Source: a virus | Virus record (IMG/VR): IMGVR_UViG_3300031951_000515 | Span: 1-38,011 of that record | Length of the DNA stretch: 38,011 bases | Reading direction: 5' to 3' (one strand) | Part shown: one piece after another, positions 1 to 38,011 of the stretch | Layout: each line of letters starts with the position of its first letter | How positions within the stretch are numbered: the first letter of the stretch is position 1 | Program-made: the position numbers and the translations under genes | Notes under the pieces: generated by a model | What the model was told of the DNA's origin: nothing | The model's input: only the letters and a program-made list of their open reading frames with translations | The model's database searches: none

Positions 1-322
1 ACCACGATCGAACAACCCGCTGTTCCTGCTTTGGTCGTTTGAGTTTCCGAGCGTTAAAAGGCTGGCATAAATCGCGGGCCACCGCGTAATTCCAGATCAC
101 CGTCAGGGCGACACGGTAATTGACGATCGTAGTCGCCGACTTGCCAAGATCCTTGAGACGGGACAAAAACGCGTTGACGTTTTCCTCGGACAAGTCTGTT
201 ACCTCGGGGATTTTCCCAAGGAACGATCCGAGTTTTGAGCAAGCGCGGTGGTATTGGCCGATAGTGGCTGATTCGAGATCGCGCTCCGTCGCGATCCGTT
301 TTACGAGATCGCTGAGGTACAT
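1..322 (-). CDS. int: Tyrosine recombinase/integrase, N-terminal part, cut by window edge
   Basis: The minus strand stays open from the left edge to an ATG at 322 and encodes about 107 residues with no stop. The product has the N-terminal SAM-like core-binding fold of phage tyrosine integrases: an opening helix, then the typical 'SATIGQYHRACSKLGSFLG' helix pair, then 'LSEENVNAFLSRL' and 'SATTIVNYRVALTVIWNYAV', ending in a basic linker. The catalytic domain lies outside the window, so the R-H-R-Y residues cannot be checked. The frame is open upstream to a stop at 431-433, inside the tRNA fragment, so TTG starts at 379 or 385 are possible. It does not resemble an integron integrase. It likely integrates the element at the adjacent tRNA-Ser-derived site. 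Confidence 0.82.
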   Translation of the reverse strand, partial: MYLSDLVKRIATERDLESATIGQYHRACSKLGSFLGKIPEVTDLSEENVNAFLSRLKDLGKSATTIVNYRVALTVIWNYAVARDLCQPFNARKLKRPKQEQRVVRSW

Positions 323-403
323 GACAAGGCGTTTAGATTGGTTGTTGGCGTAATGGATTCCTAGGTTTTTTCTGAACAAAAGCAAGGCAAGAAGGTCAAA
401 AAA

Positions 404-468
404 GCACCGGATTGCTAATTCGGCGTAGGGTTAACTCCTTACCGCAGGTTCGAATCCTGTCCTCTCCG
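404..468 (+). other. tRNA-Ser(GCU) 3' fragment, putative attP/att core
   Basis: This stretch folds as the anticodon arm to the 3' end of a class II serine tRNA. Anticodon stem 407-411/419-423 encloses loop TTGCTAA with anticodon GCT at 414-416. A long variable arm follows, then a T arm with loop TTCGAAT (stem 444-448/456-460), the 3' acceptor strand CCTCTCC at 461-467, and discriminator G468. The matching 5' acceptor strand and a complete D arm are absent upstream, so it is not a full tRNA gene. Phages that integrate at a tRNA anticodon loop carry just this segment to restore the host gene. The neighbouring integrase supports that role. Confidence 0.82.
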
Positions 469-470
469 CT

Positions 471-536
471 AAGAAACGTGATCGGCTTGGCGCTTCCTTT
501 GTCGCGTCATCTGCTACCCGGTCGCGTTTCTTTTTT
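471..536 (+). terminator. Long-stem intrinsic terminator after the tRNA fragment
   Basis: A 15-bp stem pairs 471-485 with 518-532 (two G-T pairs, no mismatches), has a loop of about 32 bases, and is followed by T533-T536. It sits directly after the tRNA 3' end, so it is probably the tRNA terminator copied along with the attachment core. It also insulates the phage genes to the right. Confidence 0.6.
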
Positions 537-541
537 GGAGA

Positions 542-570
542 TTGAATTACCTTTATAGGTCAACTATAGT
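542..570 (+). promoter_or_regulatory. Sigma70-like promoter with overlapping dyad
   Basis: TTGAAT (542-547) and TATAGT (565-570) are 17 bases apart, close to the -35/-10 consensus. Transcription would start near 577, the first ATG of the following gene, so the message may be leaderless. A short inverted repeat TATAG-5-CTATA (554-568) overlaps the -10 box and could be an operator, though five-base arms may be chance. Confidence 0.5.
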
Positions 571-576
571 AGAGGC

Positions 577-798
577 ATGTTGCAAATGCTAGGAAAAAAA
601 TACTACACGGTCGCCCAAGCCGCTGAATTAGCCGGTTGCACGGTCAGCTACGTGCGTCGATTGCTTCGAGAGAACGCAATCGCAGGCGAAAAAATAGGGC
701 AGCGAGCGTGGGTTATCCCAGCAAATCAACTCGAAGTTCTAAAAAATTCCCCAACAGGAAAAACAGGACGGCCAAGATCAGGAAAAAAATCTTTGTAG
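577..798 (+). CDS. Small MerR/excisionase-like helix-turn-helix protein
   Basis: A 73-residue basic protein. Residues 9-32 ('YYTVAQAAELAGCTVSYVRR') are a MerR-type helix-turn-helix as in the HTH_17 excisionase family, followed by a wing strand ('GEKIGQRAWVIPANQLEVL') and a basic tail ('GKTGRPRSGKKSL'). Position next to the att site and integrase fits an excisionase or recombination directionality factor; a regulator of the early operon is also possible. There are two possible starts: ATG at 577, only seven bases from the -10 box (leaderless), or ATG at 586 with AGAGG at 571-575. Function is inferred from fold and context only. Confidence 0.72.
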   Translation: MLQMLGKKYYTVAQAAELAGCTVSYVRRLLRENAIAGEKIGQRAWVIPANQLEVLKNSPTGKTGRPRSGKKSL

Positions 799-803
799 CG
801 GTC

Positions 804-831
804 TTGCGTATTGTTCCGATATAGGTAATAT
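804..831 (+). promoter_or_regulatory. Possible promoter for the early (csrA-like) operon
   Basis: TTGCGT (804-809) and TAATAT (826-831) are 16 bases apart in the 149-base gap between the HTH gene and the csrA-like gene. This would give a leader of about 110 bases. The gap holds no open frame worth calling. Confidence 0.35.
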
Positions 832-891
832 TAAACGCGTCGTTGCAAGCTGTAGCAGGCGAGTAACGATGACGGAAACGACAAAGGCTTC

Positions 892-910
892 TTGAGGGAT
901 GCTCCCTCGA
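892..910 (+). promoter_or_regulatory. Leader hairpin upstream of the csrA-like gene
   Basis: A compact hairpin pairs 892-899 with 903-910 (one G-T pair, loop of three). It lies about 40 bases before the csrA-like start. GGA triplets, the core of CsrA binding sites, occur in the hairpin, upstream in GACGGAAAC, and in the gene's own ribosome binding site CAGGAG (935-940). CsrA proteins usually bind pairs of such sites, so translational autoregulation is plausible but unproven. Confidence 0.35.
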
Positions 911-947
911 TGAGCCATAGGTGGTGGCTTTAACCAGGAGCAATGAA

Positions 948-1271
948 ATGCTTGTACTTACTCGCAAGCGCGGGGAGAGTGTGCGCGTAGGAGACAGTGT
1001 GGAAATCACGCTGTTGGATACTCGCAGGGACAAGGCTCGGATCGGTATTACCGCGCCGGGTCAAGTGATCTTGAGAGCCGATGCAGTCGATCGTGACGCA
1101 TCGCCTCGAAAGGTCCGCGTGATGCGCATGGATCGCACCATGTGCGAAGTAGACGCCAAGTTCATGGCGGACTACGCCGAGGTGTTGATGTTTGCTCGGG
1201 CAAAGGATGGCGTCTATGTGCCGTCCTGCGATCTGGCTCAGTACGAGGCCGGAAAGCGAGGTGTGGCATGA
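948..1271 (+). CDS. csrA: CsrA-like RNA-binding regulator with C-terminal extension
   Basis: A 107-residue protein whose first ~50 residues match CsrA: 'MLVLTRKRGESVRVGDSV', then 'ARIGITAPGQV'. CsrA dimers bind GGA motifs in mRNA leaders and alter translation or stability. The start at 948 fits the family and has AGGAG at 936-940. Usual CsrA length is about 60 residues; here about 50 further residues (1100-1271) follow that I do not recognise. In family proteins an arginine near position 44 contacts RNA. The alignment here puts arginine one position early (LRAD instead of HREE), so RNA binding may differ. It heads an overlapping operon: its stop overlaps the next start as ATGA. A phage copy could reprogramme host or phage translation. 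Confidence 0.8.
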   Translation: MLVLTRKRGESVRVGDSVEITLLDTRRDKARIGITAPGQVILRADAVDRDASPRKVRVMRMDRTMCEVDAKFMADYAEVLMFARAKDGVYVPSCDLAQYEAGKRGVA

Positions 1272-2155
1272 GTGTCGCATCTATCGGACTTTCGGACGAA
1301 GCGTTGGATGAACGTCGCAAGGGGATTGGAGCCTCGGACGTGGCTGGGATCCTCGGTGTCGATCCATGGCGTTCCCCATGGGATGTGTGGGCCGACAAGC
1401 GGGGACTCGTCGAACCCTGGAAGGGGAATCAGGCGACCAAGATTGGTCAGTACCTCGAACGGGCAGTGATCGATTTTGCGGAAGCGGAGTTGGGATCGCT
1501 CACCCGCAATGTGCGAGTGCCGTATCTCGGTGGGCATCCGGTTGTGGCAACGCTCGATGCGTTGACTGAGGATGGGAATCCCGTCGAAAGCAAGACGGCG
1601 GGAATGACGGGACCGCTGGCACCTTACTGGGGTGACGCGGGAACGGACCAGATCCCCGAGCACTATCTTTGCCAAGTGCATACGCAACTGCTCTGCACGG
1701 GTGCCGATATGGCGTTTCTTTACGCTCTGCTTGGTGGTCGCGGCATCGTCCGCTACGAGATCCCACGCCATGACGATCTGTGCGAGACGCTAGCCAACAC
1801 GCTTTTGGAATGGTGGGATCGCCATATTGTCCATGGCGAAGAACCGTCACGGGAGAAGGCTAGTCTGGACATCGTGAAGCGGTTCCGGCGTGTGCCCGAG
1901 AAGGTCGTCGGTCTTGGCGACGACCTGAGGTTTTTGCTGGCGTCGAAGGAAAACCTCGCAGCCGAAGCTAAAGACATCAAGGAGCGTCAGGAGGAATGCG
2001 ACAAGCAACTTCTGTTGGCTCTCGGTGATGCCGAGGTTGGCATGTTCGCCGATGGCACCAAGGTGTCGTACCTCGAACAGCATCGGAAGGGCTACACGGT
2101 GGAGCCGTCCAGTTACCGAGTCCTGCGAATTGCGAAGGCGAAGGTGAAGAAATGA
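1268..2155 (+). CDS. YqaJ-type viral recombinase exonuclease
   Basis: A 295-residue PD-(D/E)XK nuclease of the YqaJ/lambda-exonuclease group, which resects double-stranded DNA ends so that an annealing protein can load. Visible motifs are 'RRKGIGASDVAGILG' near residues 16-30, 'GQYLERAVIDFA' with E64, 'ATLDALTEDG' with D97, the catalytic E108-x-K110 pair in 'NPVESKT', and 'YLCQVHTQLL' with Q136 and Q140. All expected catalytic residues are present and the length is typical. ATGA overlaps join it to csrA upstream and to the annealing protein downstream, so the recombination pair is translationally coupled. Confidence 0.9.
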   Translation: MSVASIGLSDEALDERRKGIGASDVAGILGVDPWRSPWDVWADKRGLVEPWKGNQATKIGQYLERAVIDFAEAELGSLTRNVRVPYLGGHPVVATLDALTEDGNPVESKTAGMTGPLAPYWGDAGTDQIPEHYLCQVHTQLLCTGADMAFLYALLGGRGIVRYEIPRHDDLCETLANTLLEWWDRHIVHGEEPSREKASLDIVKRFRRVPEKVVGLGDDLRFLLASKENLAAEAKDIKERQEECDKQLLLALGDAEVGMFADGTKVSYLEQHRKGYTVEPSSYRVLRIAKAKVKK

Positions 2156-2850
2156 GTGCAGTTGAAGAAGTCGGAATTGCTAAGAGCACCGAACGCAAAA
2201 GCGTTCTGAGGGATTTGGCTCACCAGTACGGCATGGAGCCAGAGGCGTTCGAGGCGACGATCCGGGCGACGGTGGTCCCCAAGGAATGCACTCGGGAGCA
2301 ACTAGCGGCGTTTATGCTTGTGGCTAAGGAGTACAACCTGAACCCATTGACGAAGGAGATCTACGCTTTCCCGACCAAGGGTGGCGGGATCCAACCCATA
2401 GTTAGCGTGGACGGCTGGCTTAACTTGGCGAACTCCCATCCGATGATGGACGGCATGGAGTTCGAGGACCACTTTGACGCCGGGACGTTGATCGCGGTAA
2501 CAGCGGTGATCTACCGCAAGGATCGCAGGCACGCAAGCAAGGTGACGGAGTACCTTGCTGAGTGCAAGCGGAATACCGACGTGTGGCGTCAGTGGCCTGC
2601 CAGGATGCTACGCCACAAGGCCGCGATCCAGTGCATCCGCTATGCGTTCGGCTTTGCGGGCATCATGGAGGTTGACGAGTACGAGCGCATGATCGCGGTA
2701 GAGACGACGTTGACGGTGGATGCGGTGCCTGCTCCATCGTCGCGTACAGAATCGCTGAAGCAGAGGATCGGCGTGATTACTCCGGCCCCGGTGGTCTCCG
2801 AGGCGGAAGATTTAGTGGAAGCCGAGCCGCAAGCTGAGGACCAGGAATGA
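2152..2850 (+). CDS. bet: Bet/RecT-family single-strand annealing protein
   Basis: A 232-residue protein resembling phage recombination protein Bet (lambda Red beta). The recognisable stretch runs from 'TREQLAAFMLVAKEYNLNP' through 'KEIYAFPTKGGGIQPIVSVDG' to 'WRQWPARMLRHKAAIQCIRYAFGFAGI', then 'EYERM'. It anneals complementary single strands produced by the nuclease encoded just upstream. The C-terminal ~50 residues are acidic and low-complexity, as often seen in these proteins as a partner-binding tail. Starts and stops overlap on both sides as ATGA. Confidence 0.9.
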   Translation: MSAVEEVGIAKSTERKSVLRDLAHQYGMEPEAFEATIRATVVPKECTREQLAAFMLVAKEYNLNPLTKEIYAFPTKGGGIQPIVSVDGWLNLANSHPMMDGMEFEDHFDAGTLIAVTAVIYRKDRRHASKVTEYLAECKRNTDVWRQWPARMLRHKAAIQCIRYAFGFAGIMEVDEYERMIAVETTLTVDAVPAPSSRTESLKQRIGVITPAPVVSEAEDLVEAEPQAEDQE

Positions 2851-3176
2851 GCACTGGCGATCTGTTTGAATGGGCTAAACGTGCTAGGGCTTCGGATCCC
2901 GAGACTTCCAAGGAAGCGGCGATCGAGACGAGAGTTTCGGTTGCGATTCGCAGATCACAGTTTCTTGAGGGTTTGACGCGGTGTGGTGGATTGGCCACGG
3001 CGCGCGAGGCAGCATCACAGATCGCCAACGGAAATATCACGCTGCACGATTCGATTCGGAAGCGAGCTAAGGAACTGGAAAAGCTCGGTCTGATCCGGGC
3101 TGTTGGATCGCGACTGTGTTCCGTCAGTGGGCACAGCGCGACCGTTTACGAGCATGGTGGCACATTAGGAGTATAG
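2847..3176 (+). CDS. Small winged-helix-like early protein
   Basis: A 109-residue protein that begins within the bet stop codon (ATGA). Residues 14-27 carry 'ASDPETSKEAA', a phrase common in small phage proteins, and the rest ('FLEGLTRCGGLATAREAASQI' ... 'IRKRAKELEKLGLIRAVGSR') looks like a winged helix with the usual recognition-helix-plus-wing spacing. I infer DNA binding, perhaps as regulator or recombination accessory. No named family was recognised. Confidence 0.65.
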   Translation: MSTGDLFEWAKRARASDPETSKEAAIETRVSVAIRRSQFLEGLTRCGGLATAREAASQIANGNITLHDSIRKRAKELEKLGLIRAVGSRLCSVSGHSATVYEHGGTLGV

Positions 3177-3197
3177 ACACCACAACGACAACTCCCG

Positions 3198-3220
3198 GCC
3201 CCGTGGGAAGCGGGGCATTT
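3198..3220 (+). terminator. Weak terminator-like hairpin
   Basis: GCCCCG (3198-3203) pairs with CGGGGC (3211-3216) around a seven-base loop and is followed by ATTTTC. The T tract is short, so this may attenuate rather than end early transcription before the next gene. Confidence 0.4.
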
Positions 3221-3254
3221 TCGAACAACCAACAATGTAAGGGGATAAAAAAAG

Positions 3255-3578
3255 ATGAAACGCGAAGAATTGGTAGTGGCGTTGCGGACTTTGGCGGATG
3301 CGGTTGAGGCTCTGCCTGAAGAGATCGCTGAGCGCGTCAAAGTGGAGGCTCGATTTTACAAGGCCACAACGATTGATGAATTGCGCAGGCTGTGCGAAGT
3401 GTTCCCCGGAACCCGAAAGGTGATCGACTTGATTCATAGCGAAGTAGGAGCCATCGAAAGTTCGCTCGGGCCAATTCACGCAGTGTTGTACTACGATCGC
3501 GCAGTACTTGGACAGAAGGTGACGGTGTCAGAAGCCGATTTGTCACTTCTCGACGCTCCGCAGCCGGTCGAAGTCTAG
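3255..3578 (+). CDS. Hypothetical protein, helical
   Basis: A 107-residue, mostly helical, mildly acidic protein. It opens with 'MKREELVVALRTLADAVEAL', continues with a central 'TIDELRRLCEVFPGTRKVIDLI' segment, and ends acidic. A purine-rich ribosome binding site (AAGGGG at 3239-3244) precedes a run of A before the ATG. It lies between the recombination genes and the replication gene, so an early function is likely. I recognise no family or catalytic motif. Confidence 0.6.
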   Translation: MKREELVVALRTLADAVEALPEEIAERVKVEARFYKATTIDELRRLCEVFPGTRKVIDLIHSEVGAIESSLGPIHAVLYYDRAVLGQKVTVSEADLSLLDAPQPVEV

Positions 3579-3613
3579 TTAGGGCAGGGCCGGTTCTTTG
3601 GAGGAGGCACAAC

Positions 3614-4486
3614 ATGAAAGTTGGCACGATGGATCTGTTGAAGTTCAAGCGATTGGTGCGACGGCTCAAGGAGTCGAACCGAGGCGTTGTCGGACTGCTT
3701 GAAATGCTCTGGGCGGGTGTGGCGAAGAATTGCCCTCGGGGCGACATAGGTCGCTTCTGTAACGAAGACATCGCGGTCATGGTGGATTGGGACGGGGACG
3801 CGGACGATCTGGTCGCAGCCCTCGTTGAATGTCGGTGGCTCGATGAAGACGACGAGTGCCGTCTGGTCGTTCATGATTGGGCCGACCATTGCCCGAACTA
3901 CCTCAAGGCCAACATTAACCGATTGGGGGGGTTCTTCGGGAGGCGCTTGGACGTTTCGACTGTTTCGACTGTTGAGCCTGAGACCCCACCTAAGACCCCC
4001 TCTAAGACCCACCCTGAGCCCGGGCCTATGGGGGGGGCTATGAGGGAGTCTTCGCGCGCGCAGATCTTACCAAGTCTATCCTTACCTATCCAAGTCTATC
4101 CACATCTAACCACATCTAACCACATCCAACCTAACCAAACCAAGCCAAGCCAAGCTGAGTGGTTGGAGAAGTGGGGGGTGGTAGTTGATGAGGATTTTCT
4201 CGAGCGGGTAAGAGTCGAAGCGAATCGCTTCGCGAAATTGCCGAGACCGCCTGAAAACCGCGATGTAGTGTGGAGGGCGTGTTTCGTGGCTACTGTGCTC
4301 GATTGTCGCGAAGTAGTGGCTGATTCTTGCGATGCGATTAGGAACGGCACGGCGAAGAAACCGATTGCGTACCTGGAAGGTGCAATGCGCAAAGCCTGCG
4401 AACTTCATGGCGAGGAGTACGACGCGATCAAGAAGCTGGCATCTCCGACGCCACCACCTAAACCGTTGACGATGATCCACGGTTGA
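3614..4486 (+). CDS. Putative replisome organizer / replication initiator
   Basis: A 290-residue protein with three parts. Residues 1-115 look like the N-terminal winged-helix domain of phage replisome organizers ('GVVGLLEMLWAGVAKNCPRGDIG' ... 'VVHDWADHCPNYLKANINR'). Residues 116-180 are a low-complexity Pro/Thr/Ser linker encoded by short DNA repeats. Residues 181-270 form a helical domain ('DEDFLERVRVEANRFAKL') that could recruit a helicase. Phage initiators such as lambda O carry the origin inside their own gene, and the repeats here fit that layout. GGAGGAG at 3600-3606 supports the start. Function is inferred; no direct catalytic motif is visible. Runs of seven and eight G interrupt the linker DNA. 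Confidence 0.6.
   Translation: MKVGTMDLLKFKRLVRRLKESNRGVVGLLEMLWAGVAKNCPRGDIGRFCNEDIAVMVDWDGDADDLVAALVECRWLDEDDECRLVVHDWADHCPNYLKANINRLGGFFGRRLDVSTVSTVEPETPPKTPSKTHPEPGPMGGAMRESSRAQILPSLSLPIQVYPHLTTSNHIQPNQTKPSQAEWLEKWGVVVDEDFLERVRVEANRFAKLPRPPENRDVVWRACFVATVLDCREVVADSCDAIRNGTAKKPIAYLEGAMRKACELHGEEYDAIKKLASPTPPPKPLTMIHG
4070..4156 (+). repeat. Iteron-like direct repeats, candidate replication origin
   Basis: The stretch is built from short direct repeats with almost no G on this strand. CCAAGTCTATCC occurs at 4070-4081 and 4090-4101. CACATCTAAC follows at 4101-4110 and 4111-4120, with CACATCCAAC at 4121-4130, and then CCAAG-type units run to 4155. The ten-base period is about one helical turn. 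Inside a putative initiator gene, these are good candidates for initiator binding sites. Simple repeat slippage in a linker is the alternative. Confidence 0.55.
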
Positions 4487-4503
4487 GTTTCATAGGAGCA
4501 AAC

Positions 4504-4749
4504 ATGGACGAGGATAAAAAGCTATTGATGGCGATCGCGACATCGTTTGTTGTCCACCAGTGTGACACATGCCATTGGTGGACAGATGTGCTTGGCACTA
4601 TAGACGGGAGAGCGGTCTGCGTGTGGCATACAGGCTTGCGTGACAACAAGGTGCGCAAGGTAGATTTCTCTGGAAAGAAGTCCATGCGAACAACTGCCGA
4701 TTTTGGTTGCGTCTGCTGGCAAATGGACGAACGGAAAAAGTCCCGATAA
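4504..4749 (+). CDS. Small Cys/His-rich protein, first cassette gene
   Basis: An 81-residue protein starting at ATG 4504 with AGGAG at 4496-4500. Cysteines and histidines are paired as if to bind a metal: 'HQCDTCHWW', 'CVWH', and 'FGCVCWQM' near the C-terminus, after a short helical start ('MDEDKKLLMAIATSF'). The stop codon lies inside the AAC box of the first palindrome, as cassette genes often end close to their recombination site. Family unknown; a zinc-stabilised small fold is inferred. Confidence 0.6.
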   Translation: MDEDKKLLMAIATSFVVHQCDTCHWWTDVLGTIDGRAVCVWHTGLRDNKVRKVDFSGKKSMRTTADFGCVCWQMDERKKSR

Positions 4750-4832
4750 CGCTTGTAATCACACGGTTGCCGCGTGTGAGTATCGTTGAGGTAACAGCCG
4801 GACGGCAACTCCGGTGCATTTTTTTGTTCGCC
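4745..4832 (+). other. attC-like site A
   Basis: Left box GATAAC (4745-4750) and right box GTTCGCC (4826-4832). GTTGCCG (4766-4772) pairs with CGGCAAC (4803-4809). T4810 is left unpaired, and CAC/GTG pairs further out, with two mismatches between. The left arm also forms its own hairpin, CACACG/CGTGTG. Seven T (4819-4825) precede the right box, so the + strand RNA could also terminate here. Confidence 0.62.
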
Positions 4833-4850
4833 TGCTTTAAGGGAGTAGAG

Positions 4851-5048
4851 ATGAAGGTTTTGGATTTAGGACATATCGAAACGGCACCCAAAGCGATCAA
4901 AGAGCAATTGACGATTGAGCGTGACGTTTTGAGGCGATTCGGGTTCCGTGACGACGAGTTGCGGATAGTGGAGTGCGACAATTACAAGTGGCAAATTATA
5001 CCAGCGAACAAAGGGGGTAATGATGGACGATTTCGAAAAACGGTTTGA
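4851..5048 (+). CDS. Hypothetical cassette protein, 65 aa
   Basis: Begins at ATG 4851 with AAGGGAG (4839-4845) as ribosome binding site, 19 bases after the GTT box of site A. The 65-residue product ('MKVLDLGHIETAPKAIKEQL' ... 'RRFGFRDDELRIVECDNYKW') has an alpha/beta look, but I recognise no family. It overlaps the next start by 26 bases in a different frame, so the two genes are probably translationally coupled within one cassette. Confidence 0.55.
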   Translation: MKVLDLGHIETAPKAIKEQLTIERDVLRRFGFRDDELRIVECDNYKWQIIPANKGGNDGRFRKTV

Positions 5049-5364
5049 TGCGGATTATGTGTTCGAAGGAACAAAAAATGACGTTGTTCAGTTGTGGCTG
5101 GACAATAAGTCACGATGGTATCCAGATGTGCTGGTCGCAAAGAACAGTCGAGGCGAGATGTTTTGCAGCATGACAGACGTTATTTGCGAAGACTTGCACA
5201 CAATGCCATTGTTTTGCAAAAGCGGAACCATGAAACACGTTTCTTGCACAAGTGGCGAGACTCTCCATGTATGTGAAGCGTACCGACGCGAACAAATTAA
5301 GCCGCTGCGGTGCCGTACGCAGGCCGGACGTGAAGATTCGAGAAAGCCAGATTACGCGATCTGA
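5023..5364 (+). CDS. Hypothetical cassette protein, 113 aa
   Basis: Starts at ATG 5023 (GGGGG at 5013-5017), with an alternative in-frame ATG at 5020. The product has an acidic, aromatic N-terminal half ('DFEKRFDADYVFEGTKNDVV', 'QLWLDNKSRWYPDV') and a Cys-bearing C-terminal half (FCSM, ICED, LFCKSG, VSCTSG, VCEAY, RCRT). The spread of cysteines suggests a metal site or disulfides, but no known motif is clear. It ends just before site B and is the second gene of the same cassette. Confidence 0.55.
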   Translation: MDDFEKRFDADYVFEGTKNDVVQLWLDNKSRWYPDVLVAKNSRGEMFCSMTDVICEDLHTMPLFCKSGTMKHVSCTSGETLHVCEAYRREQIKPLRCRTQAGREDSRKPDYAI

Positions 5365-5368
5365 GTCA

Positions 5369-5457
5369 GGCGAACGCACAAAATCACCGGGTTGCCGCCG
5401 GTGAGTATCGTTGAGAAAACAGCCGGACGGCAACTCCGGTGCATTTTTTTGTTAGGT
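5369..5457 (+). other. attC-like site B
   Basis: Left box GGCGAAC (5369-5375) and right box GTTAGGT (5451-5457). CACCGGGTTGCCG (5385-5397) pairs with 5428-5434 and 5436-5441, 13 pairs with a single unpaired T5435. The left box, extended as CAGGCGAAC, is the exact complement of GTTCGCCTG at the start of this cassette in site A. The right half is nearly identical to site A, while the small left hairpin differs by two compensated base pairs. Seven T (5444-5450) precede the right box. Confidence 0.68.
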
Positions 5458-5464
5458 GATTGAG

Positions 5465-6118
5465 ATGAGGAATACGGTAGTCACGATTTACGGACGAGTT
5501 GGGAGTATGAAGTCTCCGATTGCTGAGCGAATCCGAAACGCATGCGCTAGGTCGGGAGTGCGGTGCGAAGTGGACGATCACAGACTGTTTTCGTTTGACG
5601 AGGATTTCACCGAAAAGTATGAGCAAGCGTTCAAGCAGGCAGTGCAGTCGCCCGCAGATGTCGTTGTGCTTGTTGTCGGAACTGGACACGATTCATACAG
5701 TCCGTTTCGGTTCACCGCTTTGTTATCGTGCGATATGAAATACAGCGACAAATTAAAAGACCCGCGATGGCAGCGTAAACGCCTTGAAGTAATGGAGCGG
5801 GATGATTTTACGTGCATGTGTTGTTACGGCGATGACGTGACGTTGAACGTGCATCACACGTACTACGTTTTCGATAAAGACCCGTGGGACTATCCGACAG
5901 AGACATTGTGGACGATATGCCAAGACTGCCACCCAGACATGGATGAGCAGCGCCGAATACTTCAAGAGTTGAGCGGCGGCTTGTGTCCTGAAGCGAGAAC
6001 CAACCTCGGTGCGTTCTTGGTTGTCTTGCGTGGCCTCATGTTTGGCGATCAGATTTTGTTGTTGCATCGGATGCATAAAGAGGTTGAGCAAACACTGGCG
6101 GCGGATTCGTCACGATAA
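5465..6118 (+). CDS. HNH-type nuclease-like protein in a cassette
   Basis: A 217-residue protein; ATG 5465 is preceded by AGGTG at 5454-5458 (a GTG at 5456 is an alternative). Residues 98-158 resemble small HNH nucleases: 'KDPRWQRKRLEVMERDDFTC', paired C117/C120 and C152/C155, a His pair at 130-131, and 'CQDCH'. The conserved 'W.YP.E.L.T.C..CH' layout is clear. Residues 1-75 form an alpha/beta domain with a P-loop-like 'GRVGSMKS', but the glycine before the lysine is replaced by methionine, so nucleotide binding is doubtful. It may be a nicking or defence nuclease. The stop codon overlaps the left box of site C. Confidence 0.7.
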   Translation: MRNTVVTIYGRVGSMKSPIAERIRNACARSGVRCEVDDHRLFSFDEDFTEKYEQAFKQAVQSPADVVVLVVGTGHDSYSPFRFTALLSCDMKYSDKLKDPRWQRKRLEVMERDDFTCMCCYGDDVTLNVHHTYYVFDKDPWDYPTETLWTICQDCHPDMDEQRRILQELSGGLCPEARTNLGAFLVVLRGLMFGDQILLLHRMHKEVEQTLAADSSR

Positions 6119-6202
6119 CGCTACCGTTCACCCAGCCGCCGGTGAACGGTTCCAAAGTCAACAACGCACCTACGGCGGCTTGGGTGCAACGGTTTGTTCG
6201 TC
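6114..6202 (+). other. attC-like site C
   Basis: Left box GATAAC (6114-6119) and right box GTTCGTC (6196-6202). Arm 6123-6141 pairs with 6173-6193: 19 base pairs broken only by unpaired T6181 and C6187. The left arm alone can form a ten-base-pair hairpin (ACCGTTCACC/GGTGAACGGT). Sequence is unlike sites A and B but the architecture is the same, which argues for selection on structure. Confidence 0.68.
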
Positions 6203-6217
6203 TTTATGGGAGTGATT

Positions 6218-6604
6218 ATGGCAAAGAAAAAATACGCAGTGTGCATTGCTTTGTTTGTGTTCCTGTTTGTTAGTTGCACTACAGTGCAAAGACCAAAGCC
6301 GTTAATCGTCGAGGTAAAATGCAGCGAATGCGATGGCAATGGGAAAGTAACGTATGGACCAGATCACCCGATTGTCAAAATTGGGTTCGACCCAGGCACG
6401 TATGATTGCCCAATGTGCGGCGGGTCGGGGCGACTTGCCGAGGAATCGGCAGAGAGGACGACGTATGACGGCAATGGAAAGCGTCCATCCACAATGCCGC
6501 CCAAGAGATCAGACGGGAGGGAGTTTGACGGCGGACCAGATTTCGGGAACGGCATCTGGGCTAAACTAGACGAAGACGGTGTTTGGCGTAGGTACGGTGG
6601 TTAG
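6218..6604 (+). CDS. Lipoprotein with DnaJ-type CxxCxGxG motifs, cassette gene
   Basis: A 128-residue protein from ATG 6218 (GGGAG at 6208-6212). A basic start and hydrophobic stretch end in 'LFVSC' (Cys20), a lipoprotein signal. Two zinc-binding motifs follow, 'CSECDGNG' (35-42) and 'CPMCGGSG' (64-71), the repeat form found in DnaJ-like zinc domains. The C-terminal half is Gly/Asp-rich with 'PDFGNGIWAKLDEDGVWRRY'. It would be anchored in a membrane, facing the periplasm or outside. In a phage it could be an envelope-modifying or exclusion protein; that is inference. Confidence 0.68.
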   Translation: MAKKKYAVCIALFVFLFVSCTTVQRPKPLIVEVKCSECDGNGKVTYGPDHPIVKIGFDPGTYDCPMCGGSGRLAEESAERTTYDGNGKRPSTMPPKRSDGREFDGGPDFGNGIWAKLDEDGVWRRYGG

Positions 6605-6607
6605 AAA

Positions 6608-6697
6608 GACGAACGCACAGGATAACCCAGTGCGAGGAGAAAACATGGACAACGAAAAACAGCAGGCCGAGCACTTGGGTTCATCCGATTGTTCGTC
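6608..6697 (+). other. attC-like site D
   Basis: Left box GACGAAC (6608-6614) and right box GTTCGTC (6691-6697) are exact complements. GGATAACCCAGTGC (6620-6633) pairs with 6671-6686 over 14 base pairs, leaving only T6676 and C6682 unpaired. The 37-base loop contains a ribosome binding site (GAGGAG at 6634-6639) and the ATG at 6645 used by the next gene. AAAGACGAAC at its start is the exact complement of the cassette's first bases in site C. Confidence 0.72.
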
Positions 6698-6896
6698 GAG
6701 AGTATCGGCGGCAAGGGCGAAGCGATGCGTGACGCATAATCACGGCTGCGATTGTAGGAAGTATCGGTTTGCTAGGATGCGCCAAGCTCTGATACAGATC
6801 ATGATTTGGGCAGAGCAGGACGCTATTAGTGGGGAGACAAGACAGAAAGCGATGGCGGACATTGCAAAAGCGTGTTGCGCCGGGCTGGTGGATTAA
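6645..6896 (+). CDS. Small Cys-rich cassette protein whose start lies in attC-like site D
   Basis: An 83-residue protein. ATG 6645 and its ribosome binding site lie in the loop of site D, so the first ~17 residues ('MDNEKQQAEHLGSSDCSS') are encoded by the recombination site. The body has a Cys/His cluster ('KRCVTHNHGCDCRKY'), then a helix pair ('MRQALIQIMIWAEQDAISG', 'TRQKAMADIAKACCAGLVD'). No family recognised. The leading segment 'EHLGSSDCSS' recurs in the next gene because sites D and E are nearly identical. A later internal start would remove the site-derived residues, but no other good ribosome binding site is visible. Confidence 0.55.
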   Translation: MDNEKQQAEHLGSSDCSSRVSAARAKRCVTHNHGCDCRKYRFARMRQALIQIMIWAEQDAISGETRQKAMADIAKACCAGLVD

Positions 6897-6986
6897 GACG
6901 AACGCAAAGGATAACCCAGTGCGAGAAAGGAAAGTACCAATGGCAGAAGACAGTAACGAGCACTTGGGTTCATCCGATTGTTCGTC
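6897..6986 (+). other. attC-like site E
   Basis: Left box GACGAAC (6897-6903) and right box GTTCGTC (6980-6986). The arms (6909-6922 with 6960-6975) match site D base for base, including unpaired T and C. The loop is again 37 bases but differs in sequence, with its own AAAGG and ATG at 6941. Conserved arms with a changed loop suggest that the arms are what a recombinase or other protein reads. Confidence 0.72.
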
Positions 6987-7146
6987 GGGTATTGAGTATG
7001 ACTGGCAAGCAAGCAACAGAGGCAAATCCAAAACGGCAAAGTTAGGGTTGTTTTGGTGTCGTGCATGCGATACCCACAAAGTTGGCCAGCACGGTAAATG
7101 CGAAGCGTGCGGTCACAAAGAGAACCGGAATAAAATCCGGCAGTAG
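6941..7146 (+). CDS. Small zinc-ribbon protein whose start lies in attC-like site E
   Basis: A 68-residue protein starting in the loop of site E. Its first ~17 residues ('MAEDSNEHLGSSDCSSG') come from the site, and the rest ends in a four-cysteine zinc ribbon ('FWCRACDTHKVGQHGKCEAC' then 'GHKENRNKIRQ'). The ribbon suggests nucleic-acid or protein binding. The ribosome binding site AAAGG is at 6927-6931. The stop (7144-7146) falls just before the next GACGAAC box. Exact role unknown. Confidence 0.55.
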
Positions 7147-7149
7147 TCA

Positions 7150-7291
7150 GACGAACGATAGATTCTCCCTGGCTCAGCCGGGGAGAAAACCGGGGAAACC
7201 TCGGCTGAGCCGGGGAGAATGTCGCCAATAACTCGGCTGAGGTGGGGATAATGTCCGGCGAGATTATGCTGAGTTGGGGGGGGCGTTGGAA
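7150..7291 (+). repeat. Degenerate or extended terminal attC-like site F with repeated arms
   Basis: It opens with a good left box GACGAAC (7150-7156). Arm 7162-7183 then pairs with 7199-7220 at 20 of 22 positions with no unpaired bases. The expected right box is broken: GTCGCC at 7221 lacks one T. The right arm is repeated in decaying form twice (from about 7232 and 7268), ending near a GTTGGAA at 7285. Either the end of the array has decayed or the site is unusually long. Confidence 0.5.
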
Positions 7292-7317
7292 TCGGGAAGT
7301 GTTTTGAGGGATCATCG

Positions 7318-7635
7318 ATGGATGGAATCGACGCAGAGACAAGAGAGCGAATCGAATTTGCGATGCGGTACGGAGGCGTTAGCGGTCGCGACAAGGGACT
7401 GTTGTCGATGTTCGATTCGTGGTGGGCTGCAAGAGCTAACGCGCCAGCCTGGACCGCAAACGGCAAAGGGTATTGGAAGTGGAGGTGGAAGTTAGAGGTG
7501 GCTCGCGTGGAGCGTCAAATTCTTCGCGAAAACACGAACGCAAAGCGATGCTCGGGCTGCGGAGCGAAACTGCGGACTAGGAGTTGCCTTGCCTGCGACC
7601 TGGAGAGAAAAAAGCATGAAGCCAAGATTACTTGA
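7318..7635 (+). CDS. Small protein with C-terminal zinc ribbon
   Basis: A 105-residue protein preceded by GAGGG (7306-7310). The N-terminal half is helical and tryptophan-rich ('LLSMFDSWWAARANAPAW', 'YWKWRWKLEVARVERQIL'). The C-terminus holds a CxxC...CxxC ribbon ('KRCSGCGAKLRTRSCLACD'). It directly follows the cassette array and overlaps the next gene by 20 bases. No named family recognised; a DNA- or RNA-binding accessory protein is likely. Confidence 0.6.
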   Translation: MDGIDAETRERIEFAMRYGGVSGRDKGLLSMFDSWWAARANAPAWTANGKGYWKWRWKLEVARVERQILRENTNAKRCSGCGAKLRTRSCLACDLERKKHEAKIT

Positions 7636-7828
7636 CCTAAAACAATTCGCGGTCGCAGTTGGTGTCAGCTACGTGACCATGCGACGATGGAAGCGGCGAG
7701 GATTGTTGCCGAATCCCCGAATCAAGAATCCCAACAATCGCTGGTACTGGACTTCTGAGCAAGTCCATCGATGGTGGCGCTCATTGGCGATCATTGGCGA
7801 TCAGGAAGGCATAGAAGACGCAGAGTAG
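7616..7828 (+). CDS. MerR-like HTH protein
   Basis: A 70-residue protein from ATG 7616 (GGAGAG just upstream, in the end of the previous gene). Residues 5-25 ('LLDLKQFAVAVGVSYVTMRR') form a MerR/HTH_17 helix-turn-helix, followed by 'WKRRGLLPNPRIKNPNNRWY' and 'WTSEQVHRWW'. It is the second of three such proteins in the window (others at 577 and 19119). It could act as a late regulator or recombination accessory; nothing in the context decides which. Confidence 0.65.
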   Translation: MKPRLLDLKQFAVAVGVSYVTMRRWKRRGLLPNPRIKNPNNRWYWTSEQVHRWWRSLAIIGDQEGIEDAE

Positions 7829-7903
7829 CCGGTTTCCTCTGGTAGGATCCCACCGTGCGTTCAAGGGTGACTCGCGCGCGGCGGAAACTTTCGGGGACCA
7901 GCC

Positions 7904-8203
7904 ATGGCTGCTTTGTTGGATCGAGAAACCGTTTGGGCTGTCGCCTGTAAGGCGTTTGAAAATGCCTGCGGTTCGCCGGATCGCTTCGAGCACTTCGTGC
8001 GCAGTGATGATCGACTGCGCGGTTTGAACTCTTGGCAGATCGCTCTGGTCGTCAAACTGTGTTTGATACTGTTTCAGATCTGGATGGCTTCAAGCACCAA
8101 TCAGCCGTCGGCCATCAAGGATCCGGTTTTTCCGGAGAACTTCGATTTTGAGTTCGGGAAGGCGCAGACGCACCCCCTAGATCACCCCGAGGAGGATGAC
8201 TGA
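7904..8203 (+). CDS. Small protein with one possible membrane segment
   Basis: A 99-residue protein with a helical N-terminal domain ('VWAVACKAFENACGSPDRFE'), a hydrophobic stretch 'IALVVKLCLILFQIWMAS' and an acidic, proline-containing tail. The ribosome binding site is weak. It heads a run of overlapping genes for small membrane proteins, and its stop overlaps the next start at 8203. A role in lysis or envelope work is inferred from that company only. Confidence 0.6.
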   Translation: MAALLDRETVWAVACKAFENACGSPDRFEHFVRSDDRLRGLNSWQIALVVKLCLILFQIWMASSTNQPSAIKDPVFPENFDFEFGKAQTHPLDHPEEDD

Positions 8204-8505
8204 TGATCGCAGCGATCACCTCGATAGTGGGCGGATTCGTGTTCCTTGTGGGCGCTGTGTGGGCAGCGATGACTTGGTTTTCCAAGCCAGCCAAGCAAAT
8301 ACTCAAGGCTGTCGATGCCGAGAGTTTCGATCTGGCGAAATATATATCCTCGATGTCCCTGCCTGAACCATCACCAAGTCGCGCAGAGCCGCTCCAGAAC
8401 GCTGATGCGCTGATGTCCTACTTCGAGGCGACGAACAACAAAGCAGGGCAGGACGCAATTGCGGCGGTGGTTGCTGCAATTTTTGCGCAGCGTGACGCGA
8501 AATGA
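8203..8505 (+). CDS. Single-pass membrane protein, holin-like size
   Basis: A 100-residue protein with an N-terminal membrane segment ('ITSIVGGFVFLVGAVWAAMT') and a soluble, Ser/Pro and Ala-rich remainder. A strong AGGAGG (8190-8195) precedes the start, and the reading frame overlaps the genes on both sides. Size, topology and a peptidase nearby suit a holin or spanin-like partner, but no family signature is visible. Confidence 0.55.
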   Translation: MIAAITSIVGGFVFLVGAVWAAMTWFSKPAKQILKAVDAESFDLAKYISSMSLPEPSPSRAEPLQNADALMSYFEATNNKAGQDAIAAVVAAIFAQRDAK

Positions 8506-8912
8506 AACCGGGGCGATCCCTTTGGCCCGCTCTCTGCTTGGCAGGGGGTGGGTTCTTGCTGCTGATCGCTCCTTGGGTCGACCGATTGTCCCCATCGGTC
8601 GACCCTTTCAATACAACGCCGGTTGATGGCGCTTGGGTCATCGTCGTTGAGGAGACGAGCGAGAGAAATCCAGCGGTGGCGCGGGTGATGGCGGACGGGG
8701 CATACTGGCGCGATCTCGAGAAGCGAGGCGTCCAGTGGCGGTTCTACGATGTCGATTCGCCCGACGCCAAAAGCTACGCGGCGGCTGCAATGCGCGAGGG
8801 ATTGCCTGCACTGTTGATCTTGGCACCGGACGGAAAAGTGCTCGAGGCGACGAGCTTGCCGGGAACGGTCGCTGGGATCGATGAGATCGTGAAGCGGGAG
8901 GTGCGGCTGTGA
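8502..8912 (+). CDS. Membrane-anchored thioredoxin-fold protein lacking CxxC
   Basis: A 136-residue protein. Residues 6-26 ('SLWPALCLAGGGFLLLIAPW') are a membrane anchor or signal. The rest reads as a thioredoxin-like fold: a strand 'AWVIVVEET', a helix, 'VQWRFYDVDSPDAKSYAAAA', then 'GLPALLILAPDGKVLEA' with the cis-Pro turn expected of the fold. The catalytic CxxC is missing (ETSERNP in its place), so redox activity is unlikely. Overlaps both neighbours by four bases. Possibly a binding subunit for the peptidase encoded next. Confidence 0.6.
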   Translation: MKPGRSLWPALCLAGGGFLLLIAPWVDRLSPSVDPFNTTPVDGAWVIVVEETSERNPAVARVMADGAYWRDLEKRGVQWRFYDVDSPDAKSYAAAAMREGLPALLILAPDGKVLEATSLPGTVAGIDEIVKREVRL

Positions 8913-9745
8913 GCGAACTTCCATATATCGAAATCGAAGGAAATCTGTTCCCGTTAGGGTGCCTTGTGCCGGAGCGCAGGCCGGAAACATTCCCGGCATA
9001 CGCAGACTCGCAGCCAATGTTCACGCGGGAGCAAAAGCTGGATCTCTTGAATGATCCGAAGCGGATGGGCGCAACGCTCTGGTTCCCCAACTCAATTTTC
9101 ATCAAGAGCCAAGGCGGAAGGGGATCCTGCAACGGTTACGCGGGAGCGAAGGCACTCGAGCGGGCTCGGGTGAAGCGAGGGATGCGGCACATCCCTTTGA
9201 GCGGCGAAGGACTGTACGCACAAATAAACGGCGGGCGGGATGCTGGCTCAATGCTCGACGATGGAATGAAGGCGATCACCGAACGCGGTGTGCCACCCGA
9301 ATCCATGGTGCCGCATCAGGAATACCTATGGGGTCGCATCTCCGAAGAAGCGAGACAAGCAATGCCGAGGTTCAGGGCAATCGAGTGCTATCGAGTCGAC
9401 ACCTCGGACGAATTGGAGGCCGGTCTCTGTGCGGGATTCGTAGGCGTGGTTGCTGTTCATGTTACCAACGCATTCATGGTGCTGGAGGCCGATGGAAGCG
9501 TGTACCCGACCGATGGGCCGGGAAATCACGCGGTAGGCGTCGATGACATCCGATGGACCGGGAAAGAGTTTGAATTTTGGATGTTCAATTCTTGGGGTAT
9601 GAGATACGGACATGAGGGGCGAGGGTGGCTTTCATGGTCGCGGCACTTCCGCAGCCCGTCGAGACACCATGCCTTCTACCTCATACGATCGACGACTGAT
9701 GATCCTCAAGGGGTCAATCCTCCCATCGCGGAGCCCAGCGCATGA
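8909..9745 (+). CDS. Papain-like (C1) cysteine peptidase
   Basis: A 278-residue protein with the full papain catalytic set: Q68 in 'SQGGRGSCNGYA' (oxyanion hole), nucleophile C74, H207 in 'GNHAVGVDD', and N227 in 'FNSWGMRYG', matching the family's NSWG block near the end. No clear signal peptide is seen, although the gene sits among membrane proteins with four-base overlaps. In a phage it may cleave cell-wall peptides, act as a lysin, or process virion or host proteins. The active site is clear; the substrate is not. Confidence 0.82.
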   Translation: MSELPYIEIEGNLFPLGCLVPERRPETFPAYADSQPMFTREQKLDLLNDPKRMGATLWFPNSIFIKSQGGRGSCNGYAGAKALERARVKRGMRHIPLSGEGLYAQINGGRDAGSMLDDGMKAITERGVPPESMVPHQEYLWGRISEEARQAMPRFRAIECYRVDTSDELEAGLCAGFVGVVAVHVTNAFMVLEADGSVYPTDGPGNHAVGVDDIRWTGKEFEFWMFNSWGMRYGHEGRGWLSWSRHFRSPSRHHAFYLIRSTTDDPQGVNPPIAEPSA

Positions 9746-10212
9746 CTCGGCTGCTCCAGGCGATTCAAACGGTGACGCTGCTGTTCGCTGTGATCGGCGG
9801 GTGCTGGTGTGCGTATCAGGGCTACCGTGTTTACCGCGCTGTCCAGGATCGGCTCGAGAAGGTGGATCGATGGATCGATCGATTTGCGGATGGCGAAAAA
9901 AGGTGGTTCGGTTTTGAGAGTCGCATCGAGCAACTCGAGGTGTTTCGAGCGCAACAGCAAGAGCGGAGTGGGGCTGCGAAAGTCGCCATGAAGCCGACAG
10001 TGGTTTTGTATTCGATCCAAGGCTGCGAACCATGCGAGAAATGGTGGCGCGACGACTCTGAGGCATGGCGAAAAGCAGGATGGGTGGTTCGGCGCGAAAC
10101 GTCGATGACATCGCAGCCAGCGCCTTACTGGGACGTTTGGGACGGCGAAAAGTGGATGAGGGTGGCTGGCAAACTTAACCTCGACACGTACCGAATCGCA
10201 GGCGGCAAATGA
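9742..10212 (+). CDS. Membrane-anchored thioredoxin/glutaredoxin-like protein
   Basis: A 156-residue protein. Residues 5-25 form a membrane segment ('LQAIQTVTLLFAVIGGCWCA'), followed by a coiled-coil-like helix and a C-terminal thioredoxin-like domain starting 'PTVVLYSIQGCEPCEKWW' with an intact C95-x-x-C98. It would act as a small disulfide-handling protein at the membrane, perhaps serving the cysteine peptidase encoded just upstream (overlap of four bases). The domain is shorter than a complete thioredoxin. Confidence 0.7.
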   Translation: MTRLLQAIQTVTLLFAVIGGCWCAYQGYRVYRAVQDRLEKVDRWIDRFADGEKRWFGFESRIEQLEVFRAQQQERSGAAKVAMKPTVVLYSIQGCEPCEKWWRDDSEAWRKAGWVVRRETSMTSQPAPYWDVWDGEKWMRVAGKLNLDTYRIAGGK

Positions 10213-10490
10213 CTGAAATCGCGCAATGGGTCGCCAATAACGGACTGGCAGTTGTAATCGTGATCGCAGGAGGAATCGCCATATGGCGCACTGCGGGTTG
10301 GCTCGCAGTAAATGCGATTACGCCGCTAAAAGATGCGTTTATTGCGCACCTCAACAGTATCGGCATATTCATGAAGGCAACTACCGAATCCCTCGAGCTA
10401 ACCGCAAAATCGATGGACACGATCAGCGAGCAGCTTAAAGGGATACGCAAAGACATCGACACGATGTCGAAGCGTGAGGAAGTGCCGTGA
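10209..10490 (+). CDS. Small membrane protein with coiled coil
   Basis: A 93-residue protein: one membrane segment ('NGLAVVIVIAGGIAIWRTAG'), then a helical, coiled-coil-prone tail ('MKATTESLELTAKSMDTISE'). The form fits a phage holin or a membrane partner, without a family match. It overlaps the preceding gene by four bases (ATGA) and the following gene by four bases (GTGA). Confidence 0.55.
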   Translation: MTEIAQWVANNGLAVVIVIAGGIAIWRTAGWLAVNAITPLKDAFIAHLNSIGIFMKATTESLELTAKSMDTISEQLKGIRKDIDTMSKREEVP

Positions 10491-10852
10491 CCCTCGGAAC
10501 CAAAGCAGGCAGACAAACGATCTACGTCAAACAGGGTTCGGACTGGTCCGCCTCGTTTCAGATCAAAGATGCAAACGGGTCTACCGTCGCGCTGGCAGGC
10601 TCTGCGTTTCAAGGTCATATCCGCAAATCCAAGCAAGCGACGACCCTTGCGGCGACGTTCAGCTTTGACATTGCAGGAAACACAGTGACGTATTTGTTGC
10701 CGCGTGCAATTTCGTCCGCAATGCTTGCTGGGGAGTCCGAGTCTGACCCGGAGTCGAAATATGTGTACGACATCGAATGGACGAAGCCAGACGGAACAGT
10801 CGATCGAATCCAAGAAGGTGTGCTGATTCTTTCCCGTGAAGTAACCAGATAG
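10487..10852 (+). CDS. Putative virion protein with beta-sandwich N-domain
   Basis: A 121-residue protein with GTG start overlapping the previous stop. The pattern 'IYVKQGSDWSASFQIKDANG' ... 'GHIRKSKQATTLAATFSFDI' ... 'YVYDIEWTKPDGTVDRIQEG' is that of short beta-sandwich proteins found in phage baseplates and tail tips (BppU-like N-domains). It begins the block of surface and fibre-like genes. Family membership is tentative. Confidence 0.55.
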   Translation: MTLGTKAGRQTIYVKQGSDWSASFQIKDANGSTVALAGSAFQGHIRKSKQATTLAATFSFDIAGNTVTYLLPRAISSAMLAGESESDPESKYVYDIEWTKPDGTVDRIQEGVLILSREVTR

Positions 10853-10862
10853 GAGTTTTTCA

Positions 10863-11267
10863 ATGGCTATTCAGTTTTCAACTACCGTGCGCAACGCTCG
10901 GCTTGACCAAGTCGAGACAACCATCGGGACAGCCCCAACGCTCGAGATCCGCACCGGCACGCCTCCGGCCAACTGCGCCGCAGCGGACACCGGCACTGTG
11001 GTCGCAACGCTTACGCTCCCATCCGATTGGATGGCTGCGGCGGCTTCCGGCAGCAAGGCAATCAGCGGCACTTGGCAAGATTTGTCCGCCGACGCGACTG
11101 GCACGGCAGGCCATTTTCGCGTGAAGGCCGGAGCAACAACGCATATACAAGGTACGTGTTCTTCGACCGGCGGTGGTGGAGACATGGAAATTTCCCCCAA
11201 TGCGTCGGTTACGGCTGGGCAGAGCTTTACCGTATCGACGTTTACTTTTTCGGACGGGAATGCCTAA
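10863..11267 (+). CDS. Putative virion structural protein
   Basis: A 134-residue, Ala/Thr/Gly-rich protein with AGGAG at 10851-10855. It begins 'MAIQFSTTVRNARLDQVETT' and carries 'APTLEIRTGTPPANCAAAD', wording common in small phage surface proteins. Predominantly beta, no signal peptide. The surrounding genes are all virion-type. The exact location in the particle cannot be told. Confidence 0.6.
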   Translation: MAIQFSTTVRNARLDQVETTIGTAPTLEIRTGTPPANCAAADTGTVVATLTLPSDWMAAAASGSKAISGTWQDLSADATGTAGHFRVKAGATTHIQGTCSSTGGGGDMEISPNASVTAGQSFTVSTFTFSDGNA

Positions 11268-11270
11268 AAA

Positions 11271-11735
11271 ATGCCAGACGGTACAGGCTACACAGAGGGT
11301 TCGGGCAGAAAAATCGCTTCGCGAGAAGTCACGTACTCAGGCGAACTCATGCACTCGCAGATCGTCGGCTTAGCGACGTTCGTAGGCGCAGATGACGCGA
11401 AGCTGATGTCGGACATTAGCGAGCAAAACCCGTTACCGATTCAGGAAGTTGGTAGCCCTAGAAGCGTCAATCAGAGAATTCTGCAAATCCTGACAAGCCC
11501 GGTTGGATATGACCGATCGCTCGGTAGGCAACGAAGCACTGCCGTGATTGAGTCCGGGACCGTGACAGTGTCCAGCATTTCTGCGGGAACAATTACCACC
11601 GTTTCCAACATTACTGCGGGAACGATTACCACCGTTACTGGGGTAACTAACATCGATGGGCGTAACGGCTCGATGCTCATCAACGCGACCAACCTTGAGG
11701 CGTGGCGCATTTGCCACCGGGCGCTCATCACTTAG
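11271..11735 (+). CDS. Putative virion protein with Thr-rich beta repeats
   Basis: A 154-residue protein. The C-terminal half contains a tandem motif of the type 'SAGTITTVSNITAGTITTV', encoded by a near-perfect 36-base DNA repeat (about 11574-11645), typical of fibrous beta structures in tail fibres. The N-terminal half ('SREVTYSGELMHSQIVGLAT') is unassigned. Start ATG is three bases after the previous stop. Confidence 0.55.
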   Translation: MPDGTGYTEGSGRKIASREVTYSGELMHSQIVGLATFVGADDAKLMSDISEQNPLPIQEVGSPRSVNQRILQILTSPVGYDRSLGRQRSTAVIESGTVTVSSISAGTITTVSNITAGTITTVTGVTNIDGRNGSMLINATNLEAWRICHRALIT

Positions 11736-11743
11736 GAAACATC

Positions 11744-13360
11744 ATGCCAAACGTATTCAAGCAAGTCGTAGACCGACAACTTTGGGCCCAGGTTACGCCT
11801 GCGCCTGTCGCTTCCGCCACCGCGCAAGGGTTCGCCTGTGATCTGCGCAACGACAACACGCGAAATCCGTTCGTCTATCAATTGTCAGGCAACAGCGCGC
11901 TGGATCGCTTCAATATCATCAGCAAAGCGTGGCAGCGAGTGAGCGCGACTCCGCTCACTGCGGGAACGTATGGCGCTGGAGCAACATCCTGGTTCGCGCC
12001 AAGTTTCAGCGCGGTCGGTACGATCGCAGCCGGGGCGACGACTACGAGCTTTACTCTGTCGACAGCGCTTCCGACGGCGGTTGGTGCAAACATGCTCGCG
12101 AATCGCGGCGGATCGGGGCAGTTTGGGTTCCGGATTCGCTTGATTGATACGGTGGCAGGAAAAACCGAGGAACGATGGATTGTTGCGAACACAGCAAGCA
12201 CAACGCCACAGATTTGGGTTGATGCCGCGTTCAGTTTCACGCCCGCGACTGGAGCACGCTACGAACTGCTCAGCGGGCGTCTGTTCATGCTCGGATCAGG
12301 CACCCTCGCAGCCGGTGCGTTTCGTTCGTTCGAAGTCGCGAGCAATACGTTCGCCAACCGCGCGATCGCTAACTTGCCCGCAACGCTATCGACCGATTCT
12401 GCGGCGATCGTCCTCGACGAACTGCACGTTCCCGCAGCAAACGCTCCTGGAGAGGGAATGATAAAGGGCGCAACGCTCTACGACACGGGTCTCAACGCGC
12501 TGTTGGCTACGGCTAGCGGTGCGTCGACCATTACTGGTCAGGCAACGCTTGGTGATGCCATCGTCGCCATAAACGAGTACCGCAATTTCCAGATCAGGAT
12601 CGTCGCAGATCCGACGACTCCTGGCTCGGTCGGCCAGCGGCGAATCATCGCATCACACACCGCAGGACCGAGCGCCGTTTACACGCTCGGATCAGCCTGG
12701 ACTACGCAGCCGAGTTCCTCAGCAAGATTCTTAATTGAGCAACCAAACGTCGTTATTCTCCGAACCACGGCGAACACAACCACCTACACCTACAACTACA
12801 CGGACGCGACGATCAACAACGGAACGAACAGTATCGCGGCAGACGCATGGAGCACTACCTATTTTGGTGCGGCTCCGGCAGCAAACGGTGCGGGATGTCT
12901 CTGGGCTCCGTGTTGGGGGATTACTGTGGACGCGGGGCGTGTGGTGCGGCATTCGTTCAATTATTTTTTTCGAGGTGGGGCGACAGGTACGCTCGATGTG
13001 CTGGACATCGCCGGATCGATCACAGGCACTTGGACTGGTGCGATAACTTACGATGGATCCCCAGTAGGATTAAGTTTCACTACTGGTACGACTGGCACTC
13101 CTAGCCCCTTCGCGAACGGTGGGCGCTATACCTACCTCAACCTATACACCGCGTCGACGCTTTCCATGATGTTTAGATTTGACGCGGCTAATCGCGTTCT
13201 CTCACCAACTGTTTCGACCGATTTCATTCAGGCTGGTACTGCCGCGTTGGGGGCGCGCATGGCAGCGTATGCCGTGATCGACGGAACGGACAAGTACGAT
13301 TGCGTGCTGTTGCAAGCGATGGCTTCCACAATTTGTCAAGAACTGATTCCGTTAATCTGA
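11744..13360 (+). CDS. Large putative virion surface protein
   Basis: A 538-residue protein from ATG 11744 (TAGGAAAC upstream). It is beta-rich, Thr/Ala/Gly-rich, without a signal peptide or membrane segments. Repeated phrases such as 'TAGTYGAGATSWFAPSFSA' and 'TTSFTLSTALPTAVGANM' suggest stacked beta domains. It is flanked by genes for small surface-type proteins, so it is likely a fibre, baseplate or capsid-decorating protein. I do not recognise a catalytic motif or a named family. Confidence 0.6.
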   Translation: MPNVFKQVVDRQLWAQVTPAPVASATAQGFACDLRNDNTRNPFVYQLSGNSALDRFNIISKAWQRVSATPLTAGTYGAGATSWFAPSFSAVGTIAAGATTTSFTLSTALPTAVGANMLANRGGSGQFGFRIRLIDTVAGKTEERWIVANTASTTPQIWVDAAFSFTPATGARYELLSGRLFMLGSGTLAAGAFRSFEVASNTFANRAIANLPATLSTDSAAIVLDELHVPAANAPGEGMIKGATLYDTGLNALLATASGASTITGQATLGDAIVAINEYRNFQIRIVADPTTPGSVGQRRIIASHTAGPSAVYTLGSAWTTQPSSSARFLIEQPNVVILRTTANTTTYTYNYTDATINNGTNSIAADAWSTTYFGAAPAANGAGCLWAPCWGITVDAGRVVRHSFNYFFRGGATGTLDVLDIAGSITGTWTGAITYDGSPVGLSFTTGTTGTPSPFANGGRYTYLNLYTASTLSMMFRFDAANRVLSPTVSTDFIQAGTAALGARMAAYAVIDGTDKYDCVLLQAMASTICQELIPLI

Positions 13361-13369
13361 GGTGCAATC

Positions 13370-13531
13370 GTGACGCTTAATGCAATTAAATTGCTGCTAC
13401 AAAATCGGCTGGTGACGTTGTCGCAAGCGAGAGCGCACGCAGTGACAATCGGCGATTTGATGCGAGTCTCGGAACTTGATTCGGAGATTGCGGAAACGGA
13501 GTCGACGCTGGGGCAGATCAACACGCTCTAG
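13370..13531 (+). CDS. Very small helical protein, 53 aa
   Basis: A GTG-started frame (GAGGTG at 13359-13364) ending at TAG 13529-13531. The product runs 'TLNAIKLLLQNRLVTLSQAR' then 'MRVSELDSEIAETESTLGQI', two amphipathic helices that could form a hairpin or coiled coil. It neatly fills the gap between two structural genes, with good spacing on both sides, which argues that it is real. Possibly a fibre chaperone or trimerisation partner. Confidence 0.6.
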   Translation: MTLNAIKLLLQNRLVTLSQARAHAVTIGDLMRVSELDSEIAETESTLGQINTL

Positions 13532-13538
13532 GTGAGAC

Positions 13539-14495
13539 ATGCTTTTAACCCTTCTCAGTCAACAATCTGCACCCGCTGGATCGGCAGCGAGCGTAGCGGC
13601 TGTCTTGGGGGCTTGCTCGGTCGTCAGCACGGCAAGCAGAGTCGATAGCCCCCAAGCAACGCTCGGGAGCACCCTTGGCACTGCGACAGTAAGTAGCACG
13701 GCAAGCACAGGGAGCGGTGCCACTGGCACAGTAATCAGCACTCTCGGCGCTGCATCGCTGAGCAGCAACGCGACGATCGCCAACGGCCCAACCGCAACTC
13801 TCAGCGCAACACTTGGTGAAGCTACCGTCTCTGCAAGCGGATCCCTGACCTCGCCGCCAACGGGGACGGTGGTAAACACGCTAAATGCGGTCACTGCCAG
13901 CGGATTGGCAACCGTGTCGTCGGGCTTTACCGGCACTGTTACCCTCACGCTAGGCGAGGCGACCGCGACGAGCGCGGTATTGATCGCCAACGGACCAGCG
14001 GCAACCGTCACAACCACGCTTAACGCGGCCACTGTCGCTAGCTCTGCAATTACCCAGGATGGCCCAACAGCCACAACCGTCGCAACCCTGGGGGCAGTCA
14101 CAGTGACCAGCGGTGCGGCTGTCGCGAATCCGCCACAAGGTGCGGTTTTGTCGGTGTTGTCGCCTGCGGTCTCCTCGTCGACAGCAACCGTGACTGCTGG
14201 CATGGTTGGAAGCGTATCAAGGGCTTTGTCGGATACTGCCGTGATTGCTACGGCGAGCGTGCAATCGCAGCCAGTGGCCACTGTGGCAAGATCCCTTGAA
14301 GGGGCAGTCCTGTACGCGATCGCCATCAACGGCACTTCCGCTCTCGATGCTGTTGGACCGTTTTCGCTGCAGTATTTCCTTCCCCCGGTTCGGTTTCCGT
14401 TGCTGTACGTTTCAAAACGTGACTACCGGCTGATTTCTGCCAGCGCTCTAAATTATGAGATCCGCATCGGCGATGAATCCGCAATTGAGGTGTAA
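13539..14495 (+). CDS. Repeat-rich virion protein (23-residue repeats), copy 1
   Basis: A 318-residue protein made of about ten tandem 23-residue repeats, for example 'PTATLSATLGEATVSASGSL' and 'PTGTVVNTLNAVTASGLATV', with an Ala/Thr/Ser/Val beta-strand pattern. The C-terminal 70 residues differ ('GPFSLQYFLPPVRFPLLYVS') and may be the binding or capping end. It resembles fibrous phage surface proteins rather than an enzyme. The gene at 16200 is a paralogue with the same repeat period. Confidence 0.65.
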   Translation: MLLTLLSQQSAPAGSAASVAAVLGACSVVSTASRVDSPQATLGSTLGTATVSSTASTGSGATGTVISTLGAASLSSNATIANGPTATLSATLGEATVSASGSLTSPPTGTVVNTLNAVTASGLATVSSGFTGTVTLTLGEATATSAVLIANGPAATVTTTLNAATVASSAITQDGPTATTVATLGAVTVTSGAAVANPPQGAVLSVLSPAVSSSTATVTAGMVGSVSRALSDTAVIATASVQSQPVATVARSLEGAVLYAIAINGTSALDAVGPFSLQYFLPPVRFPLLYVSKRDYRLISASALNYEIRIGDESAIEV

Positions 14496-14496
14496 G

Positions 14497-14871
14497 GTGG
14501 CAAAACCCAAGAAAATATCACGGGAGCAATGGCTTGCGGCGGTGGCCGAGAGCGCTGGTGTTGTAAACGCGATCGCGGCGCGGCTTGGTGTCTCGCGACA
14601 ACACGTCACGAAGCACCGGAAAGCGCACGCATGGCTGCAAGAGGCGTTCGATGAGGCGCTGCACCTGTCGATCGACCAAGCGGAGAAAAACATTCTAGCG
14701 GCGATCGCCTCGGGAAACCTAAAGGTAACTATGTGGTTCCTCGAGCGCAAGGGTAAGGCGAGAGGGTGGGGCAAGGAGATCCAGATCGAAAGCGAGTCGC
14801 TATCGAGTCCTAGAACGGTAATTCTGCGACTGCCTGACAACGGGCGGACGCGATCGAAGGAGGACAATTGA
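14497..14871 (+). CDS. Putative small terminase subunit
   Basis: A 124-residue protein from GTG 14497. Residues 5-45 carry an HTH ('VVNAIAARLGVSRQHVTKHR'), and residues 55-100 read like the oligomerisation part of small terminases ('SIDQAEKNILAAIASGNLKV', then 'TMWFLERKGKARGWG', the usual FxLk-kg-rGW phrase). It would recognise packaging sites and hand DNA to the large subunit. Unusually, four structural-type genes separate it from the large subunit at 17656. In-frame upstream starts exist at 14455 and later, but they overlap the previous gene. Confidence 0.68.
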   Translation: MAKPKKISREQWLAAVAESAGVVNAIAARLGVSRQHVTKHRKAHAWLQEAFDEALHLSIDQAEKNILAAIASGNLKVTMWFLERKGKARGWGKEIQIESESLSSPRTVILRLPDNGRTRSKEDN

Positions 14872-15128
14872 TGAAAATCGCAAAATGGGCGGGTCTTTTA
14901 TGCCTGCTCGCGATACTCGGCTGCGATTCCGCGCCATGCTGCAAACGATGCAAGCCGCCTTGTGAATGCAATCCTTGCGACGAGTATTGCGCTTGCCACC
15001 GAAATCAATGTCACGAATCTTGTATCTGCCACCAATTTAAGAATGAGGATGGATCATGGCTGTCGCAAAATGGGCCACGCCAGGAACAAGAAGCTCCAAC
15101 TTTGCCGGAACAACACTCAACTCCCTAG
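14871..15128 (+). CDS. Cysteine-rich lipoprotein
   Basis: An 85-residue protein. A lipoprotein signal ('WAGLLCLLAILGC', Cys18) is followed by a remarkable cluster: twelve cysteines between residues 18 and 53, mixed with Pro, Lys and His. Ribosome binding site AAGGAGG (14858-14863) is strong. It overlaps the next gene by 73 bases in another frame. It could bind metal, form a disulfide-rich knob on the cell surface, or block superinfection. No family known to me. Confidence 0.65.
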   Translation: MKIAKWAGLLCLLAILGCDSAPCCKRCKPPCECNPCDEYCACHRNQCHESCICHQFKNEDGSWLSQNGPRQEQEAPTLPEQHSTP

Positions 15129-15469
15129 CAAATACTGGTGAGTCATCGGTTGTCACTTACGACAATTCAACACAACGCGATCTATACGGAGCGGTGGCTA
15201 TCAAGCTTGGTTCGATCACTCCATCGACCGCTGGAACGATCTCGCTCCGAGTAACGATGAATGATGGCACAGACACCGCTGATAGGGCCGCAGGAGATTT
15301 GTACCCAGTGACGCTGAATAGTGGGGCGTCTGCCAAGGTGGTTATCATCCCCCTGGTTCGGCTTTACCCATTCTCGCTTCGGTTTTCCGTGGTCAATAAT
15401 TCAGGCGTTGCTTTTGCTGCTAGCGGGAACGAAATGTACGTTCGTCCATTTAATGAGGATGTAACGTAA
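15056..15469 (+). CDS. Putative virion structural protein
   Basis: A 137-residue beta-rich protein ('MAVAKWATPGTRSSNFAGTT' ... 'TISLRVTMNDGTDTADRAAG' ... 'VVIIPLVRLYPFSLRFSVVN'). The style matches small phage surface proteins. It starts inside the end of the lipoprotein gene and its stop overlaps the next start by one base (TAATG). The ribosome binding site AATGAGGATGG lies upstream. Confidence 0.62.
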   Translation: MAVAKWATPGTRSSNFAGTTLNSLANTGESSVVTYDNSTQRDLYGAVAIKLGSITPSTAGTISLRVTMNDGTDTADRAAGDLYPVTLNSGASAKVVIIPLVRLYPFSLRFSVVNNSGVAFAASGNEMYVRPFNEDVT

Positions 15470-16197
15470 TGCGATCCGGCGATGTGAACTCCGATGCTAA
15501 TCTGCAACAACGAGTAATGCCGATGTTGCGATTGAGGCCAGCCGCCTGGGCGCACGCTCGACCGGGAGTGGTTCGTACCGATGGATCCGGAAAAATCTCA
15601 TCGATCGAAACGGGCGCACCATACAAGTTCACGTCGCCTTCCCCGGGAAACAGCCCCGCTCTAGTAACGACTGCCGGTCAGAATGCAATTCGATCCAATA
15701 CGGCATCCAGTACGAGTCTTGGAACATCGACTATCCCGCAGGCAGGCCCGTGCTCTCTAATCGTTCTGTGGTGGTCTGCCGCCAACCAAGGCCCAGCAGC
15801 GCGCGTCGAAGATATTAGCTCTGGGCAAAACGAATTCGTGCGAGTTGGCTACAGCACCACGCCGCAGGCAATCGGCAGTTATGGAGGGGTAACGCAATCC
15901 GTAAGTATTGACAACAATCGTCCGTATGTCGCATCAATTCGCGCGGATGGCGACAACCCCGCGACGTTTCGGATTGCCAATAGCAGTCAAACAATTTCCA
16001 GCAGCTACTCCAGCGAAGATGTCACAGTATCCTTTCTCGGCAACTGCGACTACTTTGAGGTCGCTTTTTTCACCCGTGAACTGTCTGCCAGTGAAACCAT
16101 GCTAGCCGAGGCGATCATGGCATGGTCGAACGGGTTTCCTAATGCACTGGGGGGCGCACATCCGTTCCGAAATCGCCCCCCGTTGCTGGGGGATTAG
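15469..16197 (+). CDS. Putative receptor-binding/lectin-like virion protein
   Basis: A 242-residue protein with an arrangement like a concanavalin/LamG jelly roll: 'CSLIVLWWSAANQGPAARVE', 'NEFVRVGYSTTPQAIGSYGG', 'VSIDNNRPYVASIRADGDNP', and a closing 'DYFEVAFFTRELSASETMLA', the usual last-strand-plus-helix of these folds. This suggests sugar binding, hence a tail-fibre tip or capsid decoration. Tightly coupled to its neighbours. Confidence 0.6.
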   Translation: MRSGDVNSDANLQQRVMPMLRLRPAAWAHARPGVVRTDGSGKISSIETGAPYKFTSPSPGNSPALVTTAGQNAIRSNTASSTSLGTSTIPQAGPCSLIVLWWSAANQGPAARVEDISSGQNEFVRVGYSTTPQAIGSYGGVTQSVSIDNNRPYVASIRADGDNPATFRIANSSQTISSSYSSEDVTVSFLGNCDYFEVAFFTRELSASETMLAEAIMAWSNGFPNALGGAHPFRNRPPLLGD

Positions 16198-16199
16198 CA

Positions 16200-16823
16200 A
16201 TGCCACTGCGTAACCGCGTACCACTTGTAGCGATCCCAGGAGTTACGGCTACTCTAGCAGTCAATCTTGGGGCAGCGCAAGCAACCTCGCAAGGAGTTGT
16301 CGCAGGCGCGATTCTTCAAAAAACGCTGGAATCCTGCGGCCTGTCCGCAGGTGCTACGCGGGCCGATGGCACGACGGCTGCGACGAACGCGATGCTCGAG
16401 GCAGCTACAGGAATCTCCAGCGGTCAGTACGGTGCATCCTCCGGGCTCGCAATCGCTCTGGATGGACTGTCTGCGGCGTCGACTGCAAGCGTTTTCGGCG
16501 CAAGCACGGCAACTCTCGCAAAGACACTGGAAGCCACCACTGGATCCGCGTCGGCAATTGTGACGACGGACCCTAGAGGAGTTCTATTGCGAACCCTGGG
16601 ATCCGATACTGTCGGCTCGACAGCAGTAGTTGCTAACGGTCCATCGGCCTCCCTCACTCGCACCCTTGCGTCGATAGCGATCGCATCAAGTGCAGTAGTA
16701 GCACCGGGCAAGGTTGGGTCCGTCGCGAAGACTTTAGGGCCGGTAGTCGTCTCTACGAGCGCCTCTGTGCCGCCACCGCGAAATAGCCAATTGTTCTATG
16801 CCATGATGACAGGAGTGGATTGA
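16200..16823 (+). CDS. Repeat-rich virion protein (23-residue repeats), copy 2
   Basis: A 207-residue paralogue of the gene at 13539. Repeats have the same 23-residue period ('VVANGPSASLTRTLASIAIA'), but the early ones have diverged ('KTLESCGLSAGATRADGTTA'). The C-terminus is shorter ('PPPRNSQLFYAMMTGVD'). Start ATG is two bases after the previous stop, and the stop overlaps the next start. The pair suggests duplication and divergence of a fibre element. Confidence 0.6.
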   Translation: MPLRNRVPLVAIPGVTATLAVNLGAAQATSQGVVAGAILQKTLESCGLSAGATRADGTTAATNAMLEAATGISSGQYGASSGLAIALDGLSAASTASVFGASTATLAKTLEATTGSASAIVTTDPRGVLLRTLGSDTVGSTAVVANGPSASLTRTLASIAIASSAVVAPGKVGSVAKTLGPVVVSTSASVPPPRNSQLFYAMMTGVD

Positions 16824-17659
16824 TGTACCGAAACACAAACGCAAACGTGAAGGTATTCGCCTTCAACCGCAACACCTCGCAGCCACAACTGGGCGATGCG
16901 GCGAACATTACGTGTCGTTTCTCTTTAGACAACGGCGCACGAACCGCGCTGAACGACACAAACCCAGTCGAACTAGAGGATGGGTACTACCTCTTCGACG
17001 TACAGCAGACGGAAAACAACGGGGCTACTGTGGACTTTTTCCCGGAGTCCACCACGGCCAATATCCAGGTTATTCCCGTCGAGCATTCGCGATACACGCG
17101 AGACACGCTCACTGCGCTTTCGGATTCGGTTTCCGCCTCAATCCTGTCCAACATACTCGGGCGATTTGCTCTGTCGAGTTCCGTTAGCGGGAGCGCAGGC
17201 GTAGCAACACCGCTCGTCACGGTCTCTGAGCGGGAATCGCTTGGGCCGATGTATATTGGAGCGTTTTCGCAGTATCTAAAAGTTGACAATGAAATTGTTT
17301 TCACCATCAACGCCAACGCCAAGAACGCGACTGGGCGCTTGGTGTTTACGGCGAAGCCGACCGTCACAGGTGCGCAGAACACGATCGCTATCCAGGTCGA
17401 TTCCTCGTTCGGACTCCGGATCCCAACGGGCGGCAGTTTTGTTGCGGGCGATGCGGCGCTCGTAGGTGTGAGTGCTGGTGGGAACCCGATCCGCCAAGTG
17501 AAATTGACCATGAACGCCCGATCGCTATCGGCTTTAGCGTCTGGACGTTTCTATTTTGACATCAAACGCTGCGACACTTCGCCCGAAGCGCACTGGATCA
17601 TTGCTACTGGCATCCTCGACTTCTCGCAGCCGATCAACAATACCACCACTTGCATATGA
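16823..17659 (+). CDS. Putative virion protein, 278 aa
   Basis: From ATG 16823 (AGGAG at 16811-16815). The N-terminal third ('NVKVFAFNRNTSQPQLGDAA', 'NITCRFSLDNGARTALNDTN') is a beta domain seen in small phage surface proteins. A central helix ('LTALSDSVSASILSNILGRF') follows, then a second beta domain. No enzyme motif. Its stop overlaps the terminase start as ATGA. Confidence 0.6.
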   Translation: MYRNTNANVKVFAFNRNTSQPQLGDAANITCRFSLDNGARTALNDTNPVELEDGYYLFDVQQTENNGATVDFFPESTTANIQVIPVEHSRYTRDTLTALSDSVSASILSNILGRFALSSSVSGSAGVATPLVTVSERESLGPMYIGAFSQYLKVDNEIVFTINANAKNATGRLVFTAKPTVTGAQNTIAIQVDSSFGLRIPTGGSFVAGDAALVGVSAGGNPIRQVKLTMNARSLSALASGRFYFDIKRCDTSPEAHWIIATGILDFSQPINNTTTCI

Positions 17660-19122
17660 TAGCGGACGCAACATCGATCGAAATTGGACCTCAACCCGGC
17701 CCGCAAGACCAGATACTGCGGACCAGCGCGGACATCGCAATCTATGGCGGTGCGGCTGGTGGCGGGAAGACCTACGCGCTTTTGCTCGATGCTCTCCGAG
17801 GTATAGACGATCCGCACTGGGCTCCCGTTATATTTCGCAAGACGTACAAGCAGATCACCGCAGCGCAGGGGTTGTGGGACAAAGCCTGCGAACTGTACCC
17901 GCTATTCGGCGGTCGGATGCGCAGCGCCTCGATGGATTGCAAGTTTCCGAGTGGAGCCCGCATCATTTTCAGCCACATGGAACACGAACAAGACAAGCTG
18001 CAATGGCAGGGTACTGAGATCGCGTTCATCGGATGGGACGAACTGACGCATTTCTCGAGCGGGCAGTTCTGGTATCTGGTCTCGCGAGCTAGGTCCATGG
18101 GTACCATTGATCCCTACATCCGCGCCACATGCAACCCGGAACCGGGAACGTGGGTAGCAAGCCTCTTGGAATGGTGGATCGATCCCGTATTGGGCACGGC
18201 AATCCCGGAGCGCTCCGGTGTGATGCGGTACTTCTGCCGGGCGGCTGACGACTCGCTACTGTGGGCGGATACGCGAGAGGAACTGTTGGGACGCGGCTCC
18301 AAGCCGCTATCGTTCACCTTCGTCCCAGCCACCCTCCAAGACAATCCGGCACTCTTGGCGAAGGATCCCGATTACGCGGATCGACTAGCGGCGCTCCCTC
18401 GAGTGGAGCGGGAAGCGCTGCTCGGTGGGAACTGGCTTTACCAAGCGGCTGGGATCTACGATCGCGATTGGTTCTTGACGTACAACGTCCTGCCCGATGG
18501 CAAAATCCAGGCGATGCACCATGGAGACGTGCTCGAGATCGATCCAGGTCGGATGCGACGGTTCGCGGTGATCGACACTGCGGGAACCTCGAGGGAACGA
18601 GCAGAGCAGGATAGGGGCAAGGAGCCGTCCTGGTCGGTAGTCCAGGTGTGGGACTACTTCCGCCCCGCCCACATGATGTTCCTGCGATCGACTTGCCGAA
18701 TCCAGGCCGAGTGGCCGGAAATGATTAGCCGGTTCAACGATCATTTGCAGTCGATGAACGTCCCGGTCGTCTACATTGAGAACGCTCACTTCGGACCTGT
18801 CGCAGCCAAGGAAATCAAGGGACGCAAAACACGTCTCATCGGACCCAAAATCCCCGGCATGGCAGAGAACCACCGAGGGGCAAAACTTGAGCGAGCGGTC
18901 GCAGCGGGGGCAATCTCGCGCGTTGAGGACGGCTTGGTCCGGATACCGGCGACCGGCGAAAAGTGGGTGAGAGATTACCTCATTGAGCACACGGCATGGC
19001 AGGGGCGACCAGACGAGGTATCCGACCAGATCGACGGCACATCGTATGCGGTTTACGTTTCAAAGGAGCTTCAAGCCCAGCAATGGGGAGGCATCATCCA
19101 AGGGAGGCACGGCACAAAATGA
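17656..19122 (+). CDS. terL: Terminase large subunit
   Basis: A 488-residue DNA-packaging motor. The ATPase domain has Walker A GGAAGGGKT (31-39), Walker B IAFIGWDE (122-129) and the coupling motif 'IRATCNP' (about 155-161). The nuclease domain begins 'RRFAVIDTAG' with D307, followed by an acidic/His region ('PVVYIENAHFGPVAAKEIKG') and a C-terminal Asp ('DEVSDQIDG'). Length is normal. It cuts concatemers and pumps DNA into the prohead through the portal. The start at 17656 gives an ATGA overlap; a TTG six bases earlier is possible. Confidence 0.93.
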   Translation: MIADATSIEIGPQPGPQDQILRTSADIAIYGGAAGGGKTYALLLDALRGIDDPHWAPVIFRKTYKQITAAQGLWDKACELYPLFGGRMRSASMDCKFPSGARIIFSHMEHEQDKLQWQGTEIAFIGWDELTHFSSGQFWYLVSRARSMGTIDPYIRATCNPEPGTWVASLLEWWIDPVLGTAIPERSGVMRYFCRAADDSLLWADTREELLGRGSKPLSFTFVPATLQDNPALLAKDPDYADRLAALPRVEREALLGGNWLYQAAGIYDRDWFLTYNVLPDGKIQAMHHGDVLEIDPGRMRRFAVIDTAGTSRERAEQDRGKEPSWSVVQVWDYFRPAHMMFLRSTCRIQAEWPEMISRFNDHLQSMNVPVVYIENAHFGPVAAKEIKGRKTRLIGPKIPGMAENHRGAKLERAVAAGAISRVEDGLVRIPATGEKWVRDYLIEHTAWQGRPDEVSDQIDGTSYAVYVSKELQAQQWGGIIQGRHGTK

Positions 19123-19364
19123 CCGACAAGGAACGCAAGATTCGAGCGCTCAAGACGCACTCGGAGGATGCACTGCTCACTTTCAGCGAAGCAGGAACGC
19201 AACTCGGAGTGACGCGGAGCGCGGTAGCACAGTGGGCCGATACGGGGCGGCTGGCGTATTGCCGACTTCCAGGCGGGCGAAGGCGGGTCCGCCAAAGCAC
19301 GGTCGACCGGATCCGCACCGAGATTTTCGAGAACGGGGAACCGGAGTATCTGCGGGACGAATAA
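19119..19364 (+). CDS. MerR-like HTH protein next to terminase
   Basis: An 81-residue protein starting in the terminase stop (ATGA). Residues 19-60 ('LLTFSEAGTQLGVTRSAVAQ', 'WADTGRLAYCRLPGGRRRV') are a clear HTH_17 domain. Longer upstream starts would lie inside the terminase gene. Possibly a packaging-site or late-gene DNA-binding protein. Eighty bases without a gene follow, holding GCAAGCAGC twice in tandem and a six-base-pair hairpin (19400-19424). Confidence 0.7.
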   Translation: MTDKERKIRALKTHSEDALLTFSEAGTQLGVTRSAVAQWADTGRLAYCRLPGGRRRVRQSTVDRIRTEIFENGEPEYLRDE

Positions 19365-19444
19365 ATAGGTAACTTTTTCGCAAGCAGCGCAAGCAGCGTC
19401 ACAGACGGTTTGGTGCGTTCTGTGTCGCGGTCTAACCTTCCCCC

Positions 19445-20623
19445 ATGGGCAAGGTGTTCCGTAAAGCGGTTCTGTCGGTCAACGAGTACCAGAGCGGAGA
19501 TGGGTCCGTCACGGTTACTTCCGATCGGCTGCGCCATTGGGAAGACCAGTTCCAGCGGTTGAAGGATGCAGGCTACGCGGTTCCGATGCACTGGAACCAT
19601 GCGGAACTCGATGATGTCGAAATGCTCTCTCCGATCGCCATGGACTCCCTGACACGTCGCGACACTCGCGGCGCACACAACACCGAAGGGCGCATGGTCG
19701 ACTTTAAGGTGACACCGGACGGAAGATCCGCCGAGATCACCGTGGAGATCCTGACCCCGAGCGCCATCGAAAAGGTGGAAGCCAACTCGGTCTATGTGTC
19801 GCCGGTGATTTTTCCTGAGTTCATGGACGGACATGGGAACAGTTACGCGGACGTGATTACGAGTGTCGATTTGGTCGATTACCCGGTCGATCATTCCCAA
19901 GGCCCATTTCTACCAGCCGAAGTCGATGCAGCAATCCCAGCCTTAATGGGATGCGGCATTCGGATGGGGATCAAACCAACCATTTTTACTCCCAAGGTGC
20001 TTCGCATGGACATGGCTTCCGATACCAACATGGCGGCTCCCGCAGCCCCTCCCGGAAATGAGATGAATGATGGCGGTAGTGATGCCGACTCCATCGTCAA
20101 GATGATCGTCGACGTGATGCAGGAAGTCGGAGTGCAACTCCCCGAAGACACAAGCGCCGCGAATATCGTCGACAACATTCGCATGGTGCTCGGCAACGGC
20201 GGGCAGGGTGGCGGCAACCCTGACAATGGGACCGTGGCTGTCTCTCCTGAGATCCAAACCATGTCCGCTATCGTCCGCAACTCTCGAGCCTACGCCGAGC
20301 GAGCGTATCACCGAGAACTGCTCGGACAACTCGAATCGCTGCGAGACCAAGGAAAAATTCTCGATGAGGAGTTCAGTTTGTACGCTGCTCGGGTCGCTGC
20401 CCAGCGACTCTCGCTCGATGCGTACAGCAAACCGAAAACCGGAGACGTGGAACGCTTCATGGATTCGCGGAAAGTCATCCCAGTTGGCACGTTCAAGACG
20501 GCGACGTTTCGCTCTGGAGGGGGGTCCAAGCTGGCTCGGATGAGCGTAGCGGAACCGAAGAATCCGGAGGTTCTGACACCTGAACGCGAAGCGTACCTTC
20601 TCAAACTCATAAACGGCAACTAA
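19445..20623 (+). CDS. Prohead protease with scaffold-like C-terminus
   Basis: A 392-residue protein. The N-terminal ~155 residues resemble phage capsid maturation proteases of the Mu I type: 'AVPMHWNHAELDD' (H49, H52), 'GRMVDFKVTPDGRSAEITVE', and 'NSVYVSPVIFPEF', where S119 is the likely nucleophile. The rest is Met/Pro/Gly linker, then helical ('LLGQLESLRDQGKILDEEFS', 'LYAARVAAQRLSL') and ends basic, like a scaffold fused to its protease. Position between terminase and capsid fits. No clear ribosome binding site precedes the ATG. Confidence 0.72.
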   Translation: MGKVFRKAVLSVNEYQSGDGSVTVTSDRLRHWEDQFQRLKDAGYAVPMHWNHAELDDVEMLSPIAMDSLTRRDTRGAHNTEGRMVDFKVTPDGRSAEITVEILTPSAIEKVEANSVYVSPVIFPEFMDGHGNSYADVITSVDLVDYPVDHSQGPFLPAEVDAAIPALMGCGIRMGIKPTIFTPKVLRMDMASDTNMAAPAAPPGNEMNDGGSDADSIVKMIVDVMQEVGVQLPEDTSAANIVDNIRMVLGNGGQGGGNPDNGTVAVSPEIQTMSAIVRNSRAYAERAYHRELLGQLESLRDQGKILDEEFSLYAARVAAQRLSLDAYSKPKTGDVERFMDSRKVIPVGTFKTATFRSGGGSKLARMSVAEPKNPEVLTPEREAYLLKLINGN

Positions 20624-20630
20624 CTCACAA

Positions 20631-20654
20631 TTCTTCTGAGGGTGGCACCGAGGA
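20631..20654 (+). promoter_or_regulatory. Conserved leader element, copy 1 (decoration gene)
   Basis: A 24-base element containing TTCTTC, then GAGGGTGGCACC, then GAGGA lies eight bases before the decoration gene. The same element, 22 of 24 bases identical, precedes the capsid gene at 21136-21159, so it probably boosts translation or stabilises mRNA of the two most abundant head proteins. GGTGGCACC is itself a small dyad. Confidence 0.5.
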
Positions 20655-20662
20655 AGTAAACC

Positions 20663-21109
20663 ATGGCTCTTGGAGTAGGAACAGTCACCGATGCACTCGC
20701 AACCCGTCCGATTTTATTCGTTTCTGATGGCCGCGTTCGCGCTACTATCGTCACTCGCATTCTCGCAGGAACCGCGCGAGATGCCGTCAACACGCCAACC
20801 ACCACGCTGCGAGGGGGAATGGTGCTCGGACAGATCACTGCTTCCAAAAAACTTGCCCAGTACAACGCGGGAGCGTCTGACGGTAGCCAAACGCCAGTCG
20901 GAATTCTCCTCGACGACGTTCGAGTCGTTGACGATTCGGGCAACAACGAAGACCAGACCGTGCGGATCCTTGTGTCGGGTGACATCCGCGCTTCGCAGTT
21001 GCTCATCCAAGGCGCTGCGTTTGTTGGGCACACCAATGAAGCGGCTGCGAGGACGGCACTGAAGGCTGTCGGCAGGTGCTTCATTTTCGATGATGAATTG
21101 CCAGCCTAG
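20663..21109 (+). CDS. Head decoration protein
   Basis: A 148-residue protein of the size and style of capsid decoration proteins: 'LGVGTVTDALATRPILFVSD', 'LRGGMVLGQITASKKLAQYN', 'QTPVGILLDDVRVVDDSGNN', 'VRILVSGDIRASQLLI'. Such proteins trimerise on the mature shell and stabilise it against DNA pressure. It sits directly before the capsid gene, as in lambda-like phages, with a shared leader element. Confidence 0.75.
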   Translation: MALGVGTVTDALATRPILFVSDGRVRATIVTRILAGTARDAVNTPTTTLRGGMVLGQITASKKLAQYNAGASDGSQTPVGILLDDVRVVDDSGNNEDQTVRILVSGDIRASQLLIQGAAFVGHTNEAAARTALKAVGRCFIFDDELPA

Positions 21110-21135
21110 TAGCTAGGCTCCAAACCACGATTTTC

Positions 21136-21159
21136 TTCTTCCGAGGGTGGCACCAAGGA
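21136..21159 (+). promoter_or_regulatory. Conserved leader element, copy 2 (capsid gene)
   Basis: Second copy of the leader element, seven bases from the capsid ATG. The two differences from copy 1 leave the central GAGGGTGGCACC intact. Confidence 0.5.
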
Positions 21160-21166
21160 TTAGAAG

Positions 21167-22318
21167 ATGCCGAACATTTTCCAGGATATTTTCAAACCGC
21201 AGGTACTCACCAAGGTTATCAGCCAACGAGTTGAGGCGTCTGGATCTCTGCTCAAAGAATTTGGTGTGCAGCCCGGCGGACCAAACGAGACGAACATGGG
21301 TCATGGGCGTTTGGGAGCGTACCACATTTTTAACAACACTTTGAAAACAGCGCAGGGGCGAGCGCCCGGAACGGCTGCTGGGCGAATGCAAATGCAGATT
21401 GCCTCCCGCGTACCGTTCGAGTACCCGCGAATGCACAGTTCGATCCCGCTCCTGGCCGAGCAAGTCAACAACATTGGACGCATTGACGATCCAGCTACGC
21501 GCGACAAAGCAGGCGCAAAGATGATCCAGATGCAGACTGGGTACCTCGCGCAACTTGCAGCCAACTGGCGAACCGCGATGCTGGTCGGGATGCTGCGTGA
21601 CAGCCTGTACTACAAGATTGTCGGCGATTCGTGGTATTGGACTTACTCCAGTTCCGGCGCGGCCGGGCAACTTCAAACGCGAGTACCCGCAGGAAACAAG
21701 AGCCAGTTGAACATGACAGGCGGTGGAAACATTCTTGCAACATCGTGGGCCACCACGGCGTCTGCCGACATTCCGAGCAACCTCTATTCGATCCATGCAG
21801 CCTTTCAGCGGTTGACGGGATCAGGGCTTGCAAAAATTGTGACCACCTCGCAAGTCTGGTCACTGGTGCTGAAAAACGACGCAGTGCAAGAGGCACACGG
21901 TACGGCGAATCAGCCTTACGAGATCATTTCGAAAGAGACAGCGAGCGGCCCAGACGGGAAGCCGGTCCAAAATTTCAAGGCTCGGTTGTCCTTCATGCCG
22001 TGGTGCGAGTGGTGCATCACCGACGAAGGTCTCGAGATCGGGGAGCCGGGGTCAGAAGTTTGGACACCGCACGTCCCTGCGAACACCGCGTTCTTTGTCG
22101 CGTCAGACACCGTGACAGGCGGATCGGACATCGAGTGCTATATCGCGGGTGAGCCCGTCGCAGAGTACGACGGCGGACCCAAGACCGAGCGATTCGGCCT
22201 GTCGGCATGGTCGCGCGAAATCAGCAACCCAACCAGCACCGAACTGTTTGTCTTGGACAACGCTTTGATGCTTCACCAAGTCCCAATGAACCTCGCAATT
22301 GGAACCGTGGTGTTCTAG
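21167..22318 (+). CDS. Major capsid protein (gpE-like)
   Basis: A 383-residue HK97-fold type capsid protein in the lambda gpE-like group. It begins 'MPNIFQDIFKPQVLTKVISQ', has 'RVPFEYPRMHSSIPLLAEQV', a long spine region, 'IVTTSQVWSLVLKNDAVQEA', and the late 'NPTSTELFVLDNALMLHQVP' strand set typical of the family's C-terminus. Genomic place (protease, decoration, capsid, head-tail genes) is classical. It forms the icosahedral shell. Confidence 0.88.
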   Translation: MPNIFQDIFKPQVLTKVISQRVEASGSLLKEFGVQPGGPNETNMGHGRLGAYHIFNNTLKTAQGRAPGTAAGRMQMQIASRVPFEYPRMHSSIPLLAEQVNNIGRIDDPATRDKAGAKMIQMQTGYLAQLAANWRTAMLVGMLRDSLYYKIVGDSWYWTYSSSGAAGQLQTRVPAGNKSQLNMTGGGNILATSWATTASADIPSNLYSIHAAFQRLTGSGLAKIVTTSQVWSLVLKNDAVQEAHGTANQPYEIISKETASGPDGKPVQNFKARLSFMPWCEWCITDEGLEIGEPGSEVWTPHVPANTAFFVASDTVTGGSDIECYIAGEPVAEYDGGPKTERFGLSAWSREISNPTSTELFVLDNALMLHQVPMNLAIGTVVF

Positions 22319-22340
22319 TTCGCGATGAAACGGAGTAGCG

Positions 22341-22835
22341 GTGGCAATTACTTGGAATTATGCGACTCCCGAAGACGTGACCAACTTCTTTGGGGACACT
22401 GGGGTAGCAGCGTTCGCTGCGCATGATCTGCGTGGTTCAGATGCCACGCTCGAGGACTGCATTGCCCAAGCCACCGACGAAATCAACCTCTACGTGCTAC
22501 GCCGCTACGAGGAAGAGGGGGTAAAGACCAACCGGATGCTGCGTCAATGGTGCGTGGTGTTGTCGGCTGTCTATCTGTGCGAACGCCGGGGAAACCCGGT
22601 CCCTGAGTCTTTGGTCGCTGAGTACCAGCGGATCGTCGAAAAGCTACCGCTCATCATGCGCGACGAGATGCGGATCCCAGGCGTTCGGCTCAAGGGAATC
22701 AACGTCCCGATGTTTAGCAACATGCACATCGATCGCCGGTACGCACGGCGGCAACAGCGGGTCGCGATCAATTCAACCAACATGCCCAAGGAACGCCCAC
22801 AAGACACGGAGATTACCCGCGTTGGCTACTACTAG
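22341..22835 (+). CDS. Head-tail connector (DUF1320/Mu gp36-like)
   Basis: A 164-residue protein from GTG 22341 (CGGAG at 22331-22335). 'ATPEDVTNFFGDTGVAAFAA' and 'IAQATDEINLYVLRRYEEEG' match the DUF1320-type head-tail adaptors, which form a ring below the portal. The C-terminal part is more basic. Located right after the capsid gene as expected. Confidence 0.75.
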   Translation: MAITWNYATPEDVTNFFGDTGVAAFAAHDLRGSDATLEDCIAQATDEINLYVLRRYEEEGVKTNRMLRQWCVVLSAVYLCERRGNPVPESLVAEYQRIVEKLPLIMRDEMRIPGVRLKGINVPMFSNMHIDRRYARRQQRVAINSTNMPKERPQDTEITRVGYY

Positions 22836-23655
22836 GGCATATTTCCGAGGCGACAAACATCAAGCAGCGGCGATGGTGCGCCGTGTTCACGCTGCGTTGG
22901 TCGGGCAAGCTCCCGACGTAGCAAACACGGCTAGAGGTGTTTTTACCGCACTAGGGTTTGCTGCACTTTCGGATATTCACGCGGACTTCGTTCGCAAGGC
23001 TCGAGGGGGTGTCGGCGAAGATGGCGTGAAATGGGCTCCCCTGAAGCCTGCGACGTTAGCCTACTCCCGGCGATTTGGACCAGGGGAAAAGACTCAACTC
23101 AAGCAGGCGGCTGGGCTAGGTCGTGGACATCGACACGCCCCAGTCGGAACCGGGCTGTTGTCGGCCGCGCAGCTTCGGCAATGGAGACTGTATTTTCGTC
23201 GCAATCTAGCATGGCTCATCACCAAGTACGATCCAGAAACAGCCAAGTCGATCGCGGCGGGCATGGCATGGAATCGCATCAAGGCCGAGGGCGGAAAAAC
23301 CAAACTCCAGGTTTACGGGAATCGCCCGCATGAAATCCTGCGCGATACAGGCGTTTTGCTAAATTCGCTGTCTCCCGGAGAACTGGGTAGCGATGGTGTT
23401 TCCTATCGACCACCGCAGCCCGATGCCGATGGCGGGCAGATTTTCAAAACGATCGCCAACGGTGTAATTGTTGGAACCAACGTCAAATACGCCGCAGCGC
23501 ACAACTGGGGCGCGCCAAAGCGGAAACTGCCAGCACGTCCCTTCTTGCCGAAAAAGTGCCCGCAAGTGTGGCTTGAGCGATGGTTGGGCGCGTTGGAGCG
23601 TGCCTTGGCAGCCGGATTGACGCGAGCCGTCAGTGAGGGGGCTCGAGGTGCTTAG
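22822..23655 (+). CDS. Virion morphogenesis / tail completion protein
   Basis: A 277-residue protein with TTG start at 22822, overlapping the previous gene by 14 bases. 'IHADFVRKARGGVGEDGVKW' followed by 'APLKPATLAYSRRFG', and 'ILRDTGVLLNSLSPGELGSD' with 'YAAAHNWGAPKRKLPARPFL' are the typical landmarks of phage virion-morphogenesis proteins (Mu G/P2 S type). It is longer than usual because of a ~90-residue insert. It likely helps join or complete the tail. Confidence 0.75.
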   Translation: MATTRAYFRGDKHQAAAMVRRVHAALVGQAPDVANTARGVFTALGFAALSDIHADFVRKARGGVGEDGVKWAPLKPATLAYSRRFGPGEKTQLKQAAGLGRGHRHAPVGTGLLSAAQLRQWRLYFRRNLAWLITKYDPETAKSIAAGMAWNRIKAEGGKTKLQVYGNRPHEILRDTGVLLNSLSPGELGSDGVSYRPPQPDADGGQIFKTIANGVIVGTNVKYAAAHNWGAPKRKLPARPFLPKKCPQVWLERWLGALERALAAGLTRAVSEGARGA

Positions 23656-24208
23656 CGCGGAACCATGCCTACTTCAAGCAGTCCAGGAGGCGGTAAAGAC
23701 CGCGCTGGGCTTGACCGACGACCAGTGTACGATCGAATCCGACGAGGATTTTGTACCACAGACAGCAGGCGATCTGCATGTGTCGATTGTTCCAGCCAGC
23801 ATCAGCCTTGGCAACGTACACCAGTCGAGCGGAACGACTCGCGATGTGGAGTACGGATGTCGCGTCAGTGTGTTTGTGCGATCGCGGGCTGTCCCTCGAG
23901 ACAAACGCCGCACGCTCTATCTCGATCAGCTTTCAGGCGTCAACGCACTGCTTGACAAGGTGGTTTACTCGGTCGACTGGAAAGCCTCGATCACTGCGCG
24001 AGCTAATCAGATTCTTGCAGCTATCACACCGACCGCAGGACCGTTTGTCGGCTATCTGCGACTAATCGCGATCGATTCGCGAGTTCGCGGCGTGGCGGTC
24101 GATACGTATGGCGCGTCGTCGCAAGCGTCGGCAAGTGGCTCCGACGTTATGGCGGGAGTGACGCGAGGCATTACGCTTGGCCGGATCCGCAGATTGGAGG
24201 CGGTATGA
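23648..24208 (+). CDS. Putative tail terminator / head-tail joining protein
   Basis: A 186-residue protein; GTG 23648 with GAGGGGG upstream is preferred, GTG 23633 is possible. 'LQAVQEAVKTALGLTDDQCT' then 'LHVSIVPASISLGNVHQSSG' and a long 'YGCRVSVFVRSRAVPRDKRR' strand set fit the small alpha/beta tail-terminator fold. Position between the tail completion and tail tube genes supports this. Direct family assignment is uncertain. Confidence 0.6.
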   Translation: MLSAEPCLLQAVQEAVKTALGLTDDQCTIESDEDFVPQTAGDLHVSIVPASISLGNVHQSSGTTRDVEYGCRVSVFVRSRAVPRDKRRTLYLDQLSGVNALLDKVVYSVDWKASITARANQILAAITPTAGPFVGYLRLIAIDSRVRGVAVDTYGASSQASASGSDVMAGVTRGITLGRIRRLEAV

Positions 24209-24570
24209 GTGGCATCAGCATCCCGCACGATCGGACGACCAAACAGCAAGTGATGGGCTACTGTCTGAATCCAGACTGCAAGCCGAACCCGCACACGAAC
24301 GATTACTTTTCGTTTGCCGTAGACCACGATCGATTTGCCTGCCCAAGGTGCGGCGCGAACAAGCCGCCGTTCGTTGGTGTGCAAGTGCTGACACATTGGC
24401 TCGTCCAAGACAACAAAGGGCCGATTGAAGGCGAAGGCGGATTGCGATGGAAAATAGCGTGCGACCAAGACCGCGCGTACTTGGCCACTTTCAGCAATCT
24501 GGAAGCGGCAACGAAGGCTTTTGAGGTGGCTAATTGTCCCGGATGTAAGAATCGGAATACAGGAGAATAA
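24205..24570 (+). CDS. Zinc-ribbon protein in the head-tail module
   Basis: A 121-residue protein overlapping the previous stop (ATGA). A four-cysteine ribbon is visible: C20/C25 ('GYCLNPDC') and C46/C49 ('ACPRCGANK'), with a third CxxC close to the C-terminus ('NCPGCKNRN'). The rest is alpha/beta. A zinc-binding protein between tail genes is unusual; it may be a morphogenesis factor or an inserted extra gene. Confidence 0.6.
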   Translation: MSGISIPHDRTTKQQVMGYCLNPDCKPNPHTNDYFSFAVDHDRFACPRCGANKPPFVGVQVLTHWLVQDNKGPIEGEGGLRWKIACDQDRAYLATFSNLEAATKAFEVANCPGCKNRNTGE

Positions 24571-24572
24571 AC

Positions 24573-25052
24573 ATGGCATTCGTAACAGGCCGATACACAG
24601 CAACCTGGAACGCGCTCGCGGTCGGGCAGACTCGCGAGGGATACAGGATCTCGCATCAATTCATGAAGCGGCTTATCCAAGGTGATAAATGGGGCGAAAC
24701 CGCGCAAGATGCTATCGTTATGGGCATGGAGGTGACGGTCGAAATGACCCTCATCGAGTTTGACGCGGCTGCGGTTCAGACGCTCATCAATCCGTACACC
24801 ACGGGTTATGCGTTTGCTGGAATCGGAAAACTCGATGTCGGCGGCAGTTTTGCAAAATCGCTGGTGCTGACCGCGATGGAAACAAACCCTGGGCCACTAC
24901 CAGCCACCATCACTCTGTATCAGACGATTCTGCACGAAAACTTCCCAGTAACTTTGTTGCAAGGACCGGATCTCCGCGAAGTTCCAATCAGACTGCGCGC
25001 GTATCCGAACATCGCGGGAACGAGCAGCGCCTCGTTCGTGGCTGCTACCTAG
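24573..25052 (+). CDS. Putative tail tube protein
   Basis: A 159-residue protein preceded by AGGAG. 'FVTGRYTATWNALAVGQTRE', 'ISHQFMKRLIQGDKWGETAQ', 'VTVEMTLIEFDAAAVQTLIN' and 'PVTLLQGPDLREVPIRLRAY' give the beta-sandwich-plus-helix pattern of tail tube subunits. They polymerise into the tube through which DNA leaves. No sheath gene is recognised, which favours a non-contractile tail. Confidence 0.7.
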   Translation: MAFVTGRYTATWNALAVGQTREGYRISHQFMKRLIQGDKWGETAQDAIVMGMEVTVEMTLIEFDAAAVQTLINPYTTGYAFAGIGKLDVGGSFAKSLVLTAMETNPGPLPATITLYQTILHENFPVTLLQGPDLREVPIRLRAYPNIAGTSSASFVAAT

Positions 25053-25056
25053 TGAA

Positions 25057-27513
25057 ATGGATGGCGCGCAGTTTCAAATTGTTTTGGTCGACGAAACCAC
25101 CTCGGGAACGTCGACCGCAACAGCGGAACCAGCGAGGCGAGAGGCCGCACCAAATCCGCCTCCCTCGCGTCCGGATCCTGCGCCACCGCTCCGTGCTGCC
25201 GTCGCACCAACGCAAACCGATCGGCCTGCAAACGTAGCCGAAACTCGTGCCACCCCGGCAAACGAGCGGGCCGATCGGGAACACACCGCAGCAAGGAGAG
25301 TCCGCCGGCCGACCGAGGGCGATGTGCGGAAAGAGTTAGTCAAGAACGTGCACGAAGCAACGAAGATCGTCTTCGACGCATCTCACTTAAAGGAAAGCCT
25401 GCATCCTTTTTTCGCTGCGATTGCCGAGTCGCAGAAAGTGTTTAATGGCGTTGTCGCAGCCGCGAAACTGCTAACTCCCCTGCGACCAAACGCAACGCCT
25501 CCAGCGCCACCACCGGCAGCAAGGGTAGAGCCTCCGACGCCAACGCCTCCAGCGCCACCACCGGCAGCAAGGGTAGAGCCTCCGACGCCAACGCCTCCAG
25601 CGCCACCACCGGCAGCAAGGGTAGAGCCTCCGACGCCAACGCCTCCAGCGCCACCACCGGCAGCAAGGGTGGAGCCTCCGACGCCAACGCCTCCAGCGAC
25701 ACCACCGGCAGCAAGGGTGGAGCCGGTATCGCCAGCGAAGCCAACAGAAACGCGCCCGGAGCCTCGAGATGAGGATGCGCTATTGGCCGCTTGGGAGGAA
25801 TACACCACCCGGACGAAACCAGACAGCCCCGCGCCGCAGCCGCAGCCGCAGAAACAGCCTGAGACGAAGCCGACTGCCACCAAGCAAGAGCCTGAGCAAC
25901 CTTTTTGGCGATCGATAGCGGCAAGCATCTCCAACCTCGTAGGAGCCAAAGACGATCCCGAACCGGCCAGAGAACCACGGCCGAAACCTTTGGGGAAGCA
26001 AGAGATTGCCGTCAAGGTGGATGCTCCGAAGCAAACTCCGGAAGACGAATATCTGTTCGGTCGCGAGAAACTGGACAACTCTCCAAATCCAAAACAGCAA
26101 GAACCAGAGAAACCAAAACCACATGCCCCTGTGATTTCATTCGGGCTCGACTCCATAAGCAAGTCAATCAGTGGTGAGATCCGAGGAGCCTTATCTTCGG
26201 TCGCATCGCTGTTTTCCAAGCGGGACAACACCCCAAAACCAGAACCTACAGCGGCAAAAACCGACGACCAGTCCAATTCTCGACGCGACAGATCGCTCGA
26301 TGAACCCAGGGCAGATACTTCCAGAAACGACGAAGTTGGCGACGAAACGCGACTCGCACAGATCGACCGAAACACCGATCCGGAGCACCTCGAGACCGCA
26401 GCCGATCGCATCGTGAAGGCAATTGAGAGTGTATGGGCCGAGAACGAAAAGACGAAACAGATCGCGGAGCAGACCGGGAACGCAAACGAGAGCCTTCATG
26501 ACAACACGCCATCGCGCATCGAAACGCCAGCCGATCCGCTTCCCGCATCTCCGATAGAAAATCGCCCGGAACCTCCCTCGAAGCAAACCCCGGAAGACGA
26601 ATTCCTGTTCGGTCGCGAGGACTCACAGGAAGTGAAGCCAAAATCCGAAGGCGATGGAGGTGGCGTGAAGCCACCCGGTCTCGCGAACAAAGCGCTCGAT
26701 GCGGTCAAGGCCGACATCCCAGTACAGGCGGGAGCAAGAGTCGAGGGAGCGGCTGTGGCAGAGGAAGCCGCCGTAGCAACGGAGGGCTCGGCAGCGATGG
26801 AAGCCGCAGCATCTCGAGCAGCGCAAGCTCTGGCGCGAATTGGCCCAGCGCTTGGCCCGGTGGCTGTCGCAGCGGGAGTGGTCGTAGGATCGCTTGCAGC
26901 GGTCGCAGCGGCAGGGTATTTGGTCTACAAAGCCTTCGATGCGATCGGAGACGCAGCCGCCAAACAAGCAGATGAACTTGCTGGCTACAGCGCAGACATC
27001 GCCAAGCAGCGCGCCGAAACCGACGTTCGGCGTCAGATGCGACTGATCGACCGAGCTAACGAGCGCGGCGAAACGCTTGCTCGCGTCGGAGATGCAAAAG
27101 ATCGCCTAGATGAAGCGATCAACAATTTAGGTGATAGAGTCACCGATCAATTTGTGGATTTGGCTGATCGTCTACTTCCCGCAGTGGAGTTACTGATTGG
27201 CGGAATAAACACCACCGCCAATTTTGTTGAGACTATTGGCACATCGTGCGGAGTCATTGAGGCGACGGTTATCGACTGGCTAAATCTACTAGGCGACGAA
27301 GCGGCGGAAGACGCCAAATGGCGTGACGCAAACGAAAAACACATGCAGAAGGTCGATAAGTTGATGGGGCGGCAAGACGCCAGGGAAAGACGCAGAGAGG
27401 AAAAGGAATTCAAGGATCCGCTGCTGAATCTGCTCCATAACGCGATGGGCGCTCCGAGGCAGATGGATCCTGCCCTAATGCAGCAACTCATTGCGCAGGC
27501 GAGGGGACTCTGA
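25057..27513 (+). CDS. Large repeat-bearing tail protein, possible tape measure
   Basis: An 818-residue protein following the tail tube gene. The first ~560 residues are mostly disordered and charged, rich in Pro, Lys, Glu and Asp, with five 16-residue repeats of the form 'TPPAPPPAARVEPPTP' at about 147-226. The motif 'KQTPEDE(Y/F)LFGRE' occurs twice (about 325 and 509). Then come an Ala-rich helix, a hydrophobic membrane-like stretch ('VAVAAGVVVGSLAAVAAAGY'), and a helical, coiled-coil-prone C-terminus. Place, length and the hydrophobic C-terminal part suit a tape-measure protein, although the disordered half is atypical. A minor structural protein is the alternative. Confidence 0.6.
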   Translation: MDGAQFQIVLVDETTSGTSTATAEPARREAAPNPPPSRPDPAPPLRAAVAPTQTDRPANVAETRATPANERADREHTAARRVRRPTEGDVRKELVKNVHEATKIVFDASHLKESLHPFFAAIAESQKVFNGVVAAAKLLTPLRPNATPPAPPPAARVEPPTPTPPAPPPAARVEPPTPTPPAPPPAARVEPPTPTPPAPPPAARVEPPTPTPPATPPAARVEPVSPAKPTETRPEPRDEDALLAAWEEYTTRTKPDSPAPQPQPQKQPETKPTATKQEPEQPFWRSIAASISNLVGAKDDPEPAREPRPKPLGKQEIAVKVDAPKQTPEDEYLFGREKLDNSPNPKQQEPEKPKPHAPVISFGLDSISKSISGEIRGALSSVASLFSKRDNTPKPEPTAAKTDDQSNSRRDRSLDEPRADTSRNDEVGDETRLAQIDRNTDPEHLETAADRIVKAIESVWAENEKTKQIAEQTGNANESLHDNTPSRIETPADPLPASPIENRPEPPSKQTPEDEFLFGREDSQEVKPKSEGDGGGVKPPGLANKALDAVKADIPVQAGARVEGAAVAEEAAVATEGSAAMEAAASRAAQALARIGPALGPVAVAAGVVVGSLAAVAAAGYLVYKAFDAIGDAAAKQADELAGYSADIAKQRAETDVRRQMRLIDRANERGETLARVGDAKDRLDEAINNLGDRVTDQFVDLADRLLPAVELLIGGINTTANFVETIGTSCGVIEATVIDWLNLLGDEAAEDAKWRDANEKHMQKVDKLMGRQDARERRREEKEFKDPLLNLLHNAMGAPRQMDPALMQQLIAQARGL
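25495..25734 (+). repeat. Five tandem 48-base repeats
   Basis: Five copies of a 48-base unit begin at 25495, 25543, 25591, 25639 and 25687. The first three are essentially identical; the last two carry GGGTGGAG in place of GGGTAGAG, and the fifth has further changes at both ends. They encode Pro/Ala repeats. Near-identity points to recent expansion by slippage or recombination, so copy number may vary between isolates. Confidence 0.9.
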
Positions 27514-29210
27514 TGCCAAACCCGCCGACCGTAGATGAACTGACGTACGAGGGAATCTCGCTTGGGATCGGTCAAAAGAGAAAAGTGTCGCTCGAGACGA
27601 TGCTGACTCCAGACGGTCGCCAGACGCAGTATCACCGAATCCAAATCGAGGTAGACGCGATCGTTTCGCCAACGGTGACATCGCCGAATGGAACGGCGAC
27701 CGAACTTCGTGCGAAGCTCACGCGGAACGGCGGGCGACTCAAAGCGACAAACATCGGGCTAGGGTTCGACCTGGACGTGGGTGGTAGTGCGTCCGTCAAG
27801 GATGTTCTTGGAGGACCATTCCCCCGACTGCTCCACTTCCAGCCGTTGGGCGCGCAGGATTACACCTCGGCGATCGAAGTACATTGGGTCGTCGAACTGA
27901 ACGTGCTATTCAATGAATCGGAAGGGATAACGAGCGATGAAATAGCGGCATTCACCTATGCGCAGTCGTACTCGATAGACAACGGAGGGTGGACAACTCG
28001 CACAACCAACGGAACACTAGTAGTCCGGAAGGAATTTGTCTCCCCAAACCGCATCGCGCACAACGCTGACAGTCATCGCGATGAGATTAAGATCGTCAAG
28101 CCGATAGGGTACGAGCGTCGTCAGCAATACAGCCTGTCGGAAGATAAGGCGACTCTGACCTTCTCGATTGTCGACACGCAAATCAAGACCAGGAATCCGT
28201 ATCCGCCAGGAGTGGTCGAAATCGAGGCGACACACGCCGTTTCCAAAACGCTGTCGCAGATGGCGACAACGCAGCATAGGATTAGCGTGCGAGTGGAAAT
28301 TGCAGCAGATCAGCCGACCATTTACGCTTGGTTCGTGGCACAGCAAGTCATTTTGAAACGCATTTTTTTTGCGAGGCAGCAGGGTCTCGACACGTTAATC
28401 GAAAGCATCGAGGTCGAGGAGGAGATTTTTGGGCTCGCGCTGCATGTGTCCGTGGCTTACAGAACGCTGAACGACGTTGACGAATGGTTGGCAAAAAGCG
28501 GGATTTTCCAGCCCGTCGAGTTGCGATGGGATCCGTGGGAAGTTTCGATGCACCACATTGAGGAGCCAAGGGGGATCAGCAACCTAACGCCAGATCCAAT
28601 TGCGCAGGATCTATTGGTAAACATGAATTACCCGTCGCTTCCGGTAATTCGCGATGAGCACGACTATCACATCGATCCTACAGTGACTCAGCCCGAGCAC
28701 CTGTGCAATCCTCTTCCTCCTCCGGAAAACTCCTGGGCGCATTTCGAAGCCTCTATCGATTTGTATCAATACGGCGTAGAGCGCGATCACTGGGTGCCAA
28801 CGGGTCCGGAAGCTATCGAAGATGGCGTGGTAAGCTTCAATGAACTCAAAAAACTAGGCCGGGACACACGCGCGGAAATTCCGGCAATCCTCGCGAAGAA
28901 TCCAGGGTACGCAAACACGCTGGTATATCGCGGCACTGCGATCCGCGTTGGCTATGACATCCCCATGCCCAAGCTGGTGGTTCCAGGCGCAAAACTTTCT
29001 TGCATCGACAAGTCGTTTAAGCCGACGTGCCTAGGAATTTTCTATTGCCAGCCTGTGTACGCGGCAAAGTGGGAAATCCTGTACCAACTCCAGGATCTTC
29101 CAGCATCGATGGATACATCACGAAAAACCGATGGGAGCGGCTACGGTGGCACGCTCAGTTCGGGCACGGGCGGTACCGGAACACCCCCGCAGACCCCTAA
29201 TGTTCCGTAG
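27513..29210 (+). CDS. Putative tail/baseplate protein, 565 aa
   Basis: A 565-residue beta-rich protein starting in the previous stop (TGATG). It contains alternating strand-like segments ('HRIQIEVDAIVSPTVTSPNG', 'AIEVHWVVELNVLFNESEG', 'LTFSIVDTQIKTRNPYPPGV'), a helical-strand middle ('KRIFFARQQGLDTLIESIEV'), and a Gly/Thr/Pro tail. No enzyme motif recognised. By position it may belong to the tail tip or baseplate hub. The best match would need a structure-based search. Confidence 0.55.
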   Translation: MPNPPTVDELTYEGISLGIGQKRKVSLETMLTPDGRQTQYHRIQIEVDAIVSPTVTSPNGTATELRAKLTRNGGRLKATNIGLGFDLDVGGSASVKDVLGGPFPRLLHFQPLGAQDYTSAIEVHWVVELNVLFNESEGITSDEIAAFTYAQSYSIDNGGWTTRTTNGTLVVRKEFVSPNRIAHNADSHRDEIKIVKPIGYERRQQYSLSEDKATLTFSIVDTQIKTRNPYPPGVVEIEATHAVSKTLSQMATTQHRISVRVEIAADQPTIYAWFVAQQVILKRIFFARQQGLDTLIESIEVEEEIFGLALHVSVAYRTLNDVDEWLAKSGIFQPVELRWDPWEVSMHHIEEPRGISNLTPDPIAQDLLVNMNYPSLPVIRDEHDYHIDPTVTQPEHLCNPLPPPENSWAHFEASIDLYQYGVERDHWVPTGPEAIEDGVVSFNELKKLGRDTRAEIPAILAKNPGYANTLVYRGTAIRVGYDIPMPKLVVPGAKLSCIDKSFKPTCLGIFYCQPVYAAKWEILYQLQDLPASMDTSRKTDGSGYGGTLSSGTGGTGTPPQTPNVP

Positions 29211-29225
29211 TTAAAGGATGCGATT

Positions 29226-29537
29226 GTGGCACAAATTGATCTTACTTCCGAATCGTTCTCTGTCTCGTACAAACGTGACGGGCAAGAGCGCAACGCAACA
29301 CTCGACGTGCTCGAGATGCGGCTAGTGTTCGAAGATTTGGAACGCAAGCACGCACTCGAACGGCGCGATGGGCAAGTGTACGCGACGCGCGCGTTCCTGT
29401 CTGACGTGGCAAGCGAGTTGCAGAAGATGGGAGTCGACGGCGCGACTGTCTCCGAGGCGTTCCAAATCTGGACGAAATTGGGATCCGTCATCGAAGCAAT
29501 AAAAAAAAATACGAACGGAGAATCCGGCTCGGAGTAG
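29226..29537 (+). CDS. Tail assembly chaperone-like protein (short, gpG-like product)
   Basis: A 103-residue product from GTG 29226. 'FEDLERKHALERRDGQVYAT' and 'RAFLSDVASELQKMGVDGAT' look like the small helical chaperones that coat the tape-measure protein. Near its end the gene runs through nine A (29501-29509) and stops at 29537. Two proteins can come from this gene: this short one and a frameshifted longer one. Confidence 0.62.
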   Translation: MAQIDLTSESFSVSYKRDGQERNATLDVLEMRLVFEDLERKHALERRDGQVYATRAFLSDVASELQKMGVDGATVSEAFQIWTKLGSVIEAIKKNTNGESGSE

Positions 29538-29770
29538 AGCTAGGAATCAATCCGTTTGACTTGACCAGCGCACAGATTGTGGCGCTGGAAGAATTGATGC
29601 CGTCGATTCGTGCCAAGAAGCGGATCGATGCAGGGAACTATGACGCGACAGACTACCAAGCAGTTTATCAACTGTGGCTCGAAGCTTACGGCGATGAACA
29701 AATCGCAGCAAACGCTCGAAACCAGGCTGTCCAACTGCTAGTCGATAAACATTGTGGGAAGATGCCATGA
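29226..29770 (+). CDS. Frameshifted long chaperone (gpGT-like product)
   Basis: A -1 slip at A-AAA-AAA (29501-29507) would add 87 residues to the first 94, giving 181. The -1 frame is open from the slip to TGA 29768-29770 and reads 'KYERRIRLGVELGINPFDLT' then 'SAQIVALEELMPSIRAKKRI', a coherent helical domain. Many tailed phages make a short and a long tail chaperone in just this way, with the long one binding the tape measure. Unlike the usual order, the candidate tape measure lies upstream. Confidence 0.58.
29501..29507 (+). promoter_or_regulatory. Slippery heptamer A-AAA-AAA for -1 frameshifting
   Basis: The heptamer is in the right phase (ATA AAA AAA AAT) for tandem slippage, and the downstream frame is the -1 frame. 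The A run is nine long, so transcriptional slippage could act too. Only a weak hairpin is visible just downstream. Confidence 0.6.
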
Positions 29771-32700
29771 GTACCGTACCTGACCAGACTCGAAACGACA
29801 GCCGAAACGATGGACGCATCAGCGACGCGATAAAAAAGCCTGTCGCGAAGACGAAGGGCTACTCTCCGATCCAAACATGGTGGCTACGTCGGCACCAAAA
29901 GCTACCCGTGATGTCGTTCCAGGTCATCGAGCAGATCCTACTCGACGAAACGATCCAGATCGGACTTGCAGCCCGCCGCGCGGCGATCCAAGGATGCGAG
30001 TTTGGCTATGAGATGAACGGCCAATGGCAGATCGGCGTGATGTGCCAGGATGAAGCGGTCGGAGCGTGGGTAATGCGGCAGATCCGCAAACTCTGGTCCT
30101 GTGCGCTTGAGCACATTTCCTCAGCGCAGGTTTACGGCTGGAGCGGCATGGAAGTCATCTGGGAGCGATCCGAGGAATTCGGGACGTGGGAAATCGCTAC
30201 GATCGAACAGCGACACGCAAACGACGTGCGGGTGTTGGTCGCCAATGAAACCGGACGACCGTGCGGCGTTCGTTTTATGCACGTCAAGAGCGCCCTTGAA
30301 GGCTACGTCGACCTACGGTTTCCAGAGGCGTTTTTCCATAGCTACGACGCGCAGCCGGGCGAACTCTACGGGCGATCTGTCCTCACAGGGGCCTACCGCG
30401 CATGGGCGGATAAGCACTTTGACGGCGGTGCGATCGATGTCCGTCGATTGTTTATGCACAAGGATGCTTATGGTGGTGCCGACCTGCGCTATCCCGAGGG
30501 CTCGACCGACGTGGGAACCATCGACGCACCGCACGAAATTAGTAACCGCGAGCTAGCGCGAGAAATCGTCGAACAACTCGAAGCGGGAGGTGTGACGACC
30601 ACTCCAGCCCAATACGACGACAAAGGGAACCCGATGTGGAATCTCACACGCGCCACCGTCCCGTCGAACCCCTCGCACATCCTTCAGTACCCTGGGGATC
30701 TCGATGGGGAGATGCTACGCGGCATGTTCGTACCCGATGGAGTTCTCAAAGCCGACGATACGGGATCCTGGCAGGGTAGGTTAATCCCCATGGGGATCCT
30801 CTACGCGAACTTAGACCCATGGGTGGAAGTGATCCTGCGAGACATCAAGGAGCAACTGCTCGAGCCGGGCATCGTCAATAACTTTGGACGCATGATTCCG
30901 TTTGACGTGTCCCACAAGCCACTCGCCAAGCAAGCCCTTGAGCAGCAACGCGGACCCTCCATGGGAGGCATGGGAGGCATGGACCCATCCATGGGCGGCA
31001 TGGATCCCGGCATGGATCCCATGGGCGGCATAGACGATGGCAGCGATCCCAGCATGGGCCAGGATCCAACCCTGATGGGTGTGAAGTTCGATGCAGTGCA
31101 AGCCGTTGGGGAAGGCGTTCTATCGGCGTCCAATGTTGTTAAGGCAGCAATGTTCGCCCTTGGAGAGACCGAGCCACAACTGATGACAGCGATGCGAGCG
31201 CCAAAAGGCTACACCAAGGAAAAGCCCCTAGTAATTGCTGGCAATGAATACCATGGTGGGCAGTTCGTGCCATCGGATGTTGTCGATAAAGCCACGCCCG
31301 AGCAGCGCAAGGAACTTGAGAGCGGCGAAAAAGCGTCGTCTGATGAGGAACCCAAACCGAATCCCAAGCCGCTCCCTGTCAAAGCCCCCACTCTTGATGG
31401 CAAAAGCAAGTTTCACGATCGATGGTCGCTGACATTGCAGGCCGGGCACAGGCTGACGCTGAAGAACGGAAACAAAGTGCAAATCATTAGCCAACGCAAA
31501 GGCGGCAAGCTGTTGTACACGGTTCGGCATTACGATCCATCGCGCAAGCGTACTGATTACGATCGAACCTTCACACACATTGCCGATGCGGCGGACTTTG
31601 CTTCGATGGTATTGCACCATCACTCCAGCCAGACCGCACCAAAAGCGACAAAACCAGCGCAGACGAGCGCAGCACCCAAACCCAAGCGAGGAAGCCTAAA
31701 CGAGCGGAACTACTCATACAAGTCCACCAAGTTCTTTTCAAGCGGCGTGAAATCTAAGTTCAAGGATAACCTGGAGGCTTTGCGTACTCTCAAGTTGATC
31801 GAAGACGAGGATCGCGAAGCAACCCCGGAGGAAAAAGAAAAGATTTCTAAGTTCGTTGGGTGGGGACAGATGCCAGGACTGTTCAACGACTACCACGAAC
31901 GTCTTTATTACGATCGCGACGACCTATCCGAAGAACTTCGGAGGATCGCAACCAACTCCAAGGAACAGGACAAATGGGACAAGGAGCGGAAGGAACTCAA
32001 AACCCTGTTGGGCCAAGATGGCTACGAAGCGGCTAGAGCATCTGTAATTAACGGGCATTATACCCACCCCGAAGTGGTCAAGAAGCAATGGGAGATGGCA
32101 AAGCGGCTAGGCTTCACAGGCGGAAAAATGCTGGAGCCCGCCGTTGGTGGAGGTTACTACCTTGGGTTCATGCCGGAAGACGTAAAAAGCAATACGGCCA
32201 TCACGGCGGTTGAGATGGATCCAGGATCGGCGACGATCGCGAAAGCACTCTACCCGGATGCCAATGTAGTTGTTTCTCCGTTCGAGGAATACAAGACACC
32301 AGACAACTACTTCGATCTTGTTGCGACCAATGTTCCATTCGATGAATCGCAAATCATACGGGATTCCAAGTTAGGCAATTTGCGTCCCAACCTCCACGAT
32401 TACTATTTCCTTCGCTCAGCCCAAACGACCAAGCCGGGTGGGTTGGCAATGCTCATTACGAGCGCTGGGACGATGGACAAGATTTCCCCCGATGTTCGGA
32501 AGGCGATCGACGCAGACATGGAGTTTGTGTCTGCCGTTCGATTCCCAGGGACCATGCACAAAGAGAACGCTGGAACCGAAGTCGTTACCGATTTGGTGAT
32601 TCTTCGCAAGAAGGGAGCGGTTCCCGAAGATATCCCTGATGAAGTGCCACCGGAAGCTCTGCCACCAGGAAACCGCTGGGCGGAACAATCATTCGAGAGA

Positions 32701-35700
32701 TTCACAAACGAGGAACACAATGCAAGGCTCTTGAAAGAGAGGTATGGGGGAAACCTTCCCGACTCTGTGCAGCCTGAAACAAAACAACCAGGTTTCACAG
32801 GAATAACGGTGGACTCACTAGGACGGCTCTACCACTGGAAAGATGGCAAGAGAGTCCCTGCGCCGCAATGGGATGACACGGTGGAAGTCCCCGATCCGCT
32901 GGGAGGAGATCCGATTCGAGTCAACCGTTACTTTGCAGAGCATCCAGAACAGATCCTCGGAACGCTGGATCGATCTGGAACCATGTACACGGGCGGAATG
33001 AAAAACGTCCAAGCAACCGACGACTTTGAGACCCTGTTCCAAGATGCTATCGATCGTCTCCCGGAAAACATCGTTCGAACCAGCCAAGCTAGCGTTCGCG
33101 GACCATCGATACCAGACGAGCCGGAACGCATTTTGACGGCTACCAAGCACAACGAAGGAGAAACGGTCATTCACGATGGCGGGCTATACACCTACGTCAA
33201 CGGAGCCCTGGAGCCACATCGATTCAAGAATGAAAAGAAAGAGGTCTTAATGTCCATGATCGGTATTCGCGACAAAGTTCGAGAACTCGTCGCAGCCGAG
33301 CGAGCCGGGAAAGATGGTGCCGCAATCCGGTCGGAACTCAACGCGATGTACGATTCTTTCCGGGGCAAGTACGGGCTACTCCATGACCATGCAGCGGAAC
33401 TCAAGGGCGACCTGGACCGCCCGATGATTATGTCCCTGGAGTCCTACGATAAGAAATCCAAGGAGTTCCGTAAAGCAGATGTGTTTGAGAAGAGCACGGC
33501 ACGCCGCGCTACCAGAGTCTCCGAGGCTAAAACCATCGAGGATGCCGTTGGCGTGTCCATGCACGATGCAGCATCGATCGATGTCGCTCGGATTTCATCT
33601 CTGCTTGGCAAGACTGTGGAAGATGTAGGACAGGAACTTACCAAGAAGGGATTGGCCTATCTAAACCCGAACGGTGACAAGTGGGAATCTCGCGATGAAT
33701 ACCTATCAGGAAACACCAGGGAAAAACTTGCCCAGGCAATTGAGGTTGCAAAGACAGACGATCGATACCTACCCAACGTGGAAGCGTTGCGAGCAGCGCA
33801 GCCAGAAGACGTTCCGATCCAGGACATCTCGGTGCGTATGGGCTCACCCTGGGTTCACCATGAAGTTTATGAAGCGTTTGTGGCAAGTGCGGTAGGTATC
33901 AACCGATATGGATCCTCGGGAATCAAATTTCGGTACAGCGACAGCGCGGCATCCTGGCTGACGGAGTTGCCTTCCAGCGTAAACTCGGGTAGAGCAGCGG
34001 AGGCTTGGTCGATCTATGACTCCGAAGGCGACATTCGCGTAAAGTTCAGTGAAATCGTCGAAGCAGCGATGACGCAACGAGCGATCAACGTCTGGGAGTA
34101 CGATGGCGAAACCAAATTTCTTAATCGCGAGTTGACCGACGCGGCACAGTCAAAGGTGGAAGAGCTGCAAGAGAGGTTCAGCGAGTGGGCTCTGAGTCTG
34201 CCGCAAGTATCGCAGGTTCTTGAAAAGTCCTACAACGAAAAGAACAACAATATCAAAGAGCGGACATTCGATGGGAGTCACCAAACATTCCCAGGAATGG
34301 ACGAAAAGTACGCAGCCCGCCTGTATGACATACAAAAGAATTTCGTCTGGCGCGTAGTGACGACAGGTGTTGGGCTTGCGGCACACGAAGTCGGAACAGG
34401 TAAAACTACGAGCATGGTCGCAGCGGCGATGGAGTGTCGTCGTTTAGGGCTTGCGAAAAAACCCGCGTTTGCCGTACTGAAATCCACCATAGAGCAATTC
34501 ACGCGCGAAGCCCAAGAGCTTTACCCGGAAGCCAGGATTCTCTCCCTAAGCGATATGTTCGACAAGGAATCGCGAAGAGAGACACTGCATCGAATTGCGA
34601 CTGGCGATTATGACATGATTATCATGACGCACGAAAACCTTGAAGGGATGCGACTGCGACCAGAGAGCGAACAAGCGTTCATCCAAGAGGAAGTGTCAGA
34701 CTTGGAAGCGGCCATCATCGATGCACATGCAGAGAAGGCAGCCGCAAAGGGTAAATCGGAGTCCAAGATTGGCGACAAGATCGTCAAGGAATTGGAGAAA
34801 CGGAAAAACAAGTTGCTTGAGCGATTGCAGAAGTCGCAAAACCCTGACGACAAAGACCCGATTTTCTTTGAGGATTCCGGGATAGATATGCTGTTTGTGG
34901 ATGAGGCTCATAAGTTCAAGTCGCTCCCGGCCAATACCTCGCGAAACTACGCTGGCATCTCCAAGCAGGAAGCGAACCGAGCGATGGACATGCTATTCAA
35001 GTGCCGTTGGTTGCAAAAGAACAACAATGGACGCGGAGTGGTATTTGCGACCGGAACACCGATTAGCAACTCCATGACCGAACTTTTCAACATGCAGCGG
35101 TATTTGCAGTACGATGAACTCAAGAATCGCGGGCTACACAAGTTCGACGCATGGGCGGATACGTTTGGAGTTCTAACTAACGATCTTGAGTTCAAGCCGA
35201 GCGGAGACATCGCACGCAAGCAACGCTTTGCGAAATTTGTGAATGTTCCTGAATTGAGGTTACTAGCCTCGCAATTCATGGACGTTCAGATGGCAGACAA
35301 CCTCCGCAAGCCAGACGGGTCGCCAGTAGTGAAGCGACCGCGAAAACATATACGTTTGATCGTTTCCGAAGAGACCGACCGCGTAAAGGAGATGCAGGCA
35401 GAAATCGCAGCCCGAGCCGCCGCGATTAAAGGGCAACGCAAGTTTGAAAAAGGCGAAGACAACCCCTTGAAAATCATGGGCGATGCCAAAATGGGATCGA
35501 TGGATCCACGGCTCGTTCACAAAGAGGTCGGAGATGACCCACAGAGCAAGGCGAACAAAGCAATCGCCGAAGTCATTCGGATGTATCACGAACATCCAGG
35601 AACAGTTCAGGCTGTCTTTAGCGATCTGGGAGTTCACGCAAAGGAAAACAGGATCAGCCTGTTCGACGACATGCGATCCAAGTTAATTGCACAAGGCATT

Positions 35701-36807
35701 CCCGCAAACGAAATAGCGGTGTTGTCGGATCCCGACATGAAAGACGCGGAAAAAGACCGGATAGCTACCAAGCTTCGCACGGGAGACGTTCGCATCGCGT
35801 TTGGTTCGACGCAGACCTTGGGAACCGGGATGAATATCCAGGACAAGCTAAAGGCGGTCCACCACTTGGATATACCTTACAACCCAGCGGCGCTCGAGCA
35901 ACGCAATGGACGTGCTTACAGGTCAGGAAACGCGAATGAAGAGATCGACGAGTTCCGTTATACAACTCTCGGATCATCTGACCCAATGTTCTGGCAGATC
36001 AACGCAAGGAAAACCAATTTCAAAGACCAGTTCATGCTTGGCAAGGCTGGTCGCGAAATGGAAGACCTCCGGTCGGACGAAATGACACCTGAACAGCTCG
36101 TTGCAATTTCGACGGGCGATCCACGACGATTAGAACGCATCGAAATGGACCAGCAGTACAACAAGCTCCAACGCGCCAAGAGTCGCCACGCTATTGATGT
36201 CGCTCGCATGAGGACATTGGTAGAGAAAGCTGACAGCAGGCAGGAACGCTTGGTTCAAGACATTCAGGAGCACGCCGAGGATTTGGCGATGTTGAACTCT
36301 CAGGAAGACTTCGTTTATGAAGCCCCGTATTTGCGAGGGTACCGCGAAAGCCAATGGACAGCGCCTACGCCGTGGGAAAAAACGACCGTCATTAAGGAGC
36401 GAAAGAAGGCAGAGGAATCGCTCAAGGAAGCAATCGAACACTACAACGGAGAACAGGAAAACAAGACCTACTACTCTAACTATGATCGCAGTAAAGGATT
36501 GCCGGTTGCCAAGATTAAGGGATTCGAAGTGAAGATCCTCGATGACGGTCGCGTGTCCGTTCAGGGTCCAAGCGGAAGAGTCCAGTTTGCGCAGCCTTCG
36601 TTGCAGTCCATCGAAGCGGCAATAAAGAAAGTCAAAAAGCGACACGAAGAGGCGGTGGAAGCCTTGAAACAACATGAATCGGAAATTGAGCACTTTAAGC
36701 GGGAAGTGGAGAAACCGTTCCAGTTGCAGGGTAAACTAGATTCGGTACGCAAGAGGCTGATCGAACTGCGTGAAGCCCTTGGCGAAACCGTTAGACCCGA
36801 AGAATAG
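29767..36807 (+). CDS. Portal - adenine methyltransferase - SNF2 helicase fusion (DUF935 + DarB-like)
   Basis: A 2346-residue single frame; the start at 29767 overlaps the previous stop (ATGA). Domains: residues ~15-395 read as a DUF935/Mu-type portal ('TIQIGLAARRAAIQGCEFGY', 'WSGMEVIWER', 'MRGMFVPDG'-like end). A Met/Gly linker spans ~397-438 and a small domain ~479-520 ('KPLVIAGNEYHGGQFVPSDV'). Residues ~646-707 carry 'KFVGWGQMPGLF', followed by an N6-adenine methyltransferase with 'LEPAVGGGYY' (~789) and NVPF (855-858). A SNF2-type helicase has GTGKT (1543-1547), DEAH (1712-1715), 'FATGTPISNS' (~1760) and 'EQRNGRAYRSG' (~2044-2054). A coiled C-terminus follows. Methyltransferase-helicase halves like this (phage P1 DarB) protect incoming DNA from restriction. 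No other portal gene is seen. Confidence 0.85.
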   Translation: MSTVPDQTRNDSRNDGRISDAIKKPVAKTKGYSPIQTWWLRRHQKLPVMSFQVIEQILLDETIQIGLAARRAAIQGCEFGYEMNGQWQIGVMCQDEAVGAWVMRQIRKLWSCALEHISSAQVYGWSGMEVIWERSEEFGTWEIATIEQRHANDVRVLVANETGRPCGVRFMHVKSALEGYVDLRFPEAFFHSYDAQPGELYGRSVLTGAYRAWADKHFDGGAIDVRRLFMHKDAYGGADLRYPEGSTDVGTIDAPHEISNRELAREIVEQLEAGGVTTTPAQYDDKGNPMWNLTRATVPSNPSHILQYPGDLDGEMLRGMFVPDGVLKADDTGSWQGRLIPMGILYANLDPWVEVILRDIKEQLLEPGIVNNFGRMIPFDVSHKPLAKQALEQQRGPSMGGMGGMDPSMGGMDPGMDPMGGIDDGSDPSMGQDPTLMGVKFDAVQAVGEGVLSASNVVKAAMFALGETEPQLMTAMRAPKGYTKEKPLVIAGNEYHGGQFVPSDVVDKATPEQRKELESGEKASSDEEPKPNPKPLPVKAPTLDGKSKFHDRWSLTLQAGHRLTLKNGNKVQIISQRKGGKLLYTVRHYDPSRKRTDYDRTFTHIADAADFASMVLHHHSSQTAPKATKPAQTSAAPKPKRGSLNERNYSYKSTKFFSSGVKSKFKDNLEALRTLKLIEDEDREATPEEKEKISKFVGWGQMPGLFNDYHERLYYDRDDLSEELRRIATNSKEQDKWDKERKELKTLLGQDGYEAARASVINGHYTHPEVVKKQWEMAKRLGFTGGKMLEPAVGGGYYLGFMPEDVKSNTAITAVEMDPGSATIAKALYPDANVVVSPFEEYKTPDNYFDLVATNVPFDESQIIRDSKLGNLRPNLHDYYFLRSAQTTKPGGLAMLITSAGTMDKISPDVRKAIDADMEFVSAVRFPGTMHKENAGTEVVTDLVILRKKGAVPEDIPDEVPPEALPPGNRWAEQSFERFTNEEHNARLLKERYGGNLPDSVQPETKQPGFTGITVDSLGRLYHWKDGKRVPAPQWDDTVEVPDPLGGDPIRVNRYFAEHPEQILGTLDRSGTMYTGGMKNVQATDDFETLFQDAIDRLPENIVRTSQASVRGPSIPDEPERILTATKHNEGETVIHDGGLYTYVNGALEPHRFKNEKKEVLMSMIGIRDKVRELVAAERAGKDGAAIRSELNAMYDSFRGKYGLLHDHAAELKGDLDRPMIMSLESYDKKSKEFRKADVFEKSTARRATRVSEAKTIEDAVGVSMHDAASIDVARISSLLGKTVEDVGQELTKKGLAYLNPNGDKWESRDEYLSGNTREKLAQAIEVAKTDDRYLPNVEALRAAQPEDVPIQDISVRMGSPWVHHEVYEAFVASAVGINRYGSSGIKFRYSDSAASWLTELPSSVNSGRAAEAWSIYDSEGDIRVKFSEIVEAAMTQRAINVWEYDGETKFLNRELTDAAQSKVEELQERFSEWALSLPQVSQVLEKSYNEKNNNIKERTFDGSHQTFPGMDEKYAARLYDIQKNFVWRVVTTGVGLAAHEVGTGKTTSMVAAAMECRRLGLAKKPAFAVLKSTIEQFTREAQELYPEARILSLSDMFDKESRRETLHRIATGDYDMIIMTHENLEGMRLRPESEQAFIQEEVSDLEAAIIDAHAEKAAAKGKSESKIGDKIVKELEKRKNKLLERLQKSQNPDDKDPIFFEDSGIDMLFVDEAHKFKSLPANTSRNYAGISKQEANRAMDMLFKCRWLQKNNNGRGVVFATGTPISNSMTELFNMQRYLQYDELKNRGLHKFDAWADTFGVLTNDLEFKPSGDIARKQRFAKFVNVPELRLLASQFMDVQMADNLRKPDGSPVVKRPRKHIRLIVSEETDRVKEMQAEIAARAAAIKGQRKFEKGEDNPLKIMGDAKMGSMDPRLVHKEVGDDPQSKANKAIAEVIRMYHEHPGTVQAVFSDLGVHAKENRISLFDDMRSKLIAQGIPANEIAVLSDPDMKDAEKDRIATKLRTGDVRIAFGSTQTLGTGMNIQDKLKAVHHLDIPYNPAALEQRNGRAYRSGNANEEIDEFRYTTLGSSDPMFWQINARKTNFKDQFMLGKAGREMEDLRSDEMTPEQLVAISTGDPRRLERIEMDQQYNKLQRAKSRHAIDVARMRTLVEKADSRQERLVQDIQEHAEDLAMLNSQEDFVYEAPYLRGYRESQWTAPTPWEKTTVIKERKKAEESLKEAIEHYNGEQENKTYYSNYDRSKGLPVAKIKGFEVKILDDGRVSVQGPSGRVQFAQPSLQSIEAAIKKVKKRHEEAVEALKQHESEIEHFKREVEKPFQLQGKLDSVRKRLIELREALGETVRPEE

Positions 36808-36814
36808 GTGGCAC

Positions 36815-37189
36815 ATGGCAAGCGAATTTAGTTGGTACAGGTCTCAGGCTAAGTTGGTCGATCCATCGCTCAACAAGCATCCCTTCCTTTCACTCTTCAT
36901 CGACACACTCGAGCGAGTGAACCCAGATTGGCTTGAAGAGATGCGACAGGAACACGTTCTGCACGATTGGGCGCTCGTCAAGACTGCGCAAACGGTCGAA
37001 CTAGCCGAGCGGCTCGTAGCGTCTGGATACACTGAAGAGGATGCCGACTCTCAGGCGTTGTCCGACATGCTCCCAAAGACCATCGACGACGAAATGCAGT
37101 ACACGGATGAAGAAGACCAAGCAGCGGAAGAAGAGACCGCGATGGAAGCTCTCGATTTCTTGATGCGTAACCCCCCTCCGAAGGATTAA
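36815..37189 (+). CDS. Small acidic helical protein
   Basis: A 124-residue protein from ATG 36815, with GGTGG just before. Largely helical and acidic ('SLFIDTLERVNPDWLEEMRQ', 'VELAERLVASGYTEEDADSQ'), ending in an Asp/Glu-rich stretch and 'MRNPPPKD'. Immediately follows the giant portal gene (seven-base gap) and may be its partner or regulator. No family recognised. Confidence 0.6.
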   Translation: MASEFSWYRSQAKLVDPSLNKHPFLSLFIDTLERVNPDWLEEMRQEHVLHDWALVKTAQTVELAERLVASGYTEEDADSQALSDMLPKTIDDEMQYTDEEDQAAEEETAMEALDFLMRNPPPKD

Positions 37190-37191
37190 CT

Positions 37192-38011
37192 ATGCCACTC
37201 CAACCCGGAAAGACAATTACCAAAAACGGGAAGACCTACATCCTTAACGAGCACCATCGATGGACGCTCAAGGACAAGCCCGATGCTAATCCTCGTCAGG
37301 CCGCACAGCAAACGCCGCAACAAACGCAACAAAGGGCTCAACCGCAATCGCCGGGTGGGCGAACGGTAGACAGAAAAACTTTTGACGACAGCTACGCCAA
37401 GCAGTCGCAGCCGAAGTTCGATCCGTCTACGGGCATGAAGATGCCAGGAGCGGAAGACATGAAGCTGGACGAAGCAGCTTTTGCTAAGATTGACTCAGGC
37501 CAGATTCATTTAGACATGAAATCGGATCGTAGGATCCAAAAGACGCAATCCGGGTTTCGCGTAAGCGGAATGAAGAGCGATTTCCGTCAGGATCTTTCTC
37601 GGGAAGACTTTATCAAAAAGCATGTATCGCAATCACAGCAACAAGCCAAGCCACCGTCGCAGCCATCACAGCCGCAGCGCAAGCCGAAGGCGTCGCCCAA
37701 GCTCGTTAAGAGCGGCGTTGAGGATGATTTAAATCACGATGGCGTTGCGGATCAGGCCCGCGTAGGTGTCCCCGCATTCGAGGTTCCACCGCCACCGAAG
37801 GAAATTCGCCGTCTTGCCAATTTGACCGGAAAGGCAAAAGCCGCAGAGTCGCATTTCGCGGACGAGTTCGAGCAAGACCCAGACGGCATGGCTGAAAAGG
37901 CCCACATCCTGTTTACAGCATCGCTCAAGGAAGGGGACGCACCTGTTTTCGAAACCGATGCCTGCAAGAAGTTGTCGCCGTACTGGCAAAGCACTGACCT
38001 GGAGCAGAACC
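37192..38011 (+). CDS. Truncated gene for a polyvalent/head-associated protein
   Basis: The frame is open from ATG 37192 to the right edge (273 codons, no stop), so the protein continues beyond the window. It begins 'MPLQPGKTITKNGKTYILNE', has long Gln/Pro-rich disordered stretches, then 'DDLNHDGVADQARVGVPAFE', 'VPPPPKEIRRLANLTGKAKA', and a helical 'DPDGMAEKAHILFTASLKEG'. This assembly style occurs in multi-domain phage proteins delivered with DNA (MuF-like or other polyvalent proteins). The effector domain, if any, lies further right. Confidence 0.6.
   Translation, partial: MPLQPGKTITKNGKTYILNEHHRWTLKDKPDANPRQAAQQTPQQTQQRAQPQSPGGRTVDRKTFDDSYAKQSQPKFDPSTGMKMPGAEDMKLDEAAFAKIDSGQIHLDMKSDRRIQKTQSGFRVSGMKSDFRQDLSREDFIKKHVSQSQQQAKPPSQPSQPQRKPKASPKLVKSGVEDDLNHDGVADQARVGVPAFEVPPPPKEIRRLANLTGKAKAAESHFADEFEQDPDGMAEKAHILFTASLKEGDAPVFETDACKKLSPYWQSTDLEQN

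Follow-up and report, generated by a model that had tools for sequence, protein, structure and literature searches.

An integron-type cassette array with apparently reversed genes in the early region of a putative Pirellulaceae phage

Integrons have been viewed as bacterial tools, with occasional captures of them reported in phages. Attachment-site clusters or integrons have been described in 21 phages, among them TJE1, PH101, P12002L, Vibrio and Shewanella phages, and P1, and five of six phage attCs that were tested were recombined by IntI1 (Qi et al. 2023, PMC9892861). The first-pass annotation of the DNA analysed here (hereafter the window, an entire IMG/VR virus record of 38,011 bases) regarded phage attC arrays as undescribed, which this earlier report contradicts; its central proposal, an integron-type attC array within the gene order of a phage, was borne out by matches to a class 1 attC model, by related phages and by complementarity of the cassette ends. 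We conclude that the window carries a genuine integron-type cassette array, at a phage locus flanked by replication genes on one side and RusA/zinc-ribbon genes on the other, because the class 1 model ranked its five sites first and because close relatives carried unrelated cassettes, with the break at an AAC. Our favored reading, to which we assign a probability of about 0.85, is that a temperate Pirellulaceae phage carries in its early operon an array of integron kind in which each cassette comprises one attC followed by a reversed gene. At the level of sequence this is supported by the sites, their strand and boundaries, the differing cassettes of close relatives, cassettes shared among phages and IntI genes in phages.

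The array and its attC sites

The replication initiation gene upstream of the array was the last sequence common to the window and two relatives, L006 (the locus of record G005, 42.5 kb) and L007 (the locus of record G006, 44.6 kb), and replication or recombination genes together with RusA flanked arrays in several phages. All five palindromic sites of the first-pass annotation were recovered at the positions in Table 1. Sites were scored with two covariance models: R1, built from 14 plasmid-borne attCs that belong to class 1 resistance cassettes and are unrelated to the window phage, and R2, built from phage sites. When R1 was run over window positions 3500-8500 with all filters off, the five sites took the first five places, each with unchanged ends and each on the minus strand. 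Only the best two of the window's five sites were individually significant with R1, the other three having E values of 0.17-0.58; all five outranked everything else in 3500-8500 and sat on one strand. The top four R1 matches in L007 were likewise the predicted sites, on the minus strand, and the R1 signal in L006 was weak (best match 9.2 bits). In an alignment of 28 phage sites, 11 of the 15 pairs of the stem showed compensatory changes, and two columns were extrahelical. Palindromes alone prove little, since a score for AAC..GTT palindromes with arm alignment did not separate the sites from shuffled sequence, in which windows reached 27-38. An Rfam search returned no matching family for the sites. 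Compared with the core box GTTRRRY, the phage sites had a nearly invariant GTT, with the next bases often beginning with C. With five attC and no IntI found nearby, the window array fits the CALIN class.

Table 1. Positions of the array, its flanks and other phage genes in the window
Feature	Positions	Strand	Remarks
Phage-type tyrosine integrase	left end of window		Fragment, truncated by record end
Bet annealing protein	2152		Window phage gene
Replication initiation protein	3614-4486	+	Upstream fixed flank; phrog_9474 2.6e-17; 92-94% to L006/L007
81-aa small ORF	4504-4749	+	Stop overlaps first AAC
attC 1	4748-4828	-	AAC..GTT; R1 8.4 bits (E = 0.58), R2 56.9 bits, both minus
Cassette A	4750-5374	+	attC 1 + ORFs 4851-5048, 5020-5364; ends set between AA and C; 9-base end complementarity incl. 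GTT/AAC
attC 2	5373-5453	-	R1 10.5 bits (E = 0.17), R2 75.0 bits; 95% identical site in L006 beside other genes
Cassette B	5375-6118	+	attC 2 + HNH endonuclease gene 5465-6118; phrog_119 2e-11
attC 3	6117-6198	-	R1 9.9 bits (E = 0.25), R2 69.9 bits; two extrahelical bases
Cassette C	6119-6613	+	attC 3 + lipoprotein-like, CxxC-rich gene 6218-6604; 10-base end complementarity
attC 4	6612-6693	-	R1 20.2 bits (E = 6e-4), R2 74.9 bits; loop GAGGAG..ATG; 96.6% identical site in L007
Cassette D	6614-6902	+	83-aa gene 6645-6896; predicted start codon within attC 4 (SD+ATG read-through)
attC 5	6901-6982	-	R1 19.7 bits (E = 8e-4), R2 77.3 bits; ribosome site + ATG in loop
Cassette E	6903-7155	+	68-aa gene 6940-7146; predicted start codon within attC 5 (SD+ATG read-through)
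Right-end anchor	7150-7190	.	GACGAACGATAGATTCTCCCTGGCTCAGCC; attI-like by position; similar anchor ends L050 array
Zinc-ribbon protein	7318-7635	+	Downstream fixed flank; homologue 3' of RusA in L006/L007
Large terminase	17650		Window phage gene

At the right the arrays ended at fixed anchors, one common to L006 and L007 and a similar one in the window and L050; the window's anchor had been missed in the first-pass annotation. At the left, no attC was seen upstream of the 81-aa ORF, and this ORF had no Pfam match. Separately, a sequence at L006 15014-15031 (TGCAATCAATTGTTATG), at the left end of that array, resembles the right half of a truncated attC.

Cassette ends were compared by matching the bases 3' of GTT with the complement of the bases 5' of the next AAC. 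Four window cassettes gave complementarities of 9, 10, 7 and 7 bases with GTT/AAC counted, the same numbers as had been claimed; in cassette B (5453-6117) end complementarity failed, at 4 bases only. Across 13 phage arrays, at least 5 bases beyond GTT matched in 32 of 51 cassettes when each was compared with itself; the corresponding counts were 9 of 210 when the comparison was with other cassettes of that array and 1 of 64 when both ends came from a single site. Substitutions between homologous cassettes fell mostly at the third codon position of the predicted frame (2, 4, 29; 6, 4, 39; 7, 8, 39), and this bias extended to a frame starting inside an attC (2, 4, 29). Cassette contents included N6/N4 methyltransferases (L007, L041), a Dam-type methyltransferase (L053), Lar restriction alleviation (L044), the HNH nuclease of the window, a PAPS-reductase domain (L051), DUF6884 (L043) and many unknowns.

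Elsewhere in the window, a 2351-aa frame (29752-36807, plus strand), judged by eye only, has a portal-like N-terminus apparently joined to a methylase/SNF2-helicase-like region and is conserved in G005, and positions 25057-27513 (plus strand) encode a protein rich in PTPTPPAPPPAARVE repeats.

Relatives, cassette turnover and the integrase

Records G005 and G006 were colinear and mostly 93-97% identical, and both were 92-94% identical to the window as far as base 4486. The arrays of the window, L006 and L007 stood at the same locus and had no gene in common at the DNA level, sharing attC types only (95-97% to window sites 2 and 4), and downstream, identity between L006 and L007 set in precisely at the last site's AAC. 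The relatives thus differed in exactly the cassette region, as the comparison suggested in the first-pass annotation had foreseen, and non-homologous arrays at one locus amount to whole cassettes having been gained and lost. Among the relatives compared, no two near-identical phages differed by exactly one cassette. In a second record of the window phage (G001, 99.7% identical) the array was unchanged from base 5554 onwards, and turnover is accordingly not rapid. The distant RepO relatives L027-L031 had no attC array.

Neither the window nor L006/L007 or their records G005/G006 yielded an IntI, and these arrays are not complete integrons; the window record may itself be incomplete, as about 6 kb more would be expected from G005. 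The phage integrase, whole in L006, was rejected as an IntI, scoring 21.7 bits against a cut-off of 265. IntI above the cut-off did occur beside the array in two related phages, G017 and G022, where the extra patch and an attI mark complete integrons; both contigs also carried terminase and portal genes. In these two phages intI and attC were canonical, the 5' end of intI faced the array, and the cassette genes were flipped. At L112 2422-2960, a cassette adjoining the attI of G022 was without a clear ORF. The same attC family was present in 53 of 60 Pirellulaceae genomes searched, with a true IntI in 5 of 10 checked. Since most of these genomes carry the attC family and some of those checked a true IntI, an enzyme acting in trans is plausible for the window phage, on which it would be presumed to act, and the shared attC family points to Pirellulaceae (Planctomycetota) as the probable host.

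An array of this kind might instead be a dead relic, a piece of a host chromosomal integron captured by a phage and no longer recombining, as the lack of a detected IntI in the window phage, the identical array in two records and some mismatched cassette ends would allow. We consider this unlikely, because host arrays are oriented oppositely, because arrays differ wholly between phages that are mostly 93-97% alike, and because at least 13 phage contigs bear multi-site arrays, two of them with IntI. Under the favored reading of a functioning phage array, we infer that recombination takes place and that an integron integrase, supplied by the host chromosome or, as in two relatives, by the phage itself, would fold attC in its single-stranded form and cleave it at the left edge (between AA and C, plus strand). 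Circular cassettes would be inserted at the fixed right-end anchor and later excised. A phage operon transcript would cover all cassettes, and many attC loops would provide a ribosome site, a start codon and a short leader peptide.

Gene orientation and start codons in attC loops

The left arm of class 1 attCs runs AAC, 8 bases, an extrahelical base, 6 bases and a second extrahelical base, and the right side usually ends in GCGTT. Read in the gene sense, phage sites showed AACGC at their left side and carried the extra bases in the right arm, and reading them in reverse gave the canonical spacing. The first-pass annotation had noted the unpaired arm bases, which are present, and missed that all lie on the right arm, a placement that indicates reversed orientation; its assumption of a gene followed by its attC was the wrong way round. 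R1 and R2 gave the same strand at every site that both matched. When an orientation was called clear if the longest ORF in one direction between successive sites was at least 1.3 times the longest in the other, the 13 phage arrays gave 33 reversed and 0 canonical cases, against 61 canonical and 5 reversed in those chromosomal arrays of Pirellulaceae that carry this attC family (31 and 3 in an independent set). The phage sites had been found with a pattern derived from this attC family, and the survey is biased towards it. A second pattern scan added six further contigs, with starts in 3 of about 15 sites and mixed ORF directions (L125, L126), and neither overturns nor strongly extends the result.

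Several survey candidates were set aside. One IMG/VR record, L059, behaved as a host array (orientation 1:8, no in-attC starts) and was excluded; it held ten attC sites with canonical genes, like a host chromosomal integron, and one attC type was repeated four times. L045 and matches in non-planctomycete genomes had odd spacing and were taken as chance. Where the L047 array ends, sequence near 8393 (gene sense) resembles a tRNA 3' half, and ARAGORN found no tRNA there.

The boundaries of shared cassettes bear on the same question. A 915-bp cassette common to L041, L048, L049 and L058 started at the AAC of its left attC, and the block carrying the lipoprotein-like gene of cassette C, also found in L050 (84%) and L043 (77%), stopped at AAC+4. 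The latter cassette was shared among the window, L043 and L050 without a conserved left attC, so an attC and its gene do not always travel together.

Start codons occurred inside the sites as well. Of 70 phage attCs, 30 had a loop containing a ribosome-site motif plus an ATG, the reading frame of which continued through the attC into the cassette gene, compared with 0 of 71 in the other sense and with 3 of 92 and 4 of 64 in host arrays. Within the window such loop starts were seen at sites 4 and 5, and the genes of sites 1 to 3 began just past the site. Leaders recurred between phages (MNKPxDV..GCFDASNCSTAI, MSETNEASVxSVV and M..NEHLGSSDCSS). The host exceptions mostly resembled phage-type cassettes, one each in L066, L069 and L144 and three in L149. 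The last three (L149 2603-3727, on a Pirellulaceae chromosome) are reversed, have in-attC starts and adjoin intI (4660-5742), as if recently captured.

Canonical cassettes, each a gene followed by its own attC and cut between G and TT at the right edge, with in-attC starts supplied by the preceding cassette, would fit near-palindromic sites that have both AAC and GTT, and the end complementarity is equal for either direction. We consider such cassettes very unlikely in the window: R1 scored the sites on the minus strand only, the extrahelical bases and the GCGTT side fit a canonical attC only in reverse, shared blocks extend from the left AAC to the right one, and 30 genes would be left without a start of their own. 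Donation of leaders by the preceding cassette was accordingly dropped, as the reversed orientation makes it unnecessary. Window cassettes do not have an attC at the 3' end with the gene in attC direction; from the R1 strand, the position of the extrahelical bases, the loop start codons and the shared-cassette boundaries, they appear non-canonical, with the attC forming the 5' end of the cassette and belonging to the downstream gene. That the hairpins are instead transcription terminators or translational leaders, with genes turning over at a phage hot spot through ordinary recombination, homologous or illegitimate, gains something from the variable early regions of phages, the Bet and RecT-type annealing genes nearby and the ribosome sites within loops, and is scarcely credible given that it predicts neither cassette-specific end complementarity nor extrahelical bases, class 1 model matches or an array-adjacent IntI in two phages.

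With each gene 3' of its attC, one phage operon transcript would read all cassettes; the array would be expressed in this way, which may also account for the reversed orientation. We judge about as likely as not a broader proposal, in which Pirellulaceae phages run an integron system of their own, attC serves both as a single-strand recombination site and, with the same strand present in mRNA, as a mobile 5' leader that brings a ribosome site and start codon, and the cassette pools of host and phage are separate, with some leakage in both directions. If so, reversed genes would suit a phage operon, and phage cassettes would be antisense to the host cassette promoter, which would keep the pools separate; leakage is suggested by the phage-type cassettes in host arrays L066 and L069 and those beside intI in L149.

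Comparison with described integron systems

A bacterial system for swapping genes appears to have been adapted by viruses: the phages of one set share a dedicated cassette locus that has an architecture and an orientation of its own, and two of them encode an integrase for it. Three questions thereby become testable: whether counter-defence genes (methyltransferases, Lar-type restriction alleviation) are shuffled in phages by site-specific recombination, whether an attC can also act as a start of translation, and whether cassettes pass between phages and hosts. In the open-access papers searched, we found no account of entire arrays whose genes oppose their attCs, nor of start codons supplied by attC loops. 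Class 1 cassettes have the same attC geometry, but the phage sites differ in the reversed gene-to-attC direction, in their greater length (about 80-100 bases) and in having C as often as A after GTT. The sedentary chromosomal integrons of Pirellulaceae (e.g. Rhodopirellula) have the same attC family and a true IntI, and differ in their canonical genes (61:5 and 31:3) and near absence of attC start codons. Reverse integrons of Treponema (PMC3607928, PMC4909258) resemble G017 and G022 in their unusual direction, with intI and cassette genes read the same way; in Treponema it is intI that is transcribed toward attI, whereas in G017 and G022 intI and attC are canonical and the cassette genes are flipped. 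Closest in kind are the phages of PMC9892861, which like those studied here have attC clusters, some with IntI, and methyltransferase cassettes. The TJE1 and PH101 arrays were described there as typical of bacterial arrays, and the attC model match in TJE1 was on the gene strand, whereas genes in the present arrays run against attC. Unlike those phages, the present ones have start codons in attC loops and a system common to a set of planctomycete phages.

Follow-up and report, generated by a model that had tools for sequence, protein, structure and literature searches.

A portal gene fused to DarB-like enzyme domains

The window analysed here is the whole record of an uncultured phage, linear and 38,011 bases long; relatives of it are designated below by L-numbers for their loci or contigs. 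The main genes of the window all lie on the plus strand (Table 1), and they include, besides the features listed, a RecE-like exonuclease, an annealing protein and a replication initiator. The structural block is closed by a single very long gene, which lies far from the terminase. The usual gene order places the portal beside the terminase, as in Gordonia phage Orchid, where the two adjoin. The portal is also far from the terminase in those relatives where both genes were found, and the gene after the terminase in the window gave no portal match.

Table 1. Coordinates of the features discussed in the text
Feature	Position	Strand	Remarks
Terminase large subunit	17650..19122	+	phrog_979, E 5e-103
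Candidate head protease/scaffold	19445..20623	+	His52 and Ser119 invariant in 16 family members
Likely major head protein	21167..22318	+	phrog_29, E 0.0017
Head-tail adaptor and Neck1 genes	22341..23655	+	phrog_195, phrog_26
Weak tape-measure match	25057-27513	+	Pro/Ala-rich tandem repeat (PPTPTPPAPPPAARVE)
Portal-DarB fusion gene	29767..36807	+	2346 aa, open frame; fusion also in L002 and L005-L008
Portal core, residues 1-395	29767..30951	+	PF06074 above cut-off; AlphaFold2 model; Foldseek and VIA matches to solved portals
Linker rich in Met/Gly/Asp/Pro, residues 397-437	30955..31077	+	site of the break in DNA identity with L003
Short conserved stretch AVGEGVLSASNVVKAA, residues 446-461	31102..31149	+	counted to the portal, not the cargo
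Small connector region 'APKGYTK', residues 471-620	31177..31626	+	recurs in relatives beside ParB-like and DarB cargo
DarB-like adenine methyltransferase, residues 640-960	31684..32646	+	LEPAVGGG, NVPF; PHROG 10089
SNF2-type DNA translocase, residues about 1520-2075	34324..35991	+	GTGKT, DEAH, QRNGR; Pfam
Downstream gene running off the record	37192..38010	+	conserved start, at the point where identity with L003 resumes

The earlier note on this DNA described one 2346-residue frame joining a portal to a methyltransferase and an SNF2 helicase, and our analysis bears this out. The frame is uninterrupted to the stop at 36807, giving 2351 residues from the TTG at 29752 or 2346 from the ATG at 29767. 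We found that residues 634-2339 match PHROG 10089 ('DarB-like antirestriction') with 1269 bits and that Helicase_C and SNF2-rel_dom both score above their Pfam cut-offs. All of the catalytic motifs are present: LEPAVGGG at residue 789, TNVPF at 854, GTGKT at 1543, DEAH at 1712 and QRNGR at 2045. BLASTP against P1 DarB gave 30% identity over the methyltransferase. The motif NVPF looks unusual at first, since PMC5512222 gives NPP(Y/F) for enzymes of this kind; it is also the motif of P1 DarB. GWGQ precedes the methyltransferase (compare the GXGU of LPD36), and its Q falls outside the G, A and S named in that paper. The cargo is under purifying selection, with dN/dS of 0.20 between the window and L007 and 0.07 between L054 and L057. 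Between portal and cargo lies a disordered linker with 9 Met and 11 Gly in its 41 residues, and from 31000 to 31750, around the connector, no Pfam match was found.

All members of the family come from metagenome contigs and the linker DNA is repetitive, so we considered whether the fusion might be an artefact of assembly or sequencing. Three contigs, L006, L007 and L008 (2360 aa), carry this fusion in full; in L002 and L005 it is cut only by the end of the available locus sequence. Thus a sequencing error joining two genes, which the earlier note had named as one way its reading could fail, is excluded by five further contigs. Many other fusions of the same portal are found, and dN/dS is low on both sides of the junction. 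With independent contigs refuting it, we give an artefact practically no credence.

The start of the gene downstream of the fusion resembles the extension at the C-terminus of the L009 fusion (...HHRW), and this gene perhaps encodes a second carried protein.

The portal core

Residues 52-218 score 29.6 bits to the Pfam family Portal_Mu (PF06074), whose cut-off is 23.9, and the relative L023 matches positions 4-298 of the 336 in this profile. An AlphaFold2 model of the portal part, built from an alignment of 23 family rows, has a mean pLDDT of 72.9; it is best at about residues 50-210, middling at about 220-340 and weakest in the linker. The top Foldseek matches of the model are portals. Using VIA-align, the G20C portal was matched over model residues 46-410 (Z 20.6), and the Mu portal was matched with Z 15.9, model residues 43-409 falling on Mu residues 39-390. 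The best match in a sequence search against solved structures reached only E of about 0.9, and the kinship to these portals is therefore distant. Direct comparison of the portal family with Mu gp29 by hhalign found no relation (probability 0.8%), and the probable kinship with the Mu portal thus rests on the Pfam profile and the predicted fold. Within the phages collection the portal part had no relative at E 1e-5; relaxing the limit to E 10 brought up annotated portals as weak matches. Judged by profile and predicted fold, the N-terminal part is a real portal, as the earlier note had proposed for residues 1-395.

It is apparently also the sole portal of the record, again in agreement with that note. 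Portal_Mu gave a single match in the window, and the family portal profile gave one match per record in 27 of 27 records, with no second match. Three other portal families (PF04860, PF05133 and PF05136) were absent from all 12 records scanned, which were up to 74 kb long and included the window. Eight other same-strand frames of at least 300 residues in the window gave no portal match; one minus-strand frame of 342 residues lies outside that scan. The linear record carries no exact terminal repeats of 15-60 bases and therefore may be incomplete. This leaves room for an alternative in which the portal-like part has no other role than as a tag directing the protein to the capsid, while the gene of the true portal lies beyond the record; the position of the gene at the end of the structural block rather than beside the terminase would fit it. 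However, purifying selection on the portal part is strong (dN/dS 0.02-0.12), the three other portal families are lacking even in the longer records, and four cargo-free relatives (L053, L056, L058 and L059) consist of the portal alone. We regard a tag as quite improbable.

Exchange of cargo on one portal family

Scans with the portal part identified 37 contigs, near-copies included: 36 viral contigs and one contig (L023) from a Pirellulaceae MAG. Extensions beyond the portal are present in 29 of the 37. A DarB-type methyltransferase is found in 12 of these 29 and ParB-like cargo in 14, three contigs having both; among the 23 contigs with one or the other or both, five carry a zeta-type kinase in addition. 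A 2H phosphoesterase, a topoisomerase IB and a PBECR3 nuclease occur in one contig each, and three of the 29 extensions match no assigned cargo class. The remaining eight contigs are without cargo or not judgeable: L042, L044 and the four cargo-free contigs are short, L061 is cut by the contig end, and L004 has a stop codon that is described below.

The cargo-free portals end just after the stretch AVGEGVLSASNVVKAA. We had taken this stretch as a marker of the cargo junction and dropped that assignment; because it lies near the end of portals with no cargo, it belongs to the portal. L042 and L044 are nearly identical to L043 and lack most of its ParB-like cargo from just past the conserved end of the portal; they look like deletion forms of L043. 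In L041:1-4329 the frame ends a little past the DarB methyltransferase and has no SNF2 part. An assignment of the ParB-like cargo to P1 DdrB was also dropped, the cargo profile having no significant match to DdrB. Positions 954-1352 of 1362 in this cargo fall in phrog_21, which is labelled 'portal protein'; either earlier portal-ParB fusions or a mislabel would account for this, and two phage genes inspected on this question are annotated as hypothetical. Among 392 sampled genomes one, a Planctomycetota MAG, gave a strong match (the Pirellulaceae contig), and two more gave weak ones. With a single strongly matching MAG contig, a Planctomycetota host is tentative.

Comparison of pairs of relatives indicates that cargo is swapped independently of the portal. 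L007 and L009 have portals 99.2% identical and methyltransferases 48.4% identical, while the window and L007 have portals 83.0% identical and methyltransferases 99.4% identical; portal and methyltransferase identities are therefore discordant. At the DNA level, L007 and L009 share about 94-100% identity across the portal gene; the value drops at the linker and exceeds 90% again past the cargo. The window and L003 part at 31042, within the linker, from where the window has DarB cargo and L003 has ParB-like cargo; identity resumes at 37191, the start of the next gene. Between the window and L007, most 150-base steps of the portal are 66-89% identical; identity leaps to about 99% near the end of the connector region and from near 31550 through the cargo is mostly 95-100%, the exceptions being a single insertion and a fall to 90-93% around 36000. 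Consistent with this, dS for this pair is 1.16 in the portal versus 0.13 in the cargo. The breaks in identity thus fall in or near the Met/Gly linker. We also placed cargo labels on a tree of 28 representatives, from which the incomplete L041 and L061 and near-copies were left out and in which eight of 24 inner branches are poorly supported forks. The labels are partly clustered, with 9 changes versus 16 for shuffles, and exchange is therefore frequent but not free.

The linker is also where portal and cargo could become partly separate products, through an internal start or early termination, so that only some or none of the 12 portal subunits would be loaded. Many relatives have a Met shortly ahead of the conserved stretch, and in the window AGGA lies 10 bases upstream of Met437. 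In L004 (frame 9983-11161) the portal core ends with an in-frame TAA in place of the Leu codon of L003, and past this stop the frame reopens and encodes ParB-like cargo; the TAA may be a variant, an error or a site of readthrough. However, the ribosome-site signal is weak and no better than at other linker codons, L049 has no Met ahead of the conserved stretch, and the frame of the linker stays open in the other cargo-bearing members. Separate products therefore seem unlikely to us.

A proposed route into the head and comparison with known systems

We think it probable that residues 1-395 form a working portal which loads a DarB-type enzyme, and that the enzyme is later cut free and delivered with the DNA as an antirestriction protein. 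In solved portals the C-terminus faces the interior of the head. A 12-mer ring assembled with its cargo attached would then bring up to 12 copies of DarB into the head, close to where the DNA exits. Cleavage in the linker region by a head protease would set the enzyme free to exit together with the DNA, which it would methylate in the cell ahead of host restriction. These steps of assembly, cleavage, ejection and antirestriction are inferred from known systems. Mu gp29 is 512 residues long, and its last 124 residues are reported to be absent from the cryo-EM structure of the virion, which its authors attribute to cleavage by protease I (PMC11915804). This leaves 388 residues, near the length of the core here; the core ends where the Mu portal is reportedly trimmed, and the cargo would therefore replace that tail. 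According to PMC9024508, the P1 DarB protein is a head component, is loaded via an N-terminal signal and is believed to pass into the cell; the P1 Dar proteins are reportedly co-ejected with DNA (PMC12810830). Together, the trimming of the Mu tail and the packaging and co-ejection of P1 DarB suggest loading by fusion, release by a protease, delivery and methylation. The earlier note had held that the fusion must be assembled as such or processed near the Met/Gly linker, and Mu offers a precedent for the removal of the same C-terminal region. Twelve copies of the cargo, at 215 kDa each, would occupy about 3,100 cubic nanometres compared with about 40,600 for 38 kb of DNA; space is therefore no clear obstacle.

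The least secure part of the model is the protease step. The candidate protease has no Pfam match, and hhalign did not relate it to the proteases of Mu or Orchid. PHROG protease matches are weak and were obtained for two of its ten relatives (E 0.033 and 0.18), and another relative, L116, matches a 'portal protein' PHROG over its helical half (E 2e-4). The structure model of the candidate is poor (pLDDT 43.6), and no cleavage motif was established.

The enzyme might instead stay on the portal and modify DNA during packaging or exit through the channel, since it is covalently attached at the channel vertex and both the methyltransferase and the translocase act on duplex DNA. Yet the 2H phosphoesterase, PBECR3 nuclease and zeta-type kinase of the relatives have no obvious task on DNA in the channel. 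The co-ejection reported for the P1 Dar proteins (PMC12810830) and the reported loss of the same portal region in Mu (PMC11915804) also argue against it, and we consider a permanently anchored enzyme a minor alternative. Of the interpretation in the earlier note, the union of an apparently sole true portal with a DarB-type pair holds; the part in which the pair would act from a fixed place at the channel seems less likely, unrelated enzymes on the same portal fitting loading and delivery better.

Release and delivery of the cargo, the reading we favour, can be put more generally. We judge it about an even chance that the portal serves to dock and load, by covalent fusion, a polymorphic set of injected enzymes (DarB, ParB-like, kinase, nuclease, phosphoesterase and topoisomerase), in which the linker would be the point of both recombination and release and at most 12 copies would sit at the DNA exit. 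To load large helper enzymes into the head, P1 uses packaging signals and partner proteins. If our reading is correct, fusion to the portal would by itself settle how such enzymes are loaded, in what fixed number and where; it would also be naturally suited as a design for bringing proteins into bacteria along with phage DNA. The model predicts cleavage of the portal tail, which Mu reportedly undergoes with no purpose stated in the available text of PMC11915804.

Compared with Mu gp29, the fusion shares the Portal_Mu match, the predicted fold over residues 43-409 and a context of head proteins. It differs in carrying about 1950 residues with enzymes in place of a 124-residue tail and in not lying beside the terminase. 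With P1 DarB it shares an adenine methyltransferase with NVPF and an SNF2 helicase, in a protein that is virion-borne in P1. In contrast, P1 DarB is described as a separate protein that depends on other Dar proteins and is packaged by a short signal at its N-terminus (PMC9024508, PMC12810830), and the N-terminus here is a portal. Such a signal is a trait of P1 DarB and is not known to define the wider DarB family. In P1 itself (L093, 10469-19021) darB lies next to the portal gene prt, and the two are divergently oriented. The N-termini of DarB in five phage records contained no portal, two of the five having no match of any kind; a portal of another type may be joined to DarB elsewhere.

Portals fused to small effectors (PBECR, 2H, InPase and Nudix) and judged to be injected have been reported (Iyer et al. 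2017, PMC5512222; PMC9503650). The fusions described there carry single small enzyme domains, in contrast to a methyltransferase-helicase of 215 kDa, and in the family studied here the cargo is swapped on one constant portal. Our search of the literature, mostly of non-subscription texts, found no portal-DarB fusion and no cargo-swapping portal family. The MuF polymorphic toxins likewise combine an N-terminal head protein with a variable C-terminal enzyme, but here the carrier is the portal itself; a Pfam scan of the fusion up to E 1 gave no MuF family among its matches, although a diverged domain might escape it. Small portal-effector fusions are thus already known, and the portal-DarB fusion and the family that exchanges cargo on its portal are apparently new.
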